Source of the DNA: Thermoplasmata archaeon
GTDB lineage: Archaea > Thermoplasmatota > Thermoplasmata > Thermoplasmatales > GCA-001856825
Direction of reading: 5' to 3'
Assembly (NCBI GenBank): GCA_021827945.1
Contig: JAKATW010000141.1
Coordinates: forward strand, 1 to 45,957
DNA: 45,957 nucleotides
Part shown: positions 1 to 45,957 of the stretch, piece after piece
Position numbering within the stretch: position 1 is the stretch's first letter
Layout of the letters: each line of letters starts with the position of its first letter
The notes under the pieces: generated by a model
The model's database searches: none
The model's input: the letters and a program-made list of their open reading frames with translations, nothing else
What the model was told of the DNA's origin: nothing
Translations under genes and position numbers: made by a program

Positions 1-1125
1 GATCTCCAGAGTTCCCGGGAAACCAGCCAGAGAGAGAAGCAGGATTGCGAAAGAGATAGCAAACGCTGGATTCCTCTTCCACATTCCTGAGAAGTTCTCG
101 ATGTCATAGTTACCCATGCTATCCATTGCAAGGAAGGAGCCAGCCTTCATGAATCCATATGCGAGCGCATACATGAAGAGGCTTATCACTGCAAGGTTGA
201 TCGCTCCGGTCCCCGCCACGAGGAAGACCACCGAAAGATATCCTGCCTGTGCGATCGAAGAATAGGCCAGCATCCTCTTTACGTTGTTTTGAGATATGGC
301 CACAACGTTTCCGAAAGTCATTGTGAGGATCGCGATAATTGCGAATATTATCTTGAGGTAGTTGAAGAAGAGGGGTGAGGTGAAGAGTACGTTGAAGAGT
401 ACTATGAGCGTCATGATCTTTGAACTAGTGCTCAGGTATGAGGAGACGGGGTTGGAAGTTCCAGTATAGGTATCTATGGCCCACCCATGTAGGGGGAATA
501 TTGCAAGCTTGAAGCCGAACCCAAATACCAGGAGCCCCATCGCAAGGAAGTAGATGCTGTGGAAGGTGGGGACAGCCGCCAGTGATAGGCTTCCCGTCGA
601 TATGTAGTAGAGCGAGATTCCGAAGATTATGAGCCCCGTTGAGAAGGCTCCTATGACGAAGTACTTGATTGCAGCTTCGAGCTCACTGTCGGATTTTCCA
701 TAGGCCGCGAGGATGTAAGTCGGGATTGACACTCCCTCGAATGCGACAAATATGAAGAGAAGGTTGTACGATGTAATGGCAAGAAGCATGAATCCCAGAG
801 ATACAAGAAAGATGAAGACCATCAATCCAGGCTTCCTGTTAAGAGGAGTCTTGGCCATCCCTATCAGGGATAGAATTCCGGGTACAAGTATCGCTATAAA
901 GAACAATTTTGAGAATCCAGATATGTAGACGGAACTGCCTGCGATCGACACTCCGTTATAGCTCTGCAGGAGTGTCAGAACGAGGGATGCAGCTGCAAAT
1001 ACAGCTCCCAGAGTCACCATCACGGATCTCTTCTCGGTGACCAGGCTGGCAAACAATACAGCGAACGCTCCGATGAACAGAATAAACACGTTCCAGAGGT
1101 AGTCATAGGTCCCAAATGTTATCAT
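1..1125 (-). CDS. nuoN: NADH-quinone oxidoreductase subunit N (3' end cut by window)
   Basis: Open minus-strand frame running off the left edge, so absent from the ORF track. It starts MITFGTYDYLW and shows repeated hydrophobic helices plus antiporter-family motifs such as KLAIFPLHGWAIDTY and KRMLAYSSIAQAGY, which mark the Mrp-antiporter-like proton-pumping subunits of complex I. The last gene of the nuo operon in this window; its ATG shares one base with the nuoM stop (TGATG), indicating translational coupling. About 375 codons are visible; full-length NuoN is usually 450-500, so the C-terminal helices lie outside. Order after nuoL-nuoM and sequence type make NuoN the clear choice over L or M. 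Confidence 0.93.
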   Translation of the reverse strand, partial: MITFGTYDYLWNVFILFIGAFAVLFASLVTEKRSVMVTLGAVFAAASLVLTLLQSYNGVSIAGSSVYISGFSKLFFIAILVPGILSLIGMAKTPLNRKPGLMVFIFLVSLGFMLLAITSYNLLFIFVAFEGVSIPTYILAAYGKSDSELEAAIKYFVIGAFSTGLIIFGISLYYISTGSLSLAAVPTFHSIYFLAMGLLVFGFGFKLAIFPLHGWAIDTYTGTSNPVSSYLSTSSKIMTLIVLFNVLFTSPLFFNYLKIIFAIIAILTMTFGNVVAISQNNVKRMLAYSSIAQAGYLSVVFLVAGTGAINLAVISLFMYALAYGFMKAGSFLAMDSMGNYDIENFSGMWKRNPAFAISFAILLLSLAGFPGTLEI

Positions 1126-2576
1126 CAGTGTATCCCTCCCAGGAATGGCATAAGGTAAATGTTGAATGTGTGGAATAACAGTGCAGGATAGATACCAAGT
1201 AGGAATATAATTGCAAGAGGTAGAATAGCGACTAGGAGATCCTCTTTCTTCGCTTTTATGTCCCCAAGGAATTCATTGTAAGGGCCGAATATCGTCCTCT
1301 GCAGAGCAAACACGTGGTAAGATGCAGTCAGAACGACTCCTATCAGTACGAATATCAGATAATATTTCAGGACTGCATAGCTTCCAAGGAGTATGGATAT
1401 CTCCCCTACAAATCCTGAGAAACCTGGTATTGCAACAGAAGCGAGGAACGCAGTCAGGATGAAGAACGAGAGGACGGGTAGCTTTCTTGCAAGTCCACCG
1501 AGGGATGGTATCTGCCTGGTCCCTGTTGCCTTCTCCAGTGTATCTACGAGAGCAAAAACCATCGCTATGATTATTCCGTGAGATATGAGCTGGAATACGG
1601 CTCCGTAGTAGAGTAACTGGGACGCTAGCGGATTCGATCCATTGAGGTAAAGGAAGCCTCCCACGGCTATCGTTATGAACGACATATGGCCGATGCTCGC
1701 GTAACTCATCATTCGTTTGAGGTCCTTCTGATAGAGTGCGACCAGGGCGGAGTAGATCAGTGAGAATACTCCCAGGGCCATCAGTGCAATCGGAACTGCA
1801 GTACTTCCCGCAAAAGAAGATGCCATGAATATCGGTGAGAATATGACAAGCAGTCCAAAGGCACCCATCTTTGAGAGGAGTGCCGATATGAACACGGTAC
1901 CTTCGGAAGGAGCCTCAACGTAAGCATCAGGTAACCAGGAGTGGAGCGGTATAGTTGGAAGTTTTATCAGGAATGCGAAGAGGAAGCCGAATATTATGAA
2001 CGATTGGTAGGCCATAGGAATGGCGTTGATGCCAGAAATCAGAGTGGCCATGGAGAAATTGGATGCACCTTCAGTGAAGTACATCGTGAATATCGCAAGG
2101 AGCATGAAGACCGAACCAACGTGGGTGTAGATGAAGAACTTCATTGCTGCATAGTTCTTGTTACTTCCTCCCCAGATCCCTATCGCGAAAAATGAGGGGA
2201 TGAGTACCATTTCCCAGAATATGTAGAACAGTATGAAGTCACGCGTAGTGAATATACCTATTAGGGAAAACAACAGGAACTGGAGCAGGACAAAGAAACC
2301 TGGTGAGCTTGAGTACCTGAGTGATACAAATACCCCGATGAAGGATATGAGTATCAAGAGTACAGAACTCACGAAGTTAAGCTGGAATGAAAGAGTCAGT
2401 ATTGACAGAGACCCATAATCGAAGTTGGTCAACGTCATGTTGTTCAGGACGACGAACATGAAGACCAGGGCGGAAAAAAGCACGGTCAGATATCTTGCAA
2501 TCTTGCCCCTAGCAATTATCGACGCTACAATGACGAGCGTTAGAATCAAGAACAGGTAGCTCAGTTGGAATGTCAA
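1125..2576 (-). CDS. nuoM: NADH-quinone oxidoreductase subunit M
   Basis: 483 aa, about 14 predicted membrane helices, the normal length for NuoM. Diagnostic features are the conserved Glu in FYIFWEMVLIP (about residue 123), the lysine/proline helix KLPTIPLHSWLPDAYVEAP (about 205-223) and KRMMSYASIGHMSF (about 288). In this family these residues form the proton channel of an antiporter-like subunit. The ATG overlaps the nuoL stop by four bases (ATGA) and the stop overlaps nuoN by one, so it is mid-operon. Integral membrane subunit; pumps protons with NuoL and NuoN. Confidence 0.96.
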   Translation of the reverse strand: MTFQLSYLFLILTLVIVASIIARGKIARYLTVLFSALVFMFVVLNNMTLTNFDYGSLSILTLSFQLNFVSSVLLILISFIGVFVSLRYSSSPGFFVLLQFLLFSLIGIFTTRDFILFYIFWEMVLIPSFFAIGIWGGSNKNYAAMKFFIYTHVGSVFMLLAIFTMYFTEGASNFSMATLISGINAIPMAYQSFIIFGFLFAFLIKLPTIPLHSWLPDAYVEAPSEGTVFISALLSKMGAFGLLVIFSPIFMASSFAGSTAVPIALMALGVFSLIYSALVALYQKDLKRMMSYASIGHMSFITIAVGGFLYLNGSNPLASQLLYYGAVFQLISHGIIIAMVFALVDTLEKATGTRQIPSLGGLARKLPVLSFFILTAFLASVAIPGFSGFVGEISILLGSYAVLKYYLIFVLIGVVLTASYHVFALQRTIFGPYNEFLGDIKAKKEDLLVAILPLAIIFLLGIYPALLFHTFNIYLMPFLGGIH

Positions 2577-4444
2577 TGTATCACCCCCGCCAGTATGAAG
2601 ATCCTGAGAAGGATCAAGGCCAGAATCAGGCCTATCAATACGATGAGCGCGTACTGCCTTGCTAGACCAGTCTGAATCTTCCTGAGGACCTTTCCAGAGT
2701 TCTGGAACAGACTTCCAGAAACGTTTACCAGTCCACCGATCGCTCTTCGCTCAAAACCATCGGATACTGCTGACAGCCCGATGATTCCTCTCTCTGCGAT
2801 CACGTTCGTGAAGAACACATCGATGAAGAACTTGTTCTTTACAAGCAGATAGAAGTCCTTCGCCCCGTTTGTTACGGTCGAAGGTATAGTCGAACTCCTT
2901 CCCCAGGCATAGTATGCCGTCCCCATGCCAGCAAGCATCAGGACGACAGGAATCAGGTCAAGTGTCGTGAGAGGAGCGATTCCGAAGGCGAGTGTGACCG
3001 GGTTTCCCTCGACGAAGCTGTAGAACCCTCTCTGGAATATTCCAAAAATTATGCTGAACGCTGCGAGTACCAGAATGGGAATGAGCATTATCCACTTGGA
3101 CTCATGAGCATGTTCTGCTGCATTGCTCCTGGGTTTCCCCAGAGCGACTTTGAAGAACATCCTGAATGCATACAATGCTGTCAGGAAACCGCCGATCGCG
3201 AGAAGAGCCCACGCGAAAATAGATACACCATAGCTTGCAGTTATAATGCTATCCTTGCTGAAGAACCCGGCAAGACCCGGGAATCCGGAGAGAGCGAGTG
3301 CGCCGAAAAACATGGCAGTTACCGTTATGGGCATCTTCTTCCATAGACCACCCATCTTGTTGATGTCCCTCACATTCATTACTGCGTGGAGGATCGATCC
3401 GGCCGTAAGGAAAAGGAGGGCCTTGAAAAATGCGTGTGCTTCCAGTTGGTATATAGATAGGCCTATACTGGTTGCCCCCAGACCAAGTCCCAGGGCAGCC
3501 ACCATGTATCCTACCTGACCTATCGTGGAATATGCCAGTATCCTCTTGATATCATTGACCACCAGTCCTATCAGTCCCGAGAGGATTATTGTCACTATAC
3601 CAACATAAAGCACTACTGTCAGGGATGTTGGCGTGAAAATGGAGTAGGTCCTTGCTATCAAGTATACACCAGCGGTCACCATCGTAGCAGCATGGATGAG
3701 CGCTGAGACTGTAGTGGCTCCCTCCATCGCATCCGGTATCCAGACATGCAGCGGGAACTGTGCACTCTTTCCTATAGCTCCTCCGAACAGGAGGAGGGAA
3801 ACAATTGTCTTCTGCCAGACGAGATGAATCGAACTCAGACCGGTGACGGACAGAGCTCCACCAGAGGAGTAAAGTATTGCCGCTCCGATCCCCGCTATGA
3901 AGAAGACGTCTCCGACTCTGGTTACGATAAACGCCTTCTTTGCTGCCGAGGCAGCGTTCGGTTTATAGTACCAGAATCCTATGAGCAGGTAAGAACACAG
4001 ACCGACAAGTTCCCAGAAGATGAAGAGCATTATCAGGGAGGATGAGAGAACCAGCCCGAGCATTGATGATGTGAAGAGGACCATTTCACCGAAGAAGACG
4101 TGTCTGTTGGGGTCCTCCTTCATGTATCCCACAGAAAAGAGAATTATCAGGAATCCAACAAAGGAGACCATTAGGGCCATTATCATAGACAGGTTATCGG
4201 CATAGATTCCCAGAGGGATTATCGCAGGGAGTGAGGGTAGCCAATTAAAGCTGTACTGGATAACAGTGCCGTTGACTGTATAGGTGAAGAAGAGAAAGAG
4301 CGTGATGAGGAATGAGATGAATATCAGTGCTGAACCGAGATACATGGAGTAGTTTTTCTTGATATATCCAATTCCTATGACGAACGGAAACCCGATCAGA
4401 GGAAGTCCAAATATTAGGAAGGTCAGAATAATAGATAGATCCAT
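2573..4444 (-). CDS. nuoL: NADH-quinone oxidoreductase subunit L
   Basis: 623 aa, the largest membrane subunit of complex I. Motifs seen: MLFIFWELVGLCSYLLIGFW (conserved Glu in the fifth helix), KSAQFPLHVWIPDAMEGATTVSALIHAATMV (about 226-256) and KRILAYSTIGQVGYM (about 299). The C-terminal third (VIAERGIIGLSAVSDGFERR followed by a last hydrophobic helix) matches the lateral amphipathic helix and final TM of NuoL. Sits between nuoK (one-base gap) and nuoM (ATGA overlap). Function as a distal proton-pumping module is established for the family. Confidence 0.96.
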   Translation of the reverse strand: MDLSIILTFLIFGLPLIGFPFVIGIGYIKKNYSMYLGSALIFISFLITLFLFFTYTVNGTVIQYSFNWLPSLPAIIPLGIYADNLSMIMALMVSFVGFLIILFSVGYMKEDPNRHVFFGEMVLFTSSMLGLVLSSSLIMLFIFWELVGLCSYLLIGFWYYKPNAASAAKKAFIVTRVGDVFFIAGIGAAILYSSGGALSVTGLSSIHLVWQKTIVSLLLFGGAIGKSAQFPLHVWIPDAMEGATTVSALIHAATMVTAGVYLIARTYSIFTPTSLTVVLYVGIVTIILSGLIGLVVNDIKRILAYSTIGQVGYMVAALGLGLGATSIGLSIYQLEAHAFFKALLFLTAGSILHAVMNVRDINKMGGLWKKMPITVTAMFFGALALSGFPGLAGFFSKDSIITASYGVSIFAWALLAIGGFLTALYAFRMFFKVALGKPRSNAAEHAHESKWIMLIPILVLAAFSIIFGIFQRGFYSFVEGNPVTLAFGIAPLTTLDLIPVVLMLAGMGTAYYAWGRSSTIPSTVTNGAKDFYLLVKNKFFIDVFFTNVIAERGIIGLSAVSDGFERRAIGGLVNVSGSLFQNSGKVLRKIQTGLARQYALIVLIGLILALILLRIFILAGVIH

Positions 4445-4445
4445 T

Positions 4446-4775
4446 TTACCACCTCAACAATTTTAGGACATCAAGTCCTGCAGATCCCTTCTTCCGGAAC
4501 ACCGAGACAAATAGGGCCATGGCGACGACAGTCTCGGCAGCCGCAATGACCAGCACGAATAGGGTCATATCTGCTCCACCAGGGTTGCCGTAGTAACTAG
4601 AAGCGCCGATGAAATTGATTAGTCCAGCGTTTATCATGATCTCAACGGATATCAGTGCCTTTACGATAGTCCTTGAACTCAGGAATGAGTATATCCCGAT
4701 TGCGAGTATTGCCATAGATAGGAATTCAACCGCCCCCACATTCATAGGAGCTGAAATGATGCTTGAGAGATTCAT
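4446..4775 (-). CDS. nuoK: NADH-quinone oxidoreductase subunit K
   Basis: 109 aa with three TM helices, the normal size and topology. The buried glutamates expected of NuoK are visible in LISVEIMINAGLINFIG and in VLVIAAAETVVAMALFV. Its ATG overlaps the stop of the upstream nuoJ fragment by four bases (ATGA). The second Met (MNVGAVEF, residue 11) is a possible alternative start because homologues often have short N-termini, but the overlap favours the first. Membrane subunit between NuoJ and the antiporter-like subunits. Confidence 0.95.
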   Translation of the reverse strand: MNLSSIISAPMNVGAVEFLSMAILAIGIYSFLSSRTIVKALISVEIMINAGLINFIGASSYYGNPGGADMTLFVLVIAAAETVVAMALFVSVFRKKGSAGLDVLKLLRW

Positions 4776-5002
4776 TTGTTCTCACCCCTCTCACCCAGAT
4801 ACATTGCGCCAAGCATGGCAGCGACGAGAAGGAAAGTGACGATTTCGAATGGAAGGAGGTAGGTGGTGAACAATGACTGGGTTATTCCTGTCGCTCCGGT
4901 ATTGATGGGTATTATCCCTTGCGGGTACGCTCCAAGCTGTATGAAGGTGATCATAATTATGAAGAGGAGGACAGAGAGCACGATCGCAAACTTATTCCGC
5001 AT
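4772..5002 (-). CDS. nuoJ2: NADH-quinone oxidoreductase subunit J, C-terminal half (split gene)
   Basis: 76 aa, two TM helices: one at the N-terminus (FAIVLSVLLFIIMITFI) and one at the C-terminus (FEIVTFLLVAAMLGAMYLG). The latter matches the last helix of NuoJ with the typical FE-hh-hhhhLVAhhGA pattern. Together with the preceding 80-aa gene it makes up a normal NuoJ. Split nuoJ genes are known in haloarchaea and other archaea, so this is likely a genuine lineage feature rather than a frameshift: each part has its own ATG and the two overlap by 11 bases in different frames. Overlaps nuoK by ATGA. Confidence 0.85.
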   Translation of the reverse strand: MRNKFAIVLSVLLFIIMITFIQLGAYPQGIIPINTGATGITQSLFTTYLLPFEIVTFLLVAAMLGAMYLGERGENK

Positions 5003-5234
5003 CCTGATACCTCCTAGAAAGCATGACGGACGTCAGGATCAGCGTGATTATTGCACCTGCATATACCAGAATCTGAATAGCGGAAATGAAGAAATTCTCA
5101 AGGTAGAAGAAAATGCTAGCTACATCCACTACCAGGAACGTCAGCCACAGCGTAGAGTGCAGTAGATTCTTGCTTGAGGCGGCCAACAGAGCAGCGACGA
5201 TTGCCGCTATAGAAAGGATGTAAAAGATTATCAT
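4992..5234 (-). CDS. nuoJ1: NADH-quinone oxidoreductase subunit J, N-terminal half (split gene)
   Basis: 80 aa with three hydrophobic stretches. Contains the NuoJ signatures NLLHSTLWLTFLVVDVASIFFYLE and the pi-bulge helix IQILVYAGAIITLILTSVML, which in the family lies next to the E-channel. The C-terminal helices of NuoJ are encoded by the next gene, overlapping by 11 bases. The start overlaps the nuoI stop by four bases. Assigned confidently as the N-terminal part of NuoJ. Confidence 0.9.
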   Translation of the reverse strand: MIIFYILSIAAIVAALLAASSKNLLHSTLWLTFLVVDVASIFFYLENFFISAIQILVYAGAIITLILTSVMLSRRYQDAE

Positions 5235-5704
5235 TCTCTCCCCTCCCCCCAGAGTTCCACTTCTTTCTTTCCCAGTTGTTCGGGGGTGTATCTGGTGTTC
5301 TTTCTGATGAAATGTACTTCTTCCACTTCTGGTTCCAGCGTTATGGCCCCTGTGGGGCAGATCTCCTCGCAGAGGTTGCAGTGTATGCAGGTCGAGACAT
5401 CGACGCTAGGATATATCTCCCTCTTGTTAGGATACTTCTTTTCGTATTCCTGCTTCTTTTCGTGGTGGAAGTCGACCATCCTTATGGTGCCATTCGGGCA
5501 GATCTGTTCGCACAGTGTACAGCCAATGCAGGTATCAACGTTCAGAAAGACCCTTCCAGTTGTTCTCGATGGGTATTCAAGCTTATCCTCCGGTACCTGT
5601 CTCGTCACCTTCGGTTTGAAGCTCTCCATGAAGACAGTCCAGACTCCCTTGGCAATTCCAGCAATCCCCTGTATGGGCCCCGGAATCTTTTCATCGTCTG
5701 TCAT
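5231..5704 (-). CDS. nuoI: NADH-quinone oxidoreductase subunit I (2x[4Fe-4S])
   Basis: 157 aa. Two complete ferredoxin-type motifs are visible: CIGCTLCEQICP (Cys 59, 62, 65, 69) and CIHCNLCEEICP (Cys 106, 109, 112, 116), ligating clusters N6a and N6b that pass electrons towards NuoB. The short hydrophobic N-terminal segment (GVWTVFMESFKP) resembles the amphipathic membrane-docking helix of NuoI. Abuts nuoH and overlaps nuoJ1 by four bases. Peripheral arm subunit; no partner NuoG is encoded nearby. Confidence 0.95.
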   Translation of the reverse strand: MTDDEKIPGPIQGIAGIAKGVWTVFMESFKPKVTRQVPEDKLEYPSRTTGRVFLNVDTCIGCTLCEQICPNGTIRMVDFHHEKKQEYEKKYPNKREIYPSVDVSTCIHCNLCEEICPTGAITLEPEVEEVHFIRKNTRYTPEQLGKKEVELWGEGRE

Positions 5705-6784
5705 CTAGAACAACCCCCCGAAAAAGAGAGCGATGCATGCGCTTATCAGCAAGTTTATGACGCTCAGCGGTAGAAGGTACTTCCATCCCATCTGCAGCAG
5801 GTGGTCAATTCTGACTCTTCCGAGCGAAATCCAGATCAGAAGGAAAATGAAAATGAATACAGCCCCCTTGACTATGAGCCATATCGTGCCTGGGAAGATC
5901 GGTCCTTCCCATCCCCCGAGGTAGACAACGGCAACAACGAAGGCGGACAGGGCCATAAATCCAAAATTTCCCATGTAGAATATTCCATATCGCATTCCGC
6001 TGTACTCGGTTGAGAAACCGCTAACCAACTCGCTACCGCTCTCCGGTAGGTCGAAAGGAGGTATTGATTGCCTTCCAATCATCGCCAGGAAGAATACTAT
6101 GAATCCCAGAATCTCCGGGACTATGAAAGGAATGAATCTCTGAGCGGTCACAATGTCATTTGCGCTGTAGCTGCCTGCGAGTATGATCACAGAGATGAGT
6201 GATATCAGCATTGGGACTTCGAAGCCCATGTCCTGAGCAGCAGACCTCAATGCCCCAAAGAGTGAAAACTTGTTGTGAGATGCAAGACCTCCTATAATCT
6301 CTCCAACGGGGGCAATGGTCATGAATGCAATGAGGAAGAGGATGGTGTAGTTGAAATTGACCACCATTAGATTGAGAATGGAAACATTACCGAAGGGGAT
6401 CAGTATGAAGCCGAGAATGACTGGAGTGAATACAAGATAGGGAGCGACCCTATAGGCAGTTCTGTCTGCGGCCGTGGGAATGATGTCCTGCTTCTGAATG
6501 AGTTTGAACACATCCGCAATAAGCTGCAAAGTTCCCCACAACCCGACCCTGTTCGGTCCTATCCTATTCTGGGCATCCGCCATGTACTTCCTGAAGACAT
6601 AGATAATAATTATGACGGCTACCATGGAAAGTGCGAAAACGAGCACCACCTCCACGACAGCGACTATGAAGTACGCGATCCATAGGCCGATGGGATATCC
6701 CGCGAATGTGAAGGGAACGAAATTGATGTGGAGGAATTTCACAATCCCGTAGAGGATGCTCATTAGAAAGAAGAACAGGTTCAT
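5705..6784 (-). CDS. nuoH: NADH-quinone oxidoreductase subunit H
   Basis: 359 aa with about eight TM helices. Recognised from RKYMADAQNRIGPNRVGLWGTLQ (residues near 70-90), the glutamate-rich quinone-cavity loop GEIIGGLASHNKF and DLPESGSELVSGFSTEYSGM. These are the most conserved parts of NuoH and line the quinone tunnel between NuoB/NuoD and the membrane arm. The start overlaps the nuoD stop by four bases. Length is normal. Confidence 0.96.
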   Translation of the reverse strand: MNLFFFLMSILYGIVKFLHINFVPFTFAGYPIGLWIAYFIVAVVEVVLVFALSMVAVIIIIYVFRKYMADAQNRIGPNRVGLWGTLQLIADVFKLIQKQDIIPTAADRTAYRVAPYLVFTPVILGFILIPFGNVSILNLMVVNFNYTILFLIAFMTIAPVGEIIGGLASHNKFSLFGALRSAAQDMGFEVPMLISLISVIILAGSYSANDIVTAQRFIPFIVPEILGFIVFFLAMIGRQSIPPFDLPESGSELVSGFSTEYSGMRYGIFYMGNFGFMALSAFVVAVVYLGGWEGPIFPGTIWLIVKGAVFIFIFLLIWISLGRVRIDHLLQMGWKYLLPLSVINLLISACIALFFGGLF

Positions 6785-7887
6785 CTATCCACCTCACCAA
6801 AAACAGGGTCCATAGAGCTGACTGAGGCAGTCAGATCCGCTATCTTGTATCCCTTCAGCATGGTGGGTATCGAGGACAGGTTCGCGAAACTGGGACTCCT
6901 TATCCTGACTCTGTAGGGAATAGATGAGCCGTCACCTATCAGGTGGATTGCGAACTCCCCCTTGGGGGATTCCGTCGGTACGTACGACTCCCCTGTCGTC
7001 TTCAACCTCACGAGCATCGGCTTGGAGTATTTCTTGTTGTAGAATTCCCCTTGGGGTAATTTTTCGAGGACCTGCTTCACTATGCTTGCACTCTGCCTCA
7101 TCTCTTCAATTCTGACGAGGAATCTTGCATAGACGTCCCCCTCCGTTCTGGAAGGAATGTCGAAGTTCACCTTATCGTAGAAGAGGTACGGTGAATTCTT
7201 CCTCACGTCTCGCTTGATACCCGAGGCTCTCTGCATTGGTCCTGTGACACCATAGGAGAGTACATCATCTGCCGTCAGTTTTCCAACCCCCCTGGTCCTG
7301 CTGACGTAGATATAGCTCTTACCAAGTAACGACTGAATCTCCTCGAGCTTTGTCACGAAATCATCCGTCCATTCCTTGATCATTTCGATCGCCTTGGGTG
7401 TAACGTCGGAATATACTCCCCCTATGGCGAAATAATTGTACAGTAACCTGCTTCCTGTTATTTCATCAAAAATTCTCAGTATTCTTTCCCTCTCCCTGAA
7501 GCAGTAGAAAAAGGGGGTGAGCATTCCCATGTCCAGTCCGTGTGTTCCGAGCCAGATAAGATGAGATGCTTCCCTGTTCAACTCTACCATTAACATTCGG
7601 ATCCACTGTGCCCTCTCCGGGACCTGGGCGTCCATCAGGTTCTCGACAGCCAGTACGTACCCGAGCTCCATGTTGAGAGCTGCCACGTAGTCCAGCCTAT
7701 CGATGTATATCATTCCCTTCGGATACGCTCCCATCTCAGCTAGCTTCTCTGCATTCCTGTGGAGATAGCCAATTACAGGTTGTGCATCGACTATGATCTC
7801 GCCATCAAGTTTGACCTTGATTCTCAGCACACCGTGGGTTGATGGGTGTTGGGGCCCGAAATTGACCTCTATTACCTTGTCCTCCAT
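6781..7887 (-). CDS. nuoD: NADH-quinone oxidoreductase subunit D (49-kDa type)
   Basis: The ORF track begins at 7935, but the better start is the ATG at 7887 (MEDKVIEVNFGPQHPSTHGV, 368 aa). It is preceded by GGAGGGAT at proper spacing and lies one base after the nuoC stop; the longer form would overlap nuoC by 47 bp and adds residues atypical of NuoD. Signatures: GPQHPSTHGVLRIKVKLDGE, the loop with HRNAEKLAE, and the C-terminal SMDPVFGEVDR. NuoD is derived from the NiFe-hydrogenase large subunit and forms the quinone site with NuoB. It is separate from NuoC here, not fused. Confidence 0.95.
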   Translation of the reverse strand: MEDKVIEVNFGPQHPSTHGVLRIKVKLDGEIIVDAQPVIGYLHRNAEKLAEMGAYPKGMIYIDRLDYVAALNMELGYVLAVENLMDAQVPERAQWIRMLMVELNREASHLIWLGTHGLDMGMLTPFFYCFRERERILRIFDEITGSRLLYNYFAIGGVYSDVTPKAIEMIKEWTDDFVTKLEEIQSLLGKSYIYVSRTRGVGKLTADDVLSYGVTGPMQRASGIKRDVRKNSPYLFYDKVNFDIPSRTEGDVYARFLVRIEEMRQSASIVKQVLEKLPQGEFYNKKYSKPMLVRLKTTGESYVPTESPKGEFAIHLIGDGSSIPYRVRIRSPSFANLSSIPTMLKGYKIADLTASVSSMDPVFGEVDR

Positions 7888-7888
7888 C

Positions 7889-8344
7889 TCAGTATCCCTC
7901 CGTCTTATCGTAAGAAACTCTGTCCTCTCCATCATCGGAAAGATTTACGAACTGTTTCTTGTCCATTGGATAGTCCTTTCTCAGAGGGTGACCGATCCAT
8001 CCCTCAGCGAGGAGGATCCTCTTCAGATTAGGATGGTTCTTGAACTTGACTCCTACCAGATCCCACGTTTCCCTTTCGTGCCAGTCGGCTCCCTTCCAGA
8101 GTGACGTCACGGAATCGACTTCCTCGTTTGTCTTTGTCTTTACTATGAGACGTGCATTGTTCCCGGATGAAAGGAGGTGATATAGCACCTCGAGGTGATC
8201 CTTGTAGTCCACCCCTGTGATCATCAGCAGGGTATCGAACCCCTCCCCTTTCTTCTCTGTCAGGAAAGGGAGAATGTTTTCTTTTGAGACGTAAACGACC
8301 TTTATCCCATTCTTGGTTGTCGTCTCAGCTTCTATGGGGATCAA
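7889..8344 (-). CDS. nuoC: NADH-quinone oxidoreductase subunit C (30-kDa type)
   Basis: 151 aa. The signature [41 protein letters not shown] is unmistakable for the NuoC/FpoC/HycE-N family. Peripheral-arm structural subunit. The start overlaps the nuoB stop by four bases. The N-terminal domain is short compared with bacterial NuoC, as usual in archaea. Confidence 0.96.
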
Positions 8345-8799
8345 TGTTTCACCTTACCTTCGACTATCCTGTCCTGGAGCATCTTGAGCGCTTGAATCAG
8401 TGCTTCTGGCCTAGGTGGGCATCCGTAGACGTAAACATCAACTGGTACGACCTGGTCCACGCCGTCAACCACTGAATAGCCTCTAACGTAAGGGCCACCG
8501 GCAGACGCACAGGCTCCCATCGAAATGACGAATTTCGGGAATGCCATTTGATCATAGAGTCTTCTGATTCTCGGGGCCATCTTCTTTGTAACAGTCCCAG
8601 ACACTATCATCAGATCGGAATGTCTGGGGGAGTCCCTGAATATATCCGAGCCAAATCTCGCCCAGTCATAATCTGAACCCATTGCGCTCATCATCTCGAT
8701 AGCACAGCATGCGAGTCCGAATGTGAATGGCCAGAGAGATTTCCCGGTTCCCCACCTGAGTGCCTCATCCAGTGAGGTGACGAGAATATTATCCGACAC
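8341..8799 (-). CDS. nuoB: NADH-quinone oxidoreductase subunit B ([4Fe-4S] N2)
   Basis: 152 aa. The N2-cluster ligands are all visible: the tandem pair in [10 protein letters not shown] (Cys 31 and 32), [10 protein letters not shown] (Cys 97) and GCPPRPE (Cys 127). NuoB passes electrons from NuoI to quinone at the NuoD interface. Overlaps nuoA by 11 bases and nuoC by four. Length normal. Confidence 0.97.
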
Positions 8800-9160
8800 T
8801 TGACCACCTCATGTATCCTTTCTTAGATGCATAGAACAGTCCGCCAAGCATGATTGCTATGAACAGAATGACATCCAGGAATATTCCAGTCCCAAGAATC
8901 TTGACAGAACCAGCCCATGGGAGTAGGAGAATGAAATCGACGTCGAAGATCACGAATGCCATTATGAAGAAGAAGTACTGCAAAGGCAAAGGAGACTGAA
9001 AATCGCCAACTGTGACCTCTCCGCATTCGTAGCTGTCGTGCGTGTATCTTCCGTACGACTTTGGGGAAAAGTGATGTGCCGTTCCGAGCAGTATTGCTAT
9101 AATTATAGGTACTATAACGACTGCCAGAGCAAGGGCAGCCAATTCAGGGGTCATGCTCAT
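8789..9160 (-). CDS. nuoA: NADH-quinone oxidoreductase subunit A
   Basis: 123 aa with three TM helices. Recognised by the loop [40 protein letters not shown], the conserved region of NuoA (ND3) including the acidic FDVDFILL helix. Two in-frame ATGs lie six bases apart. A TATA-like element about 26 bp upstream of the first suggests a leaderless start at 9160, while GGAAGG spaces better to the second (9154). First gene of the nuo operon. Confidence 0.94.
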
Positions 9161-9180
9161 CCTTCCTTTAGTGATTTATC

Positions 9181-9191
9181 AAATTTATAAT
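9181..9191 (-). promoter_or_regulatory. Candidate TATA box of the nuo operon
   Basis: Minus-strand TTATAAATT centred about 26 bp before the nuoA ATG, in the 61-bp gap after sdhB. The spacing is that expected for archaeal TBP/TFB promoters with leaderless transcripts. It suggests nuo can be transcribed independently of the upstream sdh operon. Read from sequence only. Confidence 0.5.
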
Positions 9192-9221
9192 TTGTTTTGT
9201 CTGTACTTGAAGTTTGGAACA

Positions 9222-10025
9222 TCACGATACACCCAAAGCAGATTTTCTTTCGGGGCCCCTTGTTGCGCCCTTCTGTTGGTACTTCACGAAAATGTTCGTC
9301 GTCATCACCTTCCGTAGCAGCTGGATTGCGAGGGCAGGATCTACTCCCTTGGGACAGACCTCCGAACATGCACCAGAGAAGTGACACCTCCAGACGCCAT
9401 GCTTTGAGTCGACCACGTTGAGCCTCTCCTCGAAGCCCAAATCCCTGTTATCAACTATGTATCTGAAACTCTGAGCAAGGGCCTGAGGGCCAAGGTACAG
9501 CTCGTCAGATGCGCTAGTAGGACAGGCTGATAGGCAAAGTCCGCAGAGTATGCAGTCTGTGAACATTGCGTATTTCTCACGCTGATCGGGTGTCTGAAGG
9601 AACTCGCTCTTGGGCTCCTCCTCTTCCCTCACAATGAAGGGTTTCACGCTCTGATGATTGTTGAATAATTTGGAGAGTTCTGGTACGAGGTCCTTTACGA
9701 TCCCGTAATTGCCCATCGGATCGACCTTTATGAGATCCTTGCCCAGTTCGAGTATTTGGGTCTGGCAAGCAAGTTTTTCCTTTCCGTTTATTATCATACC
9801 GCACGATCCGCATATCCCCATCCTGCAGGAATATCTGGCCGAAAGAGAGTGGTCTAAGTGCTCCTTGATGTAGAGGATTCCGTCGAGTATTGTCATCCCC
9901 TTCTGAACCGGGACCTTGTATTCCTCATACTTCGGAATTTCTTTCTTTTCCGGGTCGTATCTTCTGACCCTGAATGTCACGGTTTTGACGACCTCTCCAA
10001 ATCCTTTGAGTACTAGAGTTTCCAT
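9222..10025 (-). CDS. sdhB: Succinate dehydrogenase/fumarate reductase iron-sulfur subunit (complex 1)
   Basis: 267 aa. The N-terminal [2Fe-2S] domain has CRMGICGSC and a fourth Cys in KLACQT. The C-terminal domain has CILCGLCLSACP for the [4Fe-4S] cluster and CHFSGACSEVCP, completing the three-cluster relay of SdhB. Last gene of an A-C-D-B operon, one base after sdhD. The tail (QQKGATRGPERKSALGVS) is polar. Carries electrons from SdhA-bound FAD to the membrane quinone site. Confidence 0.95.
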   Translation of the reverse strand: METLVLKGFGEVVKTVTFRVRRYDPEKKEIPKYEEYKVPVQKGMTILDGILYIKEHLDHSLSARYSCRMGICGSCGMIINGKEKLACQTQILELGKDLIKVDPMGNYGIVKDLVPELSKLFNNHQSVKPFIVREEEEPKSEFLQTPDQREKYAMFTDCILCGLCLSACPTSASDELYLGPQALAQSFRYIVDNRDLGFEERLNVVDSKHGVWRCHFSGACSEVCPKGVDPALAIQLLRKVMTTNIFVKYQQKGATRGPERKSALGVS

Positions 10026-10026
10026 A

Positions 10027-10428
10027 TCACAGACCTCCGGCGAGTGAGACTACAACTGTCCTCGAGCCCCAAATGAAGACCACGAGTGCCACCACGAGGA
10101 GCGCATAAGTGATTATCTTCTCTGCCCTTCCTCCAGGAATGAGCTCAGAGAGTATCACCCTGAATCCGTTGAACACGTGATAGACCAGGAATGTCAAGAG
10201 CAACTCGAAGACCGATCCCCATATCAGGGAAGAGTAGACTGCCTTTACCCAAGTATAGTACAACGTTCCGCCTACAAGGACGTGTGTGGCATTAGCACCG
10301 TTATAGATGTAGAGTATCTTTTCAGGGCTTGGAGAAAGGACACTGATAAGGAGGAAGTGGAATGATCCAAAGACAAGGACCAGTATTCCCGTCAGGTACT
10401 GCAGGAACATGATCTGCGACTCTCTCAA
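10027..10428 (-). CDS. sdhD: Succinate dehydrogenase membrane anchor subunit D (complex 1)
   Basis: 133 aa with three TM helices. The pattern FLQYLTGILVLVFGSFHFLLIS followed by a late YHVFNGFRVILSELIPGG is the SdhC/SdhD-type heme-and-quinone anchor signature (YHxxNGxRxxxxE). The partner anchor lies immediately upstream with a four-base overlap. Which one is called C or D is a convention based on order. Confidence 0.88.
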   Translation of the reverse strand: MRESQIMFLQYLTGILVLVFGSFHFLLISVLSPSPEKILYIYNGANATHVLVGGTLYYTWVKAVYSSLIWGSVFELLLTFLVYHVFNGFRVILSELIPGGRAEKIITYALLVVALVVFIWGSRTVVVSLAGGL

Positions 10429-10877
10429 ACGATCACCCCCGTAAAGATGAAAATTACACCAATTGCGCTTATCAGTATCATGAAAATCCCGAGTACGATC
10501 TTGAGGAGGTTGTTCAGTCCCCTCAACGACTTAGCCTTGTAAGGAAATTCTGGCCTGTAGGGCTTTGGAAGCATAAGGCCGTTCTCCACTATGGTGAGTC
10601 TTATTCCATTGAGGGCGTGGTAAACAGCCACAATCAGGATCAGCGAAAGTATGAACGGACCATAGTGCGCTCCAAACGGGTAATCAAGGTCGACCATTAT
10701 CTTGTCCCAGGTAACCTGACCGTTTAGAATGTTAGAGGTCTCCCACACGTGGGCTATAAGGTAGAGGCCCAGAGCAATCCCAGTCAATCTGTGGAGTGCG
10801 AACATCCATCTGTCCGTGCCGTACTTGAATGGGTTGAACCATGAAATCCATCCCTTTTTGTTTTCAATTGTCATCAT
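10425..10877 (-). CDS. sdhC: Succinate dehydrogenase cytochrome b556 subunit C (complex 1)
   Basis: 150 aa, three TM helices. Motifs: MFALHRLTGIALGLYLIAHVWE near residues 26-47, which holds the HRxTG motif and a candidate heme-ligand His, and YHALNGIRLTIVE in the third helix. This is the classical SdhC type. Located six bases after sdhA1 and overlapping sdhD by ATGA. Confidence 0.92.
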   Translation of the reverse strand: MMTIENKKGWISWFNPFKYGTDRWMFALHRLTGIALGLYLIAHVWETSNILNGQVTWDKIMVDLDYPFGAHYGPFILSLILIVAVYHALNGIRLTIVENGLMLPKPYRPEFPYKAKSLRGLNNLLKIVLGIFMILISAIGVIFIFTGVIV

Positions 10878-10883
10878 ATCACC

Positions 10884-12599
10884 TCAGTATACCCTCGGTT
10901 CTGGTTTCCATTTGGTGAGCGTGACCGGACGGTAAGTAATCTGCAGTGCACCATCTACCCTCTGTGCAATCGTGTGTTTCAGGTAATTATCATCATCCCT
11001 CTTCGGGAAGTCAGTCCTGAAGTGGGACCCCCTACTTTCCTTTCTCTGAAGCGCACTGTAGACGACGACCTCGGCGAGTTCTACGAGGTTCTTCATTTCG
11101 AGGGATGTGATTAGGTTTTGATTGTAGACGTTTCCTTTCTCCGATATGGAGATCTTCTTGCTCTTTTCAATGAGGCCTCTTATTTTACTCAGCCCTTCAG
11201 TGAGATCCTTTTCGTTTCGGAATACGTAAGCGTCCTTGTCCATAGTAGTCCAGAGCTCTCTCTTTATTTCGTATGGATCGTTGTCTCCCTTATCTCTGTA
11301 GGCATCTGCTACAAAGTTTTCCGCAAACGATCTCTCCCCCTCTGAAAGGTCTATTGAACCGCTGCCTGAGAGAAGCCACTTTGCAGAGTCATCGCCAGCC
11401 ATCTTTCCGAAAACGACGCACTCGCTTGTGGAGTTAGCCCCGAGTCTGTTAGATCCATGAACTGAATAGCAAGCTGTCTCCCCGGCTGCCCATAGCCCAG
11501 TAACTCCAGTGAAACCGGTTCGGCTCACATCGATTCCACCCATCGTGTAGTGTGCTGAAGGCCTAACTGGAAGAGGAGAATCGACTGGGTCTATCCCGAC
11601 ATAGTGATTCCCAATATCCCTTACCTGCGAGAGTTTCTCCTTTATCTTTTCTGTACCTATCGGAGAGAAATCAAGGAGAAGGTAGTCGAGCCCATTCGGA
11701 CCCTTGAATCCCTTTCCCTCAAGGATCTCTGTCATCATGCTCCTGGAAACTATGTCCCTCGGTGCGAGATCCTTCTTTGTGGGGGCATATCTTTCCATGA
11801 ATCTTTCTCCCTTTGCATTCCTGAGTATTCCTCCATCCCCCCTCACGCCCTCTGTGATAAGTATTCCAGAGGGTACAAGTCCGGTTGGATGGAACTGGAC
11901 AAATTCGATGTCCTTGAGCTTTATTCCTCTTCGGAGAGCAATTGCCAGACCGTCACCGGTAACAAGGTGTGAATATGTAGTGTAACCGTAGAGCCTCCCA
12001 AGACCCCCAGTCGCAATTATACCAGCCCTTGCCTTGAATATCCTGACCTGTCCGGTTGGAATGTCAAAGGCCATGACTCCCTTGAACCTGTTGTTCTCGA
12101 TTATGACATCGTAGACGAACTGTTCATGAAACTTGTCAATATTTCCGTACTTTAGCAAGGTGTCATACAGAGCGTGCACTTCGTAGAATCCCGTTTTGTC
12201 TGAGGCGAAGGTAGCCCTCGGAAATGAGTGTCCTCCGAAGGGCCTCTGTGCGACCCTTCCGTCTTCCCTTCTCGCCCACGGAACCCCCCAGTGCTCAAGC
12301 TCAAGGATGTCGACAGGGCACTGTCTCACGAAGAATTCCACAATATCCTGGTCGCCCAAGTAGTCTGATCCCTTGATCGTGTCATAGGCGTGAAGATCAA
12401 AAGAATCACCCTCGTCCGTGTAGAGGACTGCAGCAGATCCACCCTCTGCAGAAATTGAATGGGGTCGCATCAGCTGATTCTTTGCAATGATTGCAATCCG
12501 CAACTTGTCCTTTCCAACTCTAGCAGCTTCGATTGCAGCTCTAAGACCTGCAAGACCGGAACCGACTATAACTAAATCGTAATCAAAGATTTCGACCAA
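10884..12599 (-). CDS. sdhA: Succinate dehydrogenase/fumarate reductase flavoprotein subunit (complex 1)
   Basis: The track start at 12629 is a TTG lying on top of the likely TATA box. A second TTG at 12599 is preceded by GGAG at seven-base spacing and gives MVEIFDYDLVIVGSG, a typical SdhA N-terminus (571 aa). Seen: the FAD-binding GSGLAGLRAA, RPHSISAEGG with the His that usually binds FAD covalently, FHPTGLVPSG, TEGVRGDGG, the APRDIVSR active-site Arg region, SAHYTMGGI and GSNRLGANS. All active-site elements are intact, so succinate oxidation or fumarate reduction is expected. First gene of the A-C-D-B operon. Confidence 0.95.
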   Translation of the reverse strand: MVEIFDYDLVIVGSGLAGLRAAIEAARVGKDKLRIAIIAKNQLMRPHSISAEGGSAAVLYTDEGDSFDLHAYDTIKGSDYLGDQDIVEFFVRQCPVDILELEHWGVPWARREDGRVAQRPFGGHSFPRATFASDKTGFYEVHALYDTLLKYGNIDKFHEQFVYDVIIENNRFKGVMAFDIPTGQVRIFKARAGIIATGGLGRLYGYTTYSHLVTGDGLAIALRRGIKLKDIEFVQFHPTGLVPSGILITEGVRGDGGILRNAKGERFMERYAPTKKDLAPRDIVSRSMMTEILEGKGFKGPNGLDYLLLDFSPIGTEKIKEKLSQVRDIGNHYVGIDPVDSPLPVRPSAHYTMGGIDVSRTGFTGVTGLWAAGETACYSVHGSNRLGANSTSECVVFGKMAGDDSAKWLLSGSGSIDLSEGERSFAENFVADAYRDKGDNDPYEIKRELWTTMDKDAYVFRNEKDLTEGLSKIRGLIEKSKKISISEKGNVYNQNLITSLEMKNLVELAEVVVYSALQRKESRGSHFRTDFPKRDDDNYLKHTIAQRVDGALQITYRPVTLTKWKPEPRVY

Positions 12600-12625
12600 A
12601 TAGATCTCCAGTGAGAAAGTGCATG

Positions 12626-12640
12626 ACAATATAAAAATTC
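12626..12640 (-). promoter_or_regulatory. Candidate promoter of the sdhACDB operon
   Basis: Minus-strand GAATTTTTATATTG, a TATA-like element. A start point about 25 bp downstream would fall near 12605, giving a very short leader before the TTG at 12599. It argues against the longer ORF start, which would lie inside the element. Confidence 0.45.
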
Positions 12641-12730
12641 TCAGTTTTGCTATCTAAATTAAATTTAGTCCACTTAAACTGTATTTTAATGGAATAAAGA
12701 GTCAAATTCTCATCGACTGAAATTTGACAT

Positions 12731-12901
12731 CTAGGTTGCAAGGATTGAGAATGCGAACACCAGGAACCCGATTATAACCATTGTTTCTGCACTGGTCTTC
12801 CCAAGATCGATGAGCTTGTAGAGTACTCCAGCTGTCTCCATCAGGAGTATTCCGAGGAAGAAGAGAGGGTACCTGAACCTGGAAGGAAGTATTTTTGACA
12901 T
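12731..12901 (-). CDS. Small two-TM subunit of the second Sdh complex (56 aa, not in ORF track)
   Basis: ATG at 12901 to TAG at 12731, product MSKILPSRFRYPLFFLGILL... of 56 aa. Two hydrophobic helices (about 11-26 and 41-56) are separated by a polar loop (YKLIDLGKTSAE). It follows the SdhC2-type membrane gene by three bases in the same operon and is close to the smallest size for an Sdh anchor. A second small anchor is known for actinobacterial-type Sdh complexes, so a role as SdhD-like subunit is inferred from position, size and topology rather than recognised sequence. The track ORF 12702..12908 here is a different frame with no hydrophobic pattern. Confidence 0.7.
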   Translation of the reverse strand: MSKILPSRFRYPLFFLGILLMETAGVLYKLIDLGKTSAETMVIIGFLVFAFSILAT

Positions 12902-12904
12902 GGA

Positions 12905-13624
12905 TCACAACCCCATGTGAATTAGCAAAATGTTGGGCACAATTCCTGCAATCATTCCCCTTATGAACAGGTCAACAAAGACGAACATTATCAGGCTTGT
13001 CCATGCGATCGCCTCGTGATGGCCGTTCAGTCTGGACTGGAACCTGTAGATTGAATTCTTCTTGTCCCGGTTGACGGGGCAGTTCACACAATCCTTGTAC
13101 CCACCGATAAGGTGCCTTACGGAATGGCAGGAGAAAGTATAGAATGTGACAGCCAGTGCGTTTATGGTCAGAATGACAGTACCCAAACTCACGGTAATTG
13201 CTCCAGTGTAGACGATGGAATGGTATATGTCGTAGTAGAAGAAGGGGAGTATGCCCCATGCAGTATACATGAAATATCTATGGATATTTTCGACCCTGAA
13301 GAAACCTGTCTCTCCGCTATAACCCCTACTCTTCGTATCCAGGCGGACATCCGTTGCACAGCTGTTGGGGTGCTTGAAGAGGTGTCTGTGGTAGTCCTTC
13401 CTGTATGCATAGCAGGTCAACCTGAAGAGAACAACGAGGGGGAGTATGAGCACGGTGGGGGTGTAGAATGGATCCGTCAGCCCATCGTAGACGGGTACCT
13501 TGTAAAGGATGATGAGGATCGAGCCCAGTATAGATATGAAAACGAACGACCAGAACCTCCAGTTCGGTTCAAGGAATTCCGGCGGTATCAGGTGTTTCAG
13601 TGGAGTTTCGTTTGCAGCTCTCAT
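12905..13624 (-). CDS. Membrane anchor subunit of second Sdh complex (actinobacterial Sdh1-like)
   Basis: 239 aa with about five TM helices, larger than classical SdhC. The motifs CHSVRHLIGGYKDCVNCPVNRDKK and SRLNGHHEAIAWTSL, with several histidines near membrane borders (YHRHLF, ENIHRYF), resemble the cytochrome-b-like anchor of the mycobacterial Sdh1 class. The histidines are plausible diheme ligands by analogy. Start overlaps the sdhB2 stop by four bases. Complexes of this class are linked to menaquinone in actinobacteria; whether that holds here is inference. Confidence 0.75.
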   Translation of the reverse strand: MRAANETPLKHLIPPEFLEPNWRFWSFVFISILGSILIILYKVPVYDGLTDPFYTPTVLILPLVVLFRLTCYAYRKDYHRHLFKHPNSCATDVRLDTKSRGYSGETGFFRVENIHRYFMYTAWGILPFFYYDIYHSIVYTGAITVSLGTVILTINALAVTFYTFSCHSVRHLIGGYKDCVNCPVNRDKKNSIYRFQSRLNGHHEAIAWTSLIMFVFVDLFIRGMIAGIVPNILLIHMGL

Positions 13625-14370
13625 CTCTTTCCACCGCCTTTTCTCCTGGACCTCACAAAAATAGCTATCGGATCATACTCGGCATTGACTGCCCTCTCCT
13701 TCTCTGGAATTATGGCATTATCTGTAATGTGTATCTCCTCAGGACAGACCTCGGTGCAGCACTTGGTTATGTTGCAATAGCCGAGACCCGCGTCCTTGTT
13801 CATGAATTCCGATCTATCCAGAGCGTCCAGCGGGTGCATATCCAAGGAGGCTGCCTTCACCACGTGCCTTGGACCAAAGTAACCGGAATTGTGCTCCCTG
13901 ATAACGTGACATACGTCCTGGCAGAGGAAACACTCTATGCACTTCTTGAATTCCTTAGATCTCTCTATATCTACCTGTGAAATCTTCCATGGTTTTTCCA
14001 GCCCCTCCCTGGGAGTAAATTTTGGGATCTTCTTTAGGAGGTCCCAGTTCTGTGAAACGTCTGTAACGAGGTCCTTTATCAGGGGGTAGGCAGCGATAGG
14101 AGACACTTTTATCTTACCGTCCTTGAAAGAATCAACGCGAGTCTTGCACATCAGTGAGGGCCTGTGGTTTATCTCTGCCGAGCAAGAACCACACTTTCCA
14201 GCCATGCAGTTCCACCTCAGAGATAGACTCGGGTCGATGTGTCTCTCTATATACTTCATGGCATCCAGGACGACCATTCCCTCTTCCTTCGGGACTTCAT
14301 AGTCCACGAACCTTCCCTCCTTCTCAGATGAGGGATCGTATCTGTATACACTGACCTTGATGCTTTCCAT
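13621..14370 (-). CDS. sdhB: Succinate dehydrogenase iron-sulfur subunit (complex 2)
   Basis: The track ORF starts at 14433, but the ATG at 14370 (MESIKVSVYRYDP, 249 aa) is better: GGAGG lies upstream and the ATG overlaps the sdhA2 stop by one base (TGATG). Clusters: CMAGKCGSC with a later Cys in SLMCKT for [2Fe-2S]; CIECFLCQDVCHV and CNITKCCTEVCPE for the C-terminal clusters. The sequence KCCTEVCPEEIHITDNAIIP strongly resembles the SdhB of actinobacterial-type complexes, unlike sdhB of the neighbouring operon. The C-terminus (RSRRKGGGKR) is basic. Confidence 0.93.
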   Translation of the reverse strand: MESIKVSVYRYDPSSEKEGRFVDYEVPKEEGMVVLDAMKYIERHIDPSLSLRWNCMAGKCGSCSAEINHRPSLMCKTRVDSFKDGKIKVSPIAAYPLIKDLVTDVSQNWDLLKKIPKFTPREGLEKPWKISQVDIERSKEFKKCIECFLCQDVCHVIREHNSGYFGPRHVVKAASLDMHPLDALDRSEFMNKDAGLGYCNITKCCTEVCPEEIHITDNAIIPEKERAVNAEYDPIAIFVRSRRKGGGKR

Positions 14371-16094
14371 CAGTATTCCTCCTCCCTTATGAGTTTCCTC
14401 AGATTGTCTGGGATTTTTGGAACTTCCCTCCATTCAAGTCTCATTCCTCTCTCTCCCTTCGTGTAGATGATGTTCTTCCTCATTGCTGGGTCCTTCTTCG
14501 GATAGTCACTTCTCGCGTGGGCTCCCCTGCTCTCCTTCCTCTCTATTGCTCCCCTTACGATTGCTTCTGCTGCGGTAAGCATTGAGGGGAGCTCAAGAAC
14601 CTGAAGTAACCCCTTGTTGTACTTCAGGCCACCATGAACTGCAGCTTTCTTTGACAGGTCCTTCAGCTCCTGAATCGTTTCTAGCGCTTTCCTGAGGTTC
14701 TCCTCATTTCGTATGATACCCACGTTTTCGCTCATGTTTTCCTCAAGTCTCGAAGCCAGGTCGTAAGGGTTCAGTCCGTCCCTTCCGACCAACGAGTTCA
14801 CCCTTTCTATCTCTGCCGAAATGGCAGCATCGTCTATTTTTCCCTGTGATATCTTTTTCGAGTACGATGAGGCCCCCTCTCCGCTTCTCTTTCCGAACAC
14901 CAGAATGTCGGCCAGGGAATTTCCTCCAAGTCTGTTCGCTCCGTGGAGACCGCTGGCCACCTCGCCCGATGCAAACAACCCTGGAATATTTGTAGCAGTA
15001 CTCTCCGGGTCTACCCTGATTCCACCCATCTGGTAGTGCACGGTGGGAGCCACCTCCATCTTTTCCTTTGTGATGTCAACGCCGGCGAAATCCATGTACT
15101 GCTTGTACATGCTCGGCAATTTTCTCTTGATGAAATCCGCACCCCTGTGGGTTATGTCTAGGTACACCCCCCCGTGTGCTGTACCTCTTCCGGCCATTAT
15201 CTCCGCGTAGTTAGCCCTGGCAACTATATCTCTTGCGTCAAGCTCCATCTTCTTGGGAGAGTATCGCGCCATGTATCTCTCTCCCTGCGCATTCAATAAT
15301 ATCCCTCCCTCTCCCCTGACGCCCTCTGTTACCAGCAGTCCCTTGACGCCAGGAGGAAAAACCATTCCAGTTGGATGGAACTGTATCATTTCCATATCCA
15401 TCAGTTCAGCCCCTGCCTCAAAAGCTAGTCCCAGTCCATCGCCGGTAGATTCCCAGGAATTGGAAGTGACCTTGTATATCCTACCACAACCTCCTGTAGA
15501 AACGATGACTGCCTTTGAACTGAAAACGTGAATATCTCCGGTATTCAACTTTATTCCAATTGCCCCGACTACCCTTTCCCCATCCTTGAGGAGTTTGGTG
15601 ACATAGAATTCATCGAAGAACTTTATGTCCCTGTGAAGAATCTGATCCTCAAGGGTCCTTATTATTTCCAGGCCGGTCCTGTCGCCGACATGACAGAGTC
15701 TCCTGTACGTATGAGCTCCAAACGCTCTCTGCATAATGGTACCTTCTGGAGTCCTGTCGAATAGCGCACCATATTCTTCAAGTTCCCTGACCCTTTCGGG
15801 CGCCTCCTTAGACAGTATCTCTGCCATCCTGAAGTTTGAGATGTAGACTCCCTCCTCCATGGTGTCAGCGAAATGGACCTCCCAGCTGTCCTTGGGGTCG
15901 ACGTTTGCTAGTGCGGCAGCGATTCCCCCTTCAGCCATAACGGTGTGCGCTTTGCCCAAGAGAGACTTGGATAGAACGGTGACGCTCGAACCAGAATCGA
16001 ACGCGGCTATGGCAGCTCTCATCCCAGCTCCTCCAGCCCCTATGATCAGAACATCGGTCTCGTGTTTAATGTATTGTGAACTCATAACACTCAT
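14370..16094 (-). CDS. sdhA: Succinate dehydrogenase flavoprotein subunit (complex 2)
   Basis: The track starts at a TTG (16097); an ATG follows directly at 16094, with another at 16085. About 574 aa. Seen: GAGGAGMRAAIA (FAD), KAHTVMAEGGIAA with the covalent-FAD His, FHPTGMVFPPG, TEGVRGEGG, LDARDIVARA (active-site Arg), TVHYQMGGIRVD and GANRLGGNSLAD. All catalytic elements are present. Heads the operon A2-B2-C2-small subunit. A TATA-like TTTATATC lies about 35 bp upstream. Clearly diverged from sdhA1, consistent with two distinct complexes rather than a recent duplication. Confidence 0.94.
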   Translation of the reverse strand: MSVMSSQYIKHETDVLIIGAGGAGMRAAIAAFDSGSSVTVLSKSLLGKAHTVMAEGGIAAALANVDPKDSWEVHFADTMEEGVYISNFRMAEILSKEAPERVRELEEYGALFDRTPEGTIMQRAFGAHTYRRLCHVGDRTGLEIIRTLEDQILHRDIKFFDEFYVTKLLKDGERVVGAIGIKLNTGDIHVFSSKAVIVSTGGCGRIYKVTSNSWESTGDGLGLAFEAGAELMDMEMIQFHPTGMVFPPGVKGLLVTEGVRGEGGILLNAQGERYMARYSPKKMELDARDIVARANYAEIMAGRGTAHGGVYLDITHRGADFIKRKLPSMYKQYMDFAGVDITKEKMEVAPTVHYQMGGIRVDPESTATNIPGLFASGEVASGLHGANRLGGNSLADILVFGKRSGEGASSYSKKISQGKIDDAAISAEIERVNSLVGRDGLNPYDLASRLEENMSENVGIIRNEENLRKALETIQELKDLSKKAAVHGGLKYNKGLLQVLELPSMLTAAEAIVRGAIERKESRGAHARSDYPKKDPAMRKNIIYTKGERGMRLEWREVPKIPDNLRKLIREEEY

Positions 16095-16199
16095 CAAATT
16101 TTACTTACTTTTGCTCAGTGTTTAAGGAGATATAAATTTTTAGAGGCATTAAGATTATTTCAACGTTCCTTATATCTTTAAAGCGGTACCCTCACCCCA

Positions 16200-17138
16200 C
16201 TAAATCGCGGAGAAATCTATCCTGTTGTTCTTCTTGTCCTTACTCAGTAGAACTATTCTTGAATCCTCTCTTTCTCCTCCAAAATCGTAGTTGATATACC
16301 CGTTCAACCTGAACGAGAAATCCCTGATCTCTCCGTGGGAGGGCATGTTGTTTATTGTCAGCCTGTTTCTGGAACCTCCGACGTGAACGTACCCCTTGTT
16401 CTCTATGAAATCTGGGTCCGCCTTCTTGTCTAGCTTGTAGTACTCTTCCACGTAGCCAAGATTGAAGTCCTTGACCAGAGTGTGCCTTATTACAGTCCTG
16501 GTATCAAGTGAGGGTAGGAGTTCAAGGGTCCGGTTCAACCGTTCCCACGAGTCTCTGTATATGGGATTGAGTATTTCGTTGAACAGCTTCCTGTTTGGCG
16601 CAGCGACCGTCACATAGAGCTGAGTTGGAAGTACTTTCAGTTTCTCTAGAGCTTCCGGTTGAGTCCCATTGGTCACGACGAACGTAGAAATGTGTCTGTT
16701 CTTCGCTTCCCTCAGGAGGTCGTCGAGCTTGCCGTAGAGGGTTGGCTCTCCTGTCAGAGATATGGCCATGTGTTTAGGTTGCTGGGCGTCCAACCACTTT
16801 TTCATGTTCGTTCTGGAATCCCCCTTGAATCCAGTAAGTAGCTGTCTCTGAGCCTGGATCGATCCCTCTAGAATTTCTTCTGCATCGTCTTCCTGTGGGA
16901 TCTTGGCTCCCTCCCATCCCTGAGATCTCCAACAAAAAGTACAGTTCTCAGAGCACCAATCTACTGAAGGGGTCATCTGGACGCACCTGTGGCTCTCAAT
17001 TCCGTAAAAAGTGTTTTTGTAGCACGGTCTGTTGTAATAGAGATCCTGCCTGACCCAGTGGCAAAGCTTTACGCCGGAATGGTTTCCGACTATCTTGTAC
17101 CCCTGCTTCTCTAGTGCTTTCTTCTTGACTTCATCCAT
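16200..17138 (-). CDS. taw1: tRNA 4-demethylwyosine synthase (TYW1 family, radical SAM)
   Basis: 312 aa. The radical-SAM motif is WCSENCTFCW (Cys 62, 66, 69, CxxxCxxC). Three further cysteines at 26, 39 and 52 match the positions that bind the second [4Fe-4S] cluster in archaeal TYW1. Catalyses condensation of pyruvate carbons with m1G37 in tRNA-Phe, the first tricyclic step of wyosine formation. Also visible: SLTGEPTLYGKLDDL, typical of the family. The stop is TAG in a gene-poor gap before sdhA2; the start overlaps the trmI-like gene by eight bases, suggesting a tRNA-modification operon. Confidence 0.93.
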   Translation of the reverse strand: MDEVKKKALEKQGYKIVGNHSGVKLCHWVRQDLYYNRPCYKNTFYGIESHRCVQMTPSVDWCSENCTFCWRSQGWEGAKIPQEDDAEEILEGSIQAQRQLLTGFKGDSRTNMKKWLDAQQPKHMAISLTGEPTLYGKLDDLLREAKNRHISTFVVTNGTQPEALEKLKVLPTQLYVTVAAPNRKLFNEILNPIYRDSWERLNRTLELLPSLDTRTVIRHTLVKDFNLGYVEEYYKLDKKADPDFIENKGYVHVGGSRNRLTINNMPSHGEIRDFSFRLNGYINYDFGGEREDSRIVLLSKDKKNNRIDFSAI

Positions 17139-17853
17139 TCAGGTTGACACCCACTCCAGAGACTATGAATCCTGTATGATACAGAAATGACGTCTCCGGT
17201 CTCATCCCCATCGCGCTCAGCTTGATAGGAACATCGATGAGTTGATGAACACTTACTAAAAAATCCTTCTTTATCAGGAATCGCGAAAACCTCTCCGCCT
17301 GGGAGTAGGTTGGAAGGATGGATGCTATCTTCTTCGTTCCAGTCAGCCTGCAGTCCAGGAAGTTCCACGGTTCGGGGTTGTCTATGAATATGGTATCGAA
17401 TTCGTCGACTTGTGCCTCCTTCCCATCCCTGTTCCTCGCTTCAATAAGGCCTGACACTTCGAATCTCCTGATGTTCTTCTGAAAGAGTTGAAAGTTCTCT
17501 CCATCAAGCTCGTAGCTCACTATCTTTGTCTTGTATATCAGTGCAGCAAGAATTGAAAATCCTCCGACTCCTCCGCCTATCTCGAGCATTCTGGGACAGA
17601 ACGGCAAATCGAGTTCGAATCCTATCTGATTGACGTCCTTAGGCAGGACAATCTGTGGTCCACGCTCGATTGAAGCTGACACGTCACTCAGCGTCGAATT
17701 CCTGGTCTTGAATCTTCTCGATCCGATCTCCAGTTCCGCAGGAGATACTGAGAACTTGCCGGTATCTATGTTGCCCAAATCCCTTATGTATAGCAGCCCA
17801 GCCGTGTTGGAGAAGGAGTAGAGTTCTCTGTCGTTGTAAAGGGTAACAAGCAC
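17131..17853 (-). CDS. trmI: tRNA (adenine-N1)-methyltransferase, TrmI family (m1A57/58)
   Basis: 240 aa, GTG start. The Rossmann SAM motif is MLEIGGGVGGFSILAALI (about 90-107), followed by VSYELDGENFQLFQKNI and the catalytic-region motif IDNPEPWNF, close to the D-x-P-x-PW motif of TrmI/Gcd14 enzymes. The N-terminal part (residues 1-80) forms a small beta-rich region as in archaeal TrmI. Overlaps taw1 by eight bases. The spacing of about 24 bp to a TATA element means a probably leaderless mRNA. Position-specific activity is inferred from family. Confidence 0.78.
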   Translation of the reverse strand: MLVTLYNDRELYSFSNTAGLLYIRDLGNIDTGKFSVSPAELEIGSRRFKTRNSTLSDVSASIERGPQIVLPKDVNQIGFELDLPFCPRMLEIGGGVGGFSILAALIYKTKIVSYELDGENFQLFQKNIRRFEVSGLIEARNRDGKEAQVDEFDTIFIDNPEPWNFLDCRLTGTKKIASILPTYSQAERFSRFLIKKDFLVSVHQLIDVPIKLSAMGMRPETSFLYHTGFIVSGVGVNLNG

Positions 17854-17867
17854 AATTTGAGCAGAAC

Positions 17868-17885
17868 AAAGAATTTAAAATAGTT
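17868..17885. promoter_or_regulatory. Shared divergent TATA element, trmI-taw1 / alaS
   Basis: The near-palindromic AATTTAAAAT sits 23-24 bp from both the trmI GTG (17853, minus) and the alaS GTG (17900, plus). The 46-bp gap holds no room for separate promoters, so one element may serve both directions and both mRNAs would be leaderless. Confidence 0.5.
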
Positions 17886-17899
17886 ATTCTTCCACTCTT

Positions 17900-20482
17900 G
17901 TGTCTGAAAGGGAAGAGGTTATCGGGTACCTAAAGAATAATCGTTATGAAAAGAAAATCTGCATCAATTGCGGAAAGACATTCTGGACACTGGATGCGGA
18001 GAGGAAGACGTGCGGTGAGGTGCCTTGCGATCCTTACTCTTTCATCGGCAATCCTCCTACATCCAGGAAGTATTCACTGGAGGAGATGAGGGAGGAGTTC
18101 CTCTCGTTCTTTGAAAAACTGGGGCACAAGAGAGTCAAGCGCTATCCAATAGTTGCAAGGTGGAGGGAAGACGTCTACCTTGTCAATGCGAGCATATATG
18201 ACTTTCAACCCCACGTCACATCTGGCAAGGTACCACCACCCGGAAACCCGCTTGTGGTTTCACAACCATGTATCAGGACTGTCGACCTTGACAATGTTGG
18301 GAAGACCGGAAGACATCTTTCTGTATTCGAGATGGGTGGTGCGAAATCGTTCAATTTTCCTGGAAAGGAAATCTATTGGAAGGATAAGGCAATAGAGCTG
18401 GCCGTAAAGTTCCTCCAGCATCTTGGCGTGAAGAAAGAGGAGGTAGTCTTCAAGGAAAAACCATGGGCCGGGGGTGGCAATGCGGGCTCATCCGTTGAGG
18501 TGATGGTCAGGGGACTCGAGGTTGCAACACTTGTATTCATGGACATGGTTGAGACTCCCGACGGGGATGTAGAGATAGACGGTATTAGATATAGGAAAAT
18601 GGACAACAGGATAGTGGATACCGGATACGGCATTGAGAGATTCACCTGGTTGTCGCAGGGTACCGATACGGTCTACGAGGCGCTATACCCTCAAATGGTA
18701 TCCGACCTGATGAACGAGATTGACCTTGGGAGGCCAGACTTCCTGAGAGAATTCATAAATGCATATGCGAGCGAGGACGGATCTGAGGTCAAGTTCCTTG
18801 CTTCGCTGGGCGCGGATGAAAGAACTAGTCTTGACAGGTTATCGAATATATACATCCTTGCTGACCATAGCAGGGCAATAACAATACTCTTGTACGATGG
18901 TCTTGTGCCATCGAACTCAAAGGCGGGCTACGTCCTCAGGATGCTGATAAGAAGGGCGTTGCTTGCAAGGAAGCGATTGGGGATGGGGTCCGATCTGTGG
19001 GACCTGGTAGATCAGCAGAAGGAGAGATTCAGCGATATTCTAGACGTGAGGCTGGAGAGCTCTGCAAGGGAGATCGTGAAGCTCGAGATTGAGAGATTTG
19101 ATGATCTGCTGGCGAAAGGAGACAGTACGATCAAAAAGTATGCGAAGGGAGGAGCCATCAAGGCAGAAGATGTTCTACTTCTCTTTGAATCGAATGGACT
19201 CCCTATCGAATACGTCAGGGAGAGATGCGAGGCACTGGGCATAAAATTCCCGGAGAAGCTCGAGAAGTCGAAAGGATTCTCCAACACCAGGAGAGAGCCA
19301 AAGGAAAAGGAACACTTCCTCAAGGGAAAATATCCGGAGACTGTAAGGTCTTACTACGAGAACGAAAGGATTTTGGAATTCAACAGTAAAGTCGTGGGGG
19401 TCGAGGGGAAATCGGTCGTCCTTGAAAACACGTATTTCTATCCCGAGGGTGGCGGACAGCCTTCGGACCGTGGAGTCATCTTGTCCTCTGGAAAGAAGGC
19501 CACAGTTGAGGATGTGAGGATTGTTGATGGAACCATAGTTCACTTAGTAGATGATGCGGAAGGAATCGCAGTTGGAGATACGGTGCACGGGTTTGTTTCT
19601 ACGGACAGGAGGAGAAGGCTGATGCAGAATCACACGGCGACCCATATAATTTTATCCTCGATAAGGGACATACTTGGGCCACACATCTGGCAGGCTGGAG
19701 CCCAGAAGGACGAAAGGGTCAGCAGGTTGGACGTGACTCACTACAGGGACATCAGTCCCGAGGAGATATCGAAGATTGAAGAGAGGGCAAATGAGATAGT
19801 GAGAATGAACCTTCCCCTTCACAAGGAGTTCGTAAACAGGAACGATGCAGAGGCCAACTTTGGCTTCACACTATTTCAGGGAGGGATACCGGACGGGAAC
19901 AAACTCAGGCTCGTCGAAATTCCTGGGGTGGACGCAGAGGGGTGCGGTGGAACGCATCTTGACTATACCGGGGAAGTTGGATACATCAAGGTAGTCAAGG
20001 TTGAGAGGATCCAGGACGGAATAATCAGATTCAACTTCGCAGCAGGCAAGTCGGCAGTAGAATACTCGAACTCACAGAGCAACCAACTTCTCGAGATACG
20101 AGAGAAAATGGGGGACGACCCAGCAAAGGCATTCGAAGCGGTCAATCACAACCTGGAGGAAACGAAGAAGGCGATAGAGTCGGGTTTCGAATATTCGAAT
20201 GTAAAGTTCGGAAATAGAGAACTAAAGATCATGGAAGTGAACGAATCTATTGCAGAATCTATATCGAGGAGTCTCTCTGGTTCGTCAGGAGTGGTTGTCT
20301 CCAAGGAGAGGATAAGGGTAGCTTCCTCGTCACCCGACATATCAGCACTGGAGATCATGCACATCCTTGAGAAGAAGGGGTTTGTCAGAGGAGGGGGAAA
20401 TAGTACTTATGCACAAGGAAAAGTTTTAAAGGAAAATATCGGTCTTAAGGATATCGAAGAGGCGATTTTCAATCACAGCTGA
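17900..20482 (+). CDS. alaS: Alanyl-tRNA synthetase
   Basis: 860 aa, GTG start. The N-terminus carries the archaeal extension with CINCGKTFWTLDAERKTCGEVPC, a zinc-ribbon-like pair. The aminoacylation domain shows VVSQPCIRTVDLDNVGKTGRHLSVFEMGG (class II). The editing domain has HTATH (about 575) and GCGGTH (about 685), both intact. The C-terminal C-Ala segment ends with KKGFVRGGGNSTYAQGK. Charges tRNA-Ala; a tRNA-Ala gene and a free editing factor (alaX) are encoded in the same window. Followed directly by the M50 protease frame, which overlaps its 3' end. Confidence 0.96.
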   Translation: MSEREEVIGYLKNNRYEKKICINCGKTFWTLDAERKTCGEVPCDPYSFIGNPPTSRKYSLEEMREEFLSFFEKLGHKRVKRYPIVARWREDVYLVNASIYDFQPHVTSGKVPPPGNPLVVSQPCIRTVDLDNVGKTGRHLSVFEMGGAKSFNFPGKEIYWKDKAIELAVKFLQHLGVKKEEVVFKEKPWAGGGNAGSSVEVMVRGLEVATLVFMDMVETPDGDVEIDGIRYRKMDNRIVDTGYGIERFTWLSQGTDTVYEALYPQMVSDLMNEIDLGRPDFLREFINAYASEDGSEVKFLASLGADERTSLDRLSNIYILADHSRAITILLYDGLVPSNSKAGYVLRMLIRRALLARKRLGMGSDLWDLVDQQKERFSDILDVRLESSAREIVKLEIERFDDLLAKGDSTIKKYAKGGAIKAEDVLLLFESNGLPIEYVRERCEALGIKFPEKLEKSKGFSNTRREPKEKEHFLKGKYPETVRSYYENERILEFNSKVVGVEGKSVVLENTYFYPEGGGQPSDRGVILSSGKKATVEDVRIVDGTIVHLVDDAEGIAVGDTVHGFVSTDRRRRLMQNHTATHIILSSIRDILGPHIWQAGAQKDERVSRLDVTHYRDISPEEISKIEERANEIVRMNLPLHKEFVNRNDAEANFGFTLFQGGIPDGNKLRLVEIPGVDAEGCGGTHLDYTGEVGYIKVVKVERIQDGIIRFNFAAGKSAVEYSNSQSNQLLEIREKMGDDPAKAFEAVNHNLEETKKAIESGFEYSNVKFGNRELKIMEVNESIAESISRSLSGSSGVVVSKERIRVASSSPDISALEIMHILEKKGFVRGGGNSTYAQGKVLKENIGLKDIEEAIFNHS

Positions 20483-20612
20483 TGAGCTTGTAACGATCCG
20501 CTCTGCGGTAAGGAAGTATTTTGCCGTTACAGGCGAAGTCAAAGTCCAGGATGGAGTATACGAATTCCGCACACTGGTAGATCCAAATCTTGAGGGAGAC
20601 TTCAAGGAGCTT

Positions 20613-22202
20613 GTGGTAGACCTGAAGGCTATAGGCTACATCCCTGTGATAGGAAAAGGAAAGGAACCAGGCTCTGACTACGTAATCTCGGTAATAAAGA
20701 GGAGGGCTTCCCATCCCTTCGGAATATGGATAAATATCGTACTTCTGGTGGCCACAATCGCTTCAACAACCTACGTGGGAGAAATACTATATGCGGGTTA
20801 TTTCGGCACTAAATTCTCATGGTTCCTCTATTTTGACGGGTTCCTATATTTCTCGCTTCCACTCCTCATTATACTTGCATCGCATGAATTTGGCCATTAT
20901 TTTGTAGCCAGAAGGAACAGGGTCGCCGCATCTCTTCCTTTCTTTATCCCCGTTCCAATACCGCCTCTTGGCACAATGGGTGCATTCATTTCTCTCAGGG
21001 ACCCACTTCCTGACAGGAAGACGCTCATCAAGATAGGCGCCGCAGGTCCGCTTGTTGGGTTCGTTATGAGCATTGTGATCGGTGTGATAGGGGCTTACCT
21101 CGGGACAATTCAGAAACCTGTAGTGGTCACAAGCTCTCAGGTGACCACCCTGATTTCACTACCCCTGATATACAACATATTTCCAATGATCCAGATCCAC
21201 AACGTTCATCCAGTTGCATTTGCGGCATGGGTCGGATTCCTGGTGACTGCGATCAACCTGTTCCCAATTGGTCAGCTCGATGGAGGGCACGTCGCCAGGG
21301 GACTACTTGGCAAGAATGCAAAGTACTTCAGTTATGCATTCATTATAATCCTCGTAATTCTCGGGATATACTATGTTTCTTGGATATTGTTCGCCATAAT
21401 CATAGTAATCCTCGGACTCACGCACCCTCCCCCGCTGAACGATATCTCAAAGCCCGGAAAGAAGGAGATAATGGTAGGCATTGTTGCGATTGCACTGGTA
21501 GCGATATGTTTTTCCCCAGTTCCTTTTGCCGAGCACGTTTCTCCAAACCTCGCAACCTCCGAACTGACCGGAGGCAACTACTTTTCCATCTACGGTAATC
21601 CCGTATTCAACAACGACAGCATGGTCCTTACGGTCAATAACCTGAACAATTACACAATACCTTTGGGCGTGACCATCAAGACACCGTCAGGTCTGTCGGC
21701 GACTCCATCGTTCAACGAGACGATGTCGCCTCTTGAAAAGGAGAGTTACAATGTCACGGTCTGGCCATCGAATAATTCCTCCCTTGGATTCTACAGCTTC
21801 TCTATCATTGTTTCTGCCTCAACCTTGAAGAAGACTTTTGACAAGAATGTGACAGTGGTTTCGCTCGATCCCAATATAACGGTGAACAATCGGAATCCCT
21901 ACTACACGGACAAGACATCAATGAATCTAACGATAAGTAACAATGGGGCTCTCGCACTCCTAGACGTTCACAAATTCAATAGTTCCTCTGATTTCTATAT
22001 CAACGCAACCGCCGGGATAGGTACTTCTGGAAATGGGACATATCTTGAGATATCTCCCAACAGGGAAATCACCATTTCCGTGGTCTTTTTCAACCTGACA
22101 CAGGCGGCAGGTGTGGTTCTAGTAAACCAGAACAACCCCTGGCAGGCCGTGATCATATTCTACATCCCGTCCAATTCCCCTCAGTATAAACTGCTGTACT
22201 AG
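20613..22202 (+). CDS. Site-2 protease family membrane metalloprotease (M50)
   Basis: Coordinates follow the first canonical start (GTG 20613, 529 aa), but the same frame is open and protein-like back to about 20430 (see findings). The zinc motif is ASHEFGHYF (HExxH) near residue 90, and a second motif LFPIGQLDGGH near 208 gives the third ligand. About seven TM helices lie in residues 40-310, then a roughly 220-residue extracytoplasmic tail with many Asn-x-Ser/Thr sequons. Intramembrane proteolysis in signalling or membrane quality control is the known family role; the substrate is unknown. The tail beyond the protease core is an archaeal addition. Confidence 0.88.
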   Translation: MVDLKAIGYIPVIGKGKEPGSDYVISVIKRRASHPFGIWINIVLLVATIASTTYVGEILYAGYFGTKFSWFLYFDGFLYFSLPLLIILASHEFGHYFVARRNRVAASLPFFIPVPIPPLGTMGAFISLRDPLPDRKTLIKIGAAGPLVGFVMSIVIGVIGAYLGTIQKPVVVTSSQVTTLISLPLIYNIFPMIQIHNVHPVAFAAWVGFLVTAINLFPIGQLDGGHVARGLLGKNAKYFSYAFIIILVILGIYYVSWILFAIIIVILGLTHPPPLNDISKPGKKEIMVGIVAIALVAICFSPVPFAEHVSPNLATSELTGGNYFSIYGNPVFNNDSMVLTVNNLNNYTIPLGVTIKTPSGLSATPSFNETMSPLEKESYNVTVWPSNNSSLGFYSFSIIVSASTLKKTFDKNVTVVSLDPNITVNNRNPYYTDKTSMNLTISNNGALALLDVHKFNSSSDFYINATAGIGTSGNGTYLEISPNREITISVVFFNLTQAAGVVLVNQNNPWQAVIIFYIPSNSPQYKLLY

Positions 22203-22271
22203 CCTGGATTCATCACCAGACATATACAGATGGCTACCTACCATTTTAATAGGAAGTGATATTTCACCAAT

Positions 22272-23708
22272 ATGGTCGATTATGACGTGATAGTTGCAGG
22301 CGCGGGAGTGTCAGGTGCCACAGCTGCAGCTATGGCAGGAAAGTTGGGAAAGAGGGTCCTGCTTATTGACAGAAACACTGCTCAAGAACCTGGGAAGAAG
22401 ACTGTATGGGGCTGGGTCTGTGGCGATGCAGTCGCGAAATCTCACATTATTTATGTTCAAAAAAATCTTGGGAACACATTCAGCGACCAGGTTCTGGGAC
22501 TGAAAGTTGATGGTGTTATTGCGCTCTCTCCAGACCTGGGCTACAAGCTACCATTTGACGGTGAGGGTTATAGCCTAGAAAGACCGCTCTTTGGCAAGGC
22601 ACTATTCGATGAGGCGATCAAGAACGGTGCGGAATTCAAGGGAAAGTTCAGCATAGAAGGACCGATCATCGAAAACAACGTGGTCAAGGGAGTCTTCGGA
22701 AAGAACGAGAAGGGAGAGGAAGAAAAGATCAGGGGGAAAATCACAATCGATGCTCTCGGAATAGCGTCTTTGCTCAGAAGGAAACTTCCAGAGAACCAGT
22801 ACATCGACAAGGAGATAGATTACGAAGACCTTGAGCTGACTGGAAGGTTCATCTACAAGACAGAAGAGCCCTTTGATGATCACAAGTACTACGATAAGAG
22901 AAACGCACTTATACACCTGAATCAGCAGATGGCTCCCGGAGGATATGGCTGGGTGTTCCCCAAAACGGATGGAAGAGTGAACGTTGGTCTGGGAGTACAG
23001 CACAGGAGCCTGGAGATCAGGAATAAGAAATTCGGCGCAACGGACAATCTGAAGTCACTCATAGAGAAGTACATCAAATGGAATCCAATCTTCAAGAAGT
23101 ACCATCTGGACAATTCTAGTAAGAATGGAGAAGGATACTGGAGTGTCAGCGTCCGGAGACAGATGGAGGGAATGGTCTACCCTGGATACATCGGGGCAGG
23201 CGACTCGATGGCATCGGCGAACCCACTGAGTGCTGGTGGAATTGGGCCCGCTCTTATTGGCGGTATACTGGCAGGTAAGGCTGCATCCACTGCGGTAGAA
23301 TCATCTGACGTCAGCCTAGAAGGGCTATGGGATTACAACGTGGATTATGTCAAGCAATATGGCAAGAGCATGGCCGGAATGGAAGTCTTCAGGATATTCC
23401 TGCAGTCGATGAACAATCAGGACATAGATTACGGGATGAAGAGTTTCATTACGTACGAAGAGGCAGTGGAGATTACCTATGGCAGAATCCCGGAGCTATC
23501 ACTGACGTCTAAGGTTGCTAAGCTTGTCAGGGGGGTGGGAGCGCTAAGGACTTTCAAGGATCTGGTCTGGACGACACAGAAGATGAAGGAGCTCAACGGG
23601 ATATACGCAAATTACCCCAATTCTCCAAAGGAATTTCCTCAGTTCAAGAAGACGGTCGTATCAATGATTGATGGAGCGAAGGCCAGGATGCCTTCGGGTC
23701 CGGTCTGA
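22272..23708 (+). CDS. Geranylgeranyl reductase family protein (archaeal lipid saturation)
   Basis: 478 aa. N-terminal FAD fold YDVIVAGAGVSGATAAAMAG, then the family motif KKTVWGWVCGDAV and a mid-protein GGYGWVFPKTDGRVNVGLGV, with the second FAD contact GYIGAGDSMASANPLSAGGIGPAL. These match digeranylgeranylglycerophospholipid reductases, which saturate isoprenoid chains of membrane lipids; the enzyme of Thermoplasma acidophilum is a well-studied member. A TATA-like TTTTAATAG lies 25 bp upstream of the ATG, implying a leaderless mRNA. Convergent with the chrB-like gene. Confidence 0.9.
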   Translation: MVDYDVIVAGAGVSGATAAAMAGKLGKRVLLIDRNTAQEPGKKTVWGWVCGDAVAKSHIIYVQKNLGNTFSDQVLGLKVDGVIALSPDLGYKLPFDGEGYSLERPLFGKALFDEAIKNGAEFKGKFSIEGPIIENNVVKGVFGKNEKGEEEKIRGKITIDALGIASLLRRKLPENQYIDKEIDYEDLELTGRFIYKTEEPFDDHKYYDKRNALIHLNQQMAPGGYGWVFPKTDGRVNVGLGVQHRSLEIRNKKFGATDNLKSLIEKYIKWNPIFKKYHLDNSSKNGEGYWSVSVRRQMEGMVYPGYIGAGDSMASANPLSAGGIGPALIGGILAGKAASTAVESSDVSLEGLWDYNVDYVKQYGKSMAGMEVFRIFLQSMNNQDIDYGMKSFITYEEAVEITYGRIPELSLTSKVAKLVRGVGALRTFKDLVWTTQKMKELNGIYANYPNSPKEFPQFKKTVVSMIDGAKARMPSGPV

Positions 23709-23732
23709 TGAGGGTAGCGAAGTAGATTGCCA

Positions 23733-24197
23733 TCAGACAGAGTGTTTTAGGACTTTTCCCTCATTTACCTTGGACCTGCAGTATTCATACAGCGCATCAT
23801 AAAGCGGGAACTGAAGTCTCATGTTGTCGAAATCGTCATGCGATATGAGTTGGAATCCTGTTGCTGCGGCTTCAAGCCCTGCAGATTCCGGAGGGGTATC
23901 TGGTATCGATGCGTCCGCGCCCCTCACTATCCTTGCCAGTTCCAGTAGCGCACTATCATTCAAGTGGTATTTCTTAATCACAGAATCAAAGGACACGAAT
24001 TCAGAATTACCCTCCCTGTAGTGAAAGAGTTCCGCTCCAGGGACATCGAATGGGATCGCCCCAGTCTCCTCGGCTTCTTTCAAGACCCTGTCCTTAGGGA
24101 CGAAAATGAACTCCGCCTGGGGGTCCACAAATCTCTTGATCAGCCATGGGCACGCGATCCTATCCACTCTTGCCTTTTCTCTCGTGATCCATTTCAT
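23733..24197 (-). CDS. chrB: ChrB-like chromate resistance domain protein
   Basis: 154 aa. KWITREKARVDRIACPWLIKRFVDPQAEFIFVP is the hallmark of the Chrome_Resist/ChrB C-terminal domain family. Only this domain is present; bacterial ChrB proteins carry an extra N-terminal regulatory region. No ChrA transporter is nearby; the divergent gene is an MFS exporter. Many archaeal members have unknown function, so a chromate role should not be assumed. A TATA-like CTTAAATAAG lies 25 bp before the ATG (leaderless). Confidence 0.8.
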   Translation of the reverse strand: MKWITREKARVDRIACPWLIKRFVDPQAEFIFVPKDRVLKEAEETGAIPFDVPGAELFHYREGNSEFVSFDSVIKKYHLNDSALLELARIVRGADASIPDTPPESAGLEAAATGFQLISHDDFDNMRLQFPLYDALYEYCRSKVNEGKVLKHSV

Positions 24198-24216
24198 CGA
24201 AAACTAATGAAAAAAT

Positions 24217-24226
24217 CTTATTTAAG
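24217..24226 (-). promoter_or_regulatory. Candidate TATA box of chrB-like gene
   Basis: Minus-strand CTTAAATAAG centred 25 bp before the ATG at 24197, consistent with a leaderless archaeal transcript. Confidence 0.45.
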
Positions 24227-24340
24227 GAGTCCCTAGTTTTGGTGCAAGAAACTCTTATCTCGTTTGCAATTTAACATCATTCATCCCGTTCTGAGAGTGC
24301 TGCACCTATCTGAATTGATAGCTTCTTTGACTATGAAACA

Positions 24341-24348
24341 GCTATAAA
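24341..24348 (+). promoter_or_regulatory. Candidate TATA box of MFS gene
   Basis: GCTATAAA centred 25 bp before the ATG at 24370, consistent with a leaderless transcript. The 172-bp divergent gap holds this and the chrB-like promoter. Confidence 0.5.
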
Positions 24349-24369
24349 GTCCACATACATCTCCCGCCA

Positions 24370-25845
24370 ATGAATTCCAGTTTACCTGCTGCCCGCAGGG
24401 TAAATGAAAATCTGGTTCTCTCAGTCATAGTCATAGGGACAATGATGGCTTCAATAGACTCTACTATAGTGCTATTGGCCTTCCCTGCAATCACATCTGC
24501 TCTCCACTCAACAATATCAACGGTGATCTGGGTCATCCTCATTTATATGATAGTGACTGCAGTTTTCTCCACACAGTTCGGAAAGATAGGGGACTTATAT
24601 GGGAGAGCCCGGATGTTCAATCTTGGTTTTGCAATCTTCACTGTTTCTTCTTTCCTTTGCGGGATCGCTCCTACGGACGTCACGCTGATAGCTTTCAGAG
24701 CCGTACAGGCCATAGGAGGTGCCCTCATCTCATCGAATAGCGGAGCGATTATCGCCGACACCTTTCCAAGGAACGATATCGGAAGAGCATATGGGTTCAC
24801 CTCCATGAGCTGGAACATCGGAGCGTTGCTCGGAATACTGCTCGGTGGATTCATAACCACTTTCATAGGGTATCGATATATATTCTTCATCAACGTTCCT
24901 ATAGGGATAATAGCGACCATACTGGGTCTGAGGTACATAATCGACCAGAAGAAATTGAAGGACGTTCTCGACATTCCCGGGATGGCCCTTCTGGGAATTG
25001 CCATAGCACTCATATCTTATTCTGGGATAGACTATGCATCGGCCGGTTTCACGACATTTAACTTGATCCTACTTTCTGCGGGCATACTGGCGTCTATAAT
25101 TTTCATCCTGGTAGAAAGAAAGGTCAGGGCTCCGACAATAAATTTCCTAATGTTCAAGAACAAGATATTCAAGAATTCGCTACTGGCTTCACTCTTCCAG
25201 GGGTTGGGCTACATGGGAGTAACCTTCATGATCATAATGTACTTGCAGGGCGTCAGGGGTTTCTCACCTTATTACGCATCTCTCATACTTCTTCCCGCAT
25301 ACCTGGTCAGTGGGATCCTTGCACCATTCATGGGAAGACTCTCGGACAGGAAAGGGTCTATGGTCATAGCCACTTCCGGAATACTGATAATGATTGTGGG
25401 AGTTCTCATCTATATATTACTGCTGGGCACTAACTCGTCGGTCTACGTCGTCCTGATGGGCGCAGTAATAATGGGCCTGGGAGGAGCATTCTTCTGGCCA
25501 TCGAACCTGAGTGCAATCATGGCAAACGTGTCCCCGGAACTGAGGGGCGCGGCATCTGGGACAGCAAGGCTGATTGGAAGCGTCGGAATCATTGGGAGTT
25601 TCATTATCGCATTCGTTGCGGCTTCATCAGCAGTACCTAGATATTTGGCATTCGCAATATTTGCGGGGACCTCAAATGTTATAGGTGGAATCGAAAAGGA
25701 GTTCGTCAGTGGCATTCATTATTCGCTCATAGTACTGGTCGTCATGCTTGCGATATCAGGCATTTTCTCTATAACGAGGGGTGTTGAAAACAGGCACGAA
25801 CACGGGTATGAGAAGAAAGGCGAATCGGCAGGTCCATCAAAGTGA
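24370..25845 (+). CDS. MFS transporter, DHA2/EmrB-QacA family
   Basis: 491 aa, about 14 TM helices. Shows the DHA2 opening SIDSTIVLLAFPAITSAL, the motif A region FGKIGDLYGRARMFNLGFAIF, and motif C-like WNIGALLGILLGGFIT. Drug:H+ antiporters of this group export hydrophobic compounds. The specific substrate cannot be told from sequence. Divergent from the chrB-like gene, which could hint at co-regulated resistance, but that is inference. The C-terminus (HEHGYEKKGESAGPSK) is cytoplasmic and polar. Confidence 0.9.
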   Translation: MNSSLPAARRVNENLVLSVIVIGTMMASIDSTIVLLAFPAITSALHSTISTVIWVILIYMIVTAVFSTQFGKIGDLYGRARMFNLGFAIFTVSSFLCGIAPTDVTLIAFRAVQAIGGALISSNSGAIIADTFPRNDIGRAYGFTSMSWNIGALLGILLGGFITTFIGYRYIFFINVPIGIIATILGLRYIIDQKKLKDVLDIPGMALLGIAIALISYSGIDYASAGFTTFNLILLSAGILASIIFILVERKVRAPTINFLMFKNKIFKNSLLASLFQGLGYMGVTFMIIMYLQGVRGFSPYYASLILLPAYLVSGILAPFMGRLSDRKGSMVIATSGILIMIVGVLIYILLLGTNSSVYVVLMGAVIMGLGGAFFWPSNLSAIMANVSPELRGAASGTARLIGSVGIIGSFIIAFVAASSAVPRYLAFAIFAGTSNVIGGIEKEFVSGIHYSLIVLVVMLAISGIFSITRGVENRHEHGYEKKGESAGPSK

Positions 25846-25913
25846 ATTCTTTTCTACTCCACTTCTCAGAGTCTACCAAATCTACAGCAATTCTTTGGGA
25901 ATTATGATATAAG

Positions 25914-26816
25914 CTAGTGAACCACTACGAACAGCAGGTAGGATAGGAGAGTTCCGGCTATCACTCCGGTGTTGAGGAATGGAAGCCCCGGTGCAGGCTT
26001 CTTGACTTTACCGAGGACGAGGTACAACATTCCCACTACACCCCCAACGAGGGGGAGTATCAGGAAGGGGTAGAAGTGGCCGATCTTTAGTCCGTAGATG
26101 GCAGATGCAACTACCATTATTCCCGGGAATGCAATATCACCGAAGCCGAGCGCCATTGCGGTGTGCCCCGGTATTCCGTCTTCCGTTATCTCTATCTTCC
26201 CTACTTGTTTTGAGAAATCAGTCGGGAAGACGAAGAGCATAGGAAGATCCCTATCAATTGCTATTTTGGCCAGCCCGATCATGTGCTTGGTCTTGTAGAC
26301 TGAAATGTAGTCGTATATGGCGAATGCGGCGAGAAAGACTGCTGCTGCCCATATACCAAGGATAAGGCCCAATACGAAGGCCATCCCAGAGGTGAGAAAG
26401 AATCCCGCAATGTTCACCACGTACCACTTGTTGTTGAAGATAAGGGCAAGGATCATGATCGCGGGTGCAGCAAATATGATGACATAGTATTCCGCAGCAT
26501 TTCGGGCTATCACAAATCCCAGATAGCTCCATGTGTAGAAAACCATCAACCCTATGACTGCCACAAAGAGCCACTTGAGAAAGTTCATTCTGTATTTCCT
26601 TGCAAGTACTATGAGCAGAACAGAGAATACTATTGCAGCTACGAGGTAGTAAACCACATAGCCGAACCCTGAAGTAGGACTGCTGGCCGATATAGATGGC
26701 TCAACCTGTAGCGCAATATCTGCAAGATATACTGCGAAAATCGAAGACAGTATAAAAAGTGCAAGACTAGTCAGCTGTGCTGCGGGGAACTCCTTAACTT
26801 CTGCCTTTTCACTCAT
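25914..26816 (-). CDS. Presenilin/SPP-type intramembrane aspartyl protease homologue
   Basis: 300 aa with about nine TM helices. The catalytic motifs are visible: YD in AAFAIYDYISVYKTKHM (Asp 169), the GxGD motif in MALGFGDIAFPG (Asp 227), and a PAL-like PAPGLPFLNTG near 274. This is the archaeal presenilin homologue family (PSH), which cuts within membranes. The substrate is unknown; signal-peptide remnants or membrane proteins are typical. Strong RBS GAGGAGAGGT just before the ATG, so the transcript has a leader, unlike many neighbours. Monocistronic. Confidence 0.9.
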   Translation of the reverse strand: MSEKAEVKEFPAAQLTSLALFILSSIFAVYLADIALQVEPSISASSPTSGFGYVVYYLVAAIVFSVLLIVLARKYRMNFLKWLFVAVIGLMVFYTWSYLGFVIARNAAEYYVIIFAAPAIMILALIFNNKWYVVNIAGFFLTSGMAFVLGLILGIWAAAVFLAAFAIYDYISVYKTKHMIGLAKIAIDRDLPMLFVFPTDFSKQVGKIEITEDGIPGHTAMALGFGDIAFPGIMVVASAIYGLKIGHFYPFLILPLVGGVVGMLYLVLGKVKKPAPGLPFLNTGVIAGTLLSYLLFVVVH

Positions 26817-27149
26817 ACCTCTCCTCAGATTTATTGAGGACTGTTATCGAGTTCACGATAAATGCTTTCCTCTCAACATTCATGGAAGTCTGATGAAGTG
26901 ACACAGAACTGCCATATGACAAAAGATTATTTCCGTCACAGTCACTAGAACCAGCAATGGCATTTATCCTATATAATCGATCGTGTGATTATTATTCATT
27001 GTGAAATCCAGTTGGATGTGAGCTAGGTAGAGAATGACCAGAATCAAATCCTAACTTCAAAGAGCTCTACTAAATCCCCTTAATTCCATAGAGATTTCAG
27101 TTGATCGAATCATCGAGTTCCAGATGCATTATACTAGGTACTGATAAAT
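26817..27149. other. Intergenic region, PSH promoter side / SBP downstream side
   Basis: About 330 bp without a supported gene. Next to the PSH gene lies its RBS (26817-26826) and a TATA-like CATTTATCG near 26855-26863 on the minus strand. The rest is AT-rich with short stop-laden frames; I see no RNA gene. Confidence 0.4.
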
Positions 27150-27177
27150 TAATAATAAATTAAAAAAGAAAAAAAAT
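27150..27177 (-). terminator. Oligo-T terminator after the solute-binding protein
   Basis: Directly after the stop codon the minus strand reads AATTTTTTTTCTTTTTTAAT, two T-runs without a GC stem, as expected of archaeal intrinsic termination. Confidence 0.6.
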
Positions 27178-30045
27178 TTAAGAATAGGACAGGTAGTCGT
27201 ACATCAGTACTCCGTCTCCGCCCACCATCACTCCATCCTGGTATGCTGTGACAGATGAAGGTGTCACGTGGGAATTTACCACCCAGAAGCCACCCACCTG
27301 GTATAGGTACACATAGAATGTCATGTTCACAAGCATTTCATTTTGCATATGGAAATATTTCAATGCGACGGTGGGGTCACCTGTAGTAGCTCCGGCCAAA
27401 TATTCACCGGCCATTGCAGTGAGGTTGTTGTACTGTTCCTTCATGCCAGCGAGACTGCTCACTGGATTCGACGTGTTGTTGAACCACGATGGGTAGAAAC
27501 CGCTTGCACCTGGGAAGAAGCTGACGCTGCTTGGATATGCCATTGGTCCCATGTAATCAGTTGGGTAGGGATAGTCCGGGCCCCAGTTCATCAGATATAT
27601 TGGTGCAGGATTCTGACCGGCAACCATCCAGCCCAGAAGGGTGGGGATAGACGTGGGAACAACCGGAGTCTGAATGCCAGGAATTATTTGAGCAAGATAT
27701 TGTCCCCAGGTAGTAGCTCCTTCCACATCAACTGGATCGGCTGTCCAGACAAAAACAGGAATATTGAGAACCGCTCCTTTGTAAAGTATGTTGCCGTTAG
27801 CTGCTACCGACAGGCCCTCCATGGAAAAGTATTGAGAATTCTCAAAAGATGTCCAATTCTTTTCTGCGCCAGTCATGTCGAATTGTGGCAAAGAGACTCC
27901 TGCCGATATAAGCGATTGGTTGCTCTGGTAGCCTAGCATACCGTTTGGTAACATGCCGGCATATCCCGTTCCAAATGTCGTGTTATAGACTTCGTTTCCG
28001 ATCTGCTGTGCCAGGTAGTAAGAGTAATCATAGGCGTCTGCGAATGCCCTCCTTACCTGTATACTGTCGAAGAACGTCTGGGGAACATTAGCAGTCGGAT
28101 AAGCTGCTGATAGCAGAGTCTCGTTTATCTGTACGTTGAAGTCGTAGTAATATATCGATATGGTTGGGAACGAATATACGTCTACAGTTCCAGATTTGCT
28201 GAGTCCCTGAATCTGGTACCATGCGCTAGATGGGAAGTCTTTGGCTACTTGGGCGTACCCGGACTTGAGCATCAGGTATTGGGTAGACTCCTGACCTATG
28301 TACTCTATGATGACCATCGGAATTTTTGCCTTCACAGCGAATCCGTTTCCTGGAGGATTATAGTTGGGGTTTGCAACCAGAACTGTTTCGGAAGCTGGTA
28401 CTGTATAGTCGATCATGTAAGGTCCTGAAGCCATCTCGTTGTTCACCAGGTACGAAATGTAGTCGCCCGCACTGGCGTGTGCCTGATAGGCCTCAAAGTC
28501 CGAAGCGTTCCATCCAATCCCCCCTCCATGTGTCTGCACCCAGGATGCCTCGGTAATGAAAGCTCCACTTGTATCCCCCAGCGTCTCAAAAACAAGGGAT
28601 GGTGCCATTGGTAGCTGGTAGTGTATCGTGATGTTGTTAGTCGCGTTGTTCCAAGTGATGTTTTGGGTTATGTTCCAGAAGGTGTTGGAAGAGTAGTAAT
28701 TACCTGGTAACATGTACTGGGCGTTTATCCAGCCCGGTGTTCCCGGAGCTCCATTATCATAGAGAAGAAGCCTGGTGAGCGAGAATGCCACATCCCATGC
28801 TGTTACCTTGTTCCCGTCTGCGAAAGTCGCGTTTGATCTGATATGAATTGTATAGTTCTCATATGGCTTTATTGTCACGTTATAGCTTCCACCATTATAT
28901 CCTGCTAACGTAGAGTTTACCTTTACGGTATAATTGGCCCAATTTGTATTGATCCCACCATTGGTAGTGGTAGGCATATATGCAGCTAAATAAGGGAAGA
29001 ACTCAGAAGAACTGCTGCCATTGTATCCGAACAGAGTAGCCATTGTATTGAACGAAATCTCGAGGCTGACTCCATCGTAAGTTACTGCAGGATCAAGGGT
29101 CTTGTATCCGCCCGTTTCGGCCTCTGCATTGACAAATGTCCCTACCCCACCAGTTGGTGCAGAAAATACCGACGCAGAACTGAACACCGGTATGTCCTGA
29201 TAGTATTCTGTATTGAAGATTCCACTGGCAGCGTTAACAGATCCTGAGGTTGAGTTCACTGCAGCGGTAAAAGTGGTCAGTTCAACCTGATAGTAGCCGG
29301 CTGATAGGGTCAGGTTATATAGTGCGTTTCCGGTGGAAAGTTCGTAGATTCCTGCTGATTCATTGAAATAATATGGAAGTGCAATCGTAGTCAGCACCGA
29401 ATCATTATGTGATACCGTCAAGGTCTGAGAAACGACCTGGTAGGTTGGATTTGCTGGTGGAGTGAAGTAAGCAAGAAGCAGTGATAGGGTAGTTCCAGGG
29501 GCATAAATCCAACTGTTGTTCACTATGGGTGAAGCGGAAGAGGACTCTAATGCTATATCTCCATAGGAATTAGTAGCCGGAAGGGCAGAAGACGACACAC
29601 TCACTCCGATAGGCAATAACTCTTTGTTGCTGGAATATGCATTACCTGTAAAATTCACCGTATAGTACAGGTAATAATTTCCCGGTGAATCGTAGATATG
29701 AGATACATTCAGGTAATCCGAACCAGAATAGGGAATCACCTGTGGTGATCCGTCTCCCCAGAACAGATTTGCGCTTGAGAACTTACCGTTAGTCTTTATT
29801 GAGAGGTTGTATGGTTTGTTGTACTGTGCAACTGCGCCCGAATTTGACGAAGTTATGCTTGCCGACGTCCCCACTGGCACCGTTGGAGTAGGATGATAGA
29901 AGGCTAGAACTCCGAAGGCTGCGATAATTACTACCAGAACGACAATTATCGCATACCACTTGGTGTTGCGAGATCCTTGTTTTTTAGGTAGCGTAGGTGT
30001 TGGAGGGGATGCGGGTTGTTGATTATCTTTTTGATTATCTGTCAT
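27178..30045 (-). CDS. Membrane-anchored ABC-type solute-binding protein, family 5 (peptide/oligosaccharide), with PKD-like N-terminal domain
   Basis: 955 aa. Order: short Pro-rich cytoplasmic head, one TM helix (WYAIIVVLVVIIAAFGVLAF, about 30-49), a PKD-like beta domain (NLFWGDGSPQVIPYSG and VSHIYDSPGNYYLYYTV, about 85-130), an unrecognised beta-rich part, then the SBP_bac_5 fold from about residue 305 (YKTLDPAVTYDGVSLEI; later FADGNKVTAWDVAFSLTRLL and RRAFADAYDYSYY). Very rich in Ser, Thr, Asn and N-glycosylation sequons, typical of acidophile surface proteins. No permease or ATPase gene adjoins, so partners lie elsewhere or it is an orphan. RBS AGGAGG and TATA TTTATAAAAA lie upstream; a T-run follows the stop. 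Confidence 0.85.
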   Translation of the reverse strand: MTDNQKDNQQPASPPTPTLPKKQGSRNTKWYAIIVVLVVIIAAFGVLAFYHPTPTVPVGTSASITSSNSGAVAQYNKPYNLSIKTNGKFSSANLFWGDGSPQVIPYSGSDYLNVSHIYDSPGNYYLYYTVNFTGNAYSSNKELLPIGVSVSSSALPATNSYGDIALESSSASPIVNNSWIYAPGTTLSLLLAYFTPPANPTYQVVSQTLTVSHNDSVLTTIALPYYFNESAGIYELSTGNALYNLTLSAGYYQVELTTFTAAVNSTSGSVNAASGIFNTEYYQDIPVFSSASVFSAPTGGVGTFVNAEAETGGYKTLDPAVTYDGVSLEISFNTMATLFGYNGSSSSEFFPYLAAYMPTTTNGGINTNWANYTVKVNSTLAGYNGGSYNVTIKPYENYTIHIRSNATFADGNKVTAWDVAFSLTRLLLYDNGAPGTPGWINAQYMLPGNYYSSNTFWNITQNITWNNATNNITIHYQLPMAPSLVFETLGDTSGAFITEASWVQTHGGGIGWNASDFEAYQAHASAGDYISYLVNNEMASGPYMIDYTVPASETVLVANPNYNPPGNGFAVKAKIPMVIIEYIGQESTQYLMLKSGYAQVAKDFPSSAWYQIQGLSKSGTVDVYSFPTISIYYYDFNVQINETLLSAAYPTANVPQTFFDSIQVRRAFADAYDYSYYLAQQIGNEVYNTTFGTGYAGMLPNGMLGYQSNQSLISAGVSLPQFDMTGAEKNWTSFENSQYFSMEGLSVAANGNILYKGAVLNIPVFVWTADPVDVEGATTWGQYLAQIIPGIQTPVVPTSIPTLLGWMVAGQNPAPIYLMNWGPDYPYPTDYMGPMAYPSSVSFFPGASGFYPSWFNNTSNPVSSLAGMKEQYNNLTAMAGEYLAGATTGDPTVALKYFHMQNEMLVNMTFYVYLYQVGGFWVVNSHVTPSSVTAYQDGVMVGGDGVLMYDYLSYS

Positions 30046-30401
30046 TTAAAATTTCCTCCTATTCCAACTTCTTTAGACGAAGTACCTAGATAAGCCTTTT
30101 TATAAATGCAGCACTATTTTAGCAATTTATTTAACCTAATTAATCAAAATTAATTTTTTTAGGATATAGAGGATCACTTCACACATTTACGTGCGAATTT
30201 AATTCATCACCATCATCCAATCTAATTTACCGGAATTTTAGTTTGACCATAAACGTCACGAGTCATTTCATAGATATAACGTAAGGAGAAGGGAAAAAGG
30301 ACTTTCATTCCTGATATGTCAAAAGTAAAGTCTGTATTCGATTTCTATCGCACTTTCTATTTTATTCCATAAGAATTAATATCTTTTTTATATCGCAGGA
30401 A
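30046..30401. promoter_or_regulatory. Divergent intergenic region, SBP / OsmC
   Basis: 356 bp. On the minus strand it holds the SBP RBS (30051-30060), a TATA-like TTTATAAAAA (30096-30107) and, at the presumed start point, an inverted repeat ACTTC-7-GAAGT (30067-30083). A plus-strand TATA-like ATTAATATC (about 30375-30383) precedes the osmC-like ATG. The middle is AT-rich with no supported ORF. Confidence 0.45.
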
Positions 30402-30830
30402 ATGGGCGCAAAGGTAGAATGGGTTGGGAATTACACTTTTCTGGTCTCAGGAGACTCAAGGCATTATACTATCCTAGATCACGCTGATAGTGTGGAATCC
30501 CAGAAGGGCAGTTCTCCGACCGAGCTTCTATTGGGGGCTATGTGTGGATGCAGTGCGATGGACGTTGTGTCTATCCTGAAAAAGAAAAGAGAAAATGTAG
30601 TGGGTCTCGAAGTGAGAGCGGATGCGAAGAGGGCACCTGAGTTTCCTAAGGTTTTTACAGAAGTCACGATGGAATATATAGTCCAAGGAGACGTGAGGAA
30701 GAAGAGTTTGGACAGTGCAATTTCACTGAGCCACAAGAAGTACTGTCACATATCAATCATGCTGGAGCGTTCCGGAGTTAAGTTCACTATCTCAAGTAAA
30801 ATCATCAAGGTCCCGTCTTCGACAAGTTGA
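30402..30830 (+). CDS. OsmC family peroxide-defence protein
   Basis: 142 aa, typical length. The two conserved cysteines are visible: LLLGAMCGCSAMDV (Cys 48/50) and SHKKYCHIS (Cys 115). OsmC/Ohr proteins reduce organic hydroperoxides with this cysteine pair, drawing on thiols. The extra Cys at 48 is a minor peculiarity. Monocistronic, 220 bp before the grpE operon. YhfA-like members with unclear activity are the alternative. Confidence 0.85.
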   Translation: MGAKVEWVGNYTFLVSGDSRHYTILDHADSVESQKGSSPTELLLGAMCGCSAMDVVSILKKKRENVVGLEVRADAKRAPEFPKVFTEVTMEYIVQGDVRKKSLDSAISLSHKKYCHISIMLERSGVKFTISSKIIKVPSSTS

Positions 30831-31019
30831 GTAATGATGTGTCCGGGAAAGAGCTGGTGAGTAGCTATTAAGCGACTTCCCAGCGTGTGCTTTCATGGAA
30901 AAGAATGAAGGGCGTGGTCTGTGACGAATATACTCAAGTGAAAGCCCTGTTTCTCAAGTCTTTAACCGCAAGATGTTGTATTTTTGTGAGGATTTTAAGT
31001 ACACAACCAATCGATGATA

Positions 31020-31031
31020 ACATATTTATAG
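31020..31031 (+). promoter_or_regulatory. Candidate TATA box of grpE-dnaK-dnaJ
   Basis: ACATATTTATAG centred 25 bp before the grpE GTG, implying a leaderless heat-shock transcript. No CIRCE-type repeat is seen, so control is probably by an archaeal regulator. Confidence 0.5.
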
Positions 31032-31050
31032 AAGTGCAAAATTAGGGAAA

Positions 31051-31533
31051 GTGCCAAATGTCTCCTATTACCGGTCTCTTAAGCAATCCCTATCAGAATG
31101 TTCCGATAGGGTGAAGGTGCTTGAAGAAGACATAGTCGAAAAGGAGAAGACCATAAGAGAAATGAAAGAACAGAATCTTAGATTCTCTGCAGATCTTGAG
31201 AACTTCCAGAAAAGAGTCGCAGAGGAATCTCTGAAGCTCTCAAACTATGCCTCTGAGAGGATCATAAAAGAGTTGTTGCCAGTACTAGACAGTCTGGACA
31301 ACGTGAAGGACGAGGGGACCCTCGCTTTAAGGAAGCAGATAGAGACTGTACTCTCGAAAGAAGGATTAGTGATAATAAACGACGACATGAAATTTGATCC
31401 AAACAGGCATGAGGCGATAGGACTGGAGGACGGTGGAGAGGTCAATACCATCAAAAAGGTGGTAAGGAAAGGATATGCAATCGGAGACAGAGTAATCAGG
31501 CCAGAGTTAGTAATTCTCAATAGAGGTGAATAA
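31051..31533 (+). CDS. grpE: Nucleotide exchange factor GrpE
   Basis: 160 aa, GTG start. A long N-terminal coiled coil ([35 protein letters not shown], about 20-55) is followed by the beta-domain [14 protein letters not shown] and [21 protein letters not shown], the GrpE signature. Releases ADP from DnaK. The first gene of the Hsp70 operon; its stop overlaps the dnaK ribosome binding site. Hsp70 systems in archaea were acquired from bacteria, and Thermoplasmatales retain them. Confidence 0.94.
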
Positions 31534-31534
31534 A

Positions 31535-33382
31535 ATGGAAAAAATATTAGGTATAGATCTAGGGACAAGCAATTCGCAAGCAGCCGTTATGATAGCGGGC
31601 AAACCTGTCGTTCTACCGAGTTCAGAGGGGACGACAATTGGAGGAAAGGCATTCCCGAGCTACGTTGCATTTACCAAGAGCGGAGAACTTTTGGTTGGAG
31701 AGCCTGCAAGAAGACAAGCACTGACGAACGCTGAGGGGACCATATACGCTTTCAAGAGGAGAATGGGCGAAGACTACAAGTTCAAGGTCAGAGGTAAGGA
31801 ATACTCTCCTCAGCAGGTATCAGCCTTCCTACTCCAGAAGATAAAGGACGATTCTGAAAAGTACCTGGGCGAGAAGATATCCAAGGCAGTCATAACTGTC
31901 CCAGCATATTTCAACGATAACCAGAGGCAAGCGACAAAGGATGCTGGTGCCATAGCCGGACTGGAAGTGGTCAGGATCATCAACGAACCCACGGCAGCCG
32001 CACTTGCATATGGCCTAGACAAGACTGAGGGAGAACACAGAATAATGGTTTTCGATCTCGGGGGTGGAACACTGGATGTCACCATAATGGAATTCAGCTC
32101 AGGCGTGTACGAGGTACTTTCAACGTCTGGAGACACTAAACTAGGTGGAACTGACATGGACGAGGCAGTGATCAACTACCTCGCATCAAAGTTCCAGCAA
32201 GAAAACGGGATAGATCTTAGGAAAGACAAGAATTCATACATCAGGCTCAAGGATGCGGCTGAAAAGGCAAAGATCGAGCTCTCAACATCGCTTTCTACAG
32301 AGATTAACCTTCCATACATTACAAGCGGCGCAGATGGCCCCAAGCACCTGCTGATCTCTATGACCAGGGCAGACCTTGAGAATCTTGTCAGGCCAACTAT
32401 CGACAGGGCAAAAAAACCAATTGAAGAAGCACTGAAGGGAGCAAAACTCACCTCTTCGGACATAAGCAAAGTGATACTGGTTGGAGGGCCAACCAGGATG
32501 CCTATCGTCAAGAAATTTGTAGAGGACATAATGGGCAAGAAAGTGGAGAGTGGTGTCGATCCGATGGAATGCGTGGCAATCGGGGCATCGATCCAGGGAG
32601 CTGTCTTAGCAGGAGAGGTGAAAGGAATAGTGTTGCTGGATGTCACTCCTCTCACTCTGAGCATTGAAACTCTAGGGGGGGTAGCCACTCCCTTGATTGC
32701 GGCGAACACAACGATCCCTACAAAGAAGTCACAAGTGTTCTCGACAGCTGCGGACAATCAGACTGCAGTAGAAATTGTCATAGTTCAGGGAGAAAGGCCG
32801 ATGGCGAGGGATAACACCTCTCTCGGAAGGTTCATGCTGGACGGGATTCCTCCCGCACCTAGAGGAATGCCACAGATTGAGGTGACGTTCGATATAGACT
32901 CGAACGGAATTCTTAATGTCGCCGCAAAAGACATGGCTACGAACAAGCAGCGTGGCATAACCATAACATCAAGCACAAAACTCAGCAAGGAAGAAATAAA
33001 CAGGATGAAAGAGGAAGCAAAGAAGTTTGAAGAGGAAGACAAGAAGAAGAAGGAAGAGATCGAGACGTTAAACAATGCCGAAACAATGGTATACACTACT
33101 GAAAAAACACTCAGTGATTATGGGGAGAAGATACCCCAGGATATCAAGGACAACATCAACGGCAAGCTGAAGGACCTTAAGGATGAGATACAGAAGAAGG
33201 ATATCTATTCCATAAAGGAGAAGATGGAAATACTGACGAAAGAGATACAGAAGATCGGAGAGTACATGTACAAGAACGTCAAATCCGATGAAAAACAGTC
33301 CACGCCGGAAGCCGAAACTTCTTCAAGCGCAAATCCTGGAGAGACTGAAATTCACGAAGATAAAGAAAATAAGGAACAATGA
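31535..33382 (+). CDS. dnaK: Molecular chaperone DnaK (Hsp70)
   Basis: The track start is a GTG at 31526; the ATG at 31535 ([18 protein letters not shown]) is preceded by GAGGTGA at ideal spacing and is preferred (615 aa). Phosphate-1 motif [10 protein letters not shown], phosphate-2 [14 protein letters not shown], adenosine motif [16 protein letters not shown]. The substrate domain (from about 385) and helical lid end in an acidic tail ([24 protein letters not shown]). Works with GrpE and DnaJ in the same operon. Confidence 0.97.
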
Positions 33383-33395
33383 GCTCTTGATGTGA

Positions 33396-34499
33396 ATGGG
33401 TAAGGATTATTACGCTGTACTGGGAGTAGATAGAAAGGCGTCCAAGGACGATATTAAGAAGGCATACAGGGACCTAGCAAAGAAGTACCATCCAGATCTG
33501 AACCCCCAGAACAAGAAAGAGGCAGAGGAAAAATTCAAAGAGATCAGCGAAGCATATGAAATCCTCATGGATGATCAGAAGAGGGCACGTTTCGATCAGT
33601 ACGGGGAGGAAGGAGTAAAGTTCCAGGGAGGATTTGACTGGAATCAGTTCCACCACTACCAGGATATCCAGGATATATTCGGAGACCTGTTCTCCCAGTT
33701 CGGTTTTGGGGGTGGAGGATTTGGGAACCCGTTCGGTGGGTTCTCGGGTCAGCAGAGGGAACTGAGGGGACAAGACGTTTACGTAGAGATTCCCATAGAC
33801 ATAAGGCGGATAGCGAGGGGCGAAAAGATCGAGGTGTACTACTTCAGGGAAATGAAGTGTGAAGAGTGCAATGGGACTGGCTCGTCAACAAAGAAGCTCC
33901 TGACATGCCCCACGTGCAGGGGACGCGGATACGTGGAGAGATCCTCCAATCAGGGGTTCATTGTCTTCAGGACCACTGAAGTCTGCAGGACATGCAATGG
34001 AAGGGGAAAGGTTCCAGAAAAGGTATGCCACGTCTGTTCAGGATCCGGATATACCAGAAAAAAGGACAAGATAGACATTTCACCGCCTCCTGGCATCCAT
34101 GAAGAAGAGGTTTACATACTGAGGGATAAGGGGAACTACAGACCCGGTGGCTCCGGAGACTTGAGAATAAAGTTTGACATCGATTACATGGAATTCAGAA
34201 GAGATAATGACGACCTGGAGAAGGACATTCAGGTAGACTTTATAGACGCCATTATGGGTGGAAAAGTAAAGGTCCAACTGTTGAGGGGAGAGAGGGAGGT
34301 GGACATACCAGCAGGGACTCAACCAGAGGAGAGAATAGTCCTGAAGGGAGAAGGTATCCAGAGGAAGAGCGGCAGGGCTAACGCTGACATAGTACTGAAG
34401 GCAAAGATAGCTCTTCCGAAGAAGATATCAAAGAAGCAGCGGGAGCTGCTCGAACAGTTCAAGAATGAGAAAGGTTTCTTTTCGCAGTTTCACTTGTGA
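33396..34499 (+). CDS. dnaJ: Co-chaperone DnaJ (Hsp40)
   Basis: 367 aa. J domain at 1-68 with [10 protein letters not shown] (HPD motif), Gly/Phe-rich stretch ([15 protein letters not shown]), and all four zinc repeats ([32 protein letters not shown]), so it is a class A DnaJ. Activates DnaK ATPase and holds unfolded substrates. Thirteen bases after dnaK. Its last ten bases overlap the convergent alaX gene. Confidence 0.96.
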
Positions 34500-35188
34500 A
34501 TGGAGAAGTACATTCTCTTGTTATTCTTTCCCTTATTTTCGATCTTGTAAATCTCTATTTCGCCAACCTCAGAAGTGTTCTTGACATGAGTTCCGCCATC
34601 TGGCTGGATATCGATATCACCTATCCTGACAACGCGGAGAGTATCGGTTGAAGGAAGGAGTCGTAGATCGACCTTCAGTGCACCTTCCATTCTCAAGATT
34701 TCATCTCTCTTCATCGAGAGAACTGTCACTTCTTGATTTTTTCTAAGCTCTTCGTTGACCCTCGTCTGCAGTGACTTGGAAATTTCACTGTTCCAGTCTT
34801 TGAAATTGAAGTCTATCCGTGAGTAGTCTTGGTTTATCTGGTTACCAGTTATCATTGCTCCAAACTCCTTCATTGCTATAGATGATACAACATGAATTGC
34901 GGTATGTTGTCTCATGAGCAGGTAGCGTCTTTCCCAGTCGATTTTCAGCTTGACCTTCTCTCCCACTGTCGGCTGGAAATCTGTCCTATGCACAATCTCG
35001 TCCAGCTTGGTCACTTCCGTCACCTCATATTTTCTAGTCCCTTCCATTGTTCCAAGGTCGGATGGCTGTCCTCCGGATGCGGCATAGAATATGGTTCTGT
35101 CCAGTATCACTCCATCTCGAATCTCAAACACCTCCGCATCCAGTTCTCTAAGATATGAATCCTCGAGATATAGTTGAATTGTTTTCAT
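34490..35188 (-). CDS. alaX: Free-standing alanyl-tRNA editing protein AlaX
   Basis: The track begins at GTG 35218, but the ATG at 35188 ([20 protein letters not shown], 232 aa) fits AlaX N-termini. Contains the AlaRS-type editing fold: [15 protein letters not shown], the first zinc motif QHTAIHV, and the second site [18 protein letters not shown]. AlaX removes Ser or Gly from misacylated tRNA-Ala. Odd point: the usual Cys ligand (CGGTH) is Asp (DGGTH). Last gene of the minus-strand operon with the flavoprotein and ATC-hydrolase-like genes, 26 bp after the latter; convergent overlap with dnaJ. Confidence 0.88.
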
Positions 35189-35214
35189 CGTCCCACTTCT
35201 GTTGAAGACATAGG

Positions 35215-35784
35215 TCACTTATCTATGTAAAACCAGTTATTTTCCTCGCTCGCAAAGTCTTCCCTCTCCTTCTTCGTGGTCTTTCTCAGTGCGAACTCAC
35301 AGAAATTGTCACCATCGGGTATTGCCTTGAGGTGTTGCAGCTTATAATTGGGATTGTAGGACATATATTTTGCAATATCGACGTAGCAGTACATCCTTCC
35401 AAGGTGATCCAGGCCTAGCTCCTTCCAAGTTTTCGCTAGCACGCACCCATAAGCGGCCTCTCTCTTTTCACCGTCTTTCTCAAATTCCTCAACCTTATCA
35501 TGCATACCGAATTCAGGCAATCCATAATATCTGCCCTTGTCAAAGTTCTCTGGTCTATTGGTGAGTCCCATCTTCTCGACCTCTTCCCTTGTCTTCTCTC
35601 CGATTTTCCTGCCATATTCCTTGATTGCCTTGGAAATCACCTCTTCGCCCTTCTTCTCTCCAAGCTCCCTCACCAGAGTCTCTGCATACGCAAGGTGAAG
35701 CAACGCGATCCTTCTGCTAGTTATCGCAATGTCCTCCTTTGCCCTCTCAATATCGACACTTCTATTTTTGTTCACATCAAACAC
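35215..35784 (-). CDS. L-2-amino-thiazoline-4-carboxylate hydrolase family protein
   Basis: 189 aa, probably GTG start four bases after the [2Fe-2S] gene. An all-helical N-terminal half (RIALLHLAYAETLVRELGEKKGEEVISKAIKEYG) and a C-terminal half with MYCYVDIAKYMSYNP and the family motif DGDNFCEFALRK fit the ATC-hydrolase family (named after a Pseudomonas enzyme opening a cyclic cysteine precursor). Most members are uncharacterised, so the thiazoline reaction is not implied. The conserved Cys in GDNFCEF is present. Tight spacing suggests a role in the same pathway as the flavoprotein. Confidence 0.72.
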   Translation of the reverse strand: MFDVNKNRSVDIERAKEDIAITSRRIALLHLAYAETLVRELGEKKGEEVISKAIKEYGRKIGEKTREEVEKMGLTNRPENFDKGRYYGLPEFGMHDKVEEFEKDGEKREAAYGCVLAKTWKELGLDHLGRMYCYVDIAKYMSYNPNYKLQHLKAIPDGDNFCEFALRKTTKKEREDFASEENNWFYIDK

Positions 35785-35788
35785 ATCC

Positions 35789-36121
35789 TTATTCTGACTC
35801 TCCCTTTCTGAGATAGACTAGATCCTTTACTACTTTTAAATTCTTTACTGGTTCAACAACTAGATCAGTATCAACTTTCGTTTGACAGGCTAGTGATACC
35901 TTTCCGTTAACCGACACTGTACAATTGCTGCATATACCAATCTTGCAAGCGGTATGGCTATAATAAGAAATGGTACTGTCAAGGTTCTCATAGATATAAT
36001 CAAGAGCATCCAATACTGACATTCCTTCCTGTAGTGGTATTTGATAACTCTGGTAATTTGTCTTAGATCCGTGGGAATTTTCATTTCTGGCAATTTTAAT
36101 CGTAACCAATTTCTTTTCCAT
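35789..36121 (-). CDS. Stand-alone [2Fe-2S] protein related to the SdhB N-terminal domain
   Basis: Preferred ATG at 36121 (110 aa), preceded by AGGTGA; the track GTG is nine bases earlier. Motif CKIGICSNC plus the fourth Cys in LACQTK is the SdhB/FrdB-type plant ferredoxin fold (Cys near 60-80), and EGMSVLDALDYIYENLDSTISYYSHTACKIG aligns in order with the two SdhB proteins of this window. The C-terminal domain with [4Fe-4S]/[3Fe-4S] clusters is absent: the protein ends with VVKDLVYLRKGESE. It is 12 bases downstream of the flavoprotein and most likely its electron acceptor. Confidence 0.85.
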   Translation of the reverse strand: MEKKLVTIKIARNENSHGSKTNYQSYQIPLQEGMSVLDALDYIYENLDSTISYYSHTACKIGICSNCTVSVNGKVSLACQTKVDTDLVVEPVKNLKVVKDLVYLRKGESE

Positions 36122-36133
36122 TTTATTCACCTA

Positions 36134-37906
36134 TCAGTGTGCCCCTGGGGTGTCAGAGTGAGATTTCATCATCATCTTCATCATATCAAAATAGGGGAGT
36201 TTCCCTTCAGGTGGTCTTATACTGTCAAAATCCACAGACCTTGTTTCTGTCTTGAAACTATTCTTGTCCCTTTTGAATATGATCTCCTTTAACCAATTGT
36301 CATTGTCAGTGATTGGAATATCGGATCTATAATGAACTCCTCTGCTTTCTGTCCTTATCAAGGCTGCATTAGCAGATAATTCCAAGATGGTCAGTATATT
36401 CTCCAGCTCCAGAATTTCAATCAATTCCTTATTGTACTTGAGGGAAGAAACATCCTGTAGACAAGTGTGTCTATACTCTTCCTTCGCATTCTCTATGAAT
36501 TCTAGGTATTCTTCCAGTCCCTTTTCCGTCCTTATGGGTCCCAAATTACTGTATGTTTCCGTCTGAATTCGCTTCAAAAGACTAGATGGTTTATTCCCCC
36601 CCCTCCTAGAGAGAATACCATCGATTTTCTTCTCGAATTCCTGAATCTGATTTTGATCCAACTCCTTGAACTCTTTTCCATTTGCATAAGTAGCTGCACT
36701 TCCACCTGCAATTGCGCCTTCAACAAGCATTTCTGTGGTCGCAGCAACCACCCTATTTGCTCCAAAAATGCTCATGGTCGCTTCGCCTGCTGCAAAAAGT
36801 CCATTGAGAGTAGATGAGAATTTTTCATCGATAACAATTCCACCTTCAAAATACTCAGCAGATGGCCCAACCTCTACCCCGGAACCATGTACTAATTTAT
36901 CTTTCAGATTTGAAAAATCTGTGCCCTTGTATCTCCATTTCGGATAGATTTTCTCAACATTGGCGAATGCTTTCTCTTTTGAAACACCTTTCAGCGTGTA
37001 GAGGATGCTAGAGTGAGTAGTACCATTCCCATTGAGGATCTCTTGGTAAGTAGCAATAGATACGAAACTCTTGTTCCACTCCGTCGATGTTCCAATCTTT
37101 ACTACTTCTGGGTCATACGCGTCTAGAAACCTTTCATTTTTAGTATTAACAAGCTCTCCTCCCACCATGGAGTGAAGTATGTATGTGAAAATACTTCCAT
37201 TCCAGATAGGCGGCCAATGAGTAACGTTACAACAGAAAGTCACAAATTCCATATTTCCAAGAGAGGCTCCAGCTCTATAGGCTATTGCAAGACCATCGCC
37301 TGCAAGCTCACGTGAACCTGCATTGTATATGTAAGCTTTGTGCCAGCCCCCTGTTGCTATGACCACCGCCTTGGCCTTGAATATAATGAACTCTCCTGTC
37401 AGTACTCTTAGACCTATACCACCAGAAACTGTCCCCCTTGAAGTTAACAGTTCCAAGAACATGACATCGTTGATAAGCTTCACATTCAGCTCCTCGGCTT
37501 TCTTCAGCAGAGTGTGGGTGATGTTGAATCCTTCAGTGTCAATTGCGCGTTCCTCATCATAGTCCACTCTCATCCCCCAATCTATCAATTCCTCGACCAC
37601 CTTTGGTGCATCTTCTACATATCTCTTCACTAATTTCTGATTTCCTAAGAAGTAGCTCTGAGTTATAATATCGTTGAAGAATTTCTCCTTGTTGTCGGTT
37701 ACTACTCCCTTGAAACCTAGCTCGTTTAGACTCTTTCCGTCAAGAGTTAGGTCTGCTCCTGCCATAGGTGATGCCCCACATTTGGCGGCTTCTCCCTTAC
37801 TTATGAGGATAACCCTTGACCCATGATCTCCTGCTTCAATGGCTGCTCGTAAACCCGCACCTCCTCCTCCTACGACGAGGACATCAGCTTCAAGTGTGGA
37901 AGACAT
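36134..37906 (-). CDS. SdhA/FrdA-like FAD-dependent oxidoreductase, substrate unknown
   Basis: The track starts at a TTG; ATG at 37906 (MSSTLEADVLVVGGGGAG) is preferred (590 aa). Fold markers: VVGGGGAGLRAAIEAG, VIATGGWHKAYIYNAGSRELAGDGLAIAYRAGA, GLFAAGEATMSIFGANRV, and the SdhA C-terminal helical domain (ILELSANAALIRTESRGVHYRSD). Differences from true SdhA: no His in the covalent-FAD position (KCGASPMAGAD), HPTG replaced by NVTHWPP, TEGxRGEG replaced by SMVGGELVN, the active-site Arg helix changed to TEWNKSFVSIATY, and HYxMGG replaced by EYFEGG. So succinate/fumarate is an unlikely substrate. Operon with an APC permease, a [2Fe-2S] protein and an ATC-hydrolase-like protein suggests an amino-acid-derived substrate (inference). 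Confidence 0.85.
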   Translation of the reverse strand: MSSTLEADVLVVGGGGAGLRAAIEAGDHGSRVILISKGEAAKCGASPMAGADLTLDGKSLNELGFKGVVTDNKEKFFNDIITQSYFLGNQKLVKRYVEDAPKVVEELIDWGMRVDYDEERAIDTEGFNITHTLLKKAEELNVKLINDVMFLELLTSRGTVSGGIGLRVLTGEFIIFKAKAVVIATGGWHKAYIYNAGSRELAGDGLAIAYRAGASLGNMEFVTFCCNVTHWPPIWNGSIFTYILHSMVGGELVNTKNERFLDAYDPEVVKIGTSTEWNKSFVSIATYQEILNGNGTTHSSILYTLKGVSKEKAFANVEKIYPKWRYKGTDFSNLKDKLVHGSGVEVGPSAEYFEGGIVIDEKFSSTLNGLFAAGEATMSIFGANRVVAATTEMLVEGAIAGGSAATYANGKEFKELDQNQIQEFEKKIDGILSRRGGNKPSSLLKRIQTETYSNLGPIRTEKGLEEYLEFIENAKEEYRHTCLQDVSSLKYNKELIEILELENILTILELSANAALIRTESRGVHYRSDIPITDNDNWLKEIIFKRDKNSFKTETRSVDFDSIRPPEGKLPYFDMMKMMMKSHSDTPGAH

Positions 37907-37918
37907 TTTCAAGATTTA

Positions 37919-39340
37919 TCACTTTCCTGCCGACGCCTTCTCAATTTCTAAGGGTTTGTCCGTCAGTATCTTCTTTCTGTTTATATAAGTGAAGATTATT
38001 CCAAATACCACCCAGATAGGAATAACATAGTAGACTAGAGAAATCGGCCAAGCCAGACCTAGAACGGAATAATAGCCACCAATCAAGAAGAGTATCGATG
38101 ATATCGTAGGTACAATAATGTGTGGAAGAATCTTTAATTCAGTCAAACGCCTGTAGAGGAAAGCAAGAGTCTGATTGACTATTAGATGATACAGCCACCA
38201 GAGGACGGACAGGAAGGTTCCGAACAAAAGCCACGCGTAAAACGTTCCATCATTCATTCCATAGAAGTGTACAAAGACTATCAAAGATAAAACCGTCAAG
38301 ACAACGGTAAAGGTGAAAATTGTCAATACTGCGACATACGGACTTTTGTACTTCGGATGTACTCGAGACAGAGACTCCGGTAACACTCTATCTCTCGATA
38401 GGGAAAGGAATATTCTTGCAGTTTGTGAGCCATTAAAAACTGGCGCCATTATTTGAGCAATTTCAATGACGATGAACGAGACTAATAGTACACCGCCGCC
38501 CAAGTATTTCTCCGTGAAGTAAAATCCTGGTGAAAAATAGGAAAGCGCAGTACTTAGGGAGGAACCAGCAATTGAAACTACAGAGTAAACTTCAAGAATT
38601 TCAATTCCAATAATTATTACGGCAGCTGCAACAATAGCATTCTTTATAGTCCTGAACGGAGTTTTTGTTTCCTCTCCGAACATTACTATCCCACCGTAAC
38701 CAGAATAACTCATGAATCCACCAACTACTACTGCTGTGAAGAAACCAGAGAGACCCCCCCAGGAGTTTCCAATGTTGAAATATGATATATTGTTGTTAGG
38801 GCTTATCGCTATCAGGGCTATGCTAATTGCCCCAAAAATCGCAATTTCGAACATTGATATAATAATGGCTAGATTGCCGCCGACCGACACAGACCTGTAA
38901 CCAACAACCAGATAGAGTACCGGTCCTATTAATGATGCAAGAATGACCACGTAAAGTGGAAGAGAAATGTTGAAGAGTGCCATCAGGGCAGACCAAAGTA
39001 ACCAACCCCCCAATATGCTAGTAAATGGCATCGCGCTTGACATGTACAAGATCTGTAGGAATCCCACTGTTTTACTAAAGTATTTGTTTGGAACACTCCT
39101 TTCAACGAATTTGTAATAACCTCCAGGTGTTGCAACCTTCTTGCTGTAATAATAAACTGAGACTATAGCAGCAAGCAACATTATTCCCCCGATCAAGAAA
39201 GCCATTGGAGCAACTGGGCCGGAATAAGCCATTGCAGTTGACCCGGTGATTGCAAAAGCTGAAGCTGGGAACATAACAGCTACTGCCCAAAAAACCAGCT
39301 GCCAAAAAGACAGACCACTTCTATTAAGTTCATTGGTCAT
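37919..39340 (-). CDS. APC superfamily amino acid permease
   Basis: The track starts at TTG 39352; the ATG at 39340 (MTNELNRSGLSFWQLVFWAVAVMFP, 473 aa) lies 24 bp after a TATA element, so a leaderless start is likely. About 12 TM helices, with APC features: the first helix PASAFAITGSTAMAYSGP, GGYYKFVERSVPNKY in the first loop, and FMSYSGYGGIVMFGEETKTPFRTIKNAI in helix 6 with following loop. Amino-acid/H+ symport is the family role; substrate unknown. Twelve bases before the flavoprotein ATG, so it very likely imports that pathway's substrate. Confidence 0.88.
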   Translation of the reverse strand: MTNELNRSGLSFWQLVFWAVAVMFPASAFAITGSTAMAYSGPVAPMAFLIGGIMLLAAIVSVYYYSKKVATPGGYYKFVERSVPNKYFSKTVGFLQILYMSSAMPFTSILGGWLLWSALMALFNISLPLYVVILASLIGPVLYLVVGYRSVSVGGNLAIIISMFEIAIFGAISIALIAISPNNNISYFNIGNSWGGLSGFFTAVVVGGFMSYSGYGGIVMFGEETKTPFRTIKNAIVAAAVIIIGIEILEVYSVVSIAGSSLSTALSYFSPGFYFTEKYLGGGVLLVSFIVIEIAQIMAPVFNGSQTARIFLSLSRDRVLPESLSRVHPKYKSPYVAVLTIFTFTVVLTVLSLIVFVHFYGMNDGTFYAWLLFGTFLSVLWWLYHLIVNQTLAFLYRRLTELKILPHIIVPTISSILFLIGGYYSVLGLAWPISLVYYVIPIWVVFGIIFTYINRKKILTDKPLEIEKASAGK

Positions 39341-39359
39341 AGTATATATCAAACTGTCT

Positions 39360-39390
39360 TTATAATTAGTCTTATTTTCTTACATGTAAG
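39360..39390 (-). promoter_or_regulatory. Promoter and operator candidate of the permease-flavoprotein operon
   Basis: Minus-strand TAATTATAA (39360-39368) lies 24 bp before the ATG at 39340. Ten bases further upstream is a perfect 12-bp palindrome, CTTACATGTAAG (39379-39390), in the position where an activator or BRE-overlapping repressor would bind. Confidence 0.5.
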
Positions 39391-39703
39391 ATGGTGCACT
39401 TCAATATAATTGAACAAAAATGACGTGAGATACATCAGAATAATCTCAATTAAGTGCTTTCAAACTACCTGACAGCTCTAAGATTTGAAACATATGTCCA
39501 ATGAAACTGGTAGCGATTAAGTCTTCCAAAATACTCCTAGAACTCAGAAAGTGAACTTTATGTAAATATTTCGAATTTTGTGGTGGTCCGGTTCTACCAT
39601 TTTATTCCACTCTCCATCTAGAAATGATTTTAATTCGGAAAATGTTTTTAAGATTGGTGAAAATACTGAATGTTATTTATTCAAATAACCTCAATGCAGA
39701 AAA
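39391..39703. other. Divergent intergenic region, permease operon / HTH regulator
   Basis: About 310 bp, AT-rich, with scattered stops in all frames and no RNA fold recognised. Probably regulatory DNA for the two divergent units at either end. Confidence 0.35.
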
Positions 39704-39739
39704 TTTAACTATAAGTAATAGATCGATTACTGCGATCTA
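39704..39739 (+). promoter_or_regulatory. Promoter and autoregulatory operator candidate of the HTH-10 gene
   Basis: TATA-like CTATAAGTA (39710-39718) is 27 bp before the ATG. Between it and the ATG is an inverted repeat TAGATCG-7-CGATCTA (39719-39725 and 39733-39739), covering the expected start point. A regulator bound here would block transcription, which suggests autoregulation. Confidence 0.5.
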
Positions 39740-39740
39740 G

Positions 39741-40442
39741 ATGTTTTACCGACTCCATTTATTGATTGAGCATAGCGAAGACTGGTCAATGCTGTGCAAG
39801 GAATTTGATGTTTCTGCAAAACCTCTACTCTATTTCCTTGCTAATATTAATGGAAGTTACGTGCGCGCTGAACTTACCAAAATTAGTTGTAATCATGACG
39901 AGTGCAAGGATGGATATTATCTGGATCAATTTGTGTACAAAGTCAAGAAGAACAAAGAAGTCTATGGAGTAGTATATTTTAATAGAGAAGACAGACATTT
40001 CAATAAGATCAGGTACATCCTCACCCTCGAAGACTACAGTTCATCAATAAGAAAACTTATCAATGATCGCCTTGGATTTTTTATCTCGACTAAAGGACAT
40101 AAGAACCTCGAGGAATTCACAGTACTATTCCCATTCGGTCGCAGAACGGAATTTGAAGAGCTCAGAGATCAACTCGACGAGATGGGAACGGTACACCTAT
40201 TTGATGTCACAAAAGTGAGCGATACGGTACTTCCTACTTATCCCCGTCTGACTCAAAGGGAAACTGAAGTGATGCAAACAGCCTGGTCCAGTGGTTATTT
40301 CAATTATCCTAAGAATATCAACCTTGAGGAGATGGCAAGAGACATGAGCATTAAAAGATCTACCCTAGATTATCATTTGCGTGAAGGTGTTAAGAAGTCC
40401 ATACAATTTCTTATTGACACGGGAATGTATGAGTGGCAATAA
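39741..40442 (+). CDS. Bacterio-opsin-activator-type HTH regulator (HTH-10)
   Basis: 233 aa. The C-terminal HTH-10 domain is clear: LTQRETEVMQTAWSSGYFNYP then INLEEMARDMSIKRSTLDYHLREGVKKSI (about 170-225). The N-terminal 160 residues are an unrecognised sensory domain with cysteines at SCNHDEC and near the start. Such regulators control local metabolic genes in euryarchaea. Divergent from the permease-flavoprotein operon, so it probably regulates that operon (inference). ATG is probably leaderless. Confidence 0.85.
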   Translation: MFYRLHLLIEHSEDWSMLCKEFDVSAKPLLYFLANINGSYVRAELTKISCNHDECKDGYYLDQFVYKVKKNKEVYGVVYFNREDRHFNKIRYILTLEDYSSSIRKLINDRLGFFISTKGHKNLEEFTVLFPFGRRTEFEELRDQLDEMGTVHLFDVTKVSDTVLPTYPRLTQRETEVMQTAWSSGYFNYPKNINLEEMARDMSIKRSTLDYHLREGVKKSIQFLIDTGMYEWQ

Positions 40443-40488
40443 TTCTCAAATGATTTTTGATGAGAACTCAATCGAATGGCTCTCCAGT

Positions 40489-41385
40489 TCATAAACCAAT
40501 GAATGGGATTAGAATTGATAACAAGGCTATAATCACAAAAAAGATTCCGATGAATATGTTGGTTGAAACGAAGAGTTTCATGATGCGCTTATCTGGGTCC
40601 ACCAGAGCCCTAAGATAAGATGTCAATAGAGAGAGTCCCAGAAGCACATAGATCGCGAAGACCCCGATTCCCACGTAGAAGGTAAAATAAGACCTGAATT
40701 CGAACCCGGTCAGAATCGTGACAATTACTGCCAGCAATGCAATTGGGAAGAGTATCCGCATAGACTGTTTTGTCGTACGGTTCACGGGGAGCATCGGGAC
40801 AGACGCTGCTGCATAGTCCTCCCTGTATTTGATAGAGAGGGACCAGATGTGGAGAGGGGTCCATATAAATATTGTCAGGAACATCAAGAATGCGACTACA
40901 TTGTATGAAGATGTAAATGCATAGAAACCTGCAAGTAGAGGAGCTCCCCCTGAGTACGCTCCCAGTATAATGTTCCAGGAGGTTCTCTTTTTTGAAATTA
41001 GGGAATATATTATCACGTAGTCGAAAATGCCGCTTGCCATAAATGCGAAGGACCAGAAGGATCTAAAAATCGCCATGACGAGTGTTGCGGTAATAAGGAT
41101 AAGGCCACCATAGAGTGCTATACTTGGCTTCATCCTTCCTGATGGGAGTGCTCTGTTCATCGTTCTCTTCATCTTCTTGTCAATGGATAGATCGAAATAG
41201 TTAGATATCGACTCGGCCCCCATCAGTCCCAGTGCGATGTACACCGCCACATAGAGAAATCCAATCAGATCAAGACTCCTATGTATGCTGAGGGCGAACA
41301 CTTCACCAGCAATTCCTGTTATCAGGAGAAACACCCAGACTCGTGGTTTTGTCATGATTATGAAATCGCTGACGAAATTTCCCAT
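40489..41385 (-). CDS. ctaB: Protoheme IX farnesyltransferase (heme O synthase)
   Basis: 298 aa, about nine TM helices. UbiA-family motifs: NYFDLSIDKKMKRTMNRALPSGRMKP (the DxxxD prenyl-diphosphate site plus M-x-R-T-x-x-R-x-L-P-x-G of CtaB) and the second motif YSLISKKRTSWNIILGAYSGGAPLLAG. Converts heme B to heme O for heme-copper oxidases, fitting the aerobic respiratory genes elsewhere in the window. A TATA-like TATAAATTTA lies 26 bp before the ATG (leaderless). Convergent with the HTH-10 gene. Confidence 0.92.
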   Translation of the reverse strand: MGNFVSDFIIMTKPRVWVFLLITGIAGEVFALSIHRSLDLIGFLYVAVYIALGLMGAESISNYFDLSIDKKMKRTMNRALPSGRMKPSIALYGGLILITATLVMAIFRSFWSFAFMASGIFDYVIIYSLISKKRTSWNIILGAYSGGAPLLAGFYAFTSSYNVVAFLMFLTIFIWTPLHIWSLSIKYREDYAAASVPMLPVNRTTKQSMRILFPIALLAVIVTILTGFEFRSYFTFYVGIGVFAIYVLLGLSLLTSYLRALVDPDKRIMKLFVSTNIFIGIFFVIIALLSILIPFIGL

Positions 41386-41406
41386 TGAGAGGGTAGTATC
41401 GAACTC

Positions 41407-41435
41407 TATAAATTTATGCCGTCACAATACCGGCA
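41407..41435 (-). promoter_or_regulatory. Candidate ctaB promoter with adjacent inverted repeat
   Basis: TATA-like AT stretch at 41407-41416 centred 26 bp before the ctaB ATG. Directly upstream is a short inverted repeat TGCCG-9-CGGCA (41417-41421 and 41431-41435), a possible regulator site. Arms are only five bases, so this part is weak. Confidence 0.35.
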
Positions 41436-41590
41436 AACGGTCATCGTTGAATTTGATATCCAAATGTCGAAAAAGTGATGCACTTTAGAGGAAATATGGT
41501 AATCAAAGTGAACTCTGGACCAAATAAACAGAGTCGTATTCATACCGTTGCTTTTGCTCTTACACAGTATTTTTCCCCGTAAGCCAAAGG

Positions 41591-41700
41591 CTATTTATAA
41601 TGACGTTAGATGCAGATGGGCTGTCCGTCAATGTGCACCGAGTTCATGAGGAAACGAAGCAGAGAACTATATTTCTCCTCGTGAAATGTCAGTAAACGAA
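41591..41700 (+). ncRNA. Candidate small structured RNA upstream of tRNA-Ala
   Basis: No ORF lies in 41386-41757 (372 bp). It contains a TATA-like CTATTTATAA (41591-41600), then two stems: GATGG-5-CCGTC (41615-41629) and TTCATGAGGA/TCCTCGTGAA (41643-41652 with 41676-41685, ten pairs including one G-U), with an inner GAGAA/TTCTC option. The tRNA has its own TATA further on. I do not recognise an RNA family; it may be an independent transcript or a chance fold. Confidence 0.3.
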
Positions 41701-41730
41701 TAACGAAAGAAGGAATAGACAACCTTTCGG

Positions 41731-41736
41731 TATATT
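41731..41736 (+). promoter_or_regulatory. Candidate TATA box of tRNA-Ala
   Basis: TATATT centred about 25 bp before the first base of the tRNA, the standard archaeal distance. Confidence 0.5.
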
Positions 41737-41757
41737 CTGGGGTGCGTTAAGCGATTT

Positions 41758-41829
41758 GGGCTGGTAGATCAGTGGAAGATCGCCTCCTTGGCATGGAGGA
41801 GGCCCGGGGTTCAAATCCCCGCCAGTCCA
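41758..41829 (+). tRNA. tRNA-Ala (anticodon GGC)
   Basis: 72 nt, folds into a full cloverleaf: acceptor GGGCTGG/CCAGTCC, D stem GATC/GATC, anticodon stem CCTCC/GGAGG with loop TTGGCAT (anticodon GGC), T stem CGGGG/CCCCG with loop TTCAAAT, discriminator A. The acceptor carries the G3-U70 wobble, the alanine identity element. No intron and no encoded CCA. The last 19 bases double as the 3' end of the convergent integrase gene, marking it as the integration target of a mobile element. Confidence 0.95.
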
Positions 41830-42704
41830 TTGACAATGTCGTAGGATTTGGGGGATTTGAACATTTTATCCTCTTTGAATAGTTTCGGGTTTTGGTCGTG
41901 CATTCGTCTTATGGCCTCTGCTGAGTCCAGTTTTGTATAGATGGCTGTTGTATCGAGTCTCTCGTGGCCTAGCATTTGACTGATGGTTTGAAGGTCCATG
42001 TTTTCCATGACCAGTTTAACGGCATATGTGTGACGGCATCTATGCCACTTGAAGCCTTTAACTCCTGTTCTCTCCCGGATCCTCTTGGAAAGGTTCTCCA
42101 TGTAAGACGAGGTTATCTTTCCCTTCCTGGTTGTAAATACGTAATTCAAGTTCTGGTGATTCCTTAAGGGTAGCCATTTTCTTATGCTCTCAAATGTGAA
42201 GGAATCAAGGTAAACATCCCTATTCTCCTCGCCTTTCCCCCTCTCAACTGTCAAATAGTTCTCATGAATATCCTTGACTTTCAAGTTGGCGATCTCGCTT
42301 GCCCTCAATCCTGTGTTGAGTGCAAGGATAATCATCGTATGGTCCCTGTTGTCTTCCAGGGTTTCACCTTTCGATCTTTCAAGTAATAGCTTTACCTCAT
42401 TGGCATCGTACCTATTTATGGTGAATTTCTTTTTTGTTCCTGGAATATACTCAAAAGTATCCCATCCCCTGAATAGTATCCACCTGTTAAGGTACTTAAT
42501 ATATCCGTTGATCTTCTGCTTAGTGGCCCCCATTCTTCTCGCTTCCTTAAGAAACTCGTGGACACTCTCTCTATTTTCCAAGTCTATGGATTTGGAAAAG
42601 AAACGGATCTTCCTAACAGCATCTTCAATGGTTGAAGCAGAGAAGTTACGTCCATACATCCAGTCCTCGAATTCAATCAATTTATTCTCAATATTTTCGT
42701 TCAT
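41811..42704 (-). CDS. Tyrosine recombinase/integrase
   Basis: 297 aa. SAM-like N-terminal domain (about 1-90) and catalytic domain with the full set: Arg 134 (NTGLRASEI), a likely Lys 157, His 221 and Arg 224 (WHRCRHTYA), His 247 (MLGHERLD) and the nucleophile Tyr 256 (TAIYTKL). It is intact. The last six residues (NGLAGI) and the stop codon are read from the complement of the tRNA-Ala T arm, so the attachment core overlaps the gene end without splitting it, unlike SSV-type integrases. Its ATG overlaps the small RHH gene by four bases (ATGA). Confidence 0.93.
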   Translation of the reverse strand: MNENIENKLIEFEDWMYGRNFSASTIEDAVRKIRFFSKSIDLENRESVHEFLKEARRMGATKQKINGYIKYLNRWILFRGWDTFEYIPGTKKKFTINRYDANEVKLLLERSKGETLEDNRDHTMIILALNTGLRASEIANLKVKDIHENYLTVERGKGEENRDVYLDSFTFESIRKWLPLRNHQNLNYVFTTRKGKITSSYMENLSKRIRERTGVKGFKWHRCRHTYAVKLVMENMDLQTISQMLGHERLDTTAIYTKLDSAEAIRRMHDQNPKLFKEDKMFKSPKSYDIVNGLAGI

Positions 42705-42853
42705 AACTTAAATCCCCCATTCGTATCCAAATCAACCAAAGTCGTAATGCACAATCTGACGGCATGAGATCGATTTGCTGCTTTTCCCCTTTTAACGAGA
42801 TCATCTAGGAAGGAATTCTGTTCATCCGCTATAGAGATACTAATTTTTATCAT
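42701..42853 (-). CDS. Ribbon-helix-helix DNA-binding protein upstream of the integrase
   Basis: The track ORF begins at 42889, but ATG at 42853 (MIKISISIADEQNSFLDDLVKRGKA, 50 aa) has AGGTGA seven bases ahead and starts exactly at the RHH beta-strand. The pattern KISISIADEQ...NRSHAVRLCITTLV is a CopG/Arc-type RHH fold. Translationally coupled to the integrase, so it likely controls excision or integration and represses itself. Similar in sequence to the divergent RHH gene at 42970. Confidence 0.75.
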   Translation of the reverse strand: MIKISISIADEQNSFLDDLVKRGKAANRSHAVRLCITTLVDLDTNGGFKL

Positions 42854-42863
42854 ACTACTTTCA

Positions 42864-42928
42864 CCTACTTTAGTATACACTACTGGCATAAATAACTTCC
42901 TACTTTTCCTTACTTATACTTACTTTTA
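42864..42928. repeat. Repeated CTTACTT/CCTACTTT-type motifs between divergent RHH genes
   Basis: The 116-bp gap contains CCTACTTTA (42864), CCTACTTTT (42899), CTTACTTATA (42909) and CTTACTTTTA (42919). Several copies of a short motif between two RHH genes are what cooperative RHH operators look like. Confidence 0.45.
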
Positions 42929-42946
42929 AGCAGAAAGACGCTTAAA
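42925..42946. promoter_or_regulatory. Inverted repeat operator candidate upstream of the RHH operon
   Basis: TTTAAGC-8-GCTTAAA, arms at 42925-42931 and 42940-42946, ending 23 bp before the ATG at 42970. It overlaps the expected TATA region of the plus-strand operon, so binding would repress it. Confidence 0.5.
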
Positions 42947-42969
42947 CCAATATTTCTTCCTCCTCCGTA

Positions 42970-43146
42970 ATGAAAATTAAAGTGTCTGTTTCGATTGATG
43001 AGGAGCTTTTAGAATGGGTTGAAGTGGAGGTAGATAAGAAAAGGTTTGCCTCTGTTTCACACGCTGTGAACTTTGCGTTGAATGGTTTAAAAAAAGAATC
43101 CGGTCTGGGTGGCGTCAAGCGGCAGACGAAAGAGAAAGATAAGTAA
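42970..43146 (+). CDS. Ribbon-helix-helix DNA-binding protein, first gene of the accessory operon
   Basis: 58 aa, too short for the track: MKIKVSVSIDEELLEWVEVEVDKKRF..., ending QTKEKDK. A beta-strand (KIKVSVSID), a helix (EELLEWVEVEVDKKR) and a second helix after SVSHAVNFALNGLKK form an RHH fold with a basic tail. It shares the KxSxSI...SHAV pattern with the RHH protein encoded on the other strand. One base separates it from the next gene, so it is the likely autoregulator of the operon. The minus-strand track ORF 42942..43205 is its shadow. Confidence 0.72.
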   Translation: MKIKVSVSIDEELLEWVEVEVDKKRFASVSHAVNFALNGLKKESGLGGVKRQTKEKDK

Positions 43147-43147
43147 T

Positions 43148-43339
43148 ATGACTTCTCAAAATAAGTGTTTCTTGATCTCTCCTGCTGGAGAAAAGAGTTC
43201 AGCAACTAGAAATAGATTAGACGATCTCATGAATTACACCACAAGGCCCGTGATGGAAGGACTCGAAATTAAACTGGAAAGAGCCAGTAAACTGGCGGAG
43301 AGGGGGAAGAAGGAAGGTCGGTTAAGTGACTCAAATTAA
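43148..43339 (+). CDS. Small protein resembling the N-terminus of NDT/TIR-like domains
   Basis: The track extends to 43109, but the ATG at 43148 follows the RHH stop by one base and gives 63 aa. The start MTSQNKCFLISPAGEKSSATRNRLDDLMNYTTRPVMEG resembles the opening of nucleoside 2-deoxyribosyltransferase-like/TIR-like effector proteins (pattern FVISPIG..S..R...D.....I.P). The rest of such a domain is missing; the protein ends in a charged helix. It may be a truncated remnant or a genuine small partner. Overlaps the next gene by 14 bases. Confidence 0.45.
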   Translation: MTSQNKCFLISPAGEKSSATRNRLDDLMNYTTRPVMEGLEIKLERASKLAERGKKEGRLSDSN

Positions 43340-44090
43340 AATCGGAAATCAAATCAGCGAACTCAGCTGCCTCAATTCTAAAGTAGACAAATATGCTTGT
43401 TATGAAGTTACAAACGGCAACATTGACTTTGAGTATATTGACCTTGTCTGTGACTCGCAACATTTTGCAAGATTCAGCGTCGAAAAGACAGGAAGTGACG
43501 GAGATATTACCCTAAAAGTAGGGCAGGAACAGAAAGTCCTTTCGATCTTCGTGGACAATTATAGGGCGACCGTATTGTCATTTCGTTCGTTAGATCAAGA
43601 ACAGTTTTGGCAATTTATCGGATTTGTTTCTATTAAGCATGCATATGGTGCTGCTACAGCGATCAGAGTATTGATTGAAGATTTTTTGAAATTAAATTAC
43701 TTATCGCCAGGTATTATCAAATATCTAGGAAAGAGAAATTTAAAGAAACTATATATGAAGGTGGAAAAGGACAAGACTGATCTTGCTTCAGAAGCAGTTA
43801 TGATGATAACTGTTAAGAATCTGTTTTTAACACTGATGGGTATAGATCCAAAAAGTAATGGATTAAGGGGTCACATAAACGATACCTTAAAGAAATTTTA
43901 CAGGAGTAGAGCAACGAAAAATCGACGGTTTAAGAAAGAACAATGGGAGAAGCTTAAACTTGTCTACGACACGTCTTCGAAAATTATTCATGGTCAGCAA
44001 TACGATGCATATCAACTTTTTAATGAAGTTAATGGAATTTTTGAGATTTTTAAAGAGTATTCAGAGAAAGAAGGGAAGTGGACCCAATGA
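43326..44090 (+). CDS. Uncharacterised protein with HEPN-like C-terminal segment
   Basis: 254 aa, GTG start overlapping the previous gene by 14 bases. The N-terminal 90 residues look beta-rich (DFEYIDLVCDSQHFARFSVEKTG, DGDITLKVG). The C-terminal part is helical and ends with KLVYDTSSKIIHGQQYDAY (about 211-229), close to the LYDLRSKIVHG motif of Apea-like HEPN domains. The Arg of the RNase motif Rx4-6H is Ser at residue 217, while His 222 is kept. HEPN proteins are RNases or degenerate partners in defence systems. Recognition is by eye and tentative. Overlaps the GHKL ATPase by ATGA. Confidence 0.55.
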   Translation: MTQIKIGNQISELSCLNSKVDKYACYEVTNGNIDFEYIDLVCDSQHFARFSVEKTGSDGDITLKVGQEQKVLSIFVDNYRATVLSFRSLDQEQFWQFIGFVSIKHAYGAATAIRVLIEDFLKLNYLSPGIIKYLGKRNLKKLYMKVEKDKTDLASEAVMMITVKNLFLTLMGIDPKSNGLRGHINDTLKKFYRSRATKNRRFKKEQWEKLKLVYDTSSKIIHGQQYDAYQLFNEVNGIFEIFKEYSEKEGKWTQ

Positions 44091-45892
44091 GTGATAAAGA
44101 ATCTGAAGAAGTTCTTCTGGATTCAATCTCGCTACAGGTAGCAGCTCAAGTTATAAAGCACATCTCTGCAGGACTCTATAGGAGCCCGGGCAGCTCCATA
44201 AAGGAACTAATTAGCAACTCCTTTGACGCGTGTGCAACAGAAGTGAATGTAGATTTCTATCTCGGAACATTTAAGTCTACTCAGTTTGAATTCGAGAAAA
44301 TTGTTATTAGAGATAATGGGGCTGGAATGACCCTCGACACTCTCTACGAAGTTTTTACTCACATTGGCAGTAGTGGAAAAGATAAGCCTTCGACATCAGA
44401 AAACCCAGATTGCAAATTGAGGCCGATCATTGGTAGAATGGGAATTGGTATGCTTTCTGTTGCATCTGCATGTACTGGATTCGTCGTTAGAACCAAGAAA
44501 AGAGGCGAACAAAAAGAGTATACAGCTAAGATATCGTTGTCATTTTTCAAAGATAGAATACAGAGATCAGAATCTATGGACAAATCTAAGTTAGGTAATG
44601 TTGAGCTTTATTCCAGAGATGTGAACAATGACGAAAGCTATACAGAAATAGAGATAAGTGAATTCACTCCTCCTTTTCTTGAGAACATAGTGCCCACTCT
44701 TAGCACTTCTTACTTATATAACTACATAAGAGGGAAAGAAAGCTACGAAGAATACTTTGAGCTCTTTGTATATAACGTTCAACAGCAAGGAAAGCTCGCA
44801 AACGTGGCAGTGATTGATAAGTTGATTGCAGATGTTGGCACCATGGCTCCGGTTGAATATTTACCAGACGGACCAGTAAGAAAAATCATAAAACTAAACG
44901 GAAAAGAGTATCAAATACCAGGGACGGACACAAAGGAGTACGATCAATTACGTAATAAACCAAAATCATTCAATTTTAATGTCATTGCTAATATCTACGT
45001 CAAAGGTCTTGACGGTAGATCAAGGCTAAGGAATTCTTTCAAAATATACAAACCGTTCATTTATCCCGTATTAGAAGATGTGACAGATTCGGTCGATTTC
45101 GAAGACCTTGATCCATATGTTTATTTACTTCCACCAAGAGATGACAAGGTCCTAAACGATGACGGTGTTTATGAAGAAACTTCAGTTAGAGGTTACTACT
45201 ACCACCAAAATAAGAGAATTCAACCAAGCGAATTTAGCGGGCTTCTGTATCGAGTATTCAACGTAGCGCTAGGCAATGAATTTGGAGACCCGATGAAGTT
45301 CTTTGTCGACGCCTATTTGGTATTTCAGCAATCGTTTGTTGAAGTTTACTTGGACAAAGGATTTCAACAAATCGTCAACCTGGATCGAGAAGGCCTGTTT
45401 GAAGGCAGTAACATGTACAGATACTTGCGAAACTACCTTGTTAACACAATCAGAGGGGACGCTCCACCAAAACCTGCCCCGTCAAAGCCCGAAACTTCAA
45501 AGGAGGAACAGGAAAAGCAATTTCAACAAGACCAAAATCAAACCTTTAAAGATAACAAAAGAGACGCGATAGTTCCAAAAGTGAAAAGAAGAAGGAGCAA
45601 TACAAGAAAAGCCAAGATAGAAAAGAGAAGTGAGCAGGTTGAACAGCGGCTACTTGATGATTTCGGTGCCCAAATTTTGACCAAGGAAAGAACCGATGAG
45701 GTTAAGGAAATGAGGGTAGAAATTGAAGGAGATGAGTTAATCGCTTATATTCCAAAATTCCAAAAGAGGAAAGAGCTTTGGGACCTTTTATGCATAGGCG
45801 TCATAGCGAATACGAGAGACGACAATAAAATAAAGGAAAAACTTGTAAAATTTATACTTGACCTATATGAAGAAGTAGAAGTTGGGAAGTGA
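44087..45892 (+). CDS. GHKL-fold (MutL/MORC/Hsp90-like) ATPase
   Basis: The track GTG is at 44078; the ATG at 44087 overlaps the previous stop (ATGA) and is preferred (601 aa). The Bergerat ATP fold is clear: KELISNSFDAC (Glu 40, Asn 44, Asp 47), IRDNGAGM (Asp 76, Gly 78, Gly 80), HIGSSGKD and IGRMGIGMLS (Gly 116, 119, 121). A transducer-like middle region follows (to about 440), then a charged linker (KPAPSKPETSKEEQEKQF and KVKRRRSNTRKAKIEKR, about 460-520) and a helical end. MORC-type GHKL ATPases are known in restriction-like conflict operons. The tight operon with RHH and HEPN-like genes suggests the motor or sensor of a defence system. No nuclease domain is seen in it. Confidence 0.85.
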   Translation: MSDKESEEVLLDSISLQVAAQVIKHISAGLYRSPGSSIKELISNSFDACATEVNVDFYLGTFKSTQFEFEKIVIRDNGAGMTLDTLYEVFTHIGSSGKDKPSTSENPDCKLRPIIGRMGIGMLSVASACTGFVVRTKKRGEQKEYTAKISLSFFKDRIQRSESMDKSKLGNVELYSRDVNNDESYTEIEISEFTPPFLENIVPTLSTSYLYNYIRGKESYEEYFELFVYNVQQQGKLANVAVIDKLIADVGTMAPVEYLPDGPVRKIIKLNGKEYQIPGTDTKEYDQLRNKPKSFNFNVIANIYVKGLDGRSRLRNSFKIYKPFIYPVLEDVTDSVDFEDLDPYVYLLPPRDDKVLNDDGVYEETSVRGYYYHQNKRIQPSEFSGLLYRVFNVALGNEFGDPMKFFVDAYLVFQQSFVEVYLDKGFQQIVNLDREGLFEGSNMYRYLRNYLVNTIRGDAPPKPAPSKPETSKEEQEKQFQQDQNQTFKDNKRDAIVPKVKRRRSNTRKAKIEKRSEQVEQRLLDDFGAQILTKERTDEVKEMRVEIEGDELIAYIPKFQKRKELWDLLCIGVIANTRDDNKIKEKLVKFILDLYEEVEVGK

Positions 45893-45957
45893 GGTACTAC
45901 ATTATTCACATTGATAATTTAGAGTAAAGTTTGTGTTTGTCAGCAATATTCCTCATA

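Follow-up and report, generated by a model that had tools for sequence, protein, structure and literature searches.

The described systems closest to the locus analysed here are the Pseudomonas ATC pathway, the oxidation of thiazolidine-4-carboxylate by proline dehydrogenase, and succinate dehydrogenase and fumarate reductase (SdhAB/FrdAB). In the first, ATC (L-2-amino-thiazoline-4-carboxylate) is converted via carbamoyl-cysteine to cysteine by ATC hydrolase and then carbamoyl-cysteine amidohydrolase (PMC10821248), and the Pseudomonas founder of family PF14196 is a characterised hydrolase according to Tashima (2006), as cited in PMC5847659. The present locus shares with that pathway a PF14196 member, near which an amidohydrolase and cysteine-type enzymes are encoded in Sporomusa and other bacteria, although the pathway (PMC10821248) has no flavoprotein step and the archaeal cassette has no amidohydrolase. 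In the second, thiazolidine-4-carboxylate is oxidised towards N-formylcysteine (Mackenzie and Harris 1957 and Deutch 1992, as cited in PMC9814826), which offers a model of how a cysteine-derived ring may be oxidised to give an N-acyl-cysteine, although the flavoprotein is unrelated and the comparison is an analogy only. With SdhAB/FrdAB the cassette proteins share the FAD_binding_2 and Succ_DH_flav_C domains, a four-Cys Fer2_3 domain and the equivalent of R390; they differ in that the flavoprotein lacks the covalent-FAD His, H232, R287 and H355, the C-terminal cluster domain is missing from the 2Fe-2S protein, and the cassette has no membrane anchor genes. A limited search of open-licence papers found no characterised pathway with the gene set of the cassette.

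We analysed a stretch of 45,957 nucleotides from a Thermoplasmata archaeon (hereafter the window), in which the following features are relevant.

37919-39340, minus strand: APC-superfamily permease, 473 aa, first gene of the operon (ORF and Pfam AA_permease)
36134-37906, minus strand: SdhA/FrdA-superfamily flavoprotein of a separate clade (FAD_binding_2 and Succ_DH_flav_C, alignment, tree)
35789-36121, minus strand: stand-alone [2Fe-2S] protein, 110 aa (Fer2_3)
35215-35784, minus strand: PF14196 (ATC_hydrolase) family protein, 189 aa (Pfam)
34490-35188, minus strand: alaX, AlaX-M-type editing protein, resident and outside the cassette (tRNA_SAD, synteny)
39741-40442, plus strand: HTH_10 (Bat-type) regulator, transcribed away from the operon and lying within the insert (Pfam)
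39365-39359, minus strand: TATA-like box TTATAAA (located by eye)
35189-40488, no strand given: insert of 5300 bp between ubiA and alaX (missing from the 13 related loci compared)
40489-41385, minus strand: ubiA-family prenyltransferase gene, located next to and upstream of alaX in the ancestral arrangement (Pfam, synteny)

The first-pass annotation had described five minus-strand ORFs with short gaps as one unit. All five are present, separated by 12, 12, 4 and 26 bp when likely start codons are used, and the domain names given to them agree with Pfam (AA_permease, FAD_binding_2 with Succ_DH_flav_C, Fer2_3, ATC_hydrolase and tRNA_SAD). TTATAAA, found by visual inspection only, lies 19-25 bases ahead of the ATG of the APC permease and would fit a leaderless archaeal promoter. 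The five genes did not hold together as a unit: AlaX is part of a resident ubiA-alaX pair, and the insert consists of the other four genes together with the divergent HTH_10 gene, which the earlier set had omitted. On the other side of ubiA, tRNA-Ala(GGC) (41757-41830) overlaps by 20 bp the opposite-strand end of a XerA-type recombinase gene (41811-42704); XerA also adjoins ubiA in two other loci (L096 and L104).

Each of the 13 loci read from the genus and family has ubiA immediately next to alaX and, on the opposite side, a convergent dnaJ, and in the eight relatives' junctions that were printed the ubiA stop and the alaX start lie within a few bases of each other or overlap. In the window, 5300 bp carrying the APC permease, flavoprotein, 2Fe-2S, PF14196 and divergent HTH_10 genes separate the two. 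Among the sampled phylum genomes, only the window's own gave a match to the flavoprotein at E<1e-90, and a search of 40 other relatives gave none to the PF14196 protein. In a sample of 390 phylum genomes, the PF14196 gene occurs in two, one of which is the window's own; the second (G382) has no flavoprotein nearby. GC3 is 0.33-0.42 for the flavoprotein, 2Fe-2S, APC and HTH_10 genes vs 0.49-0.62 for most neighbours. That of the PF14196 gene is 0.56 and host-like, so this gene may have joined the cassette separately or have a different history. We regard horizontal acquisition of the cassette as almost certain. A plasmid origin was rejected, as neither the flavoprotein (E<1e-60) nor the PF14196 protein had a match in 72,556 plasmid records, and no convincing repeats were seen at the ends of the insert. 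The insert might instead be an assembly chimera, given that the assembly is fragmented (161 contigs, 87% complete) and that the same insert was not found in any second genome. However, both flanks are genus-typical on a single 46-kb contig and another contig of the same genome carries a second flavoprotein paralogue, which makes a chimera very improbable. This paralogue is a fragment at a contig end (C64, locus L007, G000:C64, 3933-4583) that belongs to the same clade and is 51% identical to the window copy. It is divergent from another APC gene, with an FAH-like ORF (named by eye) nearby, and the APC proteins beside the two flavoproteins are not close to each other.

The position of alaX bears directly on the role proposed for its product. 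The first-pass annotation had made AlaX a part of the pathway, possibly protecting tRNA-Ala from a non-standard amino acid, but the same gene occupies the same place in relatives without the cassette. AlaX had a match in 39 of the 41 genomes searched, with 74-78% identity within the genus, although matches in some more distant genomes may be other AlaX types or AlaRS. Against NCBIfam NF040865, the best model, it scored 265.5 bits over almost its full length; the cut-off is 300, and we therefore use the label AlaX-M-type and do not regard equivalog status as proven. Since AlaX is a resident gene, the main argument for its suggested protective function falls away. That AlaX now clears tRNA-Ala of a toxic analogue of an amino acid might still be argued from its location 26 bp downstream of the PF14196 gene, with which it is probably co-transcribed now; but it is conserved in position and sequence in genus members lacking the cassette, its HTAIH and PDGGTH motifs (HxxxH, GGTH) are identical to those of the relatives, a full AlaRS is already encoded in the window (17900-20482), and no AlaX gene is found near the flavoprotein at the Sporomusa, G926 or G879 loci. 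We thus consider such a function extremely unlikely. On the grounds of synteny we rejected AlaX as a pathway member; it is an ordinary resident gene outside the cassette.

The flavoprotein is about 27% identical to Escherichia coli FrdA. In FrdA numbering, and with H44, H232, R287, H355 and R390 read in their known roles in that enzyme, we aligned it with its bacterial relatives, with FrdA, SdhA and NadB of E. coli, and with the SdhA and the FrdA-like protein that the window also encodes. In fumarate reductase, H355 and R287 serve substrate binding and proton delivery. In the flavoproteins of the window, Sporomusa and two further genomes of its class (G879 and G926), R287 is replaced by K and H355 by E, and R390 is the only one of H232, R287, H355 and R390 that is kept. 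The same K and E are present in the G826 flavoprotein. H232 is also lost in the four, but the alignment near 232-245 is uncertain, so the argument rests on positions 287 and 355 and on the missing covalent-FAD His44, since none of the four has a His at this position or close to it; NadB likewise lacks it. The tree placed the window flavoprotein, the C64 fragment and the three bacterial flavoproteins in one clade with support of 99/99. Because this clade lacks the FAD-linking His and the catalytic residues, succinate or fumarate is unlikely as its substrate, and the protein is very probably not a succinate/fumarate enzyme; activity with these acids, which the first-pass annotation had named as a finding that would refute it, is thus not to be expected. 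Its 110-aa partner has Fer2_3 only, that is, the SdhB N-terminal domain alone with the four Cys ligands kept, and thus does not have the make-up of a three-cluster iron-sulfur subunit, whereas the window's own SdhB (9222-10025) has both domains. A two-residue insertion before the first Cys is common to the 2Fe-2S proteins of the flavoprotein's clade. Elsewhere in the window (12905-16097), a second SdhA/SdhB-like pair (14370-16097 and 13621-14433) adjoins a complete SDH and complex I set, and its 239-aa partner has no Pfam family match.

Relatives of the flavoprotein were sought by a peptide-pattern scan of genome contigs and then in the class of Sporomusa, both being samples of genomes. The scan gave a single relative, from Sporomusa acidovorans (L006; 48% identity), where PF14196, MFS, flavoprotein and 2Fe-2S genes lie in this order and in one direction, followed downstream by genes for an M20 amidohydrolase, RidA and a PF03313 protein. 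The class yielded two genomes related to each other, G879 and G926, with flavoproteins of 48 and 47% identity. G926 (L116) has flavoprotein and 2Fe-2S genes and, 9 bp later, a PF14196 gene (Pfam 55.5 bits) of a distant subfamily (25% identity); G879 has the flavoprotein and 2Fe-2S genes with no adjacent PF14196 gene. With a single PF14196 gene in each genome at a random position, a distance of 5 kb or less from the flavoprotein gene is expected in about 0.2-0.5% of cases; its presence in two of the three bacterial loci and in the archaeon is therefore well beyond chance. The transporters beside the core differ (APC, MFS and TRAP), and the recurrence of flavoprotein, 2Fe-2S and PF14196 in two bacteria with different transporters indicates that the core link is real. 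As for conservation of gene order beyond close relatives, on which the first-pass proposal had depended, the outcome is mixed: the full set is absent even from the sampled close relatives, but the three-gene core is present in Bacteria. Note that the Sporomusa locus looks partly decayed: its flavoprotein gene (L006, 8001-9779) has an in-frame TGA and its MFS gene (6863-7945) appears N-terminally short. Selenocysteine at the TGA was rejected: the residue aligned to it differs between the rows compared and is Cys in none of them, which makes a sequence error or a nonsense mutation the likelier cause.

Most of the Bacillota flavoproteins at a greater distance (33-36% identity) are likewise encoded beside a 2Fe-2S gene, namely in L022 and L024-L031; in L023 no 2Fe-2S ORF was listed, perhaps because a longer overlapping ORF hides it, and in G826 (L117) no 2Fe-2S gene was found next to the flavoprotein gene. 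These pairs resemble the cassette in being two-gene modules of a flavoprotein and a stand-alone 2Fe-2S protein, but they keep R287 and H355, and their neighbours are M24 and PLP enzymes, aldehyde oxidoreductase and various transporters. In L022, L024 and L026, an M24 creatinase-type hydrolase clusters with the flavoprotein, the 2Fe-2S protein and a PLP enzyme, and L026 also has an M20 gene. An ectoine-type pathway, considered because of these M24 neighbours, was rejected, the M24 and M20 proteins being far below the ectoine cut-offs.

The fourth protein matched the PF14196 profile with 65 bits (Pfam cut-off 28.1). Its residues C114, D136 and C162 are invariant and C133 is nearly so; its structure model was poor (mean pLDDT 48), as was that of a second protein modelled (34). 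The chances that it acts as a hydrolase appear even. It might otherwise be a non-enzymatic, ligand-binding or accessory protein of the V4R/HNOB type, with a Cys metal site, that serves the flavoprotein pair: PF14196 is similar to V4R/HNOB domains, which are sensor-type and have a conserved Cys cluster (PMC5847659), C114, C162 and D136 are invariant, and the G926 locus goes with a distant PF14196 variant only. Against this stand the characterised hydrolase from Pseudomonas (Tashima 2006, as cited in PMC5847659) and three genomes of Bacillota in which PF14196 genes lie immediately beside M20 amidohydrolase genes, and we consider an accessory role possible but the less likely of the two. In L089 (7223-11042), a PF14196 gene follows sarcosine-oxidase-alpha-type flavoprotein genes in a locus that also has a gamma-glutamyltransferase gene and a small 2Fe-2S-like ORF; here PF14196 stands beside a flavoprotein of a type other than the window's.

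The permease matched AA_permease (PF00324) with 49.4 bits (cut-off 24.6; 3.7e-13) and has 10 hydrophobic segments in a simple scan; no relative in the PDB was found by sequence. APC-type import suggests an amino-acid-like compound, which the permease would bring into the cell. The flavoprotein, related to SdhA but altered in its active site, would dehydrogenate this compound, electrons would pass through the small 2Fe-2S protein to a carrier, and the PF14196 protein would then hydrolyse what the flavoprotein had oxidised, most likely at a ring or an imine, which it would open; the HTH_10 protein is likely to be the local regulator that controls the cassette. The sequence of import, oxidation with the 2Fe-2S protein and hydrolysis put forward in the first-pass annotation is thus sensible, its three-gene core recurring in distant bacteria, once AlaX is removed from it. 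A horizontally acquired catabolic cassette with all of these steps has, as a whole, about an even chance of being correct.

For the direction of the redox step we lean slightly towards oxidation. The flavoprotein might instead be a reductase, for which an imported unsaturated or oxidised organic acid is an electron sink and the 2Fe-2S protein supplies the electrons, in the manner of other flavoproteins that resemble fumarate reductase. Fumarate and urocanate reductases sit in the same superfamily, the sole named bacterial relative is from Sporomusa, an anaerobe, and R390 is kept; however, H355 and R287 are replaced by E and K, and APC-type import suggests an amino-acid-like compound, so that we judge a reductase rather unlikely.

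As to the nature of the substrate, the gene neighbourhoods differ. In L084 and L085, PF14196 adjoins an M20 amidohydrolase gene and D-cysteine-desulfhydrase-family genes lie within about 5 kb; L083 resembles them, although its PLP gene was named by eye. Together with the Sporomusa locus, these neighbours point to cysteine chemistry, and the M20, RidA, PF03313 and D-cysteine-desulfhydrase-family genes fit both the ATC route and the oxidation of thiazolidine-4-carboxylate. The neighbours in G879 and G926 (aldehyde oxidoreductase, Fe-alcohol dehydrogenase and MoaD genes, with no cysteine genes) point elsewhere, and both M20 and cysteine-degrading genes are missing from the archaeal cassette. The most specific candidate for the substrate, a cysteine-derived thiazolidine or thiazoline, is therefore only a tentative one. 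Equally speculative is a new oxidative route for a cyclic S/N amino acid (for example thiazolidine-4-carboxylate) shared by the archaeon and bacteria of the Sporomusa class, in which the SdhA-derived dehydrogenase and the 2Fe-2S protein would make a thiazoline or imine and the PF14196 hydrolase would open the ring.

The analysis sets apart a group of SdhA relatives that similarity alone would name succinate dehydrogenase but whose active site does not allow that reading; it links this clade with PF14196 and a small 2Fe-2S protein, and it offers a concrete class of substrate. The case of AlaX indicates that, when genes are inserted in a resident operon, a neighbour with no relation to them can seem functionally linked.
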